The position numbers and the translations under genes are program-made. DNA of 64,000 nt from contig JAHBBC010000006.1 of the NCBI GenBank assembly GCA_019915015.1, positions 992,001 through 1,056,000 of the forward strand, read 5' to 3'. Below, piece after piece: positions 1-64,000 of the stretch (position 1 is the stretch's first letter; each line of letters begins with the position of its first letter). Below the pieces are notes generated by a model. That model did no database searches. It saw only the letters and a program-made list of their open reading frames with translations, and had not been told where the DNA came from. This DNA is from Auriscalpium vulgare (taxonomy: Eukaryota > Basidiomycota > Agaricomycetes > Russulales > Auriscalpiaceae).

Positions 1-3000
1 AGGCAGCATCTTGCGGTCGAGTGATTTCTCGAACTGCGTGAAACGTACCAGGACAAGGTCGCCTCGTTGGAAGCCGTAGTTCTTGATCGACGCTTCGTGG
101 TCGCGCTCGAAAATCAGCGCATCCTGCCGCCGCTTGTCGAACACTTTCGAGTGGAGCGTACGAAGCTGGGTGCGGCGCTTCTGAAGTGCGACAGCCCGTC
201 GCGCGATTAAATCCGTCGTCGACAGTATCGAGTCGGGCGGTGGTAGGAGATACGTTGCTTCTACGATATCGAGGGGCATCAATGCCTGCGTGCCGGTCGC
301 CGCGAAGTAGGGGGAGCAGCCCATACGCCTGCGCGTTGTGATCCTGTCCGCCCAGAATACCGAGTGTGCGACCGTGGCCCACTTGCTCGCGTCACCGTCG
401 GCGGCCTTGTACAGGGCCTGTCGGACGTCGAAATGCGATCGCTCTACGATTCCGTTGGATCGCGAGTTATAGCCTGAGATGCGGATGTGCTGCACGCCGT
501 AATCTTCTTCGAGGTGCTTCATCGCTGCTAGGTACGGCGTCCCGTTATCCGTTACGATTTCCCGGAGCGCTCCCCAGCGACAGAGTACGTCCTCGAATAT
601 CCATCGCGCGAGCGACTTGGCATTTTCCTGTCGCAGCATGCGCCACTCTGGGAAATGCGAGACCGAGCACCTTCCTTGTACGATGTATTTGAAACCTCGA
701 GAAGCCGGCATGTGCATGGTATCAGCGTACATCTTGGCAAACAGCGGCGCCGGGGTCGCGACCGTTGGGGGAATGAGCACGTGCTTGACCTGTCGCACTT
801 GGCAAATATGGCATGATCGTACAAACCATGCGACGTCGCGATCCATGTACGGCCACCAGAAGCGTTCGAGGAGAAACATCTTGGTCGGGTACGCGCCGCG
901 ATGTCCGACATCGTCGTGACAGGCCTTCAGAGCCCCTATGCGGCGTTCCGGGGGTAGGACAAGTTGGTGGCGGCCCTGCGGCTCCTTGCGAAAGAGACTC
1001 GTGCCGTCAAGGAAGAACTCGGTGCAGTACCGCAGGAACGTCGCGTACTCTTGGTCGGAAAAGCCATCCGGCCGCTGGAGCGTGTTGTGCCATTCCCGAA
1101 CTCGCCCAATTCGTTCGTCGGCTTGCTGCGCCTTGATGTCGCGGTCGACGGCGTCGTAAGACATCTCCGTCGGGGCGGCCTGGGTGACGAACGTCGCGAT
1201 CGCGGCCCTTGGGTGGTCGCGTGGGTCCCCCGACCGTGGCCTTGTACTGCGCGGTACGTATGCGTTCACGAGGTGAATGAATCCATACATCGCGTCGACC
1301 CAGTCCTCGAACCCGTCGTGCTCGTTTTCTGCCACGTCGCCCGGTTGGCGCCTTCGTCGTGACATTCCGTCAGGCCCATGAAACAGGCCGGGCACGTGAA
1401 CGAGGACGAAATGGAACATTAGAATGGCGATGATCCACCTATTCATGCTGGCCGAGGGTTCAATATCAGGGTTGTCGAGCATGCCCTTAATGTAGCGTGC
1501 GTCGACTTCCACGACCATGTTCCGCACTCCGATGAGATATATCTTCAGCGCGCGGAGCGCCCGAAACAGGCCGTATAATTCTAACTTTGGTTGCGAAAAA
1601 CGCGCCTCGCGATCGTTCAACGCGATGGACCCAAACCGTGCGTACCGACGCTTCTTGCGACTCTTCGGATCGTCGGCGTCAGCCTGGCACAGCAAGAACC
1701 CGACCGCAATAGGAGACGTATCGACCGCGAGGATAACCGGTTCGCCCGACTGATAGTCGATCGGTTTCAGGGCTGGCGACTCCAGCAACGCGCTTTTGAG
1801 ATCTTCCATAGCTGCTAATTGTTCCGCTCCGAATTCGAATGGCACATCTTTCCTCGTAAGGTGCGTGAGCGCATGCGCGCGATGTGCGAAATGGTGGATG
1901 AAGATCCTCAGCACCCCGACCGTCCCGAGGAACGCCCGCACATCGGACAGGTCTTGACATGGCCCCCAATTCACAATCTTAGCCACCCGTTGTTCGTCGG
2001 GGATCCGCCCGTCCCTCGTGCAGCGGTGTCCGACCACGACAATTTCGGGCGCGCACAAAATAGTCTTCCAACCCGAAAACGTCCCGCCCGAATAACCCAT
2101 GCGCTGTACGACGCGGTTGAGATTCTGAAAGTGTTCCCAGACAAATCGGCGGATGCCCTCGTTGTCAGCGATTGTCTCGTACTTCCCCTGGTCGTCCTTG
2201 TATTCGCTCGCGGGGCCCTTGACCGGTACGTCATCAATAAACGGTATCGTGACGTGAGGAATTTCCGGCCTCAGGATATGTGTGACGTCGTCGTGGAAGA
2301 TAGGCACTGAATTCGTCCAGCCCATCGGTAGTGTTACCAACCGCAGCGCGCCGTAAGGGGTCTGGAACGTAGTGAGGTCGCGCGACGCTGGGTCCAACGC
2401 TCGCTCGTCGTATCCGACGTACAGATCCAGCATCGCGCCGCAAGCCCGACCCGCGAATTGCTCGGCCAGTTGGTCGGTAAACGGGGGCACCCCGGAATGA
2501 GCTATCGTGACGGCGTTTAACGGCTCCAGGCTGTGCACTATGCGCAGGCTCGTTCCATCCTTTTTGACCACGCAGAACCACCGCGACCTATACGACGAAT
2601 TGGATGGTTCGTAGACGTTCGCGGCCAACTTCCGACTGATTTGTTCCATGACTTGGTCGTAGATTCCCGGCGGGATCGGTATGTTGCGTTGTACCCATGG
2701 CGTGTGCGGTACGACGGGTATCGTGACCGGCGGAAAGAAATCTTCGCGGAAGTGGCCTCGCTCGCTGTCGTCCCACGCGAACGCACCGTTGTGCTCGCAC
2801 ATAAAATGGTGCATCAGCTTGCGTTCCTCCTTCCACAAGAAGTCCCCCTCGTGAACTACGTCGAATTGGTCGCGGCGCTCCTCGGTGTAACGCCCCGTCG
2901 GCCGGAAGTCAGGGGGCTTCGTCGGTAACTTGGGTAGTGTCGCTAGCGGGTCGCCTCGTATGTCGCGTATGATTCTGAACTGCCCAGGCAAGTCGGCTAG

Positions 3001-3371
3001 TACTGGCTTCACTTTTAGGTGGGCTGGCTTATACTTTTTCTTGGTCGCTGCGAAAACTGCGCGTGCCCGCGCGCTGCTTGGCAGCGACTTACAGTCGCGA
3101 AATTCCTGTTCGCCTGCGAACGATGGCACCCCGGCTGGGGCGAGAAAGAAAACGGGCGCCGATGGAACGTCTAAAGTCGCGTCGGTCGGCCGATCAAATA
3201 TTGGAGGGGTAGACTCTGGGAGATCGCAAAATGATAAATAGGTTGCTCGTAACTCTTCCGGCGAACTAGAGGAGTCGAAGGGGACCACGGCTTCCACGGA
3301 AATAGGATCGGCGGCGTCGCCCGTGAACTCGAGGACGAGCGCCACTTCCGCCTGGTCGTCCAACGACGCCT
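1..3371 (-). CDS. Ty3/gypsy pol polyprotein (RT, RNase H, integrase), left end cut by window
   Basis: Reverse transcriptase, RNase H and integrase of a gypsy-class LTR retrotransposon. I read one open frame on the minus strand from the gag stop to the window edge. RT has the catalytic motif FIDDVPVKG near 2213-2240, in place of the usual YxDD. An RNase H-like stretch (LAVDTSPIAVGFLL) lies near 1700-1740. The integrase HHCC finger ends in CHIC near 800-820. The DDE triad is visible as YADTMHM (about 710-735), VTDNGTPY (about 540-565) and NGIVERSH (about 430-470). GDLVLVRF near 50-70 belongs to the C-terminal integrase domain. Pol lies in the -1 frame relative to gag-protease upstream, with the pol frame open across the gag stop, so expression by -1 frameshifting is likely. 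No stop was seen, so the copy may be intact. The extreme C-terminus and 3' LTR lie outside the window. Confidence 0.86.
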
Positions 3372-6300
3372 CTAGAGCCGAAAATCCCTGCGCTCGCCGG
3401 CGCTCTGAACGATGCGACGCGAGCCTCGCTCTACTGTCGGGACGGTCGCCGTCGCTTGAGTGTTGGGATCGGTGATCGTGATGGTCTGTCGCTCATCGAC
3501 AAAGTTGCGGACTATACTCCCAGTGAGGACGTCGAAGGGCCTCCCTAGCAGGATGTCGTAGGCCGGAGAACGTATGACGTGTATCTGTACGTAGAGCGTG
3601 ATGTCGCCTAGCTTTAGCGCTACGTTGCGGGCTAGCCCGAGGGATTTGTCAATCGAGCCGTTGGCGGAAAGCATGTCCAGTGTGATCGCGGGATCATATG
3701 CCAGGCCGAGAAAATGACAAACGTCTTCGGACATGGAGATGACCTGCGACCCTGGATCCAGGATAGCCTCAATGTGCGCTTGGTTATCCACCAAGGGCAG
3801 GACCGCTCGCAATGCCGATGACTCTTTTGCGACCACCAGCGGGGCCGGTTTCTCGGCCGAGGCACTCATCAACGTCAGCATCGGGTCGGAGAGCACCAGC
3901 GACCCGCGAGGCGGCACCGCTGGCTGGCTCTGTATGGCCTGCAAGAACGACGACGGCATGTGCGAGGTGTATCCCCGCGCTCGATCTCTCTCCTGCTCGC
4001 GCTCTTCCTCGTACAAGTCGCCGGGTAGGTCCGACCACTCCTTGGTAGGCCCTTCCCCTTCCGCTACGACCGTGTGTAGGACCGCTACTGGGGAGTCCCC
4101 GCTGGACAGTACCGGGGCCGCTATGCGTCGCGGGGTGATAGCGTATCGCAACTGGGAACGTACTTCTGGCGCCAGCGACAGTAACTCGCTCTGTGTCAGA
4201 GTGACGGAAGTCTCCATCGCGCGGCCGTAGACTTCCTTCGCGACTTCCTCACTATGGATGGGCGTGTCCTTGGTATAGGCGGCGACTGGTTTCTTCCCTT
4301 TGTCTGGTCGGGACGCGTCCCCGACGGGTATGTAGGTTGCGTCGGGTACGGAGGCGAAAGGATGGATGGGTTCCGGCTCTATCTCCTCGGGGTCCTTCTC
4401 GACTGTCGGCTCACCCTCGCTCTCTTCCCTCGCCGCTTCCGCATCCTCTGGACCCTCGGGCACCGCGAACGTAACCTTCGGCCGCTTTGCCGTGAATTTC
4501 GACGGAGATATGACCACCTCAGGGACTAGCCTCTTGGATCGCACTCTCTCCCCGGGCAGCGGACCGATTGGTGGCGGTAACTCTCCGTTGCGAATCGCTG
4601 CCTCCCTTCGGGCCCGGCCGGCGTTCCTCTGCTCCTTCATGAGGGTTAATACCGCCATCTCTTGACGCAACTCCTCGAGTCGCTCGTCGTCCGTCAACGG
4701 CGGGATTAACTGGATGAGCCCGGCGACCGGCTGGTCGCGCGCAGGTCGGAGCGGGTAGTCGGTGACGGCGATGGGACCTGTCGATGCCAACATCATTGTT
4801 TCCGTCGCGTTGCCCGCGACTCTGGCCGCGACGTCGGCGCGCAGCCCGGACGGGTCCGTGCGATAATATTCGTCTACCCTCGCTTGAATCGGGCCTAGCC
4901 CAAATGGCACTGGCCTGCCGCTCTTGAGTACCACCTGGTTCATCTCGTTGCGTACCACCCGCCCCGTCGCTATGTAGTCTTGCAGGACGAGGCATTCGCG
5001 GATGAAGTGCTCGGGACCGTTGCAGAACGAGCACCTGGCGCCATCCTGTCCCGGGGCCGGGCGAGGACGATCGAAACGAGCGGCCGACGCCATCATCGGG
5101 CCCGGTGGCCCGCGCGTGTACGCCGACGGCTGCGGGCCTGCGTTACTCATCCCCATCGCATCGGCTCTCCCCGCGCTATACGCTTTCGCGATCTGCTCGG
5201 CCGCCTTCTCCATCAGAGCGGCAAACTGCTCGACCTTGATCGCAGGTTCTTCCGCCTTGACGGCCACGGGTTGGGACAAGTCGGCCAGACCCGCGGGGAC
5301 GCTGAGCCCTGCCGATCGCGGGGTGCTCGACGTGCCGTGCAGCACGTACCGCGCCGCTTCCACTATTTGGTCCATCGGGTACGGGCCGTCGCGATCGTGG
5401 TCGGGATACTTCAGCTGCAGCCGCTGCTCTATCCTATCTTGCAGTCCCTTCTGAAATCCACGCAAGAAAGTGTAGTCGCGGTCGCGCTCGGAGATACGCT
5501 GCCGCCCTATAAGAAACTGGGAGATCGCGTAGAAACCGCGATAGTATTCCCCAACGTCGCCAATGGTCGTGACGCCTCGGCGGGCTGTCTCGGCGACGAG
5601 CTGATCGAGGTCGCCCATCGTGTATTTGCGCTCCTCGTCCGCTCCGGGGTATAGCGCTATGATCGCGGTCACGAACTCTTCGAACGTCGCATTGCCCGCG
5701 TACTGGGGTCGGCTTTGCCACTGGTCTGCTGTAAGGACGTCCAGGTATCGCGTGGCGTGCTCCTTCTTCTCCTGGTCCTGGCCGTCCTCGATACCCGCCC
5801 GCGTGAACAAGTGCCTCAACTCCGCGAAATAGCGTTGCAGCTCGCGCGGCTTAAGATTGTCGAACTTAGGGGCTTGGCGGTCGCCACGGGTAGGCATCGG
5901 AGTGGCCATGGTCGTGCGACGGGGTAAACGCGATAACGGAGTACTGGATTGCGATGTGGGAGAAACTGGTCGGGAAACCTGTGCGGCCGCTCCACGCCCG
6001 TCTCCTGATAAACCTCCGTGCGTTCCGACGTTTCCGCGGTCGGAAGCCAAGCGGTCGCTGTCGGAAGGCACCTGTGCCTCGTCTCGGTCCTCATCAATCA
6101 GCGCAGCCACTTCGGGCTCCGATTCCGACGGGGTAAGCTCTGGCGACGACCATTGTCGCATTGCTCCGCCAGTCAGCAACTCGATCGACGCCTCATTGAC
6201 GTCCAGGAGCTCCTGATGGAGGGACCGTCTACCATCCCAACCGTGCTCCGACTCCTCCGATTGGACAGGGCCTGCCTCCGCGTTTTGATCGCCGGGAGCC

Positions 6301-6554
6301 TCGCCCGCAGCATCCCCGTCGTTCTCGGGTGCTGCGTCCGACACACCCGATGCCTCGCCGTCGTCGTTTTCGTTGTCGCCCTCGGCGCCTTCAGCGCTGG
6401 AAGTCGCGCGCTCTTCGTCCGACGCCCCACCTTCCGACGATGCGAGGTGTCCTGGCATGGACTCCGCCCGCTGACTGGTCGAGTACTCCGACGGGGCCGA
6501 TCGGGGCGGTGCGCGTCGAGTGGGCTCTACGATAACCCTCGCCTTTGGTGCCAT
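3372..6554 (-). CDS. Ty3/gypsy Gag-protease polyprotein, 1060 aa
   Basis: Structural Gag fused to an aspartic protease, for assembly and processing of virus-like particles in a fungal gypsy element. The N-terminal 200 residues are acidic and disordered. A capsid-like helical region follows (about residues 230-400). A zinc knuckle of CX2CX4HX4C form (CSFCNGPEHFIREC) sits near residue 506-520. The protease active site near residue 929 reads ILDPGSQ, a DPG variant that I recall in mushroom gypsy families, where DTG/DSG is usual. The ATG at 6554 (MAPKARVIV) is the first in frame and follows a leader of about 430 nt after the LTR. The ORF ends TAG at 3374-3372, and pol continues one frame back. 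A T4 run lies just before the stop (3385-3381 region), but no canonical slippery heptamer was found. The long uninterrupted ORF suggests a young copy. Confidence 0.9.
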   Translation of the reverse strand: MAPKARVIVEPTRRAPPRSAPSEYSTSQRAESMPGHLASSEGGASDEERATSSAEGAEGDNENDDGEASGVSDAAPENDGDAAGEAPGDQNAEAGPVQSEESEHGWDGRRSLHQELLDVNEASIELLTGGAMRQWSSPELTPSESEPEVAALIDEDRDEAQVPSDSDRLASDRGNVGTHGGLSGDGRGAAAQVSRPVSPTSQSSTPLSRLPRRTTMATPMPTRGDRQAPKFDNLKPRELQRYFAELRHLFTRAGIEDGQDQEKKEHATRYLDVLTADQWQSRPQYAGNATFEEFVTAIIALYPGADEERKYTMGDLDQLVAETARRGVTTIGDVGEYYRGFYAISQFLIGRQRISERDRDYTFLRGFQKGLQDRIEQRLQLKYPDHDRDGPYPMDQIVEAARYVLHGTSSTPRSAGLSVPAGLADLSQPVAVKAEEPAIKVEQFAALMEKAAEQIAKAYSAGRADAMGMSNAGPQPSAYTRGPPGPMMASAARFDRPRPAPGQDGARCSFCNGPEHFIRECLVLQDYIATGRVVRNEMNQVVLKSGRPVPFGLGPIQARVDEYYRTDPSGLRADVAARVAGNATETMMLASTGPIAVTDYPLRPARDQPVAGLIQLIPPLTDDERLEELRQEMAVLTLMKEQRNAGRARREAAIRNGELPPPIGPLPGERVRSKRLVPEVVISPSKFTAKRPKVTFAVPEGPEDAEAAREESEGEPTVEKDPEEIEPEPIHPFASVPDATYIPVGDASRPDKGKKPVAAYTKDTPIHSEEVAKEVYGRAMETSVTLTQSELLSLAPEVRSQLRYAITPRRIAAPVLSSGDSPVAVLHTVVAEGEGPTKEWSDLPGDLYEEEREQERDRARGYTSHMPSSFLQAIQSQPAVPPRGSLVLSDPMLTLMSASAEKPAPLVVAKESSALRAVLPLVDNQAHIEAILDPGSQVISMSEDVCHFLGLAYDPAITLDMLSANGSIDKSLGLARNVALKLGDITLYVQIHVIRSPAYDILLGRPFDVLTGSIVRNFVDERQTITITDPNTQATATVPTVERGSRRIVQSAGERRDFRL

Positions 6555-6983
6555 CGGGTTGCTGAGCGGTTGACACTAGCCCCCTCGCGGTGGGCTCCAC
6601 AAATGATGAGATGAACCCTGGGGGAGGCCCCGGGAACGTCGATAGAAATGGAGGGAGCGAGCAGCCAACCGCTGGCCCAAGAGGTAGTGGGTCGGAGGAA
6701 GAAACCCAAGATCGCGACCGTGCCCCGAACAAACCACCCAGGACCCCGCGGGTCCTGCCCTCGTCCTGCGGCCCTCTCTCTCTCTCTCTCTCCGCTCCCA
6801 TCCGACCGTCGCACGTTGCGTCTCTTCCCACACTACTCGGTGCGACCCTCCCGTCTGTCGCCGCCGGTCCGTCCTAGTTGCGGAGTCGCCCTTGCCGTCC
6901 GACCGTCCGACCTGTGTCCCCGCGCTTGTACCGTCCGAGCCGCTATCCTGGAATATAAACGTCAGTCATAAAACCTACCACAC
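6555..6983 (-). other. Untranslated leader of the gypsy element
   Basis: This stretch lies between the putative 5' LTR and the Gag ATG. It is pyrimidine/purine biased with a short TC microsatellite near 6778-6794. No convincing ORF is seen. The first bases after the LTR on the minus strand read GTGTGGTAGGTTTTATG, where a primer-binding site is expected. I could not match this confidently to a tRNA 3' end. Confidence 0.5.
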
Positions 6984-7472
6984 TGTATCACTCCAGTCTG
7001 TGGTTGAGTCGGGGCAGCGTAGCCCGTGGTATCGCAAAGGTGGCGCGACCCGGATGTCGCTACGGCTTCCTGGTTTAAGGCATCGTGTCGGGCTGGTCTG
7101 GCGGTGTCGCGTCGTGCGGTGCTCTCTGTGAAGCAGGAACGAAAGGTGTAGTCTCGGGTGTAGGCCCAAGGTCCAAAAGTGTCCCTACAACAAGTCGAAT
7201 CGCGTCTATATACCGCTGCTTCGTCAGCTCTTCCCACGCGTCTGCGCTCCTACGCGTCCTACCAAGTTCCGCGCCCGACCGTTCCGACTCCCTACCTCGG
7301 CTCTCCGTCTCCTCCCCAGACGCTCGCTTGCTTTGTGCTGTCCCGTGGTCGTGCCGGTGCCGCGACGCCTGTGGGGCGTCTCGGGGGTGTGTGTCTTGGT
7401 GTAGCGGTGTGATTGGTCCGTTTCGGTGCCTGTAGCGCTGCGGGTCCCATCACCGGTATTGCGCCTGTAACA
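6984..7472 (-). repeat. Probable 5' LTR of the gypsy element
   Basis: Read on the minus strand, the segment begins TGTTACAGG at 7472 and ends GATACA at 6984, giving the TG...CA ends of an LTR of about 489 bp. It lies directly upstream of the Gag leader. A TATATA core sits inside. The partner LTR would be left of the window, so the ends are inferred from one copy only and could be off by some bases. Confidence 0.6.
7207..7213 (-). promoter_or_regulatory. TATA box within the gypsy LTR
   Basis: The minus strand reads GGTATATAGACG here, inside the putative LTR and upstream of gag in the right orientation. It is a plausible RNA polymerase II core promoter for the gypsy transcript. Confidence 0.45.
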
Positions 7473-7998
7473 AATCGGGCCTGGCGCCGCCTTCCAACCG
7501 GATGAACTGGGATGCTTTGAAGGCACGCGACGCGTCCCTTGGAAGATAATCAAGACATGGCAAAACCTCAAAACAAATAGCGTACCCTTTCCAATTCCCA
7601 AGAGTGTTGATGTTGAAATCGCCTAGAAACCCTTGAAAGCGGACGCTAACTTCACGCAGGTTCTGCGAAGGGTGAATGTACCCAGTGCTTGAGTTATGGA
7701 GAAGTAAGAAGCGTCGTGCGACATCTCGTCCTCGCGGGTCGCTCTTCACGAACGCCCGATCGCACGTGCCGTCGTAGGAGATGGGTGCTAGCATGTGGAA
7801 CTCGTTGGGCGCGGGGTCAATGGAGAGCCTTCCAAGCCCAATCGCCCACTGGTCACGAACGAGACCTTTTTCCGCTGACACTGCATGCCTGTTAGTAAAT
7901 CTCAGGAAGTGGAGAACAAAACTCACAATAGATATAGGCCATTTTTCCAGAGACGAGCGCGTCGATTTCGACCGCCCGTACATGAGTTTATGTACCAA
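7473..7998 (-). pseudogene. 3'-truncated host-like gene cut by the gypsy LTR
   Basis: Unidentified protein, read on the minus strand. An open frame of about 140 residues (from SAEKGLVRDQWAIG to FIRLEGG) runs straight into the start of the gypsy LTR, which supplies its last residues and a stop. This suggests that the retrotransposon inserted in the gene. Upstream, a possible intron begins GTGAGT at 7926 and ends TAACAG at 7889. At 38 nt it is short, and a second AG at 7881-7882 would give about 46 nt. No known domain is recognised. The rest of the gene is not found on the other side, which lies outside the window. Confidence 0.45.
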
Positions 7999-8119
7999 GA
8001 CGGTACGGGCGCACCAAGCCGAGACCGTGCGGACATGGGCCTGGCTTTCCGCAATTTCGGGGGCTCCTCCTGACGACGACTCTCATCTGACTGCGGGATT
8101 TTGCCTTCATAAGGCAGAC

Positions 8120-8347
8120 CACCTTGTTCGATGACGTCTACGCCGGCGAAAAGACTAAGCACCCCGCATTTATGTCTTCACTCAGCAACGGATGTGACGC
8201 ACCTGAGAGAAATTTTATCTTCATGAATTGCATCACCTTGTTCGATGGCGTCTACAGTGGCAAAAAAATTCAGCATCCCGCAATTATAGCCACACAAAGC
8301 AGCGGGTGTGACGCACCTGAGAGGGAATGTCGTCATACCCGCTGTCA
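8120..8347 (+). repeat. Imperfect 114-bp tandem repeat, two units
   Basis: Two units start at 8120 and 8234, both with CACCTTGTTCGATG, and both contain GTGACGCACCTGAGAG near their ends. In one frame each unit encodes 38 residues with the shared words LFDxVYxGxK and SxGCDAPER. Differences between the units are consistent with an old duplication of an exon-sized piece. No match to a known family. Confidence 0.6.
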
Positions 8348-8542
8348 AATTTTATAGGGAGGCGGATGCGGTGAATGATATGAGACAGGGATGCTACTGC
8401 TTACTTGGCAGCAGCTGGCTCTTGCAATCCGCTACGTCCTCATCATCCCGATTACCATGCATTCGCATCTCGAAATCGCTACACACCTTCACTGCGCTGA
8501 AGAGCCTATCTCTCTGGTACGCCTTCATGATTTATCTCGCTG

Positions 8543-9079
8543 TTGCTTGCGCTGATCAGCCGTGTTCAGCCTGGATTGATCCAATCTAGTCAATGGAATG
8601 CGGTCATCGTCCACCCGGATGGCCTGGGGCACGCACCTCTGCAGAGTTTAGACAACCTGTTTTCTCAGATGGACCTGTGTTCTCTGTCAAGTCATCCAGC
8701 CGAGTCACTGAACCCAAAAGAACTCACGTCGCTTCTTGGGACTGGCAAAATCCGCCACATCGGCGACTTCTACGAGCGCGAGGTCCCTTCTCTCACCTTC
8801 AATTGGTACTACTCCGCCTTCGCCATTGACCAGGCCAACGCAGAAGGGCTGCGGAGCAACACTAGCGCATCCATCATTGTTGGCGACGGCGAAGTGGTGA
8901 AGGGACGTGTCCTGATCGTCAAGAATGGGGCTGCTGATGGTAGTTGGGCTGAAGACCCTTCTATTGATTGTCGGCAGCTGGCGAGGTGTTTATGGTGGTA
9001 CCATCGCAGTGGAAATACCGTGTCGGAAGTCTTGAAGGAGCGGCGTATGATAGCTTGGATGTCTTCGTTGAACCTGTGA
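8543..9079 (+). CDS. Hypothetical fungal protein, probably partial
   Basis: Open frame of 178 codons with protein-like composition, including GKIRHIGDFYEREVPSLTF and an acidic loop GDGEVVKGRVLIVKNG, ending at a TGA. I recall similar unnamed hypothetical proteins in mushroom genomes but cannot name a function. The true start is uncertain: the first 20-30 residues look less convincing and may lie in an intron or upstream exon. It is on the same strand as the multi-exon gene that begins about 120 nt downstream. No signal peptide or membrane segment is apparent. Confidence 0.5.
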   Translation: MLALISRVQPGLIQSSQWNAVIVHPDGLGHAPLQSLDNLFSQMDLCSLSSHPAESLNPKELTSLLGTGKIRHIGDFYEREVPSLTFNWYYSAFAIDQANAEGLRSNTSASIIVGDGEVVKGRVLIVKNGAADGSWAEDPSIDCRQLARCLWWYHRSGNTVSEVLKERRMIAWMSSLNL

Positions 9080-10636
9080 ATATTCAGGCGGCCAGGGGTA
9101 TTCTCTATACAGTTATTCCGCTGTGAAACACCTAAAATGAATAAAAGGAATGAGGGAACTCACTCGAAAAATGTCGACCCAGCCCCCCGAGTTATATGGC
9201 AGGAACTAAGCGACCAGCTGAACACGCTGCGCCAACCCGAGCCTCCGCGCGCCTTCGGCAAGCTCCCTACTTGGTCCATTTTTGCATTGCTTATGCCTTC
9301 CTCAGGCTCGAGGACATCCTCGACAGAGGCCATGCCAAGGATGAAGAGTGAGTTGCCTTTCCTTCTCTATCTTGACCTTATTTGTTTATTACTGCGCTAG
9401 GCCTACAAGTGCATCATCCGATCTCGGCCGCGCTTTGCAACCGCCTTCTCGCAGCGACCCGGTGGAAAGGACGGCTGCAGAAACTGTCGAAATTCGAACA
9501 GAGGGAGATGGCCCTCACAGTATGATTCATTTGCTCCAGATACTATCCTTTCTGATGTTTGACAACAGCACCTACGACCGCTTCTTCAACCAGTGCCACT
9601 TTCGACCCCGTTGCCACCGATCCTGCCATCTCATCGCCCATCCCTCACATCCAGGAGCCCTCCTATGCTCGCTCTGGCAATCGGGATGTTGCTCTAGGTG
9701 CGTCTCAAAGTTCGGTCTAGTAACTATCGCTACATGCATCTTCATCAACAACCAGTTCCCTCAATGGTTCCTCGCCCGGAAGACGATACACCCGCGCGCT
9801 TGTTTGCAAAAAACGACGCCAAGACCTCATCTGTCGTCACCGGCCACGATGAGGCTCCTGCGTCTGCGACCGCTTCCTCAAGCACTGTTGCCTTCAAAGA
9901 TCTGGCGGACACTGAAGAGTCCGCTGGTGAGCCTCGTTTCGCGCCTCTCAAGACGATAAGTGCGTCCTCACTCGACTCGTTTCTTCTAAATGCAACACGT
10001 CCTAAGTTCCACACCCAGATGACGAAGGATCGGCACGCTTTACTGCAGAAGAGAAGGGGAAAGGTTCCTCTGTCGTCGTCGGCCGCAACAACTCTGTCTC
10101 GAACACCGGCTCTTCTAGTTCTAGTCCTCTTACTTCGCCCGTGGCCAAGATGCATCCAGCGCGCAGTGCCCCCAAGTTGACCGCAAAGGTTCAGGAAATT
10201 CCGCCGATCATTCCTCCTTTCGTCCAAAGGCATTGGTGGTCTGAAGAAATTATCCAGTGCGTTTCCACTTCTTCTCTTACGGTGCCCAGCTCATGTTGTC
10301 ATAGACGCATCCGGGTCATCTTAACCACGGCCAACCCCGCAGAGAACTTGTTCCCATTGGCTTCGCCCCCGAACAACGTCAAATGGAATGGCAATCAGCT
10401 TTGCCTTGCAACCAACGACTTGGGGTTAATGGGCCAATGCACGCATGGCAGTACAATTACTCTTAATCATTTAGGGGGGAGGGGGGCTTGGCCATCCAAC
10501 ATACAACTGACTGCCTGGTGTAATTATGTCCTTTTTGAATATGTTGGAGATATAATACTTGGGGTTAATGGCTCTGGCTCCGCATGCAGGAAAGTGACTC
10601 TGTGACTGTATTGAGATGTCAGGGCAAAGTTGTGGT

Positions 10637-11492
10637 GATGGGCACCCACATGTAGTAGGGTGGTAATGTCACATGTGTCCAAAACCAGATCCCTAGTACA
10701 GCACTAAAGGGGATATTGTAATGTGTGTGAGCAAGTGAAAGAGACAAGTGAGGGGCAGTGCAAGCGCATGGGGAATGGTCAGTGCTGTCAAGAAGTGTGG
10801 AAGAGGTGTCCTACAATGTGGAACAAGACAATATGAACGGAATAGAAGACAATGGAGATGTGGCGAGCAATAGAATGCACTCTGATATAGGAGGGAGTTG
10901 TAGGCAACTGCTGCGATGTTGTGACACTGCAATTTTTCAGAGGAATGCACTGGAATGGTGTGTGCAATGGTTGGAGTGGTGGAGCAATAATTAGAGCACT
11001 GGCACAATCACAGAACAATTGGGATCAGAGAAATGCAGCATGAGCTCGAGAGCTGAGCTGTACTATGGTCGGAGGATAGGCGTGACTGTGGAGGTACTTG
11101 GCAGTCACAGAGTTATCGGAGTAGTGTGGCGCACATGTTCTAACAACAATCTCGATGATCAAAATGTCATATGAAATCCTGCCAAGATGTGACAGCAGTC
11201 TGTGCTCAAGGTCATGTGGTCGCAGTCAAAACAATGTGCGAGTGGTTGGATGACTGTGTGTGGGGCATGCAACTGAGTCGATGGTCTGAGTGTGGTGTCC
11301 AAGGTATGATTCCTATTGCGTGAATGCCCTGCGAGACTCCAACGGTCACAACTCTGGCTCCAATCTTGCGAGCGCTGAGAGACTAATTGGGTGGTTGGAG
11401 CTTGTCTGCGCAACTTTCTGACCTCCGGAATTGCGTGACTGTCGGCTTGTCAAAAGTGTGAACATTGGAAAACGATTGCCTCGCAGCGAGGT
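10637..11492 (+). repeat. Segment shared with repeats at 22300-22960 and 50262-51985
   Basis: It begins TGATGGGCACCCACA and ends near GATTGCCTCGCA. Long stretches match the 50262-51985 repeat (for example AGTGCAAGCGCATGG and TGGTGTCCAAGGTATGATTCC). The inverse complement matches parts of 22300-22960. It is a component of the body of the 3.1 kb element. The origin is unknown. Confidence 0.6.
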
Positions 11493-13003
11493 GACAAGCC
11501 TCGTCCCGCGCGCTGAGAGGAATTCTTAACTATCTTTTTGCAGTTTCAACCAAGTCCTTGGTCACATTACCTAGGCCTTCCCGTGCCACAATTAGAACAC
11601 TCTGCCGACTCCCATGCTACTCGCACTAAGCACCCGACCGCATGCCCAGTCGCCATACGCTAGCCAGCACAACATTTCCCATGCCTGTCACGGCGCATCA
11701 GATTTGCATTAGACTTGCACAGCCTGGTCGCACGACGGCCACACCCGGCGCTACACAGTGCTGGTGCTCCCACGCCATCCGAGTACTGCCCCAGTTGCCC
11801 ATTGTCCGCACCACTGTCCCGACCGCTCCAACACCCTCTGACTCAGCGCTCCCGACATGCCCGCTCCCCTCCAACACATCCTAGCATCTATCGACACATG
11901 CTACCATCTCATATTCATGAGCGCCTTGCGATTGACTCGCAACCCAGCCACTCCACATGTTGGAAGCATTGCCACATTCACGATCGGAAGACGCAGCCTT
12001 GTGTCACCATTATCGGACCACCGCTATCATGCTCAATATGGCACGCCTTGTCTGTTCCCATGCTCCCCGAGGCTGTTTCCCACAGTCAACAACAGAGCGG
12101 ATCATTTCCCGCGCTGTTTCCTTTGTCCTTTGACAGTGCAGATCACTCGCTCGACATTGTCCCCTGCCTCGTTCCTCATTGTCTGACTGTCGCATGACTC
12201 CCCCGCATTGTCCGTACCATTTGATATGATGCTGCTATCTTTCCCTTTGTCTTTCTGATGTCTCTGTACTTACTTGATTGGACACGCACTGTATTTGTCA
12301 CAACATATAAATAGTTGTCGGATACTCTGTGCAATGCAAGTTACGTTCCCCCCTCATCGCTCCCAGCACATTTCATTTGTGCACTCTTGTCGCCTTCGTA
12401 TCATATAGCGGTCAACACCGGTTGACTGCTCTGACGCCTTAGCCTCAGCCATCATCTTAGCCTTTGTTCTCGCTTCCTGTCTCATCGCTCCCATCTTGTT
12501 CCATCCTTGTTGCCTTTGCCCGAGTCATCGATTGCAATCGCGTTGCAGTCTTCCGGCGTCGCTCGTCTTGTCACTGTCGCGCCCTCAATCGGAACGCCAT
12601 AGGTTTGATCGGAGATGGTCGTTGCTTACTCCGGGACTCCTGACGCTCGCTCGCACACACATCAACACCTCGGTAGCGCTCTAGGGATCTGGTCGACTCT
12701 GCTGTTTACTGCCCTACCTGGTGGTGTCCATCAGCGGAACGAGGAATATCATCAGCGTGAATGCACTTGGTAGATCTTGGTCTACACACAGGGAAATATG
12801 CACTGGCTAATACATCACAAGTCCTGCAGACTCCAGTACCCTAACCATTGTGTGTGCATTTATTGTAGCTTTCTGACAATATATAATATGTGTATATTGT
12901 ATCAGGGAAAAGGCAAGAATTTGATAAAAAGAGCAAAGTGTATTGTAGGGTAAGAGGGGATAGAAGGTTGATACAGACTATCCACAGCTGTTCAATGAGT
13001 ATA

Positions 13004-13089
13004 GCCTTCTAGTCTAGTGGTTACTGCTCTTAGACTATGTTATGTAACTCATAAACTGCATGCTGTGGGTTCAATTCCCTCTATGTGCG
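13004..13089 (+). ncRNA. tRNA-like module inside element copy 1
   Basis: It contains an A-box-like TAGTCTAGTGG (13010-13020) and a B-box-like GGGTTCAATTCCC (13068-13080), spaced as in a tRNA gene with an intron or enlarged anticodon arm. The acceptor ends (GCCTTCT against the sequence after the B box) do not pair well, so it is not a functional tRNA. It resembles the head of a tRNA-derived SINE. RNA polymerase III transcription is possible but not shown. Confidence 0.5.
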
Positions 13090-14118
13090 CATTTTTAATA
13101 GTAAAAATATTAGGCCCGGGTATTGTAATAGCCGGAGTAGAGAAAAATGACGTAGCAAACCGGATCAATTGGTAGAATGCCCTCTAAAACTACGTCATCT
13201 TTCTCTGCATCAACCGTGGGAACTTTCTACCAAAAATGGAAACTCTAAGGCCTCTTTTTCTGATCACAGAACAATTTGAATCATGAGCATATCAGTGTTA
13301 GTTAGCTTGCAAAACGCAAAATACTCACAGACACGAGTGTCTTTTGGAGCGAGGATGTGGAAAAGCATTGGGCAGAAGCTGCTTAGCTAAGAATTACTGA
13401 ATTTGGCAGGTGGAACGACGCGACTTGACCGTGTGAGACCATTTCCTAAAGCGACTTTCCTGACGGGCACTTTTTGGCCTGACTGGTTGGAGAAAAAAAC
13501 GATTAAGAGTAATCGTAAAGCGCCTGTCATATTGCGCGTCCTCGGAGAGATCAAGTTCCTTCGTTTCTACGACTACAACAAGCCAGTCGCGCAACCTATC
13601 GTCGGGGTGCTCCCTCTTACGAAGCAATCACTTTTGCAAGCCCAGGCCATCACTCGCCGATACACTAAGCCGGACAACGGTAAATTCTCCGAATTCAGCC
13701 TTGCCACTCCATTCATGGCATATATATAATCGCTGCGGACATTATCCTGTCGGGAATCTACGCAAAGTGCTGGTCCACCGAAGTTCGTCGAGGAGTTATA
13801 GGCTCTGTGGTCTGTCTCATTCATTTTCCTTGGTAGAATCTACTGATGATCTTCAAGCCGGTACCTTACACGGAAATTTATGACTCTCAAGACCTGGCGT
13901 CCGGTGAAATGCCTTTGGAATCCCAGTACCTCCTCCGAGGCGACCTTGTCTATGTCGACGTAGGAATTGGGCGCTACAAATCCTCGTCTGACATGGAGAA
14001 CAAGCCCAAGGCCAAGGATATGACCCGCGTCAACTTCCAGATGAAACGAGTCGTACTTCTCGCCTCTGGAGAACCTGGTTTCGATTTTGGTGAGATGAAT
14101 AACTCGTCTTACCCTTAG

Positions 14119-14822
14119 GCAATGTTTCGTTTGTAAGATTATGTCGAGTTTGGTTGTCATAGATAGAAAAATCAGAAAATACCGGATCTCCGGCGAAACC
14201 TGGTGTGAGCGACAATTTCTGCCCGTCGCCTGAGTTCGGCTCTCTACTCAGAGCACGAGGGCTATTGACAGACCTACATGAACCCTAACCCTAGACACAA
14301 ACACAGAGGGAAACCACTTGTCGATTCAACGCCCCACTACAAATGCGGCCACGTGTCGACTGCGTCGCTCAATCCTGTTCTCCCGTGGCTGGTAATCATC
14401 CCAGCTACAGACGTCGACGCTGTCCTCTGCTGCATCCGATATGTCGGTCCGAAGATACGCAATGAGTCTGCACCAAGGCGGCATGAGCGTGGGAACTGCG
14501 CCTCTCCGCTCTGTGGTTCGAGTTAGCCCCTGTACTTAGCCCTTCGCTTTCGCGTTCAACCCTCTGCGTGTTCGCTCGCTACTCCCTACATCATGCTCAA
14601 GAGACGGCATTCTCCGGATGTTTTTTCACGAGCTGTCCGAAGCCGAGGCCGCGAAGAGAATTGCCCGTGCTCTGATGGTACGAGCAATTACTTGAAGCAA
14701 ATTGTCTCTGATATCTCCTAGAATATCTGAAAACTGTCCTGTCGAGCGGTGGGACACTGTCTGTGACCTGGCGTGTCTGTCGGCGCTGTGGTGGGCATAA
14801 ATAAACTTCAGAGTAATTTTTG
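14119..14822. other. No confident gene
   Basis: The stretch contains several short ORFs on both strands with weak protein character. A possible acceptor CTGTGCGTAG lies just at the start of the following duplicated module. I see no element ends here. Confidence 0.3.
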
Positions 14823-15228
14823 TTGACCCTGTGCGTAGGTATCGCGCAGAGTGTAGCGCCTGCTACCGATGGCGTTGATCCTACCAATGCCTGCGCACTT
14901 GACACCAACGCCGCATCGAATGAAGGCGCTGTGGCGAGCGCTTTCGAACCAACAGCTGAACCTATGATGGTGGACTGCGAGGCGTCGGGTTGGTCTCCGC
15001 CTTTCTTTGCTCTCCTTTCTCTCAGTTGACCCTGTGCGTAGGTATTGCGCAGAGTGTAGCGCCTGCTACCGATGGCGTCGATCCTACCAATACCCGCGCA
15101 CTTGACGCCAACGCCGCGTCGAATGAAGGCGCCGTGGCGAGCGCTTTCGAACCAACAGCTGAACCTATGATGGTGGACTGCGAGGCGTCGGGTTGGTCTC
15201 TGCCTTTCTTTGCTCTCCTTTCTCTCAA
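14823..15228 (+). repeat. 203-bp tandem duplication containing an exon-like unit
   Basis: Two units, starting at 14823 and 15026, are nearly identical. Each begins TTGACCCTGTGCGTAG, an intron-end-like sequence. Each then encodes about 50 residues in one frame (AQSVAPATDGVDPTN to MMVDCEASG) and ends in a polypyrimidine tract (CTTTCTTTGCTCTCC). The repeat thus looks like a duplicated exon with flanking intron. A third, shorter unit with a related end (EDSGPSG then GTTAGT) follows near 15240-15330. Confidence 0.6.
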
Positions 15229-17436
15229 TTGCAGTGCAGAAAATCAATCAACCGGCCGTCTGTCCGGTCGCGGTCTTGTCCATCATCAAGCTACGCCTAA
15301 CGTGGAGGACTCTGGGCCGTCGGGTTAGTCACCTATTCATCTTGCTTGCATTTCTTTAAACTCGGTACAGAAATTCATCCGGATGACTTACGGTTCGGCC
15401 ATGGCGTCGTCGACCAGAAACTTTTACCTGGTCAGTTTCGGTTATGCGCAACGCCCAGGCTCGTCTGATGTCTTATTCAGCCGAGAGAGAATGGCTCGAA
15501 GGAAAAGGCAGTATGGCCGCTGTTTTCGACGCTGTCTTTGCTAATAAGGCGGAGCATGTCTCGGACTCCGGGCTGTACACTGAGCCGATTTGTTGCCCGC
15601 ACTCCGGTCACGTCGATGGCGAAGACATTCGGTTTTCTAATAGAGCGCTTATGCAGGCGAGCATTTTATTTTAAAAAAATAGCGAGAAGAACCACAACTA
15701 GGCGTCTCTATGGTTCTCGCACGTACGACTTGGAACCCTCAGCAAATTTTGTTCTCCGTAGAAGATATGCTGTACGATTACAACTCTTAACTATGTGTCG
15801 CTTGTCACGGTACTTGACCAACAATATTTCTCCCGACGATCTGAAGAAACCCTGTCAGGCCTGCTCTGGACGTCTTCGACGGACAAGCTCCTAAAGCCAG
15901 CAGCGAGCCGCACATTTCCTTTTCCATGTGAAACCATTTCCACCCTGCGAGCAAGCAAGACAGGAGTGCTTCCGAATGAGACACAGATGCGTATAAAAGA
16001 CTTCCCTGGACACCTGTCGGATGCTCAACCAGCATGTCTCCATGCCCCACACCCTACCCCGGCGCTCTACTCGACTTACTCGCCACACCCTCCACCGCGT
16101 GCAGGTGTCGGGCAAGCTTCTACGCCGAAGCTCTCGAGCTTAACATTCACATCGAGCGCGGAGCCACCGCAGAGCGCGGTGCGCAACTTACAGGCTCGCT
16201 CTCCCTCCACGCACTCTACTTCTCAATTCTTATCACGCACGCTCTCAATCACGCTTCTGTTCTCCGACATCCCCCCCTCGTCACGGAGACACGTCAAGCG
16301 GGCAATCCAGGACACTGTCTAAGTGTTCTGTTCCACCCCTACCCGATGGAAGGAAAGAGCTTTATAGTCAGGCGCTTCATGTTAGCTTCTCGGGCGACCA
16401 CCTATGATTTTCTTACATCTTACGACCCGTTCTCGCTCATCGGCCGGCGGGTGCCCGACACTCAGAGGGAATTGGACACACTGTACCAAGCACCTATCCC
16501 TTCCCCGTAGATCTTTCGTCCCGACAAAGACCGCGCCGCATCCGGTGTACGCTATCTGCATACACGTACTGTACACTTGCAACACCAGTAATATAGCGAT
16601 TACCAAGTCCCAGCGTCACCGTTCGATCGCCTCATCCTTGCGACGCCCGGCGTCACCAGCATCAGCATTCACGGTGGGCCTATTGGCGAGCTGCTCGAGG
16701 TTGAAGGTCGTGGAGGTCGGGGAGAACGCGTCCACGGCGGAGCATTCTTCGCGAAGGGTCGAATCCACGTCTAAGAACACGTCGGGCGAGTGCGTCGGCT
16801 GGGGCAAGTGGAAGGCGAGTGACGTGCGACGGCAAGAAGCCCTGTGGTGGTCGTGAAGCTGAGAACATACGCAGCTCGGAGGAGAATTGAGAATACGCAC
16901 TCGAGTCCTCCCGCTGAAGTGACCGTTGCGTGTGGGCATTGTACACGACGGCTAAATGGAAAGCTACGCCACGCGCAAGGCGCGCGGCCTTGTCCTACAA
17001 GCGGGCGCGCGCCGGTATGGAGCAAGTTGTCATATGCAGGAGAGTGGGAGATGCCGTCGATGAGAAAATATAGCGATGAGAATGGCCTCGCTCGCTTCGT
17101 CGTTGACGTGGCGCCTGGTGAGCCTTCATACTTGTCGAATGGACGAATATCACACACTGGATGTAAGCCTTGGTGAGTTAATGACGAAAGGCAGCAAGTG
17201 GATCACAAACCTGTCAGGCCATGCCGAAAGTACTGATGCACACGCCGCGCACAGCCGTAATGGCTGCGACAGCGACAACGACCGTTGACAAGCACTTAGG
17301 CAAGCGAATTTTTCCTGATGAGTTCTGAGTCTCATGCATGACGATTCCTCTATAGTAATACATTGAGTAAGAGTGTAACTAGTTGTAGCATATCTGATGA
17401 GTGGAGAAGTCGCCAAGACTACAATCTGCAAAGACT
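15229..17436. other. Unresolved region with possible gene remnants
   Basis: Several ORFs of 70-175 codons overlap on both strands, and none is recognisable. The better candidates are 16034-16510 on the plus strand (ending RELDTLYQAPIPSP), 17045-17163 plus (MRKYSDENGLARFVVD, followed by a possible GTAAGC donor) and 16616-16939 minus (FLDVDSTLREEC). I could not thread a multi-exon model. It may be degenerate host sequence. Confidence 0.3.
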
Positions 17437-17651
17437 TCAGACCGGATTGAGGGCCTCCTCGACATCCTCGTTATCGGTAAGCTTCAAGATTGACTGGGGA
17501 TCCAAACGAAGATCGACGACAGGGTAGCCACGCTCACAATACCTCATTTCGACCTCCACGTACGCACTTACTTCAACGAAGTCATTTGCGAAGAGGTTTT
17601 GCAGCGAAATTTTCTTTATCTGATTGTTGCTGCGTCGGCAAGAGATACCCA
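17437..17651 (-). pseudogene. C-terminal fragment of an unknown gene cut by element copy 2
   Basis: The minus-strand frame encodes NLFANDFVEVSAYVEVE through LTDNEDVEEALNPV and a TGA stop. The acidic end and even composition look like a real protein C-terminus. The frame begins exactly where copy 2 of the 3.1 kb element starts (17652), so the gene appears interrupted there. Its upstream half is not found beyond the element. Function unknown. Confidence 0.42.
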
Positions 17652-20489
17652 CTTGGGGTTAATGGGCCAATGCACGCATGGCAGTACAATTACTCTTAAT
17701 CATTTAGGGGGGAGGGGGGCTTGGCCATCCAACATACAACTGACTGCCTGGTGTAATTATGTCCTTTTTGAATATGTTGGAGATATAATACTTGGGGTTA
17801 ATGGCTCTGGCTCCGCATGCAGGAAAGTGACTCTGTGACTGTATTGAGATGTCAGGGCAAAGTTGTGGTGATGGGCACCCACATGTAGTAGGGTGGTAAT
17901 GTCACATGTGTCCAAAACCAGATCCCTAGTACAGCACTAAAGGGGATATTGTAATGTGTGTGAGCAAGTGAAAGAGACAAGTGAGGGGCAGTGCAAGCGC
18001 ATGGGGAATGGTCAGTGCTGTCAAGAAGTGTGGAAGAGGTGTCCTACAATGTGGAACAAGACAATATGAACGGAATAGAAGACAATGGAGATGTGGCGAG
18101 CAATAGAATGCACTCTGATATAGGAGGGAGTTGTAGGCAACTGCTGCGATGTTGTGACACTGCAATTTTTCAGAGGAATGCACTGGAATGGTGTGTGCAA
18201 TGGTTGGAGTGGTGGAGCAATAATTAGAGCACTGGCACAATCACAGAACAATTGGGATCAGAGAAATGCAGCATGAGCTCGAGAGCTGAGCTGTACTATG
18301 GTCGGAGGATAGGCGTGACTGTGGAGGTACTTGGCAGTCACAGAGTTATCGGAGTAGTGTGGCGCACATGTTCTAACAACAATCTCGATGATCAAAATGT
18401 CATATGAAATCCTGCCAAGATGTGACAGCAGTCTGTGCTCAAGGTCATGTGGTCGCAGTCAAAACAATGTGCGAGTGGTTGGATGACTGTGTGTGGGGCA
18501 TGCAACTGAGTCGATGGTCTGAGTGTGGTGTCCAAGGTATGATTCCTATTGCGTGAATGCCCTGCGAGACTCCAACGGTCACAACTCTGGCTCCAATCTT
18601 GCGAGCGCTGAGAGACTAATTGGGTGGTTGGAGCTTGTCTGCGCAACTTTCTGACCTCCGGAATTGCGTGACTGTCGGCTTGTCAAAAGTGTGAACATTG
18701 GAAAACGATTGCCTCGCAGCGAGGTGACAAGCCTCGTCCCGCGCGCTGAGAGGAATTCTTAACTATCTTTTTGCAGTTTCAACCAAGTCCTTGGTCACAT
18801 TACCTAGGCCTTCCCGTGCCACAATTAGAACACTCTGCCGACTCCCATGCTACTCGCACTAAGCACCCGACCGCATGCCCAGTCGCCATACGCTAGCCAG
18901 CACAACATTTCCCATGCCTGTCACGGCGCATCAGATTTGCATTAGACTTGCACAGCCTGGTCGCACGACGGCCACACCCGGCGCTACACAGTGCTGGTGC
19001 TCCCACGCCATCCGAGTACTGCCCCAGTTGCCCATTGTCCGCACCACTGTCCCGACCGCTCCAACACCCTCTGACTCAGCGCTCCCGACATGCCCGCTCC
19101 CCTCCAACACATCCTAGCATCTATCGACACATGCTACCATCTCATATTCATGAGCGCCTTGCGATTGACTCGCAACCCAGCCACTCCACATGTTGGAAGC
19201 ATTGCCACATTCACGATCGGAAGACGCAGCCTTGTGTCACCATTATCGGACCACCGCTATCATGCTCAATATGGCACGCCTTGTCTGTTCCCATGCTCCC
19301 CGAGGCTGTTTCCCACAGTCAACAACAGAGCGGATCATTTCCCGCGCTGTTTCCTTTGTCCTTTGACAGTGCAGATCACTCGCTCGACATTGTCCCCTGC
19401 CTCGTTCCTCATTGTCTGACTGTCGCATGACTCCCCCGCATTGTCCGTACCATTTGATATGATGCTGCTATCTTTCCCTTTGTCTTTCTGATGTCTCTGT
19501 ACTTACTTGATTGGACACGCACTGTATTTGTCACAACATATAAATAGTTGTCGGATACTCTGTGCAATGCAAGTTACGTTCCCCCCTCATCGCTCCCAGC
19601 ACATTTCATTTGTGCACTCTTGTCGCCTTCGTATCATATAGCGGTCAACACCGGTTGACTGCTCTGACGCCTTAGCCTCAGCCATCATCTTAGCCTTTGT
19701 TCTCGCTTCCTGTCTCATCGCTCCCATCTTGTTCCATCCTTGTTGCCTTTGCCCGAGTCATCGATTGCAATCGCGTTGCAGTCTTCCGGCGTCGCTCGTC
19801 TTGTCACTGTCGCGCCCTCAATCGGAACGCCATAGGTTTGATCGGAGATGGTCGTTGCTTACTCCGGGACTCCTGACGCTCGCTCGCACACACATCAACA
19901 CCTCGGTAGCGCTCTAGGGATCTGGTCGACTCTGCTGTTTACTGCCCTACCTGGTGGTGTCCATCAGCGGAACGAGGAATATCATCAGCGTGAATGCACT
20001 TGGTAGATCTTGGTCTACACACAGGGAAATATGCACTGGCTAATACATCACAAGTCCTGCAGACTCCAGTACCCTAACCATTGTGTGTGCATTTATTGTA
20101 GCTTTCTGACAATATATAATATGTGTATATTGTATCAGGGAAAAGGCAAGAATTTGATAAAAAGAGCAAAGTGTATTGTAGGGTAAGAGGGGATAGAAGG
20201 TTGATACAGACTATCCACAGCTGTTCAATGAGTATAGCCTTCTAGTCTAGTGGTTACTGCTCTTAGACTATGTTATGTAACTCATAAACTGCATGCTGTG
20301 GGTTCAATTCCCTCTATGTGCGCATTTTTAATAGTAAAAATATTAGGCCCGGGTATTGTAATAGCCGGAGTAGAGAAAAATGACGTAGCAAACCGGATCA
20401 ATTGGTAGAATGCCCTCTAAAACTACGTCATCTTTCTCTGCATCAACCGTGGGAACTTTCTACCAAAAATGGAAACTCTAAGGCCTCTT
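17652..20489. mobile_element. 3.1 kb family, copy 2 (lacks one end)
   Basis: It begins CTTGGGGTTAATGG as copy 1 does, and matches copy 1 at a constant offset of 7233 bp for about 2.84 kb. All encoded ORFs in this span have identical translations in the two copies, so divergence is very low. It stops at CTAAGGCCTCTT, where the terminus of copy 3 starts in the opposite orientation. The conserved tail and second end present in copy 1 (13258-13518) are missing. Confidence 0.78.
20237..20322 (+). ncRNA. tRNA-like module inside element copy 2
   Basis: Same A-box-like TAGTCTAGTGG and B-box-like GGGTTCAATTCCC as in copy 1, at the 7233-bp offset, and identical where compared. Not a functional tRNA by acceptor pairing. 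Confidence 0.5.
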
Positions 20490-21564
20490 TTACGATTACT
20501 CTTAATCGTTTCTTTCTTCAACCAAGTCAGGCCAAAACGTGAACACATTATAAGTCGCTTTAGGAAATAGATCCCACGGTCAAGTCGCGTCGTCCCAACT
20601 GCCTTTTTCAGTAATTCTTAGCTAAGCAGGTCCTGCCGCACCTTGCAGGATCCTCACACTTCAACTATAGCACTAGCATGGTTCTCATTACGAGTACTCT
20701 TAATTATGATTCCTCCTAATCATTTATTTTCTCCATCAGTCAGGCAAAATGCATGCATTAGAAAGAATGCTGTAGGAGATATGTCCCAAAGCTTGGACTA
20801 AAGTCAAGTCGTGTCATCCCATCTGCCTAATTCTGTAATTCTTAGCTAAGTAGCTCCTGCCTGCCCTGTGATTTACATACCTTTGCACTGCAAAAGACAC
20901 TCGTGTCTGCGAGTATTTTGCATTTTCCAAGCTAATTAGCATTGATATACACATGATACCAATTGTTCTCAGGTCAGAAGAGAAGGCCTTCTAACTTCCC
21001 TTTTTGGTAACATGTTCCCACGGGGTGACAATGGTGAGGTTGGCAATTGGGAGGGCTCTAGTTGCTAACTACCATGCATTATATATACCAGAAGTGTTGA
21101 GAGGATGTTGATCATGTGAATAGCCAATGATATAATTCCTCAACAAGCATGTGAAAATGACGCAGTTGAATCAGGCAGACTGGGATTTTTGCCGGTCAAT
21201 GAGTCATTGCTTACTAATCCGGGGATAAAGTACCCGGTTACCCGTTAATTGAGCAATTTTTAGCTAAGTAGCTCCTGCCCAATGTTTTTCAACACCTTCT
21301 CACTTCCAAAGACACTCATGTCTGCAAGTATTTTGCGTTTTGCAAGCTAACCAGCAACAATATGAACATGTTTTCAATTGTTCTCGAGTCAGCAAAAAAT
21401 ACTGCACGATTTCCATTTTAGGTAAAATTTTCCCACGGGTAGGCCAAACACGCACCATGACGCATCAACCGGCACTTTCAACTGTGTGCAGGTTTAAACG
21501 CGTCATGGTGCACAAACCCGGCTACTACAATACCCGGGCTGAATAATTATATCATTAAAAAGTC

Positions 21565-21642
21565 GCACAGAGGGAGAATTGAACCTACAACCTCTTGGTT
21601 CTTTATATCAACCAATAGCATTGACCACTACACTACAAGGCC
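21565..21642 (-). ncRNA. tRNA-like module inside element copy 3
   Basis: On the minus strand it reads GCCTTGTAGTGTAGTGG (A-box-like) and GTAGGTTCAATTCTCC (B-box-like). Between them TTGGTT and AACCAA can pair as an anticodon-type stem. It is diverged from copies 1 and 2 but keeps the same boxes and position in the element. Confidence 0.5.
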
Positions 21643-21879
21643 ATTTAGCTTTATAGGATATGTACAGTAGTTGTTGACCTTCTATCTTCTCCTGCCCTAC
21701 AAGACAGTTTGCTCTTTGCATCTATTTCTTTCCCCTTCTTTGATACTTTGGGAAAAGATATATATATCTAAAGCTACAATTATTGTGATTTGCAAAATGG
21801 ATGAGAATCACTGAAAAAAAGAGTTCAGAGGTCTTCGACCCGTGGGCTGCGGCGCCACCAGGTGCCGTGGCTTCGCTCT

Positions 21880-22290
21880 TGACTCCAACGCTTACACATT
21901 GCCGCTGCTTCCCACAACATGTGACGTGTTGTCGCTGACGTGCTGACGTGCCATGAGACATCGACAACATGTATCTCAGCTTCTACTGCACCTGTGGAGG
22001 TGGTTCTGGGCTCAATCGAGATAGTGATGTATACTATCATGACTGATTCACATATACATGCAATTCTATGGTGCTACTGTGGATAGAAATTACATACATG
22101 TGAAAATGAAATACAACTCTTTTGCCGTGAAATACAGCATCAGATAAACTCTTGGGCATCTTAGGAATACATGACATCCAAGCCCTTGATTGAGCCCGGA
22201 ACCGCCTCCATAGGCGTAGTGGAAGCCAAGATACACATTGTCGATGTCGTGTGGCGCGTCAGCACAACGGTGACGGCGCTGATACACATC
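21880..22290. repeat. Imperfect inverted repeat inside copy 3
   Basis: The plus strand at about 21900-22020 matches the minus strand at about 22290-22170: both contain GACATCGACAA, GCTTC and GGGCTCAATC in order. Both arms, read the same way, encode DIDN(V/M)YL...GGGSGLN. This suggests an inverted duplication of an old coding piece. Confidence 0.5.
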
Positions 22291-23056
22291 GCTCCATGCT
22301 GCGAGGCGATCATTACAGAATTTTCGCACTTTCATCAAGTCGACAGACACACAATTCTGAAGATCGCAGCATTGCACAGCAGTGCTCCGACCACCTGATT
22401 AGTTCTTCTAACCGCTCGCAAGATTGGAGTCTTGCAGAGCAGTCACGCAATCGGAATCATACCTTGAACACCACACTCGCGCCAGTGACGCTGTCGCACG
22501 CAGCACACACAGTCATCCGACCACTTGCTCGTTGTTCCAACTGCCACCACGTGACCTCGAGCACAGCACCTCCCACAGCTGTCACAACGCGTCGGAATTC
22601 CATCAGACATGTTTATTGTTGAGATTGTCATCAGAATGTATGCACGATGCCACTCCAGTCACTGTGACATCTGTATTCCTCTGCAGTTGCACCATTGTCC
22701 TCTGACCATTGTTCACCTCAGTTCTTGTACTCACACTGCATCGTTCTGATCCCGATTGTTTTGTATTTTTATCAGCGTCCCGATTATTGCCTCAGGATTC
22801 TGACCACCATTCCGGAGCATTCTTACCGGAAGAATAATCACAATGTCACAACATTGCAACACTCACCTCCGGCCACCTAGTGCATTGGAGCATGCAGGAT
22901 GTTGAGCTACCACCGAGTGATAGAGACAATCCCCAAGCCTAGACTGTCAGCAATTTTGCTTGGGTATATTTAATGGCCAAGCCCCTCTCCCCCCTGCCCC
23001 CTAAATGATTAAGAGTAATTGTACTGCCATGCTTGCACTGGCCATTTCCCACCAAG

Positions 23057-25940
23057 TTTTAATGACTGTTCTATTCTTTGGTCTGTTCACCAGTTCCCAA
23101 GTACCAAGCTTATTCAGCTGGTCCAATTCATACCGACACGCCTCCCACCATTTGGAAAAATCTCGCGATGCCATAGCCTCTGTGTAGGTTTTGGGATCGT
23201 GACCAACCATGAGATCTAACAGAGCGTGGAGATTAGGAGCTTCAAAGTCCAGCTGACGCACAAGTCCTTGTGTATCAGGCAATCGCCGTCGAAGATCCAG
23301 CTGTTCAACTTGAAGTGCAGTTAAGCCATCATACTGATCGCCGAGCCTTGCAGCTCTTTGACCAGCATTTGCACGTCGTGGACGCGCTGGTGGTGTCACT
23401 GCTTCAGCGATAGGTGGAGATTCTTCTAACGGTGGGACTCTATGCCTAAGCGCTTCATTATCAACTCTAGCATTGGTTGCGCGACGAGGTGGTGTGCGAG
23501 GTGGAGCAGGAGGTGGAGGCGTATGTGGTCGTGATGGTGGTGGTGTAGCAGGTGGTGTTTTAACCTTAGAATCGTCTTTCTCTACTTTGGGTGCTGGATC
23601 CTCATCTGGATCCGAGTCATCTCCAGCTGCGTTAACTGGAGGAGCGGGCACAGGCCTCCGTTCAGGAGTGAAGTCCTCATCATTGATTAAATCAGAGAGA
23701 CTTAGGTGTTGAGTAGGAGGATCAGGAGCGCTTGGTGGTGCTTTCTGGGTTGGTCTCGAAATGAAGGAAGTCTCATCAAATGTTGCTTCGCCAGACAACA
23801 CAATGGACCGGGTGGCAGGATTCCAGAAACGGTAACCTTTTGAACCATCCTCGTAACCCACAAACGTCATTTCTTTGGCATTAGGTTCCAATTTATGACG
23901 ATGTTCCTTCTGAATGTGCACGTAGGCTTTGCAGCCGAAAACGCGAAAGTACGCAACATCAGGAATGTGACCAGCACTCCATACCTCCATTGGCGTCTTC
24001 CATTTCAACGTACGGGTGGGAGTGCGATTGTAGACATGAACAGCAGTCTCAACCGCGCATTGCCAGAACCCAAGAGACAAGCCTGCATGATGAAGCATAG
24101 ACAGGGCTTTCTCCATGATGGTACGATTCCAGCGCTCCGCACGTCCGTTCTGTTGTGGCGTGTAAGGCATGGTTTTATGATGCGTGATACCCAGTTCTTT
24201 AAAGCGTTTATCCAAGATAGTATTTATATATTCCCCTCCTCGATCAGAGTGAAAGATCACTAGCTTGACACTAGTTTCCTTCTCAGCTCTGGCCAGGAAT
24301 GTCTCAAATGCCAGGAGAAAATCTGACTTTCGCTTGAGGAACATAGCAACTCCTTTGTTACTGAAGTCGTCGAGGAATGTCGCAATATATGTGAATCCTT
24401 GGATAGACTGCACACGCATAGGTCCGACTAGATCCGAATGGATTTTGCCAAGAACCCTGGCGGCACGCTTATCTGAACTAGGGTAGGTCTGGCGAGTGCT
24501 CTTGCCAAGCTCACATCCATGACAGGGTTTAGTAGCCACTGTAGCATGGTCTATGACAATCCCTTTGACAACTTCAGAAGTAAGTCGTTTCAGGGCGCCA
24601 TGTGACATATGAGCAAAGCGTCCATGAGCAATGTCAACCGAAACCGCATCTTTAACCGTCGCCTCATGAACCGCAGGTTTAGGCTTAAGCTCCAACCAAT
24701 AAAACTGATCGTGCTTTTGGCCAATACCATAGGTTATGCCAGCGCGTTCTATTGTACACACTCCTGTAGAACCACGTAGAAGCACATCAAACTTCTGGTT
24801 CAACAGTGTAGTCACCGATATGTATCGATGAGCGGCTTTAGGTGCAAAAAGCACATTCTTAAGCGTGACCGCAACACGCTTCCCATCCACATCTGTCCAC
24901 GCATTGACAGTGCCCGTCCCATAGAAGTGCATAGCCTGGGCAGTACTATCACCAACGGCAATATGTCCAGGTTTTTCTAGGGGCGTGTACTGGGCAAAGT
25001 CTGTACGTGTGTGTGTAATATGGTGAGAGCAACCACTGTCAAGCATCCAGCGATTCTTATCAGGCGAGAGGTACCAGGCAACAGCGACTTCATTGGAGGA
25101 CGAGGCCTCAACAATTAGAGCATTTACAGAGGGTTTACTACTACCTCCGCCGCCGCCACTACTGTCCCCTCCCTTCTTCTTGTCGCCAGCTTCATCAGCC
25201 TGTTTCTTGCGACAATTGGCCTCCCAGTGACCCTTCTTGTGACAGTACTTGCACTTGCCCTTCTCCACCTTCTGCTTTCCTTTGGCTTTGGCAGCCGCAG
25301 AATTAACAGTGGCAGCGATGGTGGAGTCTGCCTTTATGCTAGCCTCTTTGCCAAGGATGCGAGTAGTGATCTCAGCAGGAGTGGCAGTTTTAAGGTCACT
25401 GAAGGAATCAAGGGTAAGATCCCTAAATGCTTTATAGGAATCTGGGAGGGCCTTGAGGAGGAAGTACGTGTGTTGGATGGGTGTAACAGTTATGCCATTC
25501 TTCTTGAGATTCTCATACTGCTGATCAAAGTCATTGATCTGAGGTCCAAGAGGTTTGGTATCGATGAGACGGGTGGAAAGGTAGAGGTCAAATTGGGTGA
25601 AGATGGTGCGAGTGCCGGGTTTGGAATAGGATGTTTTGAGAAATTTCCAGGCATCAGAAGAGTGGTCATCGTTGCCCACTTTGTTCTTCAAGGCTGGTGC
25701 CAGGGATGCTTTAATGTATCCAAGCGCCACATCATCTTCTTCATCCCATACCGCCTCCGCCTCCACCTCAGTTGCAGTAGGATTGTCTGGATCTGCAGCT
25801 TTGGGAGATGGCTTGGAGCCACTGGTGTACCTCCAGAGCTTCTTGACTTTAAGAAAGGCCATCATATCATCTTGCCAAAGGGCATAGTTGCTGTTTCCAG
25901 CTAGGATGGTAAATCCTTTGGGAAGTAATTCTCCAGACAT
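23057..25940 (-). pseudogene. Ty1/copia Gag-protease-integrase, truncated in RT
   Basis: Copia-class polyprotein read from ATG 25940 (MSGELLPKGFTILAGNS). In order it shows a UBN2-like Gag, a zinc knuckle (CKYCHKKGHWEANC), a retropepsin site (WMLDSGCSHH), a GAG-pre-integrase region, and an integrase core with D (HSDLVGP), D (HSDRGGEY) and E (NGRAERWNRT). After a proline-rich linker the start of RT follows (LGTWELVNRPKNRTVIK). There it is cut: downstream bases belong to copy 3 of the 3.1 kb family. The rest of RT, RNase H and the 3' LTR are missing and were not found on the other side of copy 3. No internal stops were seen up to the break, so the remaining part is well preserved. Confidence 0.85.
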
Positions 25941-26530
25941 GTGTAGAGCGAATGATCTGGGTTTGAGGAGCAGTCAGACCCAGATTCTTTAAGAAGTTCA
26001 AGACGACGTCAACCCTATGTGCTGTATCTCTAAGCCAGAACCCTAAGGTCCTGTCCTGCCCATGTCCATGTGCGCATATACAGTACAATTACAGTACTTG
26101 TATGCAAATTTGTGGTTAGGATGAAACGAGAATGCACCAAGGTACACCTCCGGATCCTAATTAAAGCCTAGATGGTTGGGCTCCACAAATCTAAGTACTT
26201 ATAGTAGCGCACTGCAGTTGTAACAGGTTATGGTTCCCCCAGGCTTCCCCAGGTTCCCCTAAGCCCGTAGTGGACTCTTCTGGTTCGACACAGTTGTGGT
26301 CTACACCAGGGTAGGTAATTGTACAGTATGCGCACAGAGGGACAGGGCAGAAGGGCTCACGCTGACTTCTGGCATTGCCATGCCTCCGTCATCAGCGCTC
26401 GCGTAACCCCAAAGGGGCGAGAGCACAATGGCAGCTCAATGAAGAGCTCCAAGATAGGGCGCGAGTGGGAAGATGATGGTAGACTCGCCTTGATAAAAAG
26501 CAAAGTAACTTCTTGTAGCAGGTGTTCAGG
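25941..26530 (-). other. Leader of the copia element
   Basis: This lies between the primer-binding site and the copia ATG, with no protein-like ORF. It is unusually long (about 590 nt) for a copia leader. It includes GTTCGACACAG near 26283 and a stretch resembling the gag-proximal region. It may contain decayed sequence. Confidence 0.4.
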
Positions 26531-26544
26531 CAGGGCCCATAACC
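26531..26544 (-). promoter_or_regulatory. Primer-binding site of the copia element
   Basis: The minus strand reads GGTTATGGGCCCTG directly after the LTR end. The complement, CAGGGCCCATAACC, resembles the anticodon arm of initiator tRNA-Met. Priming by a 5' half of that tRNA is known for Drosophila copia. The second copia element in this window has the same site at the same position. Confidence 0.72.
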
Positions 26545-26942
26545 TGATGAAACACAACTTAGAGAGACGTTAGTCTATACTCAGTCTGTGATGTGAAAAG
26601 ACTATATTGCAGTACCTTAGAGAGACGTTAGTCTATACTACAAGTGAGTTAGTAAAGAGAAGACTCCTAAGTATGCATAGGAATGCTCACCTCAGTCTGT
26701 GATGTGAAAAGACTGAGGTATCTGAGCGAAGAAAGGAGCCCTTTTATACTACTTGGGGCTCTGCATATCAACCAATCAGAAATTGTGTAGTAAGCATAAA
26801 GCATATGTGTAAGACATAATGTGTAAGAATCAGTCAGCTTGCACAGCATCAGTAAGTACATCAGTCATCCTAGGAGATAGGAGTTAAGACCTGAGTAAGC
26901 GTATAGCAATCCTGTACAGTAGCTATTCTAGACTATTCTACA
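26545..26942 (-). repeat. 5' LTR of the copia element
   Basis: Minus strand: begins TGTAGAATAG at 26942 and ends TTTCATCA at 26545, immediately before the primer-binding site. A TATA box (AGTATAAAAGGG, about 26737-26748) lies mid-LTR. Two short repeats (AGTCTTTTCACATCACAG) occur in the R/U5 part. The outer end is assigned from TG...CA alone, as the partner LTR is lost. Confidence 0.65.
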
Positions 26943-27018
26943 ATGTTCCATGATCAAACAAGTCCAGATCGTTCTAGATCATTCCATAGTATTTGTCATG
27001 AGACTAGCGTCATCACCA

Positions 27019-27593
27019 AATTCCAACAGAAGGTGCGCCGCCTCCGCCTCTAACAGAAGAAGCAAATTCTGCCGAGTCGCTGTCGGACGGTAGCACAGAC
27101 TTGAATGGGCCCAATCACAAGGCTCGACGAGCTGCGGATAAGCAAGCTCAAGCTGCGCCAAAGAAAGGTTAGTCAGATTATTGCTGTTCTCTGCCGTAAC
27201 ATACCTATCATTGCTTTACAGCACCCCGCAAGCCTCGCAAGAAGGCCGCAGCGTCGGCAAATCAGGGCGAAGGCACTGCCCTTCCTGATCCTGATGCGCG
27301 CAATGTCAATGGGCTCCTGGAGGACCTGTCACATATCAGTACCATTGATTTGTTGGAGGAAAAGAAGCTATCACCTAGCGCTGACGTGAAGCATTTCTTT
27401 GAGAACCAACACACACGTACAGATGCTAAAGGTAGCAATCACAAGGTTCATGACTGCGTGATTTGCAAGTGCGTGATATGAACCAGACATGTAACAGACA
27501 GCTGATTTACGTATTAGGAAGCACAAGAAGTTGAAGATTGAATTTGTTGCGGACCTGACGATATCACGCCGGCACCTGCAGGGTGATCACAAG
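27019..27593 (+). CDS. hAT transposase, N-terminal exons with BED-type zinc finger
   Basis: First visible exons of a hAT-superfamily transposase. Exons are about 27019-27167, 27222-27468 and 27518-27593, joined by 54- and 49-nt introns (GTTAGT...TACAG and GTGCGT...ATTAG). The first exon is lysine/alanine rich, like a nuclear targeting tail. The second and third together make a BED-type finger: CVICK, then SRRHLQGDHK with the paired histidines. The third intron starts GTCAGC at 27594 and is interrupted by the LINE. The coding frame resumes at 38023 after the same intron ends. The true start codon is not seen: a TAG lies upstream in frame, and the copia LTR edge is only 77 bp away, so the 5' end may be lost. 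Confidence 0.75.
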
Positions 27594-27627
27594 GTCAGCT
27601 TAATTCATGGGCGTTCAGACAACAAGT

Positions 27628-27641
27628 ACTCACGGTAATTT
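27628..27641 (+). repeat. Target-site duplication of the LINE, left copy
   Basis: ACTCACGGTAATTT here is repeated exactly at 38006-38019, on the two sides of the LINE. The sequence is the 3' part of hAT intron 3. Confidence 0.8.
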
Positions 27642-28027
27642 TTATGTTATTTTAGATAAGCGATGTGATATTCATAGGTATACAACTACTAGGGTTTACA
27701 GAAGATCGGGCTAAATGCACTAAGATAGAATCATTAGAACACTTAACTTCTCCTACAACCATCGACTCCCAGAAATCCGCTAAGCTGGGTCCTGGGACCC
27801 ATCCGAGGAAAAAATGCTTTTACGCACGCCCTTTTCAGGGTAGTGTGGGACTCTGTTGCCGCTATTACAGGGGGGCCCGTGGCGGTCTAATACCAGAGGG
27901 TTTATTTTATTTTATTTTTGTCTTTTGCCTTGCACAGTATCGGTCAATGCTAACTCTGTCGTTGATTTTCTTTGTCCAGCGTCTTTGAATCTCCGCTCGT
28001 GAGTGGGTTTTTCCTGCGATTGCATGT

Positions 28028-31000
28028 TCACATCTGATTACCCAGATCAGATGTGCTGATTCCGAAACCAAGATTCTCAGGAGGCGCGTCGCACCTTGGG
28101 CTCTTTTCTTGCCTCTTGTTGCATTCCGGGGTTGCTCTTGTTACGACTAGGTTTCTTACTGCAAGGATCGTGCCTAGGGAGATGTCGGGCCATGTCTCGT
28201 CGCTGTGTGGCCACAGATCTTCGGTGAGTTTCCAGATGATTTCTCGCGCTTCTATTTGGCATTGACATAGGATGTGTTCAAGCGATTCGAGGGGGTCATT
28301 GCATGCTCCGCATACCGCCCGCTCTGGGATGGCGGTGTGGATCCAGAAATCGCCCAGCTTATAGCTGTTTTGGTATGCGCGGTACAGGAAAGATTGTATA
28401 TTTTTGCGTATGTCTTTGCTCAGGATCGCTTTCCATAGTGTCGCGTCTGTTTCTTGGGAACCGGTGAGTGCCTCTAGGGCGTCTCTTGCTCGCGCGATTT
28501 GGGCTTTGGGGCCAGCCCTGGTATCTGGGTGCTTTTTCTCCGCCAATTGTCTTATCCCTCTGTAGGCTATTGCTTGGGTTATGGTCGCTAATTTGCCTCC
28601 TGTCAGGCGCCATTCCAGGGGTGCGTATAGGTCGATTCTTTGTGATCTGTCTTTCCGTGCTCCGGCATCCGCCAGTTCGTCTGCTCCGTCGTTTCCTGTG
28701 TCTCCGCTGTGTCCTTTGACCCATTGGAAGGTGACTGTCGCCGACCTGATTCTCATACGATAGGCTGCTGCTTGGTAGTATTCTGTGTTGGTGACTCCTA
28801 TCCATCCTCTATTCTCCCAGTCTTCCAGGTGTTCTGTGAGTCCCTTTAGGACCGTCTCCGAGTCCATTCTAAATTGTATGGGGTCTAGTTCGTCGGCATA
28901 TTGCAGCGTCGCTACTATCACAGCGATTTCACCTATCTGGTTTGTTCGTGCTTGTCCGTTTATGCGGAGGGCCATGTTGTTTGGGTGGTCCTGGCCGTAC
29001 CAGATCCCGCTTCCACATAGTGAGTTTAATTTACCATTATTTGTGCAGGAGCCGTCGGTGTAGACTATCTTTAGTTCCCTTAGATTGTATCGTCCTCTGT
29101 TGGGGCCTACAACACGGTGCGCTGGGACGCGCGCTTGGCACGCGGGGTCTGTGAAGATGCGGAAAGTGTCCGCTAGCGACTTTGTTGTTACGCTAGGGTT
29201 GAAGGTAATTTCTCCTTTATTCGTTTTAGCAGTCTGGTTGGTGGCGTGTCGGTGCCGTGTGAGTGTGAGCCCATCGTCCGGCTCCTGAAGGGTCGGGCTC
29301 GTCTTCTCATCCATTCTTTCAATTATCTGTTTCGCTTTTAGGGTGCACTTGTGAGGGTTGGTGCATCCTTTTGTTCTGTCCGATGCGCAGTCGCGGCAGG
29401 CGCAGTTCAATCAGGGTAATGTAGGCGGCCGTTCACTCTGTTCGTGAGTCTCTCTTCTGCTTTCTCCATGTCTATCACTCGGGTGATCTTATGCGTGTGC
29501 ATTAGACATTTTGCTTGGTTCGCGGTCGGTTTAGCATCAATTGTTCCGAGGTGGAACCATACTGGGAGCTGTCTTTTCAGGGTGTCTGAGAGTTTCAGGC
29601 ACGCGAAATTTGTATGATAGGTTTTCGCTGTTTCGAGCATGCGTATTACTCCTGTGGGGAGTAATTTTGAGTTTTTCCCCCTCGTCGGTACTGACCACGT
29701 CTGTAGGAATTTGTTTAGTTTTGCTATATCCGGCGCATTGGATATTTTTGCGATCAGGATGTCGGTCACGAAAGCCCATGTGGGGCAAGATTCCGTCATG
29801 TCTAGGTATGATTTTAGCCATGTTATTTCGATTGCTTGGTTTCTCGTGCTGATGTCTAGTAAGTCCAGACCCCCGTCTTCAGTCTTTCGATACAGGTATT
29901 TCAAGTCTATCGGTGCTCTTTGGGTGTTTTCCGACCACATGAAGTTCCTGACTATTTTCTCTAGCGCTTTCTCAATGGTCTTCGGGGTGCCTTGGACTTT
30001 TGCCAGGTACTGCGTGCAGCCTCCTACGAACATTTGCACGATGGCTTTCTTGCCTTAAAGGGATGGGTGATAATGGTTCCATTGCGTGAGTCTATCATTG
30101 ACTTTGTCGAGTACAGGGCCCCACGGGATTGTGTCATCAATGTCGTTACCAACGTAGCCTCCCAGGTAGCGTACCACAGTTCCGTCTTTTGCTATTCGGG
30201 CTGTTTCAGGAAGGTGCCTATCCCTTGGTGAGAGGCGTTTGGTTTCTAGCACTGTTTTCCTGTGTTCCTTGGATCCAATCGGTATGTACTCTGTTTTGTC
30301 GATGTTGAAGTGCGCTCCTGATTCCGTGCACCAGTTGTCTAATATGGGTTTGACATCGCGGTAGCGGTCTTCTTTCGAGAGGTAAAGTAGCGTGTCGTCG
30401 GCAAAAAGGTTTATTATTAGTTTTTTCATAAGGCCCGGGATATGGAATCCTTTGAGGTTTGGTGTTGCTCGAAACATACAGGCGAGAGGTTCTATTGCAA
30501 GATTGAAGAGAAGGCACGAAAGTAGGTCTCCTTGGCGTACCCCTCTAGTGACTTGGAAGGAGCTGCTCAGATATCCGTTTATGTTTACTGTCGTGAATGC
30601 TCGTCCGTAGAGTGCTTTTACCGTTTTGATGAATGTGTTGGGTAGCTTGAATTTTGTGAGTACGTCCCATAAGTACTCATGTTGAATTTTATCATACGCT
30701 TTTCTTGGTCTAGTGCTATTATGACCCCGTCTTGCTCCGTCGCCTCTGCGTAATCAATCACAGTCTGCGCGAGTCTTACATGGTCCGATATGGATCTCCC
30801 AGGTACGAAACGGGCCTGGTCAGGGTGTATCAGTGGGCTAATGCATTTTGCTAGTTGCATTGCCAGTGCCTTCGTGAGCACTTTGTAGTCTGTGTCCAGT
30901 AGGGTTATTGGTCTGTAATTTGCTATCTCCATGCGATCCTTCTTTTTGTAGATCGGGCACATCCAACCTGCTGTGAAGTCCGTTCTCGGGTCGACGTCAT

Positions 31001-32858
31001 GGCGCTGGATGTCTTGGAATACAGTTGTGAGTGTTTTCAGGATGTCAAAGCCTGGTTTATCTTCTTTGACCGAGTTGCTGTGTTCTTCCTCTAGCTTTTT
31101 CCATAGCTCATATGGGCAGCCATCCAGGCCGGTCGCGGTGTCGTTCTTAGACGCTTTGAGGGCCTCTTGTACTTGTTCCACTGTGACGACATCCTCTAGT
31201 TGCGTTTCTGTCTCTGGTGCTAGCTTCTGGTTCTGAGGTATCGAGTCGAGGACTCGGGCTCTGCTTTCTCGGGTGGAGTGTGTTGTCTGTCCGTTTGCCT
31301 GTGTATCCACGTCTTGGAGGGTAGCATGGTACTGCGCGGCCATTTCGGCCATCTTCTGCGAGTTTGTCTCATAGGCTTGCACGGCTTCTGGGTTATTATG
31401 TCCTGTGGACTTCTTCAGGCGGGTCATGACGTCTCTCGGCTTTGGTGTCTTGTTCACCTTCGTTCAGTATTTATCGACGGATTCGCCTTTCAGGAACCAT
31501 TGGGCTTGCGCGTTCCCTTCGGACGCTGATCGTCTCTTCCTTTTGAGGTGGTCGATCTCTTCTACCAGGATTGCTTCCTCGCGTCTCGTGTCCTCGTTAT
31601 CGTTGAGGGATGGGTTGTTCGCCAGGCGCTGGACTTCCTCTCTGAGTTTCCGGATCTTTGTCGCGATGCGGTTGATTGCCGATTTTGCTGTGCTCTTTGC
31701 GTTGTTGGTTATATCTTCTTTGAATTCTTGCCAGAGTACCTGGGGGTTGTTTTCTTGGCGATCAATGAACAACGCTGCGAGTCTTTCCTCCAGAGTCTGG
31801 CCTTTGCTTATTATGGTATTGATTAGGTTCTTGTCGTCGAGTATGAAAAGGGGCCAGGTTCAGCGGCCTTTGCCAATGTTGGGTGCTTTCTTAACGGTGT
31901 GCTGCACAGAGACCATGTTGTGGTCGGATGGGACAGCTTTGGGTAGGGTTTGCCACTCATACGCGTACTTACCATTTTCTTCGATTGTATAGATTCGGTC
32001 TAGGCGCAATGTGATCTGGTTCGTGCTATGTCGGTATGTGAAGAGTTGTACCTTTTCGTTTTTGTGTCTCCATACATCTATTAGGTTGTGTGCTTGCCTG
32101 AAGTTCCGGAGTGCTTCTACGGCCCTTTCATCGTCGGGGTGTTGCGGCGTTCGGTCTTGGGCATCTTCTACCAGGTTGAAGTCTCCTAGGAGGTAATCGA
32201 TTCTTGTTACGTGTTCTTCTCTCAGTCTGTCTTCTAGTAGCTCCCAGAAATCCGGGTGTTCGTTCGGGAGGTTTGGTGCGTATACATTAAGTATATGGAG
32301 CGTCTCCGAGTTATTCCACTTTATTTTCAGTAGGATTGCCCGCCCCTCGATCAGGGGGACAACCGTGGCGTCTGACATATTTACCATTGCTTTATTTAGG
32401 ACAAAACCTACTCCCGCCTTTGCTCTCGGACTGTCTGGCAGGCTCGAGTTGAATATCACGTGCACTTTTGAGTATCTTGCTTGGATGTCCGCTAGGTCTT
32501 CGTCCGCAAGGTGCATTTCTTGGAAGGCTGTTATCCCGATTTTGTCTTCTTTTATTGTTCTGTGTAATTCGAGCCATTTACTGTGTAGTACTCCCACTTT
32601 GGTGCGGAAGTTCTGTCCATTTATGTTCTGGGTCGCCAATTTGATGTGGGCTTTGAAGCTCTTTCCTTTCTTCTTTTTGGAGCGACTGATAATCCTATCA
32701 CGATTTATGCTGCTCATGTCGAGGCCTAGTGGCTGAATTACTGTGTCCTGCCGATGAGGACTTCCGTTGCCGGGGTTTGGTCGAAGTGCTAACAATGCAG
32801 CTCTGCCTGCATTCCCCCGCTCCGCATCATTTGAGGGGGTCTCAGCGGTTGAAGACAT
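28028..32858 (-). pseudogene. LINE ORF2: AP-like endonuclease, reverse transcriptase, RNase H (decayed)
   Basis: The endonuclease/exonuclease/phosphatase domain shows ATQNINGQ, the metal-binding E in AFQEMHL, LLGDFN and PSDHNMV. The RT shows ANYRPITLLDTDYK, QARFVPGRS and the catalytic LFADDTLLYL. The RNase H shows VYTDGSC, DSETVLK and WVKGHSGDTGNDGADELA. A C-terminal CX2C finger precedes SLEHILCQC. I chose the ATG at 32858 (MSSTAETPS), since no earlier ATG is in frame. Lesions: in-frame TGA at 31862-31860 and 31466-31464, both where Trp is expected (GR-stop-TWPLF; KY-stop-TKVNK). There is a one-base loss near 30705 (EKRMIKF instead of EKAYDKI), a TAA near 30057-30055, and a one-base loss near 29410. 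The protein is inactive in this copy. Confidence 0.85.
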
Positions 32859-33522
32859 CCCCTCTCCGCGGTTCGAGGAGCTCGCACCGTTGCCGTTTAA
32901 AAACCCAGTCTCTGGTGGTGTAAAGTTGGTAAAATTCACAGTTGGTCACAACGCTCCGCCTACGACTATTGGCGGGCGCGGGTGGCTTATCCTAACCACC
33001 ACAGGTGAGCACATGTCGGTGTTCCGTACCTCCACTCCCGTCAGCAGCGTGGAGGCAGTACTAGTACGACTTAAGCTTCTCAGCACAGCTAGCTCAAGAC
33101 CTGAATAGGCCTCCGTTGTACTTCTTTGCTAGTCATCGCGGTGTGTGGATGCCCGGGCTTTCCTGTCCCGTTTCCGGTCAGTAAATGTGGGCGTGGGCCT
33201 ACGTCCTTTGTTCTCCGGCTCGTAAGTAAGCACCTCAAGACTCCTTGCCGGTATACGTTCTCATCCTTAGCTTGATGTCGCCGCTTCTCTACCGCGGAGG
33301 CGGCGTTGCCGGATTATTTTCTCATTTCATAGCGCTTGTTTGCTTGTCATGGTTCAGCAGGTCTGTATTGCGTGAAGGAGAGTGAATATATGCTGTATAA
33401 CTATACGTATTTGGGGGTTGTACAGGGAGAGCGTGAGTCCGCGTCATGTAGGGTAATCGTAGTCGTAAGAGGGTCGTGATGTCGTTACTAAGAGATACGT
33501 GTCCTTACTGTGTGCATTAGTT
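32859..33522 (-). other. LINE inter-ORF spacer
   Basis: Sequence between the ORF1 stop (33523) and the ORF2 start. It is about 660 nt, without a convincing ORF or element end. Confidence 0.5.
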
Positions 33523-34029
33523 TTACTCAATGGCGACCTTTGACCGTGCGCGTCTCGGAAGCCTACGGGCGGCGGCCCCGACCCGCGCCAAAGTATCCTC
33601 CAGGCGCAGGGTTGACTCTGTTACCGCGGCCCTTGCCGTTTGCGTTGCCGTTCCTGGGTGTGTTGTGCTGCGGTCCCTTCCAGCCGGGGACGTTGGGGAA
33701 GGCGCAGAGGCCCCGTGGGTGGTCGCACCCATGGCATATGTGGCAATAAAGGGGCGGGGGTTGTGTGCCGGTGCCCTCCATCAGGGATTGATACGTGAGG
33801 GACGTGAAATGGGTGCGCAGCGTATACAAGTAGTTGTTGTCGGGGAGAGTTGTTGGGTCGATGAGGAGTATGAAGCGGGCAATGAGTATTCCGCCCTGTC
33901 CCTTGGTGTCAACGCGCTTGATTCGGAGTGAGGCGACGAAGCTCCTGACATGGTCATCCGTGAGGGGGATGGGGTTGCTTGCTGCGTCCTGAATGATCTT
34001 GCCTAGGGCGATACACGATTCCTCTGACA

Positions 34030-35419
34030 TTACGATTACTATAATCGTTTATTTAATCCACAGGTCAGGTTTTTTGTCGCACATTTTTATGAGTCGCTCT
34101 AGGAAGTTGGCTCCCACGGTCAAGTCGCGTCGTGACACCTGCCTAATATGGTATATCTCAGTCAGCTTTGATTCCTAGGTCTCTTGCATGTATGAACCAT
34201 CAAAAGTGTCGCGTTTACACCAGTATTTTGCAATTTCTAGGCCAATGAGTACAGATATGAGCATGATTTTGAGTGATCTAAGTTGACAAAGCAAGTGTTC
34301 ATACTTACTATTTTTGGTATTACTTTCCCACGGTACTCGAAATGTACCCTATCTGGGACCTGGGGACTAGGATATGAAGGGACCTCATAGAATAGCCTAT
34401 GACAATGTAGAAGATCCTTTGAAGCAGCTTCAAAAGGTATATATGTATGTATTGCCATTTGAGTTACCATATATGGGCATAGGAATGGCCACCTGGGTGT
34501 TTACGGCCATCCAGGTGTCGCACTTGTGAAAGTGCGACACCTGGATGGCCGTAAATACCCGGGTTAGGACCAAAGATGGTATATTATTCCCACGGGTTCA
34601 GAGCAGACCATATCTTGGCCAATATTTATTCAATCAGGACAATCTTGGTATCACTGGACTCCTAAAAATCAGCTCTATTTTATCATGTATTACATGAGTC
34701 TACATGAGGGTTGTATAGCCTTCATTTCAGATGTTTATCACTTCATATACAGCATATATAGAGTTAATATGTCAATTGCCATTGTAAAATGATCATAATT
34801 CCTCAGTATAATAAGTCAATGTACCAACTCTATTTGTGTGATTTTTACCATTTTTAGGTAGGTCAAAGGTACACTCAGGCAACAGTATGTAATAAATTCA
34901 AGCAATATTCTGTTAGAACTGCATACATTTAATCTTCTCTTTGTCTTTTGATTGAATATTTTGCCATATATCTTTCACTGCGTCTCCCAGAATTTATGAG
35001 AGTAGATGAAGCTCCCATGCAGCATAGATTACCTCTCTGGACCTTACAAAGTCTTTGAGCTGTCAGAATTATAGATGGACGGGTGTTAGTCTCTTGCTGA
35101 GCATGCTCAGTCAAAACTATATAGGTGGGATCTGTTAGCACCAGGTGGAGTACATGAAGTACCCCACAAAATATATACCAGCATATGTCACACATCACAA
35201 TTCTAGTTCCACATACAGCCATACTAGAGCCTGTGCTCTATTTATAGAAACCTAACAGCATGTGTCATAGCTATAATTGAACTGAGCCTAATACAGTAAG
35301 TAGAGAATATAATGGCTTAGCATCTGTTGTTATCACATAAAATATGTAAGAAAACTAGATATAATAATAATGATTATAGTAATTGTACTGCCATGCTTGC
35401 AATGGCCACTGACCCCAAG
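34030..35419. mobile_element. 3.1 kb family, copy 4 (short, inside LINE ORF1)
   Basis: It starts TTACGATTACTATAATCG and ends ACCCCAAG, the same two ends as copies 1 and 3. Without it the LINE ORF1 frame reads AAKW-MSEESC with no gain or loss of bases, so there is no target duplication. The inner motif is ATTACTATAATC at both ends, so both inverted repeats differ from copy 1 in the same way (CTCTT replaced by CTAT). A perfect 26-bp hairpin (34500-34555) next to CCCGGGTA and two TTCCCACGG motifs keep the family order. No clear tRNA-like module or G-rich patch was found, and the AT-rich body is shorter. Confidence 0.72.
34500..34555. repeat. Perfect 26-bp hairpin with 4-nt loop
   Basis: Arms 34500-34525 and 34530-34555 are exact inverse complements (TTTACGGCCATCCAGGTGTC and onward). 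The loop is GTGA. It sits in the same position as the less perfect hairpins of copies 1-3, beside CCCGGGTA. Confidence 0.92.
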
Positions 35420-36962
35420 TCCACTTGGCGGCGACGATCTCCGCAACCTTGTTGGCGTGTGCCGTGACGAAGCCTGCGAGCGTGAAGAAGTACTCAGGCG
35501 ATGTGAGCTCGTACTTGACAGCGTGGGCTACGAATTTGTTGCAGTCGAGGATTCGTTGGTTGAGGAAGAAGTCACGCGATCAGGCAGAGATGTTGGAGAC
35601 GAAGAATGTCGTTGGGAACATGTTGTTGGCAATGGCGTCGTCTGACTGTATGGTCGGGGCCACATGCGGATTCGGCTCTCCGCTCCACTCGGTGATCTTC
35701 TGGCAGGTTAAGGCACACCAGGCTGTGTGCGTGATAGGGTCTTTGATATCTTGGTCGAAGAAGTTGAGGAGGAAATGTGGGGTCTTCTCTTCGTCCCAGC
35801 AAGCAATCTGTGATATGGCGACGAATTGGAGAAGGTTGCCGGAGTGGGTGTAGTGGACTGGAGGGAAGTTCGCAATTGTGAGGCCGCTAGCCGCGCTCGA
35901 TTGCGCGGCGCTTGTGGTTGCGGCGGGGCGGACGTGCGCCTGCCTCATGCGGCTCGCGATGGAGCGTGATGGGGCGTTGGCTGCGGGCGGCGGGCCGGGG
36001 TTGGGGTCTGGGTGCCAATCATGAGTCGGGGCGTTCGGCGGGCCTGGTTGGAAAGGTGGGGCGTTGTGAGTGAAGTCGTGCTGGGGGGGGACGGGTGGCG
36101 ATCTCCCGCGCCTGAAGGAAGGGGTGGGGGGGGGGGGGGGGGGGCTCGAACGTACAAAGTTCCCTGACGCGTGGCGGCGGCGCTTCCTCGAGGGTTCCGA
36201 GTCTTCGTCTTCTACTTCCTCGACGGACGTGAACAACATGTGGCGGACTTTGCCGTCTGGGGTGAGCTCGACAGACGTGGCATTGAAGAAAGCCGGGGTG
36301 CGGGGTGGCTGTGAGGCGTATGTGTCCGTGTACTCGCCTTGAAGGCTGTTAATGAAGTCGGTGGCACCTGTTGCCCAGTTCGCTACGTTGACTCTGTCGT
36401 AAGTCATGCCTGGTTGCGTGGGGGATGCGCCTGGGGGCGGGTCGGCGTGCATGGGGGAGGAGTCCGGGACAGTCGTTGGGGTAGGGGGAGGGGGAGTCTG
36501 GGGGTGAGAGGCGCGCACTTTCCCCTTGTCTTTGTTCTTGAGCTTGGTAGGCGGGGTAACCGGCGTGTTAGCCTGGGTTTCGGTGGTCGACTGTTGGGTG
36601 AACGCCTCGGGGGGTGGCGTTGCGGTGCGCGACGTTGGCTCATTCTTGGCGGCCGGGGTTGCAACGTCGGGCGTGGCCGTGGTGGAGCGTGCCGAGGGCG
36701 GTTGGGGAGTTTCCTGCGCCGTGTGGGCTGGCTTGGTCGGAAAGTCCTGGGGCGTCGGGGTCTGGTCCTTGTTGTCAGAGAGTGGCGACATTGTCTCGTC
36801 GTCGTCAAGAACGTCGAAGCGGTTCTTCGACGCGATTCCTGCGGGTACGTCGTTAGTCTGGGGGGTGGTTGGGGCGCGGAATTGCGTTCTCTTACCCGGT
36901 ACCCCTTCCTCAGTCGAGGGTTTCTCGTCGGGGACCGACTGATCGTTAGCGGTGTCCATCAT

Positions 36963-38005
36963 GCTCGCACATGAACCGCGCTGCGAGCGCCTGAGTCCTT
37001 TTCCTGCGGCGGACGCGTATGACTGGGCTGTGTAGGGTGTTAGATATCGTGGGTTGCGTTGGTTTAGTTCTGCGTACCCGGCGTGTCTCCGGCCGCAGGC
37101 TTGGTCGCGTGTCTAGCTTCAGTCGAGGTGGCGTGAGGGCCCGCGAGGTTGGCTTTGCGGGCGGTCTTGGCATGAGGTTGGGCTTCTTTGGGTTCCACGG
37201 GCATATTGCTGGTGCAAGGGAGAGAGAGTTGTTCGTTCGTGAAGTGAGAGAGTAGTGTAGACGTCCAGTGCTGGAAATCTGAGGCTTTTGGGGGCATTGG
37301 GGGCATTTTGTTGTGCTTAAATATTACTTGCCTCAAGGCTTGTCTTTGTCTGCTTGATCCCTTTCTGCTGATTAGGAAGGGGGCGTGTTCGTCGGTTGAG
37401 CCAGGTGCGCTGGGTTGGGGCCGTGGTCGACGTCATTGTTCGATGGCACGCCTGTGCGGCGTGTATCGCTATCAATCAGGATCTCTGGGTTTGTCTTTGC
37501 GTTGGGAACGCGCTATGTCGATTGCCCTGGTCAATGTCTTGGGGTTGGGGCTGCGGACGGGGGGATTGCGTTGTCGTGGCATGCCTTTCATGCTGGGGGT
37601 CGCGCGGGTGTGCAAGGGGAAAAAAGGAGTGGATTTGCTCGTGTACTAGCATTGTAGGGACAGCGTTGATGGTAGGTAAGGGTACATACGATGGGACTTG
37701 GTGGTACTCTGCTCGAGGATGCAGTGCGACGGGGTGACACATCGCCCGTAGGCGTCGTGGGTGTTTGGCGCGTGAGCCACTGTCGCGTCTCTGGGTCTGT
37801 CTCTCGCCTGAGGCGAGTGTCAGATGGTTTCTGGACAGGTTGGTACTGTGGGGGGGGGGGGGGGGGGGCAGCGGTGCTCTGTGGCCGTCGTTTGATACCA
37901 GAAAGGACGAGCTAGTCGTCTTGTGCGGTGGTACGACGGCCAACCTCCCCACATCGAAGCGTGGGAAAAACCTGCCATGGTGGTGGTACAGGTTTAAGGT
38001 CCCCC
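36963..38005 (-). other. LINE 5' UTR
   Basis: About 1.04 kb between the LINE 5' end and the ORF1 ATG. It has no convincing ORF. A 19-nt G run on the plus strand (37850-37868), C on the LINE sense strand, marks it. It is likely to hold the internal promoter, which I could not locate. Confidence 0.5.
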
Positions 38006-38019
38006 ACTCACGGTAATTT
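38006..38019 (+). repeat. Target-site duplication of the LINE, right copy
   Basis: ACTCACGGTAATTT, identical to 27628-27641. It is followed by CAG, the end of hAT intron 3. Confidence 0.8.
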
Positions 38020-38022
38020 CAG

Positions 38023-40758
38023 AGTGCATACCTCCTCTGGGCAAAGGTCAACAAGTTCACGTCAATGTTACCTGCCGACACGGAGAACCGCCGTAATGCA
38101 GCTAAGTCAACAACAACACAGAAATCAATTGATGAGCATACCGTATCTATGACAAAGCCAGCTCCATATTCCGATGACGAGTTCAAGCGTGCCGCTATCA
38201 AGTGGCTGGTAGTGACGGATCAGGTATGGCTCGATGCTTGAGCAAGTACAAGGAGCTTACTACATTCCTCGACGCAGCCGCTGTCCGCTTTTGAGCACCC
38301 AAAATTTCGGGGCAATGATTGAGGTTGCATCGCGTGCAAAAGACGGCGTAAAGATCCCAGGGAAAAAGGCGACGCAGAGGGAGATTATTGAGCTCTTCCA
38401 AGATCATCTGCGTAGCCTGAAAAAGCAACTGAATGTAAGATCTCTCTCCGCAACGCGCACGGGGATGGTACTAACTGTCATATTCATCAACTAGAGTGAT
38501 GCTGTGAAGGGGAAGATATCGTTGACGTGCGATGGCTGGCAAGCTAGTAACGTTGATGCTTACTTTGCGGTAACCGCGCATTGGATTGAGGAAGTCGCAG
38601 GGAAGTGGCAGCTGCAGTCGGCCCTCATTGGCTTTACGCGGCTCAATAACGCACATTCTGGACTGTGTCTTGGGCAAGCTCTGTTCAAAGCTGTCTGCCG
38701 CATCGGAATCACACACAAGGTATGATGGCTCACCTCTGTGCTGGTATGTTTTGCTCAGTTTCTTTGTAGATCAGCTTCGTCACTTGCGACAATGCGAGCA
38801 ACAATGGCACGATGATGGAAGAGTTTGCGCAACTCATCAGAGACAACACGGGGCTTCCCTTTGACGCCAGCAGCATCAGGTAGCGTGTTAGGTCATAGAG
38901 CGCTCTGAGTGATGCCCGCATTTTCTCACTCGGTCCACAACCATCAACAATTGTGTCCAATGTCTCTGTCCTCCCAGGTGTCTAGCCCATGTTATCAATC
39001 TCGCCACTCAAACACTGTTGAAGACTCAGAGCAAGGCCAAGCACTATGATCCACACGGTCCCGAGGCCCATATGCCGGCGGAGAACAACCGTGACGAGAT
39101 TGGGATTGTTCAGGCTATTGTCGTCAAGGTACGTCTTCGTCGTCGTCTTCTGATCAGTTGCTCACCACAAATTCTGAACGTGCATAGGAATGTTCTTCAA
39201 GCAAGCGCAAGGAGATCTTCCGTTGGATCCAGACAAGTGCACCGGCACCCAGTGCCGCAACCTCCTTAGCAACAGAAGTGCATCCCGCCGTTGCGGCAAC
39301 AGCAGCTCTTGGCTTGCTACTTGACATGCCCGTCCGCTGGTCCTCGACCTTTGTTATGCTGGTTTGTGATCTTAAGCTCCGTCAGGTAAGTGCCGCATAG
39401 TACTTGTTAATCATTCAGTCTCGCCCCAATATTCTCTGCTCTGTAGTCTATCAATTCATTTATCTGGGAACTCATCTGGGACGAGAAGAACAACGACAGG
39501 CGTGCAAAGCTCAAGCAACTGCAGCTTTCAGACCAAGAATGGGAGCAGGTAAAACTGTTTGTGTCTTTGCTAGGGGTAAGCACTACCGACACACACCTTT
39601 GCTCATCTTGCACACTAACCGTCGTGCGCAGTGGGCGGACAATGCCCAGCAAGAGTTTACCTCTGACAAATACCCCTCCTTTACTCTCGCAATCCCGGCC
39701 CTTGAGAGCTTGCACTGTGCGTGGAAGAAGCAACTGGAAGACGAGAAGTACGGACATTTCAGCCCGGCACTTGTAGCGGCCCTATCCACAGTCAAAGAAT
39801 ACTATGAGTTGACGGAAGAAACGGATGCGTATGTCATTGCCATGGGAATGTGCTTCTCTTCGCATTGTTCTTATTTGGCAACCCAACTGAATGCAACGAG
39901 TCCTTGATCCATGTGAGAAAATGGCGTACTTTAAGAAGAATTGGACTCCGCTGCTGTGTACGCGCGTAATTGCCCTTGTGAAGAAAAAGGTAAGCTGCTC
40001 TTTCCGCTGTTCAGACATTATCTATACCAACCATCCTGGCAGTTCCGCGACTACTCCAAGCAGCTCTTTGGCGACGCTCCACCTCCGACACGTGATAGCG
40101 CAGGGCGACGAAGCAAGAAGGTCCGCCGTCTGATCGACAATGAATCGTCAGACAACGACTCGCTCAACGCCGCCACCTTATCATCGCGACCGGCGTGATG
40201 TCCTGGCTCATCAGCGACGGCCGACTTCTCCTCGGCTTGGGAGCGAGAGTGGAAGAAGTACATGGATTCTGATGATGACATGCCGGATGACATGTCTCTT
40301 GTCGAATGGTGGGGTGTACGTGCATTTCAATCTTCTATATCATGCCTTTACAGCCTTCTTACATCAGTGTCCCGATCTGTTTCCAGGTCAATGCACATCG
40401 CTATCCGACGTGGGCCACCATTGCGAGGGACTACCTCGCAATCATGGCATCCTCTGTCTCAAGCGAGCGCACCTTCTTCAGCATAGGAATAACCATCACA
40501 AAGCGGTGCAATCGTCTCAAGGCCGATGTCGTGGAAGCCTTGCAGTCACTCAAATGTGTGCTGAAGCACGACTTGCTTGTGCGCGAGGCAGGCCCATCGT
40601 TGGCTCTCAAGGATTGCCTCTTGACTGAGGAGTTGGATGAGGAGGCATTGCAGGACTCTTTGGAGCTCCGTGAGCAAAGTGATACCATTGTGCTCGAGCT
40701 TGAGCTCAACAGTGACTCAGAGGAGCCCGAACCCAACGCATCTACAGTACTTTCATAG
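38023..40758 (+). pseudogene. hAT transposase, catalytic and dimerisation exons
   Basis: Continuation of the gene at 27019-27593. Exons begin 38023, 38278, 38495, 38770 and 38978, with further exons to 40758. Introns are 50-60 nt, for example 38224-38277 and 38435-38494. Catalytic-domain landmarks are LTCDGWQASNVDAYFAVTAHW (first Asp), FVTCDNASNNGTM (second Asp) and CLAHVINLATQ. The C-terminal hAT dimerisation region reads YPTWATIARDYLAIMASSVSSERTFF in consecutive short pieces. Two lesions are seen: an extra G in a G4 run near 38309-38312 shifts the frame (PKFRG then MIEVASR), and a TGA at about 40198-40200 interrupts an acidic linker. The rest is well preserved, so inactivation is recent. 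The end at 40758 is a TAG after an acidic tail. Confidence 0.84.
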
Positions 40759-40794
40759 TCCTAGATAGCAGTCTATACAGCATACTTGTCTTCC

Positions 40795-40945
40795 ACACGG
40801 AAGCCCGGGCTTGAGCCCAAGCCCAGCCCGTGCTCAGCCCGAGCCTGCATAGCGGGCTCAGGCTCACATTTTGACAAGCCTGAGCCCTCCAAAACCCAGC
40901 CCAAGCCGCGGGCTTCAGGCCCGACCCGAGCCCGGAAATCACTAG
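40795..40945 (+). repeat. GCCCG/AGCCC-rich subterminal array of the hAT element
   Basis: Degenerate tandem motifs of the type AGCCCG, GGCTTGAG and GAGCCC occur on both strands, next to the 3' end of the transposase gene. Similar arrays bound by hAT transposases are known at hAT ends. The exact terminal inverted repeat was not determined, and no matching array is visible at the 5' side. Confidence 0.55.
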
Positions 40946-40980
40946 TGGCAACTGCTGATCAAGGCACCCCGACATCCTGA

Positions 40981-43900
40981 ATGGCTCCTCACACCCGCGG
41001 CTGGTGGTGGGCCCACTTCTACGATCACTCGCTGCTTCCCCTCAAGGCTCCCGAGGCCTATGCTGACACATGTAAGGACAAGGCAAAGGTTGCCTGCAAG
41101 GCTTGCTTTGATACTCGGGTGGCTGATGAGCATGCCCGGGATGAAGCTGAGCTCCAGAGCGGTGCTCGGGGATCTACTTGGGATTCCAGCGCGATCCAGT
41201 CTACCCGTGCGCCATCTTTGCTGTTATATGACGTCATCTAATACCTGTTACAGTATGGTCAATAGATTTGCTACCTGCCGGTTGCATTTGGCTGTCCAGT
41301 TGCTCGTTGACCCTCATCAATTACCTCCGCCATTGCTCGCATCAGACACTGGCCGTTCAACAGCGATCAGAAGAAGATTTCAAGCTCGGCTTGCCATCTT
41401 ATCGCTCCTATGGACAGGTCCTGTGGCAACAAGCTATCCCTTTCCCAGGATTCGGCAGTGCTGGTGCGACCAGTAGCAATCCACAATCTCAAGGTCCGTT
41501 ATCTCACTTGTATATATTTTGCTCCGGTCATTGACAGTGCTGTTTGCGGCTTTCACACAGACCTAGATTTTTCACTAGCAATACCTACCAGCATGTCAAC
41601 ATCAATTTATCCCGCGTTATCCGCGCCCGTGCCGTCAACCTTCGGCTTCACCGCTGTTCCCCATTCTACCCTGCTTTCTTGCATGGCGTCTTTGGTCACG
41701 TTGTTCGACACACCATCCCCGCCGCCTGTTCCCACACATCACCGCCTCATAAAGCGCCTGAGGTCTGCGGACTCCAGTCTGACTTCATTTTCACTTCCGC
41801 CTCCTTGAACCAGCCAGCAGCAGGCTCGCTTCAAAGCTTTAGTCGGCTGTTTGACCGCGGCTATTCCTGTCCCGTTCTCATGGGTCAAAAACCCCGCCTG
41901 GCATGCTTTCTGTGCCGAGTTCATCCCCTGGGCACGCATGTTCTCACATCAGACACTCACCCGGCGCATAATCCCGCAGGAGCTCTCGACATACCAGCAA
42001 ACAGCTCGGGAGCGCGCCAAGGGCAAAGAAGCAACGGGTCCGTGTGATGGGTGGTCAGGTGAGAACCACCACTATTATCTCGCATTTATGATGATGGCTG
42101 GCCGCGAGGTATGTGCGTGCGGACTTGGTCTACGGCAAAATACTAAAATGATTTGGTATCTAGTGCCATACAATCCAACTTGTCGAAGCTTCAGCAGAGC
42201 GAAAGACAGCAGAGAACCTGCTCGGTCATATGAAGACATCGATGCGCATCATGGAGACGGAGTTTGGCGTTGTCGTCATCGCCTTTTGTATTCGGATGGG
42301 TCGGGCGAGTCGCGAAGAAGGCGCGGGTGACTTTAGGGAAGGAGCAGCCTGACCTCGTTTTGCCAGACTGTTATGGTTATCAGGTATGTTCAGTCAATAT
42401 TCATGCACGACTACAAATGTGAATTTAATGTTGTGCTAAGTTAATCTTGTTGTTGGCGATTACTTCAAGACAAAGGCACCATTCCTTGAGTTCACCGAAC
42501 AGGCAACGGAACTTATCGCCTGGCTGCGCAGCAAGACGTTCGTGCTCGCGCTTCTGCGAGACATTCAGACAGGAGGCCGTGTCCTCACCGTCATTCGAGC
42601 TGTTTTGACCCGCTGGACCTCGCACTACCTTGCATACGACCGCCTGCTTGAGTTGCAACCCGCGCTTTGTGCGCTAGTGTCAACAGATGAGCTCCGGGGC
42701 CCTAGCAACAGCCAAATTATCACCAGCGACGCCGGTGCAAAGCGCCGAGCAACGCGCATGATCGGCATAATCAAGGACAGTGCTTTCTGGGATGCTCTAG
42801 CTTGGTAGGTTTAACAACTTACTTTGGGATACACAACAGTTGCTGATTCCATGCATCACAGCATGAAGCTACACCTAGAGCCCTTAGCAATTGCCACAAA
42901 CATTGCACAGGCGGCTGGCTAACACACGGCCGGACACCGTCCTCCTTATGTTCGGAGTGTTGCGCCACCGATATGACTCCCTTCCGCATTCCGATCCACG
43001 TTACATTATCGCGCGTGATGCTGTTTGCGCAAGCCTCGAGAAGCGCTGGGCTGTCACAGACCAAGACATTTTTATTGCTGCTGTCATTCTGAATCCATTT
43101 CACAAACTCCGACCCTTTCGTGCAGCGCGATGATCGACATCTGCCGGAGCTTACACCCTCATTGCACGACTCTGGACACGGTTCTACAAGGACGAGGAGG
43201 TGCCGCAGTCTCTATTTGGAGAGCTCATGAACTATTTGATGGGCTCAGAGGAATTCGAAGGTCTGTCGGGGCTGTCCGGCGTAGGGCGCGCTGATGCGGA
43301 GAAGAAGGTACGTCAGCGCAGCGTCCACCTGACTCAACAATGCTAACATATATGCACGTCAGGGCAAGAAGGTCGATCCGCTGTACATCTGGGCTCTCTT
43401 TGCACATCCACACCTTCCCCCAATCGCCTCTCGCAAAGCTTGCACGCCGCGTGCTCTCAATCTGCATGAACTCCGCGTCGTGCGAGCGCCTCTTCAGTTT
43501 GTTTGGCATGATTTTGACAAAGTATCGCAACCGGATGGGCACGAAGACACTACTCGACGTGGCTGAGCTGAACTCACACCTGCATGCCGAGTATCGCCGG
43601 AACGGCACAGCAAGACAACGACTGAAGCGAAAGTTTTGAAGTCAAGCAACAGCCCCTCAGCCAGAGCCAGCTGTGTCAAGCATTCCTGTGGCCGACACCG
43701 AGATTAATACCTCCATGTCGATGCACCAGCATGATCTGCAGCAGCATGTGGGTCCCTTTTTCTCTCTAGATTTAGCTCTTGGACTTACTTGTCACAATGC
43801 CAGGCCACAATTCTTCTTGAGGACAGCAGCTCTGCGCCTTCACACACTGCCCCAACACTGCCGTCGACATTTTCCGCCGACATGCCCGACACCGTCGCAT

Positions 43901-44263
43901 TTCCGGAGACTGCTGACGAAGTATCTGCAGAGAGCTCACTCGCACCTCCGGAGCACTCCTTTCAGGAGATAGGAGGCCGCCTCACATCCCTTGTGAGCGT
44001 ATCGGACCGGTTGGATGACGAACTGGAGGTTTTGTATGCAGCAGAGTCGCACCAGAGCGGGACAGGCATGCAGCAGGCTGGTGTCCGCCTCCGGATCCCG
44101 CTATATGAACTGTTTGATTTTTCGCAAAGCTATTGGGTATCTACAGTGGAGGGACATGGCTCAGAGGGGCTTGTGGAGGATTTGGAGCTCTATGAGCTTA
44201 TAGCATGCACACTGATGCGGCAGAGGCAGAGGAGCTGCTGGCTTCCGAGAATTGAGTTAAATA
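40981..44263 (+). pseudogene. Second hAT transposase, decayed
   Basis: The ATG at 40981 opens a BED-finger-like N-terminus (GWWWAHFYDHSLLPLKAP, then CKACFDTR). Downstream pieces in shifting frames match the hAT order: CPVPFSWVKNPAWHAF, ATGPCDGWSGENHHYY, VNLVVGDYF, and a helical insertion with SDAGAKRRATRMIG. The dimerisation region reads SPLAKLARRVLSICMNSASCERLFS (in two pieces), about 43430-43530. The tail (LYELFDFSQSYW) ends at 44263. Several frame changes (near 42180-42330, 42860-42910 and 43130-43340) are not explained by introns. It belongs to a different hAT lineage from the one upstream. Confidence 0.72.
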
Positions 44264-45108
44264 GGTCTTATAGTACTATATACTCTTCAAAATCATATAA
44301 CATACTGGATCTCCATGTATTCTAAGTTGGCAGGAATGTTTCCATGGCCCTAGCTTGACTGTGAAGCAGAGTTTTGAGGGTTTCTTGTCGCCGACAATAT
44401 AGCCTCGGCAAATGCCGAGGTTGTGCTGCTTTGCTGTTAAGCAATACCCTATGGACACGATGCTCTACCGCTAAGCTACAAAAACTTCAGGGCATGCATT
44501 GGTACATATTATAAGATTACAGGAATTTTTTTACACCCAAGCTCGACCGTGAAGCAATGAAATGTGACGAGCAAGGCATGCCCGCAGCCCCACGCGCACA
44601 CGCGGACAGGGACCCCAGAAATGCCACGGTTGCGGTCGTCAATTGGTTGCGACCCGGCCTAGCGACCCGGCGAGGGACAGTCGGCGACCGAGTCCCCGAC
44701 TTTCACTACACTGCTTTCCTCAGAGCTCTGAGATGCTCTGACAAATGAGTTATTCCTGGTCCGCTAGGTCAGGTCTTCGCAATTTTTGGTGTGACAGATA
44801 AAGCGTGACTGTCACATTTTCCCCACTGGCTTTGGAATTTGAAATTGGATCTACTGGCCTCTGGCTGTTTTTTGCCGCTGATTCACCTCTTTTGGTTTAA
44901 TCAGTAATCAATCAGCCATATCTTTGCTGCTGAATCAGCCATACTTGGGTGGTGGCTTTTGGTTTGTGATTTTTTTCGCTCCTGAATCAGTCACATTCAG
45001 GCGGTATATTCGCTTTGTAAGCCTTCGCAGTTGTACTCTGTGATATTACAGGGCTGTCCGCCGGGCTCTGCCTTAGTCCCCTCTGCCATCCCCTCTCATC
45101 ACCACTCT
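44264..45108. other. Non-coding stretch with a short hairpin
   Basis: No convincing gene. CCTCGGCA and TGCCGAGG form an 8-bp stem with a 2-nt loop (44402-44419). On the minus strand TAGCTTAGCGG (about 44465-44475) resembles a tRNA A box, but no B box follows. A repeated word AATCAG(C/T)CA occurs four times between 44899 and 44989. Confidence 0.4.
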
Positions 45109-45373
45109 ATGGCCAGTAGTAGTAGACGTCCTTCACTTGAGCCCCCTTCTGCGCGGAGGTCACGGCCTGCATCTTTAGCTGGTTCTCATGTGCTGGATGA
45201 GGGTGCACCGCCTTTGTCGGTACTTGTGTCCGGCGGGTCTAATGGTCAATCGTCGGGTCATAGGGCAGACAGTGAGGTCAATAGTAATGTGAACGTGTAT
45301 TGGTCAGACTCGTCGTCAGAAGAACTCCGACAGCTACCCTCCTCCGCTCAAGCCTATCACTCCCCCCGCCTAA
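45109..45373 (+). pseudogene. N-terminal exon of an unidentified gene, cut by the foldback element
   Basis: The ATG at 45109 opens a serine-rich, disordered frame (MASSSRRPSLEPPSARRSR). It ends at a good donor (GTAAGC, 45374) with an acceptor TTTGCAACAG near 45416-45425. Beyond that no frame can be followed before the foldback element at 45882. The composition resembles disordered N-termini of fungal transposase genes, which is only suggestive. Confidence 0.4.
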
Positions 45374-45881
45374 GTAAGCGTCATATTGTTTTCCATGCAT
45401 GACATTTCTAACGATTTGCAACAGTCTCCTCCCATTTCAGCCTTTCCAAGTTGCGCTTGACGTGTGTGCATCCTTTACTCAATTAAGTTTCCTCAACAAG
45501 TCCTATTGCTTTATCTTAAATAACTCCATAAACAAACTCCCTGGCTTGATGTTTGCGTAGTGTTATGTACGATATTGCACGAAAATATAAGAAAACCACC
45601 TTGATGGTCACCTGAGCGGATCGTATTAAGCGGCGGACCAGGCTGTGCCCGGAGGGCGTAGGAGTAGTGATGTCAGGGGCAGGTCAGGGTTTCCATATGT
45701 CAGAAGTCACACATGTCACAGTCATCTCCTAGTGATGGCACCCTCGTCGGGTTAACCAATGGGCCCACAGAGTGACGCAATGAGAAGCACACACGGATGA
45801 AAGCGAATTTGATAGGAAAGTTGGCAGCAGTGGGCAGAAATCGCCAGCAAGCGCCGAGTAAGAAGTTGATGCGCCAGGCGT

Positions 45882-48154
45882 CCCTGTAGGGTAATAAGAA
45901 ATAACACCGATGACTATCGGTGTGCTAGTTTCGAGGATTGACCGATAAGGATATCATTTTAAATGGGTCGGCGTAGGAGATATTTAAAATGATTCCGACG
46001 GTAAAAATGTTGTGATCCTATTGGCTACGGAAAAATCGGCTAAAATCTGATAAAATGTTGAAAGAATTCAGTCCGCGTCGGTTCCCACGGGTACAGGACG
46101 GAAATAAATTTTCTAAAATGATTACCAGTACTACGAATAGCTGCCCGTAGGGCTTGGAAAAATAGGGAATAATACGGAGAAATCGGAATATATTTGGGGG
46201 CGTCGGTGTCTAGCCGATATCTCTTCCCACGCGTCAACAGATTCCCACGGTCCCAAGAAATGCTATTTTTAATCATTTGCGCTGGTATATAATCCTTTCT
46301 GTAGGCCCTGGGAAAACCCATTGACAACCATACAGTGCATGTATGATGTAGACTTACATGTAGTCCATATATACAAACTGCTTGAAGCCCATTCTATTCA
46401 AATGCGAGCTGGACGGAACCACAAACCAGGAAAGTATCTGATACAGAATATCCTGCAGGCATGATCTTCTTTATCTAAGCAACCAAACTTTGTACACAGA
46501 TAGCTCTCAACACCTCAAGACTTATAGTATTTTTTCCATGACCCAAGCCCCCCCTCAATTCTTCTCAAACACAATTTCTTTAGTATCTATGCTATTGAAA
46601 TAACATCGATATACATATTTGGACTCCTTATGAATACATTTGGCATGTTCTGACTGCCATAGATGCACAGTGAAAATAACATCACTGTCTACCACTACTT
46701 TCCCCATTTACCATCTTCTCCTTTGAAGCCTCAGGTAAGCTGCATTCAATATATATATTCATTATTTATATGTTTTGGCCCAAAAGAATGGAGTGTGCTT
46801 AATAGCTCCCCAAGACTTGGTCAATAAAATTCCCAAATATTTCAGAGTACTCACAGACCATGCCCCACCCACTGCTATAAGTATTGAATTCCTTCAAGGA
46901 GTTGGTAGATAGTACTGTACTTCTACTCTGATACAGCCCATACTACTGTCCTTGTCCCAGATGCATGTGCAATAGCAAATGGTCCTTTCTTTTTCCACTG
47001 AATCTTGACTTGTGATATCAGCTTGGTTGAGCATAAGCCTATGATAATTGAGAATAGGGCCATTCATATATACATGTACAAGCCTGGGACCATTCTATAT
47101 CTTAGAGGGTATGTCAGAGTGGAAGTACAGTACCATCTACAAAATCTTTGTAGGATTCCAATACTTATAGCAGTGGGTTGGGCATGGTATGAGAGTGCTC
47201 CGAAATATTTGGGGATTATATTGACCAAATCCTGGAAAGCAATAGTATTAGGCCCACTCCATTCTTTTGGGCCAAAATATATAAATAATGAATATATGTG
47301 CAATCTACCAATGGCTTCAGCATGGTAAATCTAGAAAGTAATGATAGAGACTAGTTGCACTTTGACTGGGCATCTACAGCAGTCAGACCATGCTAAATGT
47401 ATTCAAAAGTAGTGCAGATATGTATATCAATACTATTTCAACAGCGTAAATACTAAAGAAATTGTGTTTGAGAAGAATTGAGGGGGGGCTTGGGTCATGG
47501 AAAAAATACTATAAGTCTTGAAGTGTTGAGAGCTATCTGTGTACAAAGTTTGGTTGCTTAGGTAAAGAAGATCATGCCTGCAGGATATTCTGTATCAGAT
47601 ACTTTCCTGGTTTGTGGTTCCGTCCAGCTCGCATTTGAATAGAATGGGCTTCAAGCAGTTTGTATATATGGACTACATGTAAGTCTACATCATACATGCA
47701 CTGTATGGTTGTCAATGGGTTTTCCCAGGGCCTACAGAAAGGATTATATACCAGCGCAAATGATTAAAAATAGCATTTCTTGGGACCGTGGGAATCTGTT
47801 GACGCGTGGGAAGAGATATCGGCTAGACACCGACGCCCCCAAATATATTCCGATTTCTCCGTATTATTCCCTATTTTTCCAAGCCCTACGGGCAGCTATT
47901 CGTAGTACTGGTAATCATTTTAGAAAATTTATTTCCGTCCTGTACCCGTGGGAACCGACGCGGACTGAATTCTTTCAACATTTTATCAGATTTTAGCCGA
48001 TTTTTCCGTAGCCAATAGGATCACAACATTTTTACCGTCGGAATCATTTTAAATATCTCCTACGCCGACCCATTTAAAATGATATCCTTATCGGTCAATC
48101 CTCGAAACTAGCACACCGATAGTCATCGGTCTTATTTCTTATTATACTACAGGG
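45882..48154. mobile_element. Foldback element with arms of about 1.1 kb
   Basis: The two halves are inverse complements about a centre near 47018: the frame 46040-46327 on minus and 47709-47996 on plus translate identically. Outer arms are nearly identical and the inner 300 bp per arm more diverged, leaving almost no unique middle. The ends read GTCCCTGTAG with TAATAAGAAATAA just inside. Smaller palindromes (CCGATGACTATCGG) and two TTCCCACGG motifs per arm occur. No transposase ORF is present, so this is a non-autonomous hairpin-type element. GATGCGC occurs in both flanks, but a clean target duplication was not found. Confidence 0.8.
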
Positions 48155-48252
48155 ACTGGTGGATGCGCACACCTTGGAACCCATCGTCCTGACGCTGCCC
48201 AAAGCGCCTTGCCCGCCACCCACCTGCCCGCTGATCCTCTCCGACCAAACTC
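48155..48252. other. Spacer between foldback element and MULE-type gene
   Basis: Short proline-codon-rich stretch of the plus strand. It may belong to the following gene's N-terminus. Confidence 0.3.
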
Positions 48253-50261
48253 ATGGCCATCAGCAGCGATCAGCAGCATACTGTTTGGCGCATAGGCCAG
48301 TCGAATGACAAGGCTTCCTCTTGCCTATCCCTGCAAGCTTGCCTCCCACGGCGGCCAGCACGCTCCACGACGCCAACCATATGCAGCGCTTGGCACCGGC
48401 ATTGTCTGAATGTCCGTACCCCAAGCTCCAATTTTAAGTGCGTATCCTACTACTTGCAGAGCATTCTCAACATTCTGACAGATACATAGCTTCACATCAC
48501 TGCGCAGCTGGTCTCGTGGACGGTCCCATGCCTGTGCATCTGCAAGTGTCACACATGGACAAGTCAGTGCTTAGGTGCGTGGCTGGTCCAATGTTTGCGT
48601 AGCGCATGGCTCATGGGTGAGTGTACAGTCAACATGGAACATCTATGGACATACTCTCCAGCCCATTGCCCGGTCGCTCAACGCACACGGCAACTAGGTG
48701 CGTCTCCTGCCAACAAATGCTTTGTGAGGGTCGTCTCATGGCACTTGCACTTCAGTTGCCCAACTAACACCTCAGGCGCCTCCCCGAGCATTCCCCCATC
48801 CCCTACCGCTGCGCGCCCAACCCCCTCCCGCTGCGCGCCCAACCCCCTCCCGCTGCGTGAGCACCGCCGCCACGCACCTTTATCTGACCAGCATCGTGAA
48901 CGGGCTGTTGGCGTTCATGCCGAAGCTCTTCCACCTGGGAAAGGAAGCAGTACATCGCATTCAAGTTACATGTCATTTTGACTAATGCTACGATGAAATA
49001 GCCGCAACAAGGATATGCGCCAGGTGGCATAGTGGACACAGGTCTGTTCGCTGACATGCCCGTGAACTATGGCAATGCCCGCTTGTTGCGAGTTGTGGTA
49101 AGTCCCTTCAGTGATGACATCCTACGCAAACACTGACACCTTGGTTCAGGTCCCTCTGGACAAGCTTCACAGTCCCGATAACGTCCTCATCACCATCAAG
49201 AGCATCTACACCGCTCAACAGGAAGTGCGTTGCCTGTTTAGAGATACTCCGGCCAATCAGGTGGTGGCCGCGCCACTTCTCAAGGACACCAGCCTCAACA
49301 TTTCGTCTCAGGAGCAGTTGAAGAATCGTTGGAATGTTGTGTGGACGAATGGAGACACCGTGGGGCAGAGCGCGTGCAGGATCTTAGTACAGTGGTATAT
49401 ATCTTACACATGTATCACCTCACGCTCATGGCGTCTCATACCTGAATTTTAGTGGATGTGGGTACAGCAACGAAGCACGACAACAAAGAGAGAACAAGCT
49501 ACACGCAAAGAAGGGTGAAACTGTCAAGGACAAACCGTCCACACGGTTTGCGCCCTTTGACTACACTGGGTGTACGGCCCACGTGGATATCATGTTTGCT
49601 CCAGGCTCCAGTGATTGCATCACACGTCTAGTGGGATATCTTGAGCACAACGAAGCCTGCCGACGCGCATTCATCCGATGCGTACCTGTGGTTCCCCTGT
49701 ATGCGCATGTTGTCGAGACTGCACTGGCCCAGCTGTCCGAAGGCGCAAGGTATGTTCAGGTCCTGCTTCACCTTTTGCATAACGCTGATGCTCTTTTTGT
49801 AGCCTGCAGATGATTCAGCCGTGCAATGCCCAGATGATTGCAGACAAAGTGTACCGAGGGCAGAGAGACTGGAATCCCCTGTGAGCAAACGTACTTCACT
49901 AACTGCTTGGGAGCAATGTAGGTGGCCTCTACCGCTGCCATCACAAAGCACACGGCATTGACATACAGAGGGCACCGCAATTGAATGTCGAGGACTGAAT
50001 GACACCAGGCTCGCGAGGCTTCAACCAGACGATCTATGACGCTATCTTTCACTACTCAGCCCGGACAGAGAAGGACGAGCGTTTCATTGCCTCATTTCGA
50101 CCCCCGAGATGGACGAGGTGGCCTGGAAGTACGTCCACGGGTCCCAGCTCATCCTCAATGACACATTTGGACTATCAACAAGCCACATTCTCACCTGGAT
50201 TGCCATGTAGACGACACTAGAAAGGGCGTCCCAGTCACAATCTTCCTCTTCTCCGCACCCA
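48253..50261 (+). pseudogene. MULE-type transposase, N-terminal half, truncated
   Basis: Resembles mushroom proteins with a MULE (Mutator-like) DDE domain. The supported part starts near 49053 (DMPVNYGNARLLRVV). It crosses introns 49098-49149, about 49394-49452 and 49750-49802, and contains a cysteine/histidine stretch (APFDYTGCTAHVDIMF, then HNEAC). After a decayed section (49860-50000) it reaches IFHYSARTEKDERF, TPEMDEVAWKYVHGSQ and ILNDTFGLSTS, where the first catalytic Asp is expected. It stops after FLFSAPTG at the border of the repeat that starts at 50262. The remaining catalytic domain is absent. The assignment is by recalled family words and was not searched. Confidence 0.55.
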
Positions 50262-51985
50262 CCGGTGATGAGCACCCACAGATAGTAGGGTGGTAGATGT
50301 GTGTGATACCAGGATCCCTAGAGCGCTGAGGAGGGTACCGTGATGATGTGTGTGTGCCAGTGGGTGTCAGGATCCCGAAGATGATCGGAAGCGTGTCTCC
50401 GACGCGGTGCGTGGGAGGTGTGTGCAGTTGGAGAGGTGGATCGGAATGCGCAAACGGTTGGGGCGCTGTGCCGTCAAGGGTCCGGAGGCGAGGACACGTG
50501 GTGCGAGCAACTGAGAGCGACTGGATACTGTGCGTATGACCGTCAACGAAGGTGTGCAGAGTGTGGCTCAGATGTGTGATGCGCGACGGCGTTGCGAGGT
50601 GGTCGGAACAACGACGAGGGGTGCAGGCAACGACGCTGAACCGTTCCGATTGTGCGAACTGGTCGGAGGAGTGGAGGCGTGGGTTGGAATGTGGGGTCGA
50701 GTGGTGGGAATGGTGCGATCGAGGGTGCGATCGCGGCGGGACAAATGAAGGCGAGGCTGCCATCTCCGATGTTGCAAGATGGTCGGAGCAACGAAGTGCG
50801 AGGGCGATAGCGGAGGGGACGACGATGGAACAAGATGAGAGCGAGGAGAACGATGAGCTGAGTGCGCGAGATGACGACGAAGACAAAGGCAAAGGCAAAG
50901 GCCACAGAGCTAGCCTCGAGCTAACTATACAATAGAGACGGAGCTGCTGTGCTCCGAATGAGATCTGAACCGTGGGGGGGGGGGGGGGGGGGGGGGGGGG
51001 GAACCAAATCTGTATTGCAGTATGGATGCGACTGCTATTTATATGTCTCGACCACTACAGTACAAGTCTGATCGAGAATGAAGTGGAAACAAAGGAAAAC
51101 GGTCGGAACAAAAGCAAACGATGGTGCGCAAGTCGCACATGGTACAGACAATGGAGGAGAGTCAATAGAACATATCAGAAGGTCTGCGAGGCTGTAGAGA
51201 ACAATGTAGAGCAAGTGATCAGCGCTGTTAGAAGGGCAGTGCAAGCGCATGGAAAACGATCTGCGCTGTCAAGAAGTGTGAGAGAGACATCCTACAATGT
51301 TGAACAAGACAATACAACCAGAAAAGGAGGCAATGGAGGTGTGGCGAGTGACGGAATGCTCTCTGACTTGCAAGGGGGTTGCAGGTGAGTGTTGCGATCT
51401 TGCGACTCGTCGAACAGTCGTAAGAATGCTCCGGTACTGCGTGTGCAATGGTCAGAACGGTGGAGGGATAATCGGAGTGCTGGTCCGGCCGCAGAACGAT
51501 CGGGATCGAAGAAATGTGGCGCAAACTTGAGAGCTGGGCTAGACAATGGTCGGAGGACAATGGTGCGGCTGCGGGGGTACTCGGAAGTTGCAGAAGCGTC
51601 GGAGAGGCGTGGCGCACGTGCTGAAACGACGATCTCGATGATCAAAATGTCTGATGGAATTCCGACGCGTTGTGACAACTGTGGGAGACGCTGTGCTCGA
51701 GGTCGCGTGGCGGCAGTCGGAACAATGAGTGAGTGGTCGGATGACTGCGTGCGATGTGTGCGACAGAGTTGCTGGTCCGAGCGTGGTGTCCAAGGTATGA
51801 TTCCAATTGCGCGACAGCTCTGCGAGACTCCGAAGGTCGGAACTTCGGCTCCGATCTTGCGAGCGGTCGGAGGAACCAATCGGATGGTCGGAGCACTGCT
51901 GCGTGACGCTGCGATCTCCGGAATTGTGTATCTGTCGACTTGACGAAAGTGCGAAAATTCCGTAACGATCGCCTCACAGCGCGGA
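50262..51985 (+). repeat. GGTCGGA-rich dispersed repeat
   Basis: It begins TGATGAGCACCCACAG, as does 10637 inside copy 1, and ends near GATCGCCTCACAG. The word GGTCGGA, or one-base variants, recurs many times across it. It contains a run of 28 G (50974-51001). ORFs inside, on both strands, are rich in the same repeated words and are not credible proteins. It lies between pieces of two different transposase-type genes. Confidence 0.65.
50974..51001 (+). repeat. Homopolymer of 28 G
   Basis: Read directly. The exact length is uncertain in any assembly, as such runs slip during sequencing and replication. Confidence 0.9.
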
Positions 51986-51989
51986 GCAA

Positions 51990-53608
51990 GGCGTGTATCA
52001 ACGTGCCTCACTTATTGCGCAGCCAATGGAGGAGCTGATTGCAATGTGGCTGGAGTACAACCAGAAGAAGGTCTGTGATGCTGGTGGTGAGGCTGCATGG
52101 GAACTATTGACTGCTGAACAGAAGACAGTCCACAATGTGTCAGCAATGAAGGACCTATCACTCTGATTGGGCAAGGAGGCTTACAGTGACCTGCCTGAGG
52201 AGAGAAAATGGGAGCTGGACCTCTTCATTTGGTGCGGGTGCTGCATGCATATTGAGTTGAACTCTTTCAAGGGAGGGAATTGGGCGATGCAAGAATTCTG
52301 GGCAACTTACAATATCCCGGGCCCGGTTCCCCTTGTGAATTAGGATATTGCGGCTACGCTGGAAGGAATTGCGGACGGTGCCAAAGCATCGACAGCGGCA
52401 GAAGTTCACGCGCAGGAGGTGACATTGTGCGGTGGTGTCAAGACGGCCGAACTTGCAGGGGCATTATTCAATCACAAAGATGACAAGAAAGGGGCTCAAG
52501 ACACCTACCGCAATTACCTGCACGAAAAATACAACCGTCAAACCAAATTCCCCGACACAAGTTATACAAGGTACTAATCTTACTGCGAGGTGGCCGCCAA
52601 GATTCTGGTGTACCAATCCGGCCTTATCGAGTTTCTTGAGCTGGTCAAGGACAAGAAGTCCACACACACCTTGAATCACATGGAACAAAATGTTTACGAT
52701 GCCCTCCAGGATGTCTCAACACTCACAGAACTTGCTGTGCTGGTCCTGTACGCACAGTCAGTCACACACCCCTGGAGACAGAAACATGCTGAACTACGGA
52801 CCATTTCACCATGATGTCCTCCACTTCATCGAGAAGCTGATTGCCGAGCCTGGCCTTCTGCTTGCAACCGACGCAACCGCTGCAACCGACACGATGGACG
52901 GACTGCAATAGCATCGTTCAGAGGCAGTGTACGCCGTCCGGACACTGGCACCACGTCTTCTGCATCCTGAAGGTGCGCTGGTTGCCTTTCCGCGCGGTGC
53001 ATTGGCGACATGGAAGCGCTACATATCAGAATCTGTGCCAGGCAGACTCGTAGAACTTGCGACAGCGCTGAACGTGAACGCATGTGGATGCCGGCGACAA
53101 ATGATGCAAACGAGGGTGCCCTGGGATCATTTTGTCTGCATACTCATACTAGGCCCAATTCAACAATCCATGCTTACAACGTACAAGCAACATACACTCT
53201 CAATAATACTGAAGGCTTCATGGCAGCTCTCCTCACCCAGCTAGAGGACCACCTCCACCTCATGAAGCTCGAGCACTCAACTCCAGCAGCCTTGCGTTCA
53301 AAGCTTGTGCTGCCCAGGTCTTGCATGACAAAGAGGTAGTGGAGATCAAGCATACAAAAAATGTCGTGAAGGAGAAGAAAAGGACAGAGAAAGTTGAACG
53401 ACTCAACGGGATCAAGCTGGTTGACGACATGGGAGAATTACAAGAAATGACAAGTACACAGCTTGAGGACCAGCTCAATAAGCGTTGGAAAGCTGGGGAC
53501 AATACCGTTGGTCTGAAGAAGGATTCTATTTGGAAGGCAGAGAAGCTCGCGAGATTACAAGACGTGATCTTACGTTTGCAGGGTTCTGATATGACCCCAG
53601 TGCAGTAA
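51990..53608 (+). pseudogene. C-terminal half of a mushroom transposase-like gene, decayed
   Basis: Landmarks in order: PMEELIAMWLEYNQ, DLFIWCGCCMH with NSFKGG, GGVKTAELAGALFN, KFPDTSYTRY, HMEQNVYDALQDVSTLTEL, then WMPATNDANEGALGS and an Arg/Lys-rich coiled tail ending at a TAA (53608). I recall the words WCGCCMH...FKGG and WMPATNDANEGALG from a large unnamed multi-copy gene family of Agaricomycetes associated with transposons. Several stops and shifts (for example TGA near 52165 and a TAG near 52341) break it. The N-terminal half is missing at the border with the GGTCGGA repeat. The function is not known to me. Confidence 0.6.
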
Positions 53609-54167
53609 AGCTCGTTGGATTGTCAGGGAGAGGTAAAAAAAGCATAGATACTCTTGTAGGCACAGGTAGTAGACAATATGAAGGCAGTACATTCAAAATA
53701 ATATTGCGTAATGTGCCGGGGCCGTGTCTTAATTGCCGCGCGCATCATGTAAGCTCACAAAATTGGAAGTGTGACTGCCAACCCAAAGAATAGCACTATT
53801 GCAGCGCCAGCACCGTTGCCTCGCTACAACAGCGCTGCTTTGTCGATTCAACACATTGCGCACATTGCGCTGCCAAAGCTGTCGCCTGCGCTGCCTATGC
53901 CGCATTGCCTGCTCTGCCAAATCCGTTCCTCGTCGCACGTCGCCACCTACACTGCCAAAGCTGCATTGCCTGCGCTGCCAGATCCGCTCCCCGCCGCCTG
54001 CACTGCCAAGTCCGCTCCGCCTCGCTTGCGCTGCCAAAGCCATGTGGCCGCGTCGCCTGCCGCTTCGTCCTGTTGCAGCGCCCGTCACGCCGCGCCTCCC
54101 TCTCACACTTATCCTTGCGGCCTCTCCGTGTTGCATGTTCACATGATAACTCTCTGTGATACGTACC
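53609..54167. repeat. Degenerate minisatellite of CTGCCAA/GCGCTGCC words
   Basis: Between about 53800 and 54060, words such as GCACTGCCAAAGCTG, CTGCGCTGCC and ATCCGCTCC recur at irregular spacing. This creates long open frames on both strands that are repeats rather than genes. Nothing else is recognised. Confidence 0.5.
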
Positions 54168-54302
54168 ATGGCCAAAACATCTACTGGGAAACAAGCTAAA
54201 GCTCAGGCGACAAAGTACTATTGTGGCTGCCTCCACTACTACGACGGCAATCACAACAAGGTGGTGTCCAGGTCGACTTTCCATGTCTATAGAGAATACT
54301 GA
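54168..54302 (+). CDS. Small ORF (44 aa) with a CGC...STF motif, maybe a transposase N-terminus
   Basis: The ATG at 54168 (in the context ACCATGG, good for fungi) encodes 44 residues: a lysine-rich start, then KYYCGCLHYYDGNH and SRSTFHVYREY, then TGA. A Cys-rich start followed by S(R)STF/Y-x-H resembles, in my memory, the N-terminus of tnp2/CACTA-type transposases of basidiomycetes. No downstream transposase is present. It may be an isolated relic. Confidence 0.3.
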   Translation: MAKTSTGKQAKAQATKYYCGCLHYYDGNHNKVVSRSTFHVYREY

Positions 54303-54812
54303 ATTTTGGAAGTTCGCGCCCCAGGTAAGTAGAGCCGCTACTGCATAATGACAGGGTTCTCATCAGAATACATAGCACTCCGTACATGAGCATATATGCA
54401 GCACTGGTGTGTAATTTATATGCTCTGAAGCCCGTCTAGCTTGACATACCATGAACATGCCTAGACGCTGCCTGTGCATGAACACAGTCCACGCAGTGAC
54501 CCTCTATGGACCCAGGACGAGACAGCACAAAACTTTGGGGGTGCATCCGAGCCTGATACGCTATAAATGTTCAGCAACTAATAGCTTTGCAGGCAAAGGC
54601 ACCATATTCCAAGATGCCAACAGCCCTACAGGCAGATACTCGGCCGAAGCCTCAGGTGAGAGAACAGCACTGGATGATGATTTTGAAGGTATGCTACCAT
54701 GTATCAAATACATCTGCATCGACACTGACTTTCCGAGTAGCCGAGCAGTCCTGGGCACACTTCAATGATCTGGGCAATTCTGATGATGCAACAGCTCCAG
54801 TTAAAAAGATTG
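54303..54812. other. No confident gene
   Basis: Short overlapping ORFs of weak character. A possible frame near 54600-54690 may be an exon remnant. This is the left flank of the second copia element. Confidence 0.3.
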
Positions 54813-55058
54813 TGTTGAGATCAGTTGCTTCTGGCAGCTGCCCACAAGTCCTCAAGCAGCTCTAGGGGCTGCAGGGGGATGTAAACGACTGGTATTGAGG
54901 ACATAAGACGAGGAGACATACCTGCAGGGGGATGTAAACAACTAAAGAGCAGTAAAGTCGTCCCCCTGCAGTATAAGGCAATATCCGGAGATTTCCGAGA
55001 CCGTGGGAACTTAGCCTCTGGCACTCGCAGGAGTGGGCACAGAGCACCCACTTCAACA
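54813..55058 (-). repeat. 3' LTR of the second copia element
   Basis: Minus strand begins TGTTGAAGTGGGTGC and ends GATCTCAACA. Compared with the 5' LTR it is 33 bp longer, mainly through extra sequence near 54829-54857. CTGCAGGGGGATGTAAAC occurs twice and its partial inverse once. It contains CCGTGGGAA (55001-55009). Confidence 0.9.
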
Positions 55059-55089
55059 CTCCCCCCTGATCCAGCCCATCTCCACATCT

Positions 55090-57930
55090 CTACAGCTCTA
55101 ACCCCATCATCCTCCGAGTCACCTCAACCTTGTCACGAGACAGAGGCTTGGTCAACACATTCGCAGGCATCTCCGCAGTTGGAATGAACTTTGGAGTGAG
55201 CAGCCCCTTCTGCACATTGTCCCGAAGCCAGAAGAAGCGCAGGTCCATATGCTTCATGCGACCATGATGCTCCGGGTTCTTGGACACACTGAAAGCCGAC
55301 TGATTATCCATGTGGATCACAGAAGGCTTATCCAGCTTGTACCCAAACTCCGAGAGCAGGTTGCGCATCCAGAGCACCTCCTTGCCGGCGTCAAACACAG
55401 CAATGTACTCTGCCTCGGTCGTAGAGCTTGCAACAAGGGATTGAAGCTTAGAGCTCCAGGAAACCACTCCTGTCCCAATGCGCAGCATATAACCAGAGGT
55501 GGACCGCCCGCCATCGGGCTCGCCAGCGTGGTCCGCATCAGAGAACGTCTCAAAGTCTGAAGGGCCGTACACCAACTTCATGTCCTTGGTCCCCTGCAGA
55601 TAGCGGAACAGGTGCTGAACCGCCTTCCAGTGCTGAGGACCCGGGTTCGAGACGAACCGACAAAGCACAGAAGCAGCAAAGGCAATGTCCGGGCGAGTAG
55701 CCTGAGCAAGGAAGAGTATAGAGCCAACAGCGCTCCCATAGGGCACGCGCTGCATGTAGGCACGCTCCTCCTCGCTCGTGGGCCCCATGTCTGCCGTGAG
55801 GCGAAGACCGGGCACCATAGGCGTCGTCACCGGCTTGCAGTCGCTGTGGTTGTAGCGCTCGAGCAGGTCAACAACGTACTGGCGCTGGGAGAGCATGATG
55901 CGTCGCTTGGGACGATCCCGAGTGATATGGATGCCCAGCAGGAAGTTGGTCTCCCCCAGATCGCGCAGCTTGAAGTGAAGACGCAGCTCGTCGACTAGCT
56001 GGTCGAGGATAGAGGCGTTGTTTGAGGCGAGTGTGCCGTCATCGACAAAGACAGGCAGGATGACGCGGATCTCCCCATGGGAGAACACGTAGATGCTCGC
56101 ATCCGAGTAGATGCAGACAAAGCCCATCTTGTCGCATAGGATGCCTGCCAGCTTGATCTTCCACGCACGAGCCGCCTGCTTCAGCCCATAAATGGACTTG
56201 TTCAGGAGACAGACTGTGCCGGGTGGACCGCGCTCGAAGCCCTCAGGCTGCTTCATGTAGACGACTTCATCCAAATCACCGTTCAGGAATGCGTGGGAGA
56301 TGTCAATGGAGCGCAGATGGAGGTCCTCGATCGCAGCAAGAGCAATGACAACGCGGATGGCCTGGAACTTGGCCGTAGGAGCAAAGGTCTCGAAGAACTC
56401 GAAGCCAGGACGCTGACTGTAGCCCTTGGCGACGAGTCGAGCCTTGTAGCGCTCGATCGAGCCGTCTGCATTGCGCTTGATCTTGTAGACCCAGCGACAG
56501 CCGATTGCAAACGCGCCCTCGGGCAGCGGAACTAGAGTCCATGTCCCGTTGGCGATCTGCGCATCGTACTCCTCCTGCGACGCAGCCATCCAGAACGGCG
56601 CGTCTGAGCGCTGCATGGCCTCCTTGTAGCTCATCGGCTCGCCCTGCGCAGAGAAGAAGGCGTGCTCGAGCGGCGCGTGGACGAGGTAGAGGCCTTGCGC
56701 AAAGGCAATGGAGTCAATGGCGTCCTCTGCCTCATCGATGACGTCGAGTGGATCGTCTTCCTCCCCAGAGGACTCGATGACAGGAGCAGGCTCGCGCATT
56801 TTGGCTTTGGCAGGAATAGGCGTAGCCTTCCACCACTCGCCCGGTCTGCAATGATTCCTGGAGCTGCGACGAACAGGCTCAGCTGCAGCAGGCGAGCGCG
56901 TTCGCTTGCGACCGCGTTTGCTCGGACCAGGAGCAGGCGGCGGCAAAGGCGACGGTGCAGGCGGCGAAGGCGTATGGACCTCTGGCGATGGTGAGCGCGA
57001 CGGAGCGGGAGACGCAAGATCCGGCTCAGAACGCGGCGCTGAAGGCGCCTCCTCTGCAGGTGTCTCTGCAGGTGCCTCTGAAGGTGCCCTATCTCCCCCC
57101 TGAGGCGGAGCTTGCAGCGGTTTGACAGGAGCTGGATCGTCTGGAAGCGAAGGAAGAGGTGCAGGAGGCGGTGGATCGAGCACTGGGACAGTAGACTTTG
57201 GTCCCAGGGAAGGAGCGCTCGTCGAATTCCGCTCTCTCGCTGATGAAGACCTTCTTTGTCGTCGGGTTGTAGAACTTCCAGCCCTTGTAGCCCGGAGGAT
57301 AGCCGAGGAAGATGCATTTCTGCATGTGCGACTCAAGGCTCTTGCACTGATCCCGCTGAACATGCACATAGGCCGTACAGCCCCACACTCGCAGGTGCGA
57401 GACGTCCGGCTTCTGGCCATGCCAGAGCTCGTAGGGCATCGCCTTGGGCACAGCAGACGTAGGAGTGCACGTAAGCAGACAGCGCCTCCCCCCAGAAGGA
57501 CGCTGGCAAACGCGACTCGGAAAGCATAGCAGTGACCCCCTCCTGCATTGTGCGATTTGCACGCTCTGCAACACCATTCTGCTGAGGCTGGTTGCGCACA
57601 GTGTGACGGCGCCCGATGCCATGAGCAGTCGTGAAGGAGATGAACTCATTCGAAGCGCAGGGACATGAAGGACTCTAGTGAACTCGACCGCCCGCTTTGG
57701 TTTCCCCCCAACAACTGGATTGAACACTACCGTCCCAACTCCCGCAGAGTAGACGCACGTGTGATCGGCGAGTCGAATGGGAAGGCGGAGAGGGGTGTAG
57801 TTGCGCAGCCAGTGCCGATGGGGCGTCATATGAGACGTGGCCGCAGTGTCTGCATTCCAGTCGAAGTTAGCGTCGGATTGGAGAGGCGCAAAGGGATTGC
57901 AGAGGCTGCGTTCGCAGATGGCTTTGGTGG
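55090..57930 (-). pseudogene. Copia protease remnant, integrase tail, RT and RNase H (frameshifted)
   Basis: Catalytic part of the second copia element. A protease-like start (DWNADTAATSHMTPHRHW, about 57800-57870) leads to VLHVP. There the frame joins directly to the end of the integrase (NQPQQNGVAERANRT), so the GAG-pre-integrase region and the first two catalytic Asp of the integrase are deleted while the Glu is kept. A frameshift near 57190-57220 leads into the proline-rich linker. An uninterrupted RT follows (GCRWVYKIKRNADGSIERYK, YGLKQAARAW, catalytic FVDDGTLAS), then RNase H (ADHAGEPDGGRSTSGY and TTEAEY), ending TAG at 55090. The long intact RT suggests a fairly recent loss. Confidence 0.85.
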
Positions 57931-58638
57931 GAGCAGACCAGAGTCATCAGCGATGCGCTTGTAGCAGCCGGCAACGACATGCCCTTGCTTCTTGCAGTAC
58001 GTGCACTGAGAACGCTGCCTCGCAACCCGGGAGGCCTTCTGCTGTGCCGCTTTTGCAGCAGCAGCGACTTGAGCAGCAGCAGTCGCCTGGGCAGCAGCGA
58101 GTGCGACCTGCGCAGCTGCAGCCTTTGCCTCGTCCTCTGCACGACGCTTGCTGCCAATCTCCTCGTTCTGGAACGCCTCGCGAAGCGACGAGACATCGAG
58201 AGAGTCGAGTAGGAGTAGAGCAGAGCGGAATGACTGGAACTCGGAGGGAAGCGCACGGATCATGGCCATGCAGATGAGCTCTGCGTTGAGCTCCTCGATA
58301 GTGAGGTTCTTGCAGCGCAGCGCGGCGGCCTCGATGCGAGTGGTGACAGCAGAGAGTGTCTCGTTCTCCTCGAGACGGTTCCACACGACGACCGGGTTGT
58401 CCTCCTCTCCTCCAAAGATGGTGCGCTGCGCAGGAGAGACAGCAAGGAAGAGCGAGCCGGCCGCTTTCGAGGCCTTCTCCTTCCACTTGAGCTGCTCAGC
58501 AGCGTCCGACAAGGGCATAACCTCCTCGCCCTTGACGAGAAGCCAGAAGCCCTTGGTGCGGAACCAGGCAGCCATCTCGGAGTTCCAGGTGATGTAGTTG
58601 TCCTCCCCGAGCTTGGTGATGTCAGGACTGTCCTTCAT
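57931..58638 (-). CDS. Copia Gag of the second copia element
   Basis: I chose the ATG at 58638 (MKDSPDITKLGEDNYITWN), a typical UBN2/copia Gag start. The longer frame upstream is LTR and leader sequence. The domain continues through MAAWFRTKGFWLLVKGEE and LTIEELNAELICMAMIRALP. An alanine-rich coiled segment follows, then a zinc knuckle (CTYCKKQGHVVAGC, about 57965-58010). A frame change near 57930 separates it from the protease. Confidence 0.8.
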
Positions 58639-59271
58639 GATGAGAGAGGCAATAGCGGGGCTATGAATTAGCACGGAGGCGGCGGACGGGGTGTAGGATG
58701 TGTATGCGAAGCGGTGAGGTGATCCGAGCAGCGGTTGTGGAGCAACGACCCGAACGATAGGACGATCAGGCGAGCAGCAGTGGGAGAGGAATGAAGATGA
58801 TGTCGCTGAGGCCGAACGGCGGCGAACGGATGCGTATAACTTGGCAGGAGGTGGTAGGCAGGGCCTAGACGATGTGTGCGAGACGGCGAGGGGGTCCGAG
58901 TGGGGGTTGTGGAGCAACGAGCCTTCGAGTGGTGCGATGCAGCAGTGAGTGATAGGAGGCAATGAAGACGAGCTCGTTGCAGACGAACGAAGGACCGAAT
59001 CTCCACCAAACTTTGCGTGCGGGTAGATGGCCTGGGGAGCGACCCGTGTACGAATTTGAGCACGGAACGGTTTCAAAACGCGCCCGGGGTGCGTTAATGT
59101 TGATAAAGGGGCGAAAATACTCGTGTGAGCCGTTGGGAGCGCAGTTCTCGATGGATTCGCACGGTACTTGGTGAGTGGGACGAGGGTAGGAGTCTCTGTG
59201 ACCGTGCCAATTTGCGTGTGGATCGAATGCGAGGGAGGCGAGGTATGAGTCGAAGATTGTGGGTTAGAGCT
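58639..59271 (-). other. Leader of the second copia element
   Basis: About 630 nt between the primer-binding site and Gag. It is open in the Gag frame over a long distance, but the composition (serine, proline, arginine) and lack of an ATG close to the LTR suggest it is untranslated. Confidence 0.5.
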
Positions 59272-59285
59272 CAGGGCCCATAACC
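59272..59285 (-). promoter_or_regulatory. Primer-binding site of the second copia element
   Basis: GGTTATGGGCCCTG on the minus strand, directly abutting the LTR end (CTCAACA). It is identical to the site of the first copia element and complementary to an initiator tRNA-Met anticodon-arm sequence. Confidence 0.78.
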
Positions 59286-59498
59286 TGTTGAGATCAGTTG
59301 CAGCTCTAGGGGCTGCAGGGGGATGTAAACGACTAGTATTGAGGACATAAGACGGAGACATATCTGCAGGGGGATGTAAACGACTGAAGAGCAGTAAAGT
59401 CGTCCCCCTGCAGTACAAGGCAATATCCGGAGATTTCCGAGACCGTGGGAACTTAGCCTGGCACTCGCAGGAGTGGGCACATAGCACCCACTTCAACA
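59286..59498 (-). repeat. 5' LTR of the second copia element
   Basis: Begins TGTTGAAGTGGGTGC at 59498 and ends GATCTCAACA at 59286. It matches the 3' LTR apart from several substitutions and the 33-bp length difference. Confidence 0.9.
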
Positions 59499-59575
59499 CA
59501 AGCGACCGGTCAGTAGGACTGCCGGGCAAGCGAGATGTAGGGCATCGACGCAGGTTGAGTAGGATATAAAGTCTG
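59499..59575. other. Border between copia LTR and gypsy Gag
   Basis: 77 bp without recognisable LTR or primer-binding site for the gypsy element. The gypsy Gag lacks its capsid part, so the gypsy 5' region seems lost here. Confidence 0.45.
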
Positions 59576-61540
59576 GTGCATGTCCCTTCAACAAGTCCCG
59601 CTCAATACGTCCAGGAGCGGCCAAAGGCTCCTCTCCCCGCCGCCGAAAGGCGTTACGAGGGACCCCGTCCCGAGGTGAAAACCTTTAGAGACAAAGGGAA
59701 GCCAGGAACGAAGCCTGGCGTGTGTTTCGCATGCGGGCAGCCAGGCCACTACATGGGCGATGCGGTGTGCCCCAAGAAAGGGGGCCCACGGATGCACGCT
59801 GCTCGAGTTGAACACGATAGTGACGACCAGAACAGTCCTGGGCGCGAGGATGACCCTGGCGCCCAGAGCGACGACTCCGAACGTGACGATCCGTACGGAA
59901 GTCAGTACGAATCTGCGGATGAGTACGCAGAGAACCTGGAGAACCAGGCATCCGATGATGAATCGGATGCGGATGGCAGCCCCATCCGCATGCATACGAT
60001 GCGCATGCATTTCATGCAACTCGTCCCGCAGGATGAGTTACCAGCGCTTATACCGCTGGATGAACCTCCCGCTCTCGAAGAAGTCGTAAACGACTCGGAC
60101 CAGGAGGCGCCACTCGGGGCGGGACCAGACGCAATCATCGAGTACCCCGATGATACGCTGATACCCCCAGGAGAAGACCTAGGGGGAACATACTACGGTC
60201 CGTCTGCCGAAGGCGACTTCGGTATGACGTATGCTGAAGCTGTTTCAGCATACCAGCCTGGGGACACCCCGGGCTTCGGCCGAGCGTCTGAAATAGACGC
60301 GCAGGTCAGGCATAGTGACCGTCGCCGTGAATTGGAAGCTTGGTTTCAGCTGCCCCGCGAATTGCGCGATCAGCATGAAGCCCTGCAAGCCGAAGCAACG
60401 GCCGCCGCTGGGTACCAGCCTTTGGACCCGCGGCACCTGGTGGTCAACCCAGGACACGCCTGCTCACATCAGACGATGTGCGCGTCATGTTTCACATACG
60501 CGACACATATCCGACGGGCCGAGGACCGTGGAGACGCAGATCTTCTACGTGCTCGCAAATATTACGAGGACGCAATAGAAGATCAATTTAACCTAGGCTA
60601 CAACACCGCGTTGTCAGCCGTATGGTCCGAACTTAAGATCTTCCGCCCTTCACACACCATGTCCAACGACTGGGTAAAAGGGTACCACGACGCAGAGCGC
60701 GCGGTGCACACGATACCTATAAAAAGGTATCGTGTAATGAAACCCACAACTCAGGCCGCAGCATCATCAGCTGGACCTGAGAGCGACGACTCAGACTCCG
60801 AGCCGCCGCCGCTAGCAGACGAGCCCGCAAGGGAAAATCCTAGCGCGGACCTTGCCCCAGATGTTCAGGGGGAGGGGACGCACGCTATGCCGCGCAGGCA
60901 GCTAGCGCGTGTGGACACGCAAAAGGAACTGCGGCTCTTCGCAATGCGCGCGAAGATTCAGCAGGCTAACCTAGTTAGCCCGCCGAAACCCACACAGTGG
61001 GTGTACTCAGCGAACATCCGGCGCAACTCCTCACCAGAAGAGCAGCCGGTACGTGATAATGTGAAGCACCAAGTGCTCGCAGCAATTATCAACGTAGGCA
61101 ATACGCCAATGTACGCACTGTTTGACAGCGGCAGTACAACGAATGGGATCAGCATGGATGCTGCCCATGTCGCGAAGCTCGACGTATTCGAACTTCACGC
61201 TCCTATGACACTACAATTGGGTGTCATAGGGAGCAAGTGCCGTATTAACTACGGCACTAACTCTACTGTCACGGTCGGACAGCATGAGGCGCCCGTATAC
61301 CTCGACGTGGCGAATATCGAGCATTACGACGTAATATTGGGCACCCCATTCATGAGTGCCAATAAGGTCAAGCTCGATTTCGAGGACCACACTGTGAAAA
61401 TCGGAAGCAAATCGATCCCCGCAGTGGCCCTTGACGCCGAGCGCGTACGCGCACAGCAGCGCAAGTCCACAGGACGTGCGCGAGCGGCACACCCTCGAGT
61501 GCAAGCCGCACGTCAAGCACCGAAAGATGATGACGAATGA
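59576..61540 (+). CDS. Second Ty3/gypsy Gag-protease, N-terminally truncated
   Basis: Gag C-terminal part and aspartic protease. A zinc finger (CFACGQPGHYMGDAVC, about residues 49-64) has six residues before the last Cys, where four are usual. A long acidic region follows. The protease near residue 515 has ALFDSGST and, further on, VILGTPFM, the typical retropepsin flap partner. A complete gypsy Gag would have a capsid domain before the knuckle. Here only about 48 residues precede it, so the 5' part is missing and the apparent ATG at 59576 is probably internal. The ORF ends in TGA (61538-61540), and the same frame continues into pol without shift. Confidence 0.85.
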   Translation: MHVPSTSPAQYVQERPKAPLPAAERRYEGPRPEVKTFRDKGKPGTKPGVCFACGQPGHYMGDAVCPKKGGPRMHAARVEHDSDDQNSPGREDDPGAQSDDSERDDPYGSQYESADEYAENLENQASDDESDADGSPIRMHTMRMHFMQLVPQDELPALIPLDEPPALEEVVNDSDQEAPLGAGPDAIIEYPDDTLIPPGEDLGGTYYGPSAEGDFGMTYAEAVSAYQPGDTPGFGRASEIDAQVRHSDRRRELEAWFQLPRELRDQHEALQAEATAAAGYQPLDPRHLVVNPGHACSHQTMCASCFTYATHIRRAEDRGDADLLRARKYYEDAIEDQFNLGYNTALSAVWSELKIFRPSHTMSNDWVKGYHDAERAVHTIPIKRYRVMKPTTQAAASSAGPESDDSDSEPPPLADEPARENPSADLAPDVQGEGTHAMPRRQLARVDTQKELRLFAMRAKIQQANLVSPPKPTQWVYSANIRRNSSPEEQPVRDNVKHQVLAAIINVGNTPMYALFDSGSTTNGISMDAAHVAKLDVFELHAPMTLQLGVIGSKCRINYGTNSTVTVGQHEAPVYLDVANIEHYDVILGTPFMSANKVKLDFEDHTVKIGSKSIPAVALDAERVRAQQRKSTGRARAAHPRVQAARQAPKDDDE

Positions 61541-64000
61541 AGTGTGTCGGCAGGCTCTATGAGAGTAGAACCTGCCACCACCGAGGCGCCTCCTCGGCGC
61601 CCGGAGCCAGAGCCTCCGGATGTAGGGGAAGATACGGAAATCGACAAGTTGAGGCAGGCATGGTACGAGCGTACACGGGACGTGATGTGCCCCGTACCGC
61701 TCGAACTACCGCCGTTTAGACTAGTCAATCACCGGATATCGCTGATAGACGAGAAGTTGAAAATCAACTTTCGCCTCCCACGATGCCCGGATGCTCTCAA
61801 GCCACAACTCGCTGAGAAGATCCAGCGCTATGAAGCGGCTGGATGGTGGGAACGCCGCGTTGCACGCGAGGCAGCCCCACTCCTGTGCATCCCCAAGAAA
61901 TCAGGGAAGCTCAGGACTGTTGTCGATGCAAGGTTACGCAACGACAACACAGAGAAGGATGTAACACCCTTCCCTGACCAGGATCAAATCCGTATGGACG
62001 TCGCTCGCGCGAAGTTCCGTACGAAGATCGACATGAGCGATGCATACGAACAGATCCGTATCGAGTCGGACGATGTCTGGAAGACAACGTTCGCCACGAT
62101 CTATGGGACGTTCGTAAGTCTTGTCATGCAGCAAGGGGACTGCAATGCCCCTGCTACATTTCAAAGACTCATGACTGTAATATTCCAAGACCTCATTGGA
62201 ATTTACGTTCATGTATATCTTGACGATATATTCGTATTCTCCGACTCTATCGAGGAACACGAATCCCACCTGGGGGTGGTGTTCGACCGACTAAGGACGA
62301 ACCACTTATTCCTGAGCCAGGAAAAGTGCGACATATATTCCATGAAAATGGATTGTCTTGGCCATATTGTGGACAAGGACGGACTACACGCTGACTCTGA
62401 CAAGATGGCGCGCGTCCGTAACTGGCCCGTCCCTAGAAACCAGGACGATGTCCGTAGATTCCTGGGGCTGGTACAGTATCTGGCACATTTTATGCCAGAT
62501 GTCACCGCGTACACAACACCCCTCTCGGGGATAATGGGACATGGGCGGCCATTCATCTGGGGCCCCTTGCAGCAGCGATGCTTTGAGAGCATACGCGATC
62601 TAGCCTGCAAAACTCCTATCCTCAGGCCAATAGACCCGAGGACAGGAGTGCCCATATGGGTAATATGCGACGCCTCCACCTACGGAGTTGGCGCCGTATA
62701 TGGCCAAGGCGATGAATGGCAGACATGTCGTCCTGCAGGATTCATGTCGAAGAAGTTCTCCAACGCACAGAAGAATTACTTCACGTACGAGCAGGAGACA
62801 TTGGCGGTGCTAGAAGCACTGGCCAAATGGTCGGATAAGCTGCGAGGAAGACACTTCACAGTCGTCACCGACCACAAGGCCCTCGAATTCTTCGAGACTC
62901 GCGCCAACCTCTCACCACGGCAAGCGCGGTGGTGGGAGTTCCTTGCCACATTCGACAAGGAAATTGTATACGTCTCAGGCGCGTACAATATAGTAGCCGA
63001 TGGATTCTCGAGGATATTCAGCGGCACCGGCCCCGATCCGCCAGGCACTGAGTACGTTCGAATGGACGAAGTACTGGATCCAGATCATGACGACCTGTCT
63101 CCGGAACGCGTCCTCGAACTAGCAGCAATCTCTGTCAAAGAGCTGGTTGCAACTCGAGATATCGAGGCCGCTGATTTGGCACAACATGCGCAACAATCAG
63201 CGGGGCTGGCCACTGGACAGAACTCCGATGGAGATCAGGCCGTGGACAGCGCCCTACAAGGAGGGCCCTCATTACATGAGATGATCAGCGCAGACGTGGA
63301 TTGGGCCGGACTAGCTCGCTCCACGTACGCACATGACACATTCTTCGCCGACATTCGCGAACACCCAGATAGACACGCAGCGTTTGAAACGCGCGATGAA
63401 CTAATCTGGGTGAAGACGACAGGTGGCGAGTACCGTGTCTGCGTGCCTGACGCGATGGTCGGGAAGCGCAAGTTGCGCGAGATGATTGTGAGCGCGGCCC
63501 ACAATATCATCGGGCATCTCGGGGGTCAGCGAACCGCCGAGTATGTGCGCCGATGGTTCTGGTGGCCAGGGCTAGGCAAGCATGTAGACAAGTTCTGCTT
63601 GTCATACGGAACCTGCCAGACCACCAAAACGCTGAACAAAGCGCCGGCCGGACTTTTGAAAAGTCTGCCAACGCCCGAGCGGCCGTGGTCATCCATTGGA
63701 ATGGACTTCTTCGGCCCGTTCCCTCCGTCTGACGGATATGACTACGTGTGGCTGGTCATAGACCGGTTCACGTCGTTAATCCACTTGGTGCCGATTACCA
63801 CGCGCACCAAGACCACCGAGCTCACAACACTGTACATGCGCGAGGTGGTACGGCTTCATGGAATCCCAGATTCCATCGTATCCGATAGGGACGCGAAGTT
63901 CACGTCAATATTTTGGCGTGAACTGCACCGGATCACGGGCACAAAATTAACGATGTCGACATCGTTTCACCCGCAGACCGACGGTGCATCTGAGCGCGCG
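61541..64000 (+). CDS. Second Ty3/gypsy pol (RT, RNase H, integrase), right end cut by window
   Basis: In the same frame as Gag-protease after a single TGA. The first ATG is at 61559 (MRVEPATTEAP). The RT shows LLCIPKKSGKLRTVVDAR and the catalytic VYLDDIFVFS (about 62212-62240). The RNase H shows VICDASTYGVGA, YEQETLAV and VTDHKALEFF. The integrase finger shows HNIIGH, then CLSYGTC: the usual SCxxC has Tyr for the first Cys, a one-base change of TGC to TAC. The catalytic triad shows D (GMDFFGPFP), D (SDRDAKFTS) and E (DGASER, at the window edge). No stop was found over 820 codons. Translation of pol would need stop readthrough or reinitiation at 61559. Confidence 0.88.

Follow-up and report, generated by a model that had tools for sequence, protein, structure and literature searches.

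A probable non-autonomous Helitron2-type element family in the genome of Auriscalpium vulgare

The window analysed here, a stretch of 64,000 nucleotides from contig JAHBBC010000006.1 of Auriscalpium vulgare, contains an insertion of 3100 bp (positions 10419–13518, minus strand; copy A), which is very probably a non-autonomous Helitron2-type rolling-circle element of this fungus. It represents a recently active family whose ends are known to the base; the same genome contains empty sites, several subtypes of the arms and the candidate partners that encode Rep/helicase. The gene-carrying relatives in the same genome are the most likely mover of copy A.

Boundaries and termini of copy A

The original prediction had placed the boundaries of the insertion by the repair of a reading frame, and they proved right to the base. 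Once 10419–13518 is removed, the host exon part to the left (10379–10418, plus strand) and the translated host coding part to the right (13519–13700, plus strand) are joined in one frame as KWNGNQLCLATNE and APVILRVLGEIKFLRF. The boundaries were alike in all of the 20 end pairs assembled by strand and distance, in which the last bases are identical while the flanks differ; the ends do not extend beyond these positions. Read on the minus strand, the element runs from the 5' terminus at 13518, with TTACGATTACTCTTAATCG, to the 3' terminus at 10419, with CCCCAAG followed by the target T. The sequence CTTGGGGTTAATGG stands at 10419 and occurs a second time internally, at 10558.

The repeat ATTACTCTTAATC was located at 10456–10468, 37 bp inside one end, and in inverted form at 13501–13513, 5 bp inside the other, exactly as predicted. 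The extended arms (10452–10472 and 13497–13517, minus strand) comprise 21 nt with 90% complementarity and are asymmetric, lying 33 bp from the 3' end and 1 bp from the 5' end of the element, respectively; the ends of copies A, C, D and of the C5 element described below agree in this. The hairpin expected near one end is 5'-terminal and contains the 5' arm: it occupies 13499–13516 (minus strand), 2 bp from the 5' end, with a 7-bp stem and a 4-nt loop. Its DNA fold has an energy of -4.6 kcal/mol (z -4.57), which was equalled by none of 200 shuffles, and the z values for the three 5' ends folded were -4.57, -4.88 and -4.99. At the 3' end, a weak subterminal palindrome GCCA-N9-TGGC (10433–10449, minus strand) is present in the six 3' ends compared (A, C, D and three Rep/Hel elements). 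Its folding was no better than that of shuffled sequences (z 0.48). For the whole 3' regions z was -0.13 and 0.06, and for one 3' region of a Rep/Hel element it was -2.45, with the arm itself contributing most.

Copy A apparently carries no genes for its own movement. The 160-aa ORF at 11715–12197 and its counterpart in copy B had no Pfam match, ARAGORN detected no tRNA in copy A, and no Rfam match was obtained at E 1. Between the Rep parts and copy A, the match is confined to one short segment at the 3' end of A.

Copies of the family in the genome

The genome search with both ends suggested by the original prediction revealed a dispersed family. In the 51.6-Mb genome, the 18-base 5' end had 145 matches with at most one mismatch, 129 of them exact, and the 33-base 3'-end pattern had 56 matches with at most three mismatches; the reversed control for the former and the control for the latter gave 0.

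Three further copies lie in the window. Copy B (17652–20491, minus strand) agrees with copy A at every one of 2841 bp, the flanking A among them, and its 5' part is absent where copy C starts. Copy C (20490–23056, plus strand; 5' end 20490, 3' end 23056) belongs to a related subfamily and has the opposite orientation. Copy D (34030–35419, plus strand; 1390 bp) represents a subfamily with changed repeats, ATTACTATAATC being present at both ends; an empty site belonging to another copy lies within it, near 34623. The identity of A and B over 2841 bases, together with the complete identity across all 148 bases of 10 of the 51 R-end rows (the window's own counted), points to recent activity.

Rep/helicase-coding relatives

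One Rep/Hel leader block was found at six places, five of which adjoin Rep/PIF1 genes while one, C5, adjoins a broken helicase (six candidates, all scored: C24:625539, C24:665546, C2:1760265, C10:1118083, C3:1038005 with just 49 bases, and C5:434905). At all six loci, a 3' end of the GGGGTCAATGG form lies downstream of the leader block on the expected strand, and in the five with a PIF1 match it is 2.32–2.34 kb past the end of that match; the flanks of the two C24 3' ends differ. The Rep part contains DUF6570 and Helitron_like_N as well as the motifs HLHMLLW and YVTDYITK, which we take to be the HUH and two-tyrosine motifs; it had no relatives in PDB at E 0.1.

At the C5 locus, the helicase part is followed by a C-terminal piece, a stop, 167 nt and the 3' terminus. 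Of the 120 relatives listed, 18 gave tblastn hits to the helicase part at E ≤ 1e-5, the best with 57–63% identity; no Helitron_like_N or PIF1 match was among the matches listed for C5. The piece corresponds to the C-terminal end of relatives (P0104, residues 1940–2062 of 2066, E 2e-17; P0075, residues 1968–2104 of 2104, E 4e-15). The leader block follows the 5' terminus TTACAATTACTCTTAATTG at a distance of 926 bp, and both arms have the form ACAATTA..TAATTGT. This copy has frame breaks, lacks much of its gene and contains nested elements, so its two ends are taken with some caution as those of one element.

The search for a Rep-helicase relative with the same ends thus succeeded for the 3' end at all six loci and for the 5' end at the damaged C5 locus, the one locus read that far. 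This leaves some room for the reading that nothing but the 3' end is common to the family and the Rep/helicase elements, the 5' end coming from, or being served by, something else, and some copies are indeed identical to copy A over the 3' 100 bp while only 84–85% alike over the 5' 148 bp. We consider it unlikely, however, since the C5 locus carries the 5' end too, and five further GGGGTCAATGG 3' ends belong, by position, to elements of 0.94–0.95 kb with a C5-like 5' end (79–81% identical). Downstream of five close Rep relatives (C10:1083680, C10:1163318, C23:327364, C23:411154 and C9:1470485), neither pattern of the 3' end was found within 40 kb.

Two other pairings were given up. Giant partners of about 30 kb, suggested by exact 5' ends in the expected orientation 22.8–29.4 kb upstream of six Rep loci, were set aside as unproven. 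The count covered 49 Helitron_like_N rows out of 50, as C2:1758001 is a second piece of C2:1758134; exact 5' ends up to 30 kb upstream numbered 12 in the expected versus 8 in the wrong orientation, and 6 versus 3 within 22–29.5 kb. Inside the 5' ends C24:601573 and C24:671316 the sequences are unrelated although the supposed Rep genes are 99% identical, so these cannot both be ends of the two near-identical C24 Rep elements. The assignment of the right end as the 3' end of the Rep genes (C47:92193 and C10:1109322) was dropped after the C5 3' end had been read.

Target site, classification and proposed mechanism

The base beside the 3' terminus of copy A (10418) is A on the plus strand, T on the coding strand, and an A precedes the terminal CTTGGGGTTAATGG in 28 of 28 distinct flanks, a set restricted to terminal occurrences with four inner repeats left out. 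Insertion next to a T was borne out, as all 20 end pairs have T at +1. The coding-strand base at -1 was G in 46, A in 43, T in 40 and C in none of 129 5' ends, which are not all independent. The insertion rule is N^T, in which N is never C (D^T).

For each of two other insertion sites, the joined flanks align gaplessly with two homologues that lack the interruption, and the consistent target-site duplications of a cut-and-paste transposon were not found. The predicted lack of duplication holds for duplications of at least 2 bp in these two empty-site sets; because A[CTTGG..CGTAA] and [ACTTGG..CGTA]A are indistinguishable, the sites would formally also fit a target duplication of 1 nt. A third empty-site candidate (L079/L008 against L027) was dropped, being 77% identical, gapped and internally repeated.

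The predicted Helentron/Helitron2-like ends stand as regards Helitron2, given the asymmetric repeats, the 5' hairpin, the N^T target, the dispersed copies, the empty sites, the shared 3' end at six of six Rep/Hel loci of one lineage and, at one damaged locus, the shared 5' end. A Helentron in the strict sense, with a Rep/helicase fused to an AP endonuclease and insertion into TT, is very unlikely. The subterminal inverted repeats and the 3' palindrome do resemble those described for DINE-1/Helentron derivatives (PMC4067079), but T at -1 occurs in less than a third of the 5' ends (40/129), and in the one C-terminus read, that of C5, the coding region closes with a piece matching the very C-terminus of relatives, 167 nt short of the 3' terminus. 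No endonuclease was detected by Pfam in two pieces, a result that is weak alone as the same run missed the helicase, nor among the precomputed Pfam domains of the 120 relatives listed out of 274, many of them partial.

The chance that copy A is a canonical Helitron1 with decayed ends is negligible: Rep, PIF1 helicase, the lack of duplication and the T at the 3' flank would fit, but the ends compared have no 5' TC or 3' CTRR, their non-canonical form is conserved, inverted repeats stand at both ends, and A at -1 occurs in only 43 of 129. The absence of TC and CTRR had been predicted correctly; the conclusion that the element is a variant on this account does not follow, these being marks of Helitron1 and not of Helitron2 as characterised in PMC3627910. 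Equally negligible is the chance of a MITE that moves by cut and paste and has imperfect terminal repeats. Inverted repeats do lie close to both ends, but they are asymmetric (1 and 33 bp), the two empty-site sets have neither gap nor duplication (a duplication of 1 nt aside), and the 3' end is common to Rep/helicase elements.

Under the Helitron2 reading, a Rep/PIF1-helicase protein encoded elsewhere would most likely recognise the 5' hairpin (TTACGATTACTCTTAATCG), nick and unwind the element and copy it as a single strand. The end of the copied strand would be set by the 3' arm, the palindrome and CCCCAAG, and the strand or a circle would then enter a D^T site, with no duplication arising. 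The action of this protein on copy A, the single-strand steps and the circle are inferred. Between subfamilies, both arms change together. Tentatively, the arm pair may act as a lock and key that co-evolves with the Rep/helicase lineage, each protein moving only elements whose arms match one another as well as those of its own element. One genome would then harbour arms of three types (with a CTCT loop, with a CTAT loop, or of the ACAATT form) together with the corresponding Rep lineages, and target choice would exclude C before T. The natural paired arm changes make the arm-pairing idea, as put forward by Bao and Jurka (PMC3627910), testable.

According to the description of Helitron2 by Bao and Jurka in 2013 (PMC3627910), its short asymmetric inverted repeats have a 5' arm 0–2 bp from the end within a hairpin and a subterminal 3' arm about 20–30 bp in, upstream of a palindrome, together with a 5' T and a Rep/Hel protein. 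The present family is similar in its asymmetric repeats, the 5' arm 1 bp from the end, the subterminal position of the 3' arm, the 5' hairpin, the 5' TTACG and the Rep/Hel relatives, and differs from that description in the 3' arm 33 bp in, the weak 3' hairpin, the 3' end CCCCAAG and the D^T target. The Helitron2 target is given as TTTT^T/C in PMC5148889, as a usual trait and not one used there to exclude FoHeli, whereas TTTT preceded the target T at none of our 20 sites. FoHeli1 and FoHeli2 of Fusarium oxysporum, as reported there, are likewise fungal, with asymmetric repeats, hairpins, nested copies and multiple 5' termini, but they belong to Ascomycota and have TCAG..ATTTT ends and a TNAT^T target. 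Helitron2 has already been reported in Agaricomycetes, in Agaricus bisporus (PMC12730594), so the family is new while its kind is known, and it has its own target rule; the likeness to the A. bisporus elements, described as carrying a TET/JBP gene, is one of kind, ends aside. DINE-1/HINE and Helentron, as outlined in PMC4067079, share the non-autonomous state, subterminal inverted repeats and a 3' stem-loop, but have a TT target and an endonuclease-fused partner. HELPO1 and HELPO2 of Pleurotus ostreatus are also basidiomycete Rep/PIF1 helitrons, but PMC4289320 reports for them 3' ends of CTRR or CTTG and insertion at A^T, unlike those found here. End searches based on TC/CTRR would miss elements of the present type.

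Copies, termini and insertion sites

Removal of the 3100-bp insert at 10419-13518 (copy A, minus strand), which splits an exon, leaves the continuous reading frame KWNGNQLCLATNE-APVILRVLGEIKFLRF, in line with the original prediction. The search of the genome containing the window (51.6 Mb, 96 contigs; window at C6:992001-1056000) revealed many copies of both ends. The 148-base right (5') end of copy A had at least 51 matches, at least 10 of them, including the window's own, identical across the full query (lower bounds; 40 of 165 candidates scored). Genome-wide, the 18-base end gave 145 matches with at most one mismatch, 129 of them exact (46 + 83), and its control gave 0. The opposite end gave 56 matches to a 33-base pattern and the 3'-end pattern of a related subfamily 27, both with at most three mismatches and both with controls of 0. 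Within the window, copy B (17652-20491, minus strand) is identical to copy A across 2841 bases, while copies C (20490-23056, plus strand) and D (34030-35419, plus strand) represent related subfamilies.

The alignment of 20 end pairs with their flanks (19 from the genome and window copy A) showed that the first and last element bases are constant, that all pairs have T as the coding-strand base directly following the 3' end and that C never precedes the 5' end. Among the 129 exact ends, which include some tandem or duplicated ends, the preceding base was G in 46, A in 43, T in 40 and C in none. A precedes the terminal CTTGGGGTTAATGG in 28 of 28 distinct flanks. Unlike the TTTT^T/C target given for Helitron2, TTTT preceded the target T at 0 of 20 sites, a point against the Helitron2 reading.

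Queries made of joined flanks matched uninterrupted sequence in three of 20 cases, two of them clean. The insertion site of a copy on contig C2 (ends L081/L010) is intact in window copy D (117/118 aligned bases) and at locus L077 (116/117), and that of a copy on C14 (L072/L012) is intact in Rep loci L047 and L048 (110/120 each), all gapless. The insertion thus contributes element sequence alone, so the claimed absence of target duplication holds at these two sites, with the reservation that a 1-nt T duplication is indistinguishable from none.

Terminal structure and relation to Helitron2

The 5' start of copy A (terminus 13518, minus strand) reads TTACGATTACTCTTAATCG, and its bases 3-20 form a hairpin with a stem of 7 bp (z -4.57, with -4.88 and -4.99 for two further ends), which places the predicted hairpin at the 5' end. 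The second of the two asymmetric inverted repeats (arms) terminates 33 bp ahead of the 3' terminus (10419) and is followed by GCCA-N9-TGGC and then CCATTAACCCCAAG. This palindrome is retained in all six 3' ends compared and is no stabler than shuffled sequence (z 0.48). Copies A and C have arms of the type ATTACTCTTAATC, copy D carries ATTACTATAATC at each end and the Rep/helicase locus on C5 carries ACAATTACTCTTAATTGT at each end, both arms varying together. This paired change fits the suggestion, in the excerpted text of Bao and Jurka (PMC3627910), that the rolling-circle step comes to a stop when the two arms pair. The anatomy of the family and its candidate Rep/helicase partner likewise agree with Helitron2 as described there, which bears out the proposed affinity.

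According to an excerpted report, Helitron2 is already known from Agaricus bisporus (PMC12730594), and a description of these ends was not found in the portions of open-licence papers searched. The element family is judged to be new; its kind is already known.

Tandem 5' termini lie 19-25 bp apart at C1:3581259/3581278, C2:1617114/1617139 and C48:72030/72049, and 16 bp apart at C44:114626/114642 (L018, L064). They recall the FoHeli elements of Fusarium, for which multiple 5' termini are described in PMC5148889. Six further elements (L065/L023, L066/L024, L070/L025, L071/L026, L074/L028 and L082/L029) share the 3' 100 bp of copy A and are 84% alike to it in the 5' 148 bp; judged from these alignments, they appear to combine ends of different history.

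Candidate Rep/helicase partner loci

Profile searches of the genome gave 50 Helitron_like_N and 59 PIF1 matches, many of them in frames of more than 2,400 codons. The few relatives of the Rep proteins that are named among the 120 of 274 matches listed come from Athelia, Piloderma, Peniophora, Gymnopilus, Coprinellus, Ephemerocybe and Hermanssonia, all Agaricomycetes; the host most probably belongs to that class too.

A leader block that precedes the Rep ORF of C24 is present at six genome places (6 candidates, 6 scored; 49 bases only on C3), five adjoining Rep genes and the sixth being the damaged C5 locus. A Rep-helicase relative with the same ends was found in part: a 3' end of the GGGGTCAATGG form lies downstream on the expected strand at 6/6 of these loci, and the 5' end was read at damaged C5 only, at no intact partner. 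In the five loci having a PIF1 match, the 3' end lies 2.32-2.34 kb beyond the point where that match stops. Of the 33-base-pattern matches, 13 have this form. Six are those of the leader-block loci, five (C14 three times, C48 once and C2:255563) would by position alone belong to elements of 0.94-0.95 kb whose 5' end resembles that of C5, and two, at C3:952946 and C4:417915, are left unassigned. The 3' ends of the two C24 loci agree to 96.8% across 124 bp, with different flanks, and both show 86-88% identity to the copy A end across 115 bp.

Two results weigh against the partner reading: only six of 49 Rep places (C10:1115820, C24 twice, C3:1035735, C11:79153 and C2:1758134) have a 3' end of either pattern on the expected strand at a downstream distance of 5-10 kb, and both patterns were absent within 40 kb downstream of five close Rep relatives. 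The C11 Rep is related more distantly (DNA identity of about 72%) and has a D-type 3' end 2.2 kb beyond its PIF1 match end, a single case.

With tblastn at E<=1e-5, 18 of the 120 listed relatives match the helicase part of the C5 locus (L013). Among the 24 relatives that exceed 1900 residues, 15 do so; the best E, 4e-57, comes from a search limited to the L013 stretch. The helicase part is followed by a piece that aligns with the C-terminal residues of relatives, a stop and, 167 nt beyond, the 3' terminus. The 5' end (L030) lies 926 bp ahead of the leader block; this block and that of C24 share 81% identity across 215 columns. The frame is broken, much of the gene is absent, and one A copy and one D copy are nested in the opposite orientation.

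Other features of the window

Copy B ends exactly at 20490, where the 5' end of copy C starts, and beyond the copy C 3' end (23056) lies a copia-type ORF, not the remainder of copy B (region 17652-25940). The junction is thus chimeric and may have arisen when two C copies recombined. A tRNA-like stretch inside copy A near its 5' end (13003-13093), called by neither ARAGORN nor Rfam, carries the motifs TAGTCTAGTGG and GGGTTCAATTCCC, which we take to be A-box- and B-box-like. Diverged relatives of the copy A interior (best 73% across about 750 bp) occupy 50264-51990, where pattern searches of the window detected no element ends. An inverted pair at 45880-48156 has arms of about 1 kb with 92% identity and about 180 bp spacing, and a 203-bp unit at 14822-15231 is present in two head-to-tail copies that are 95% alike.
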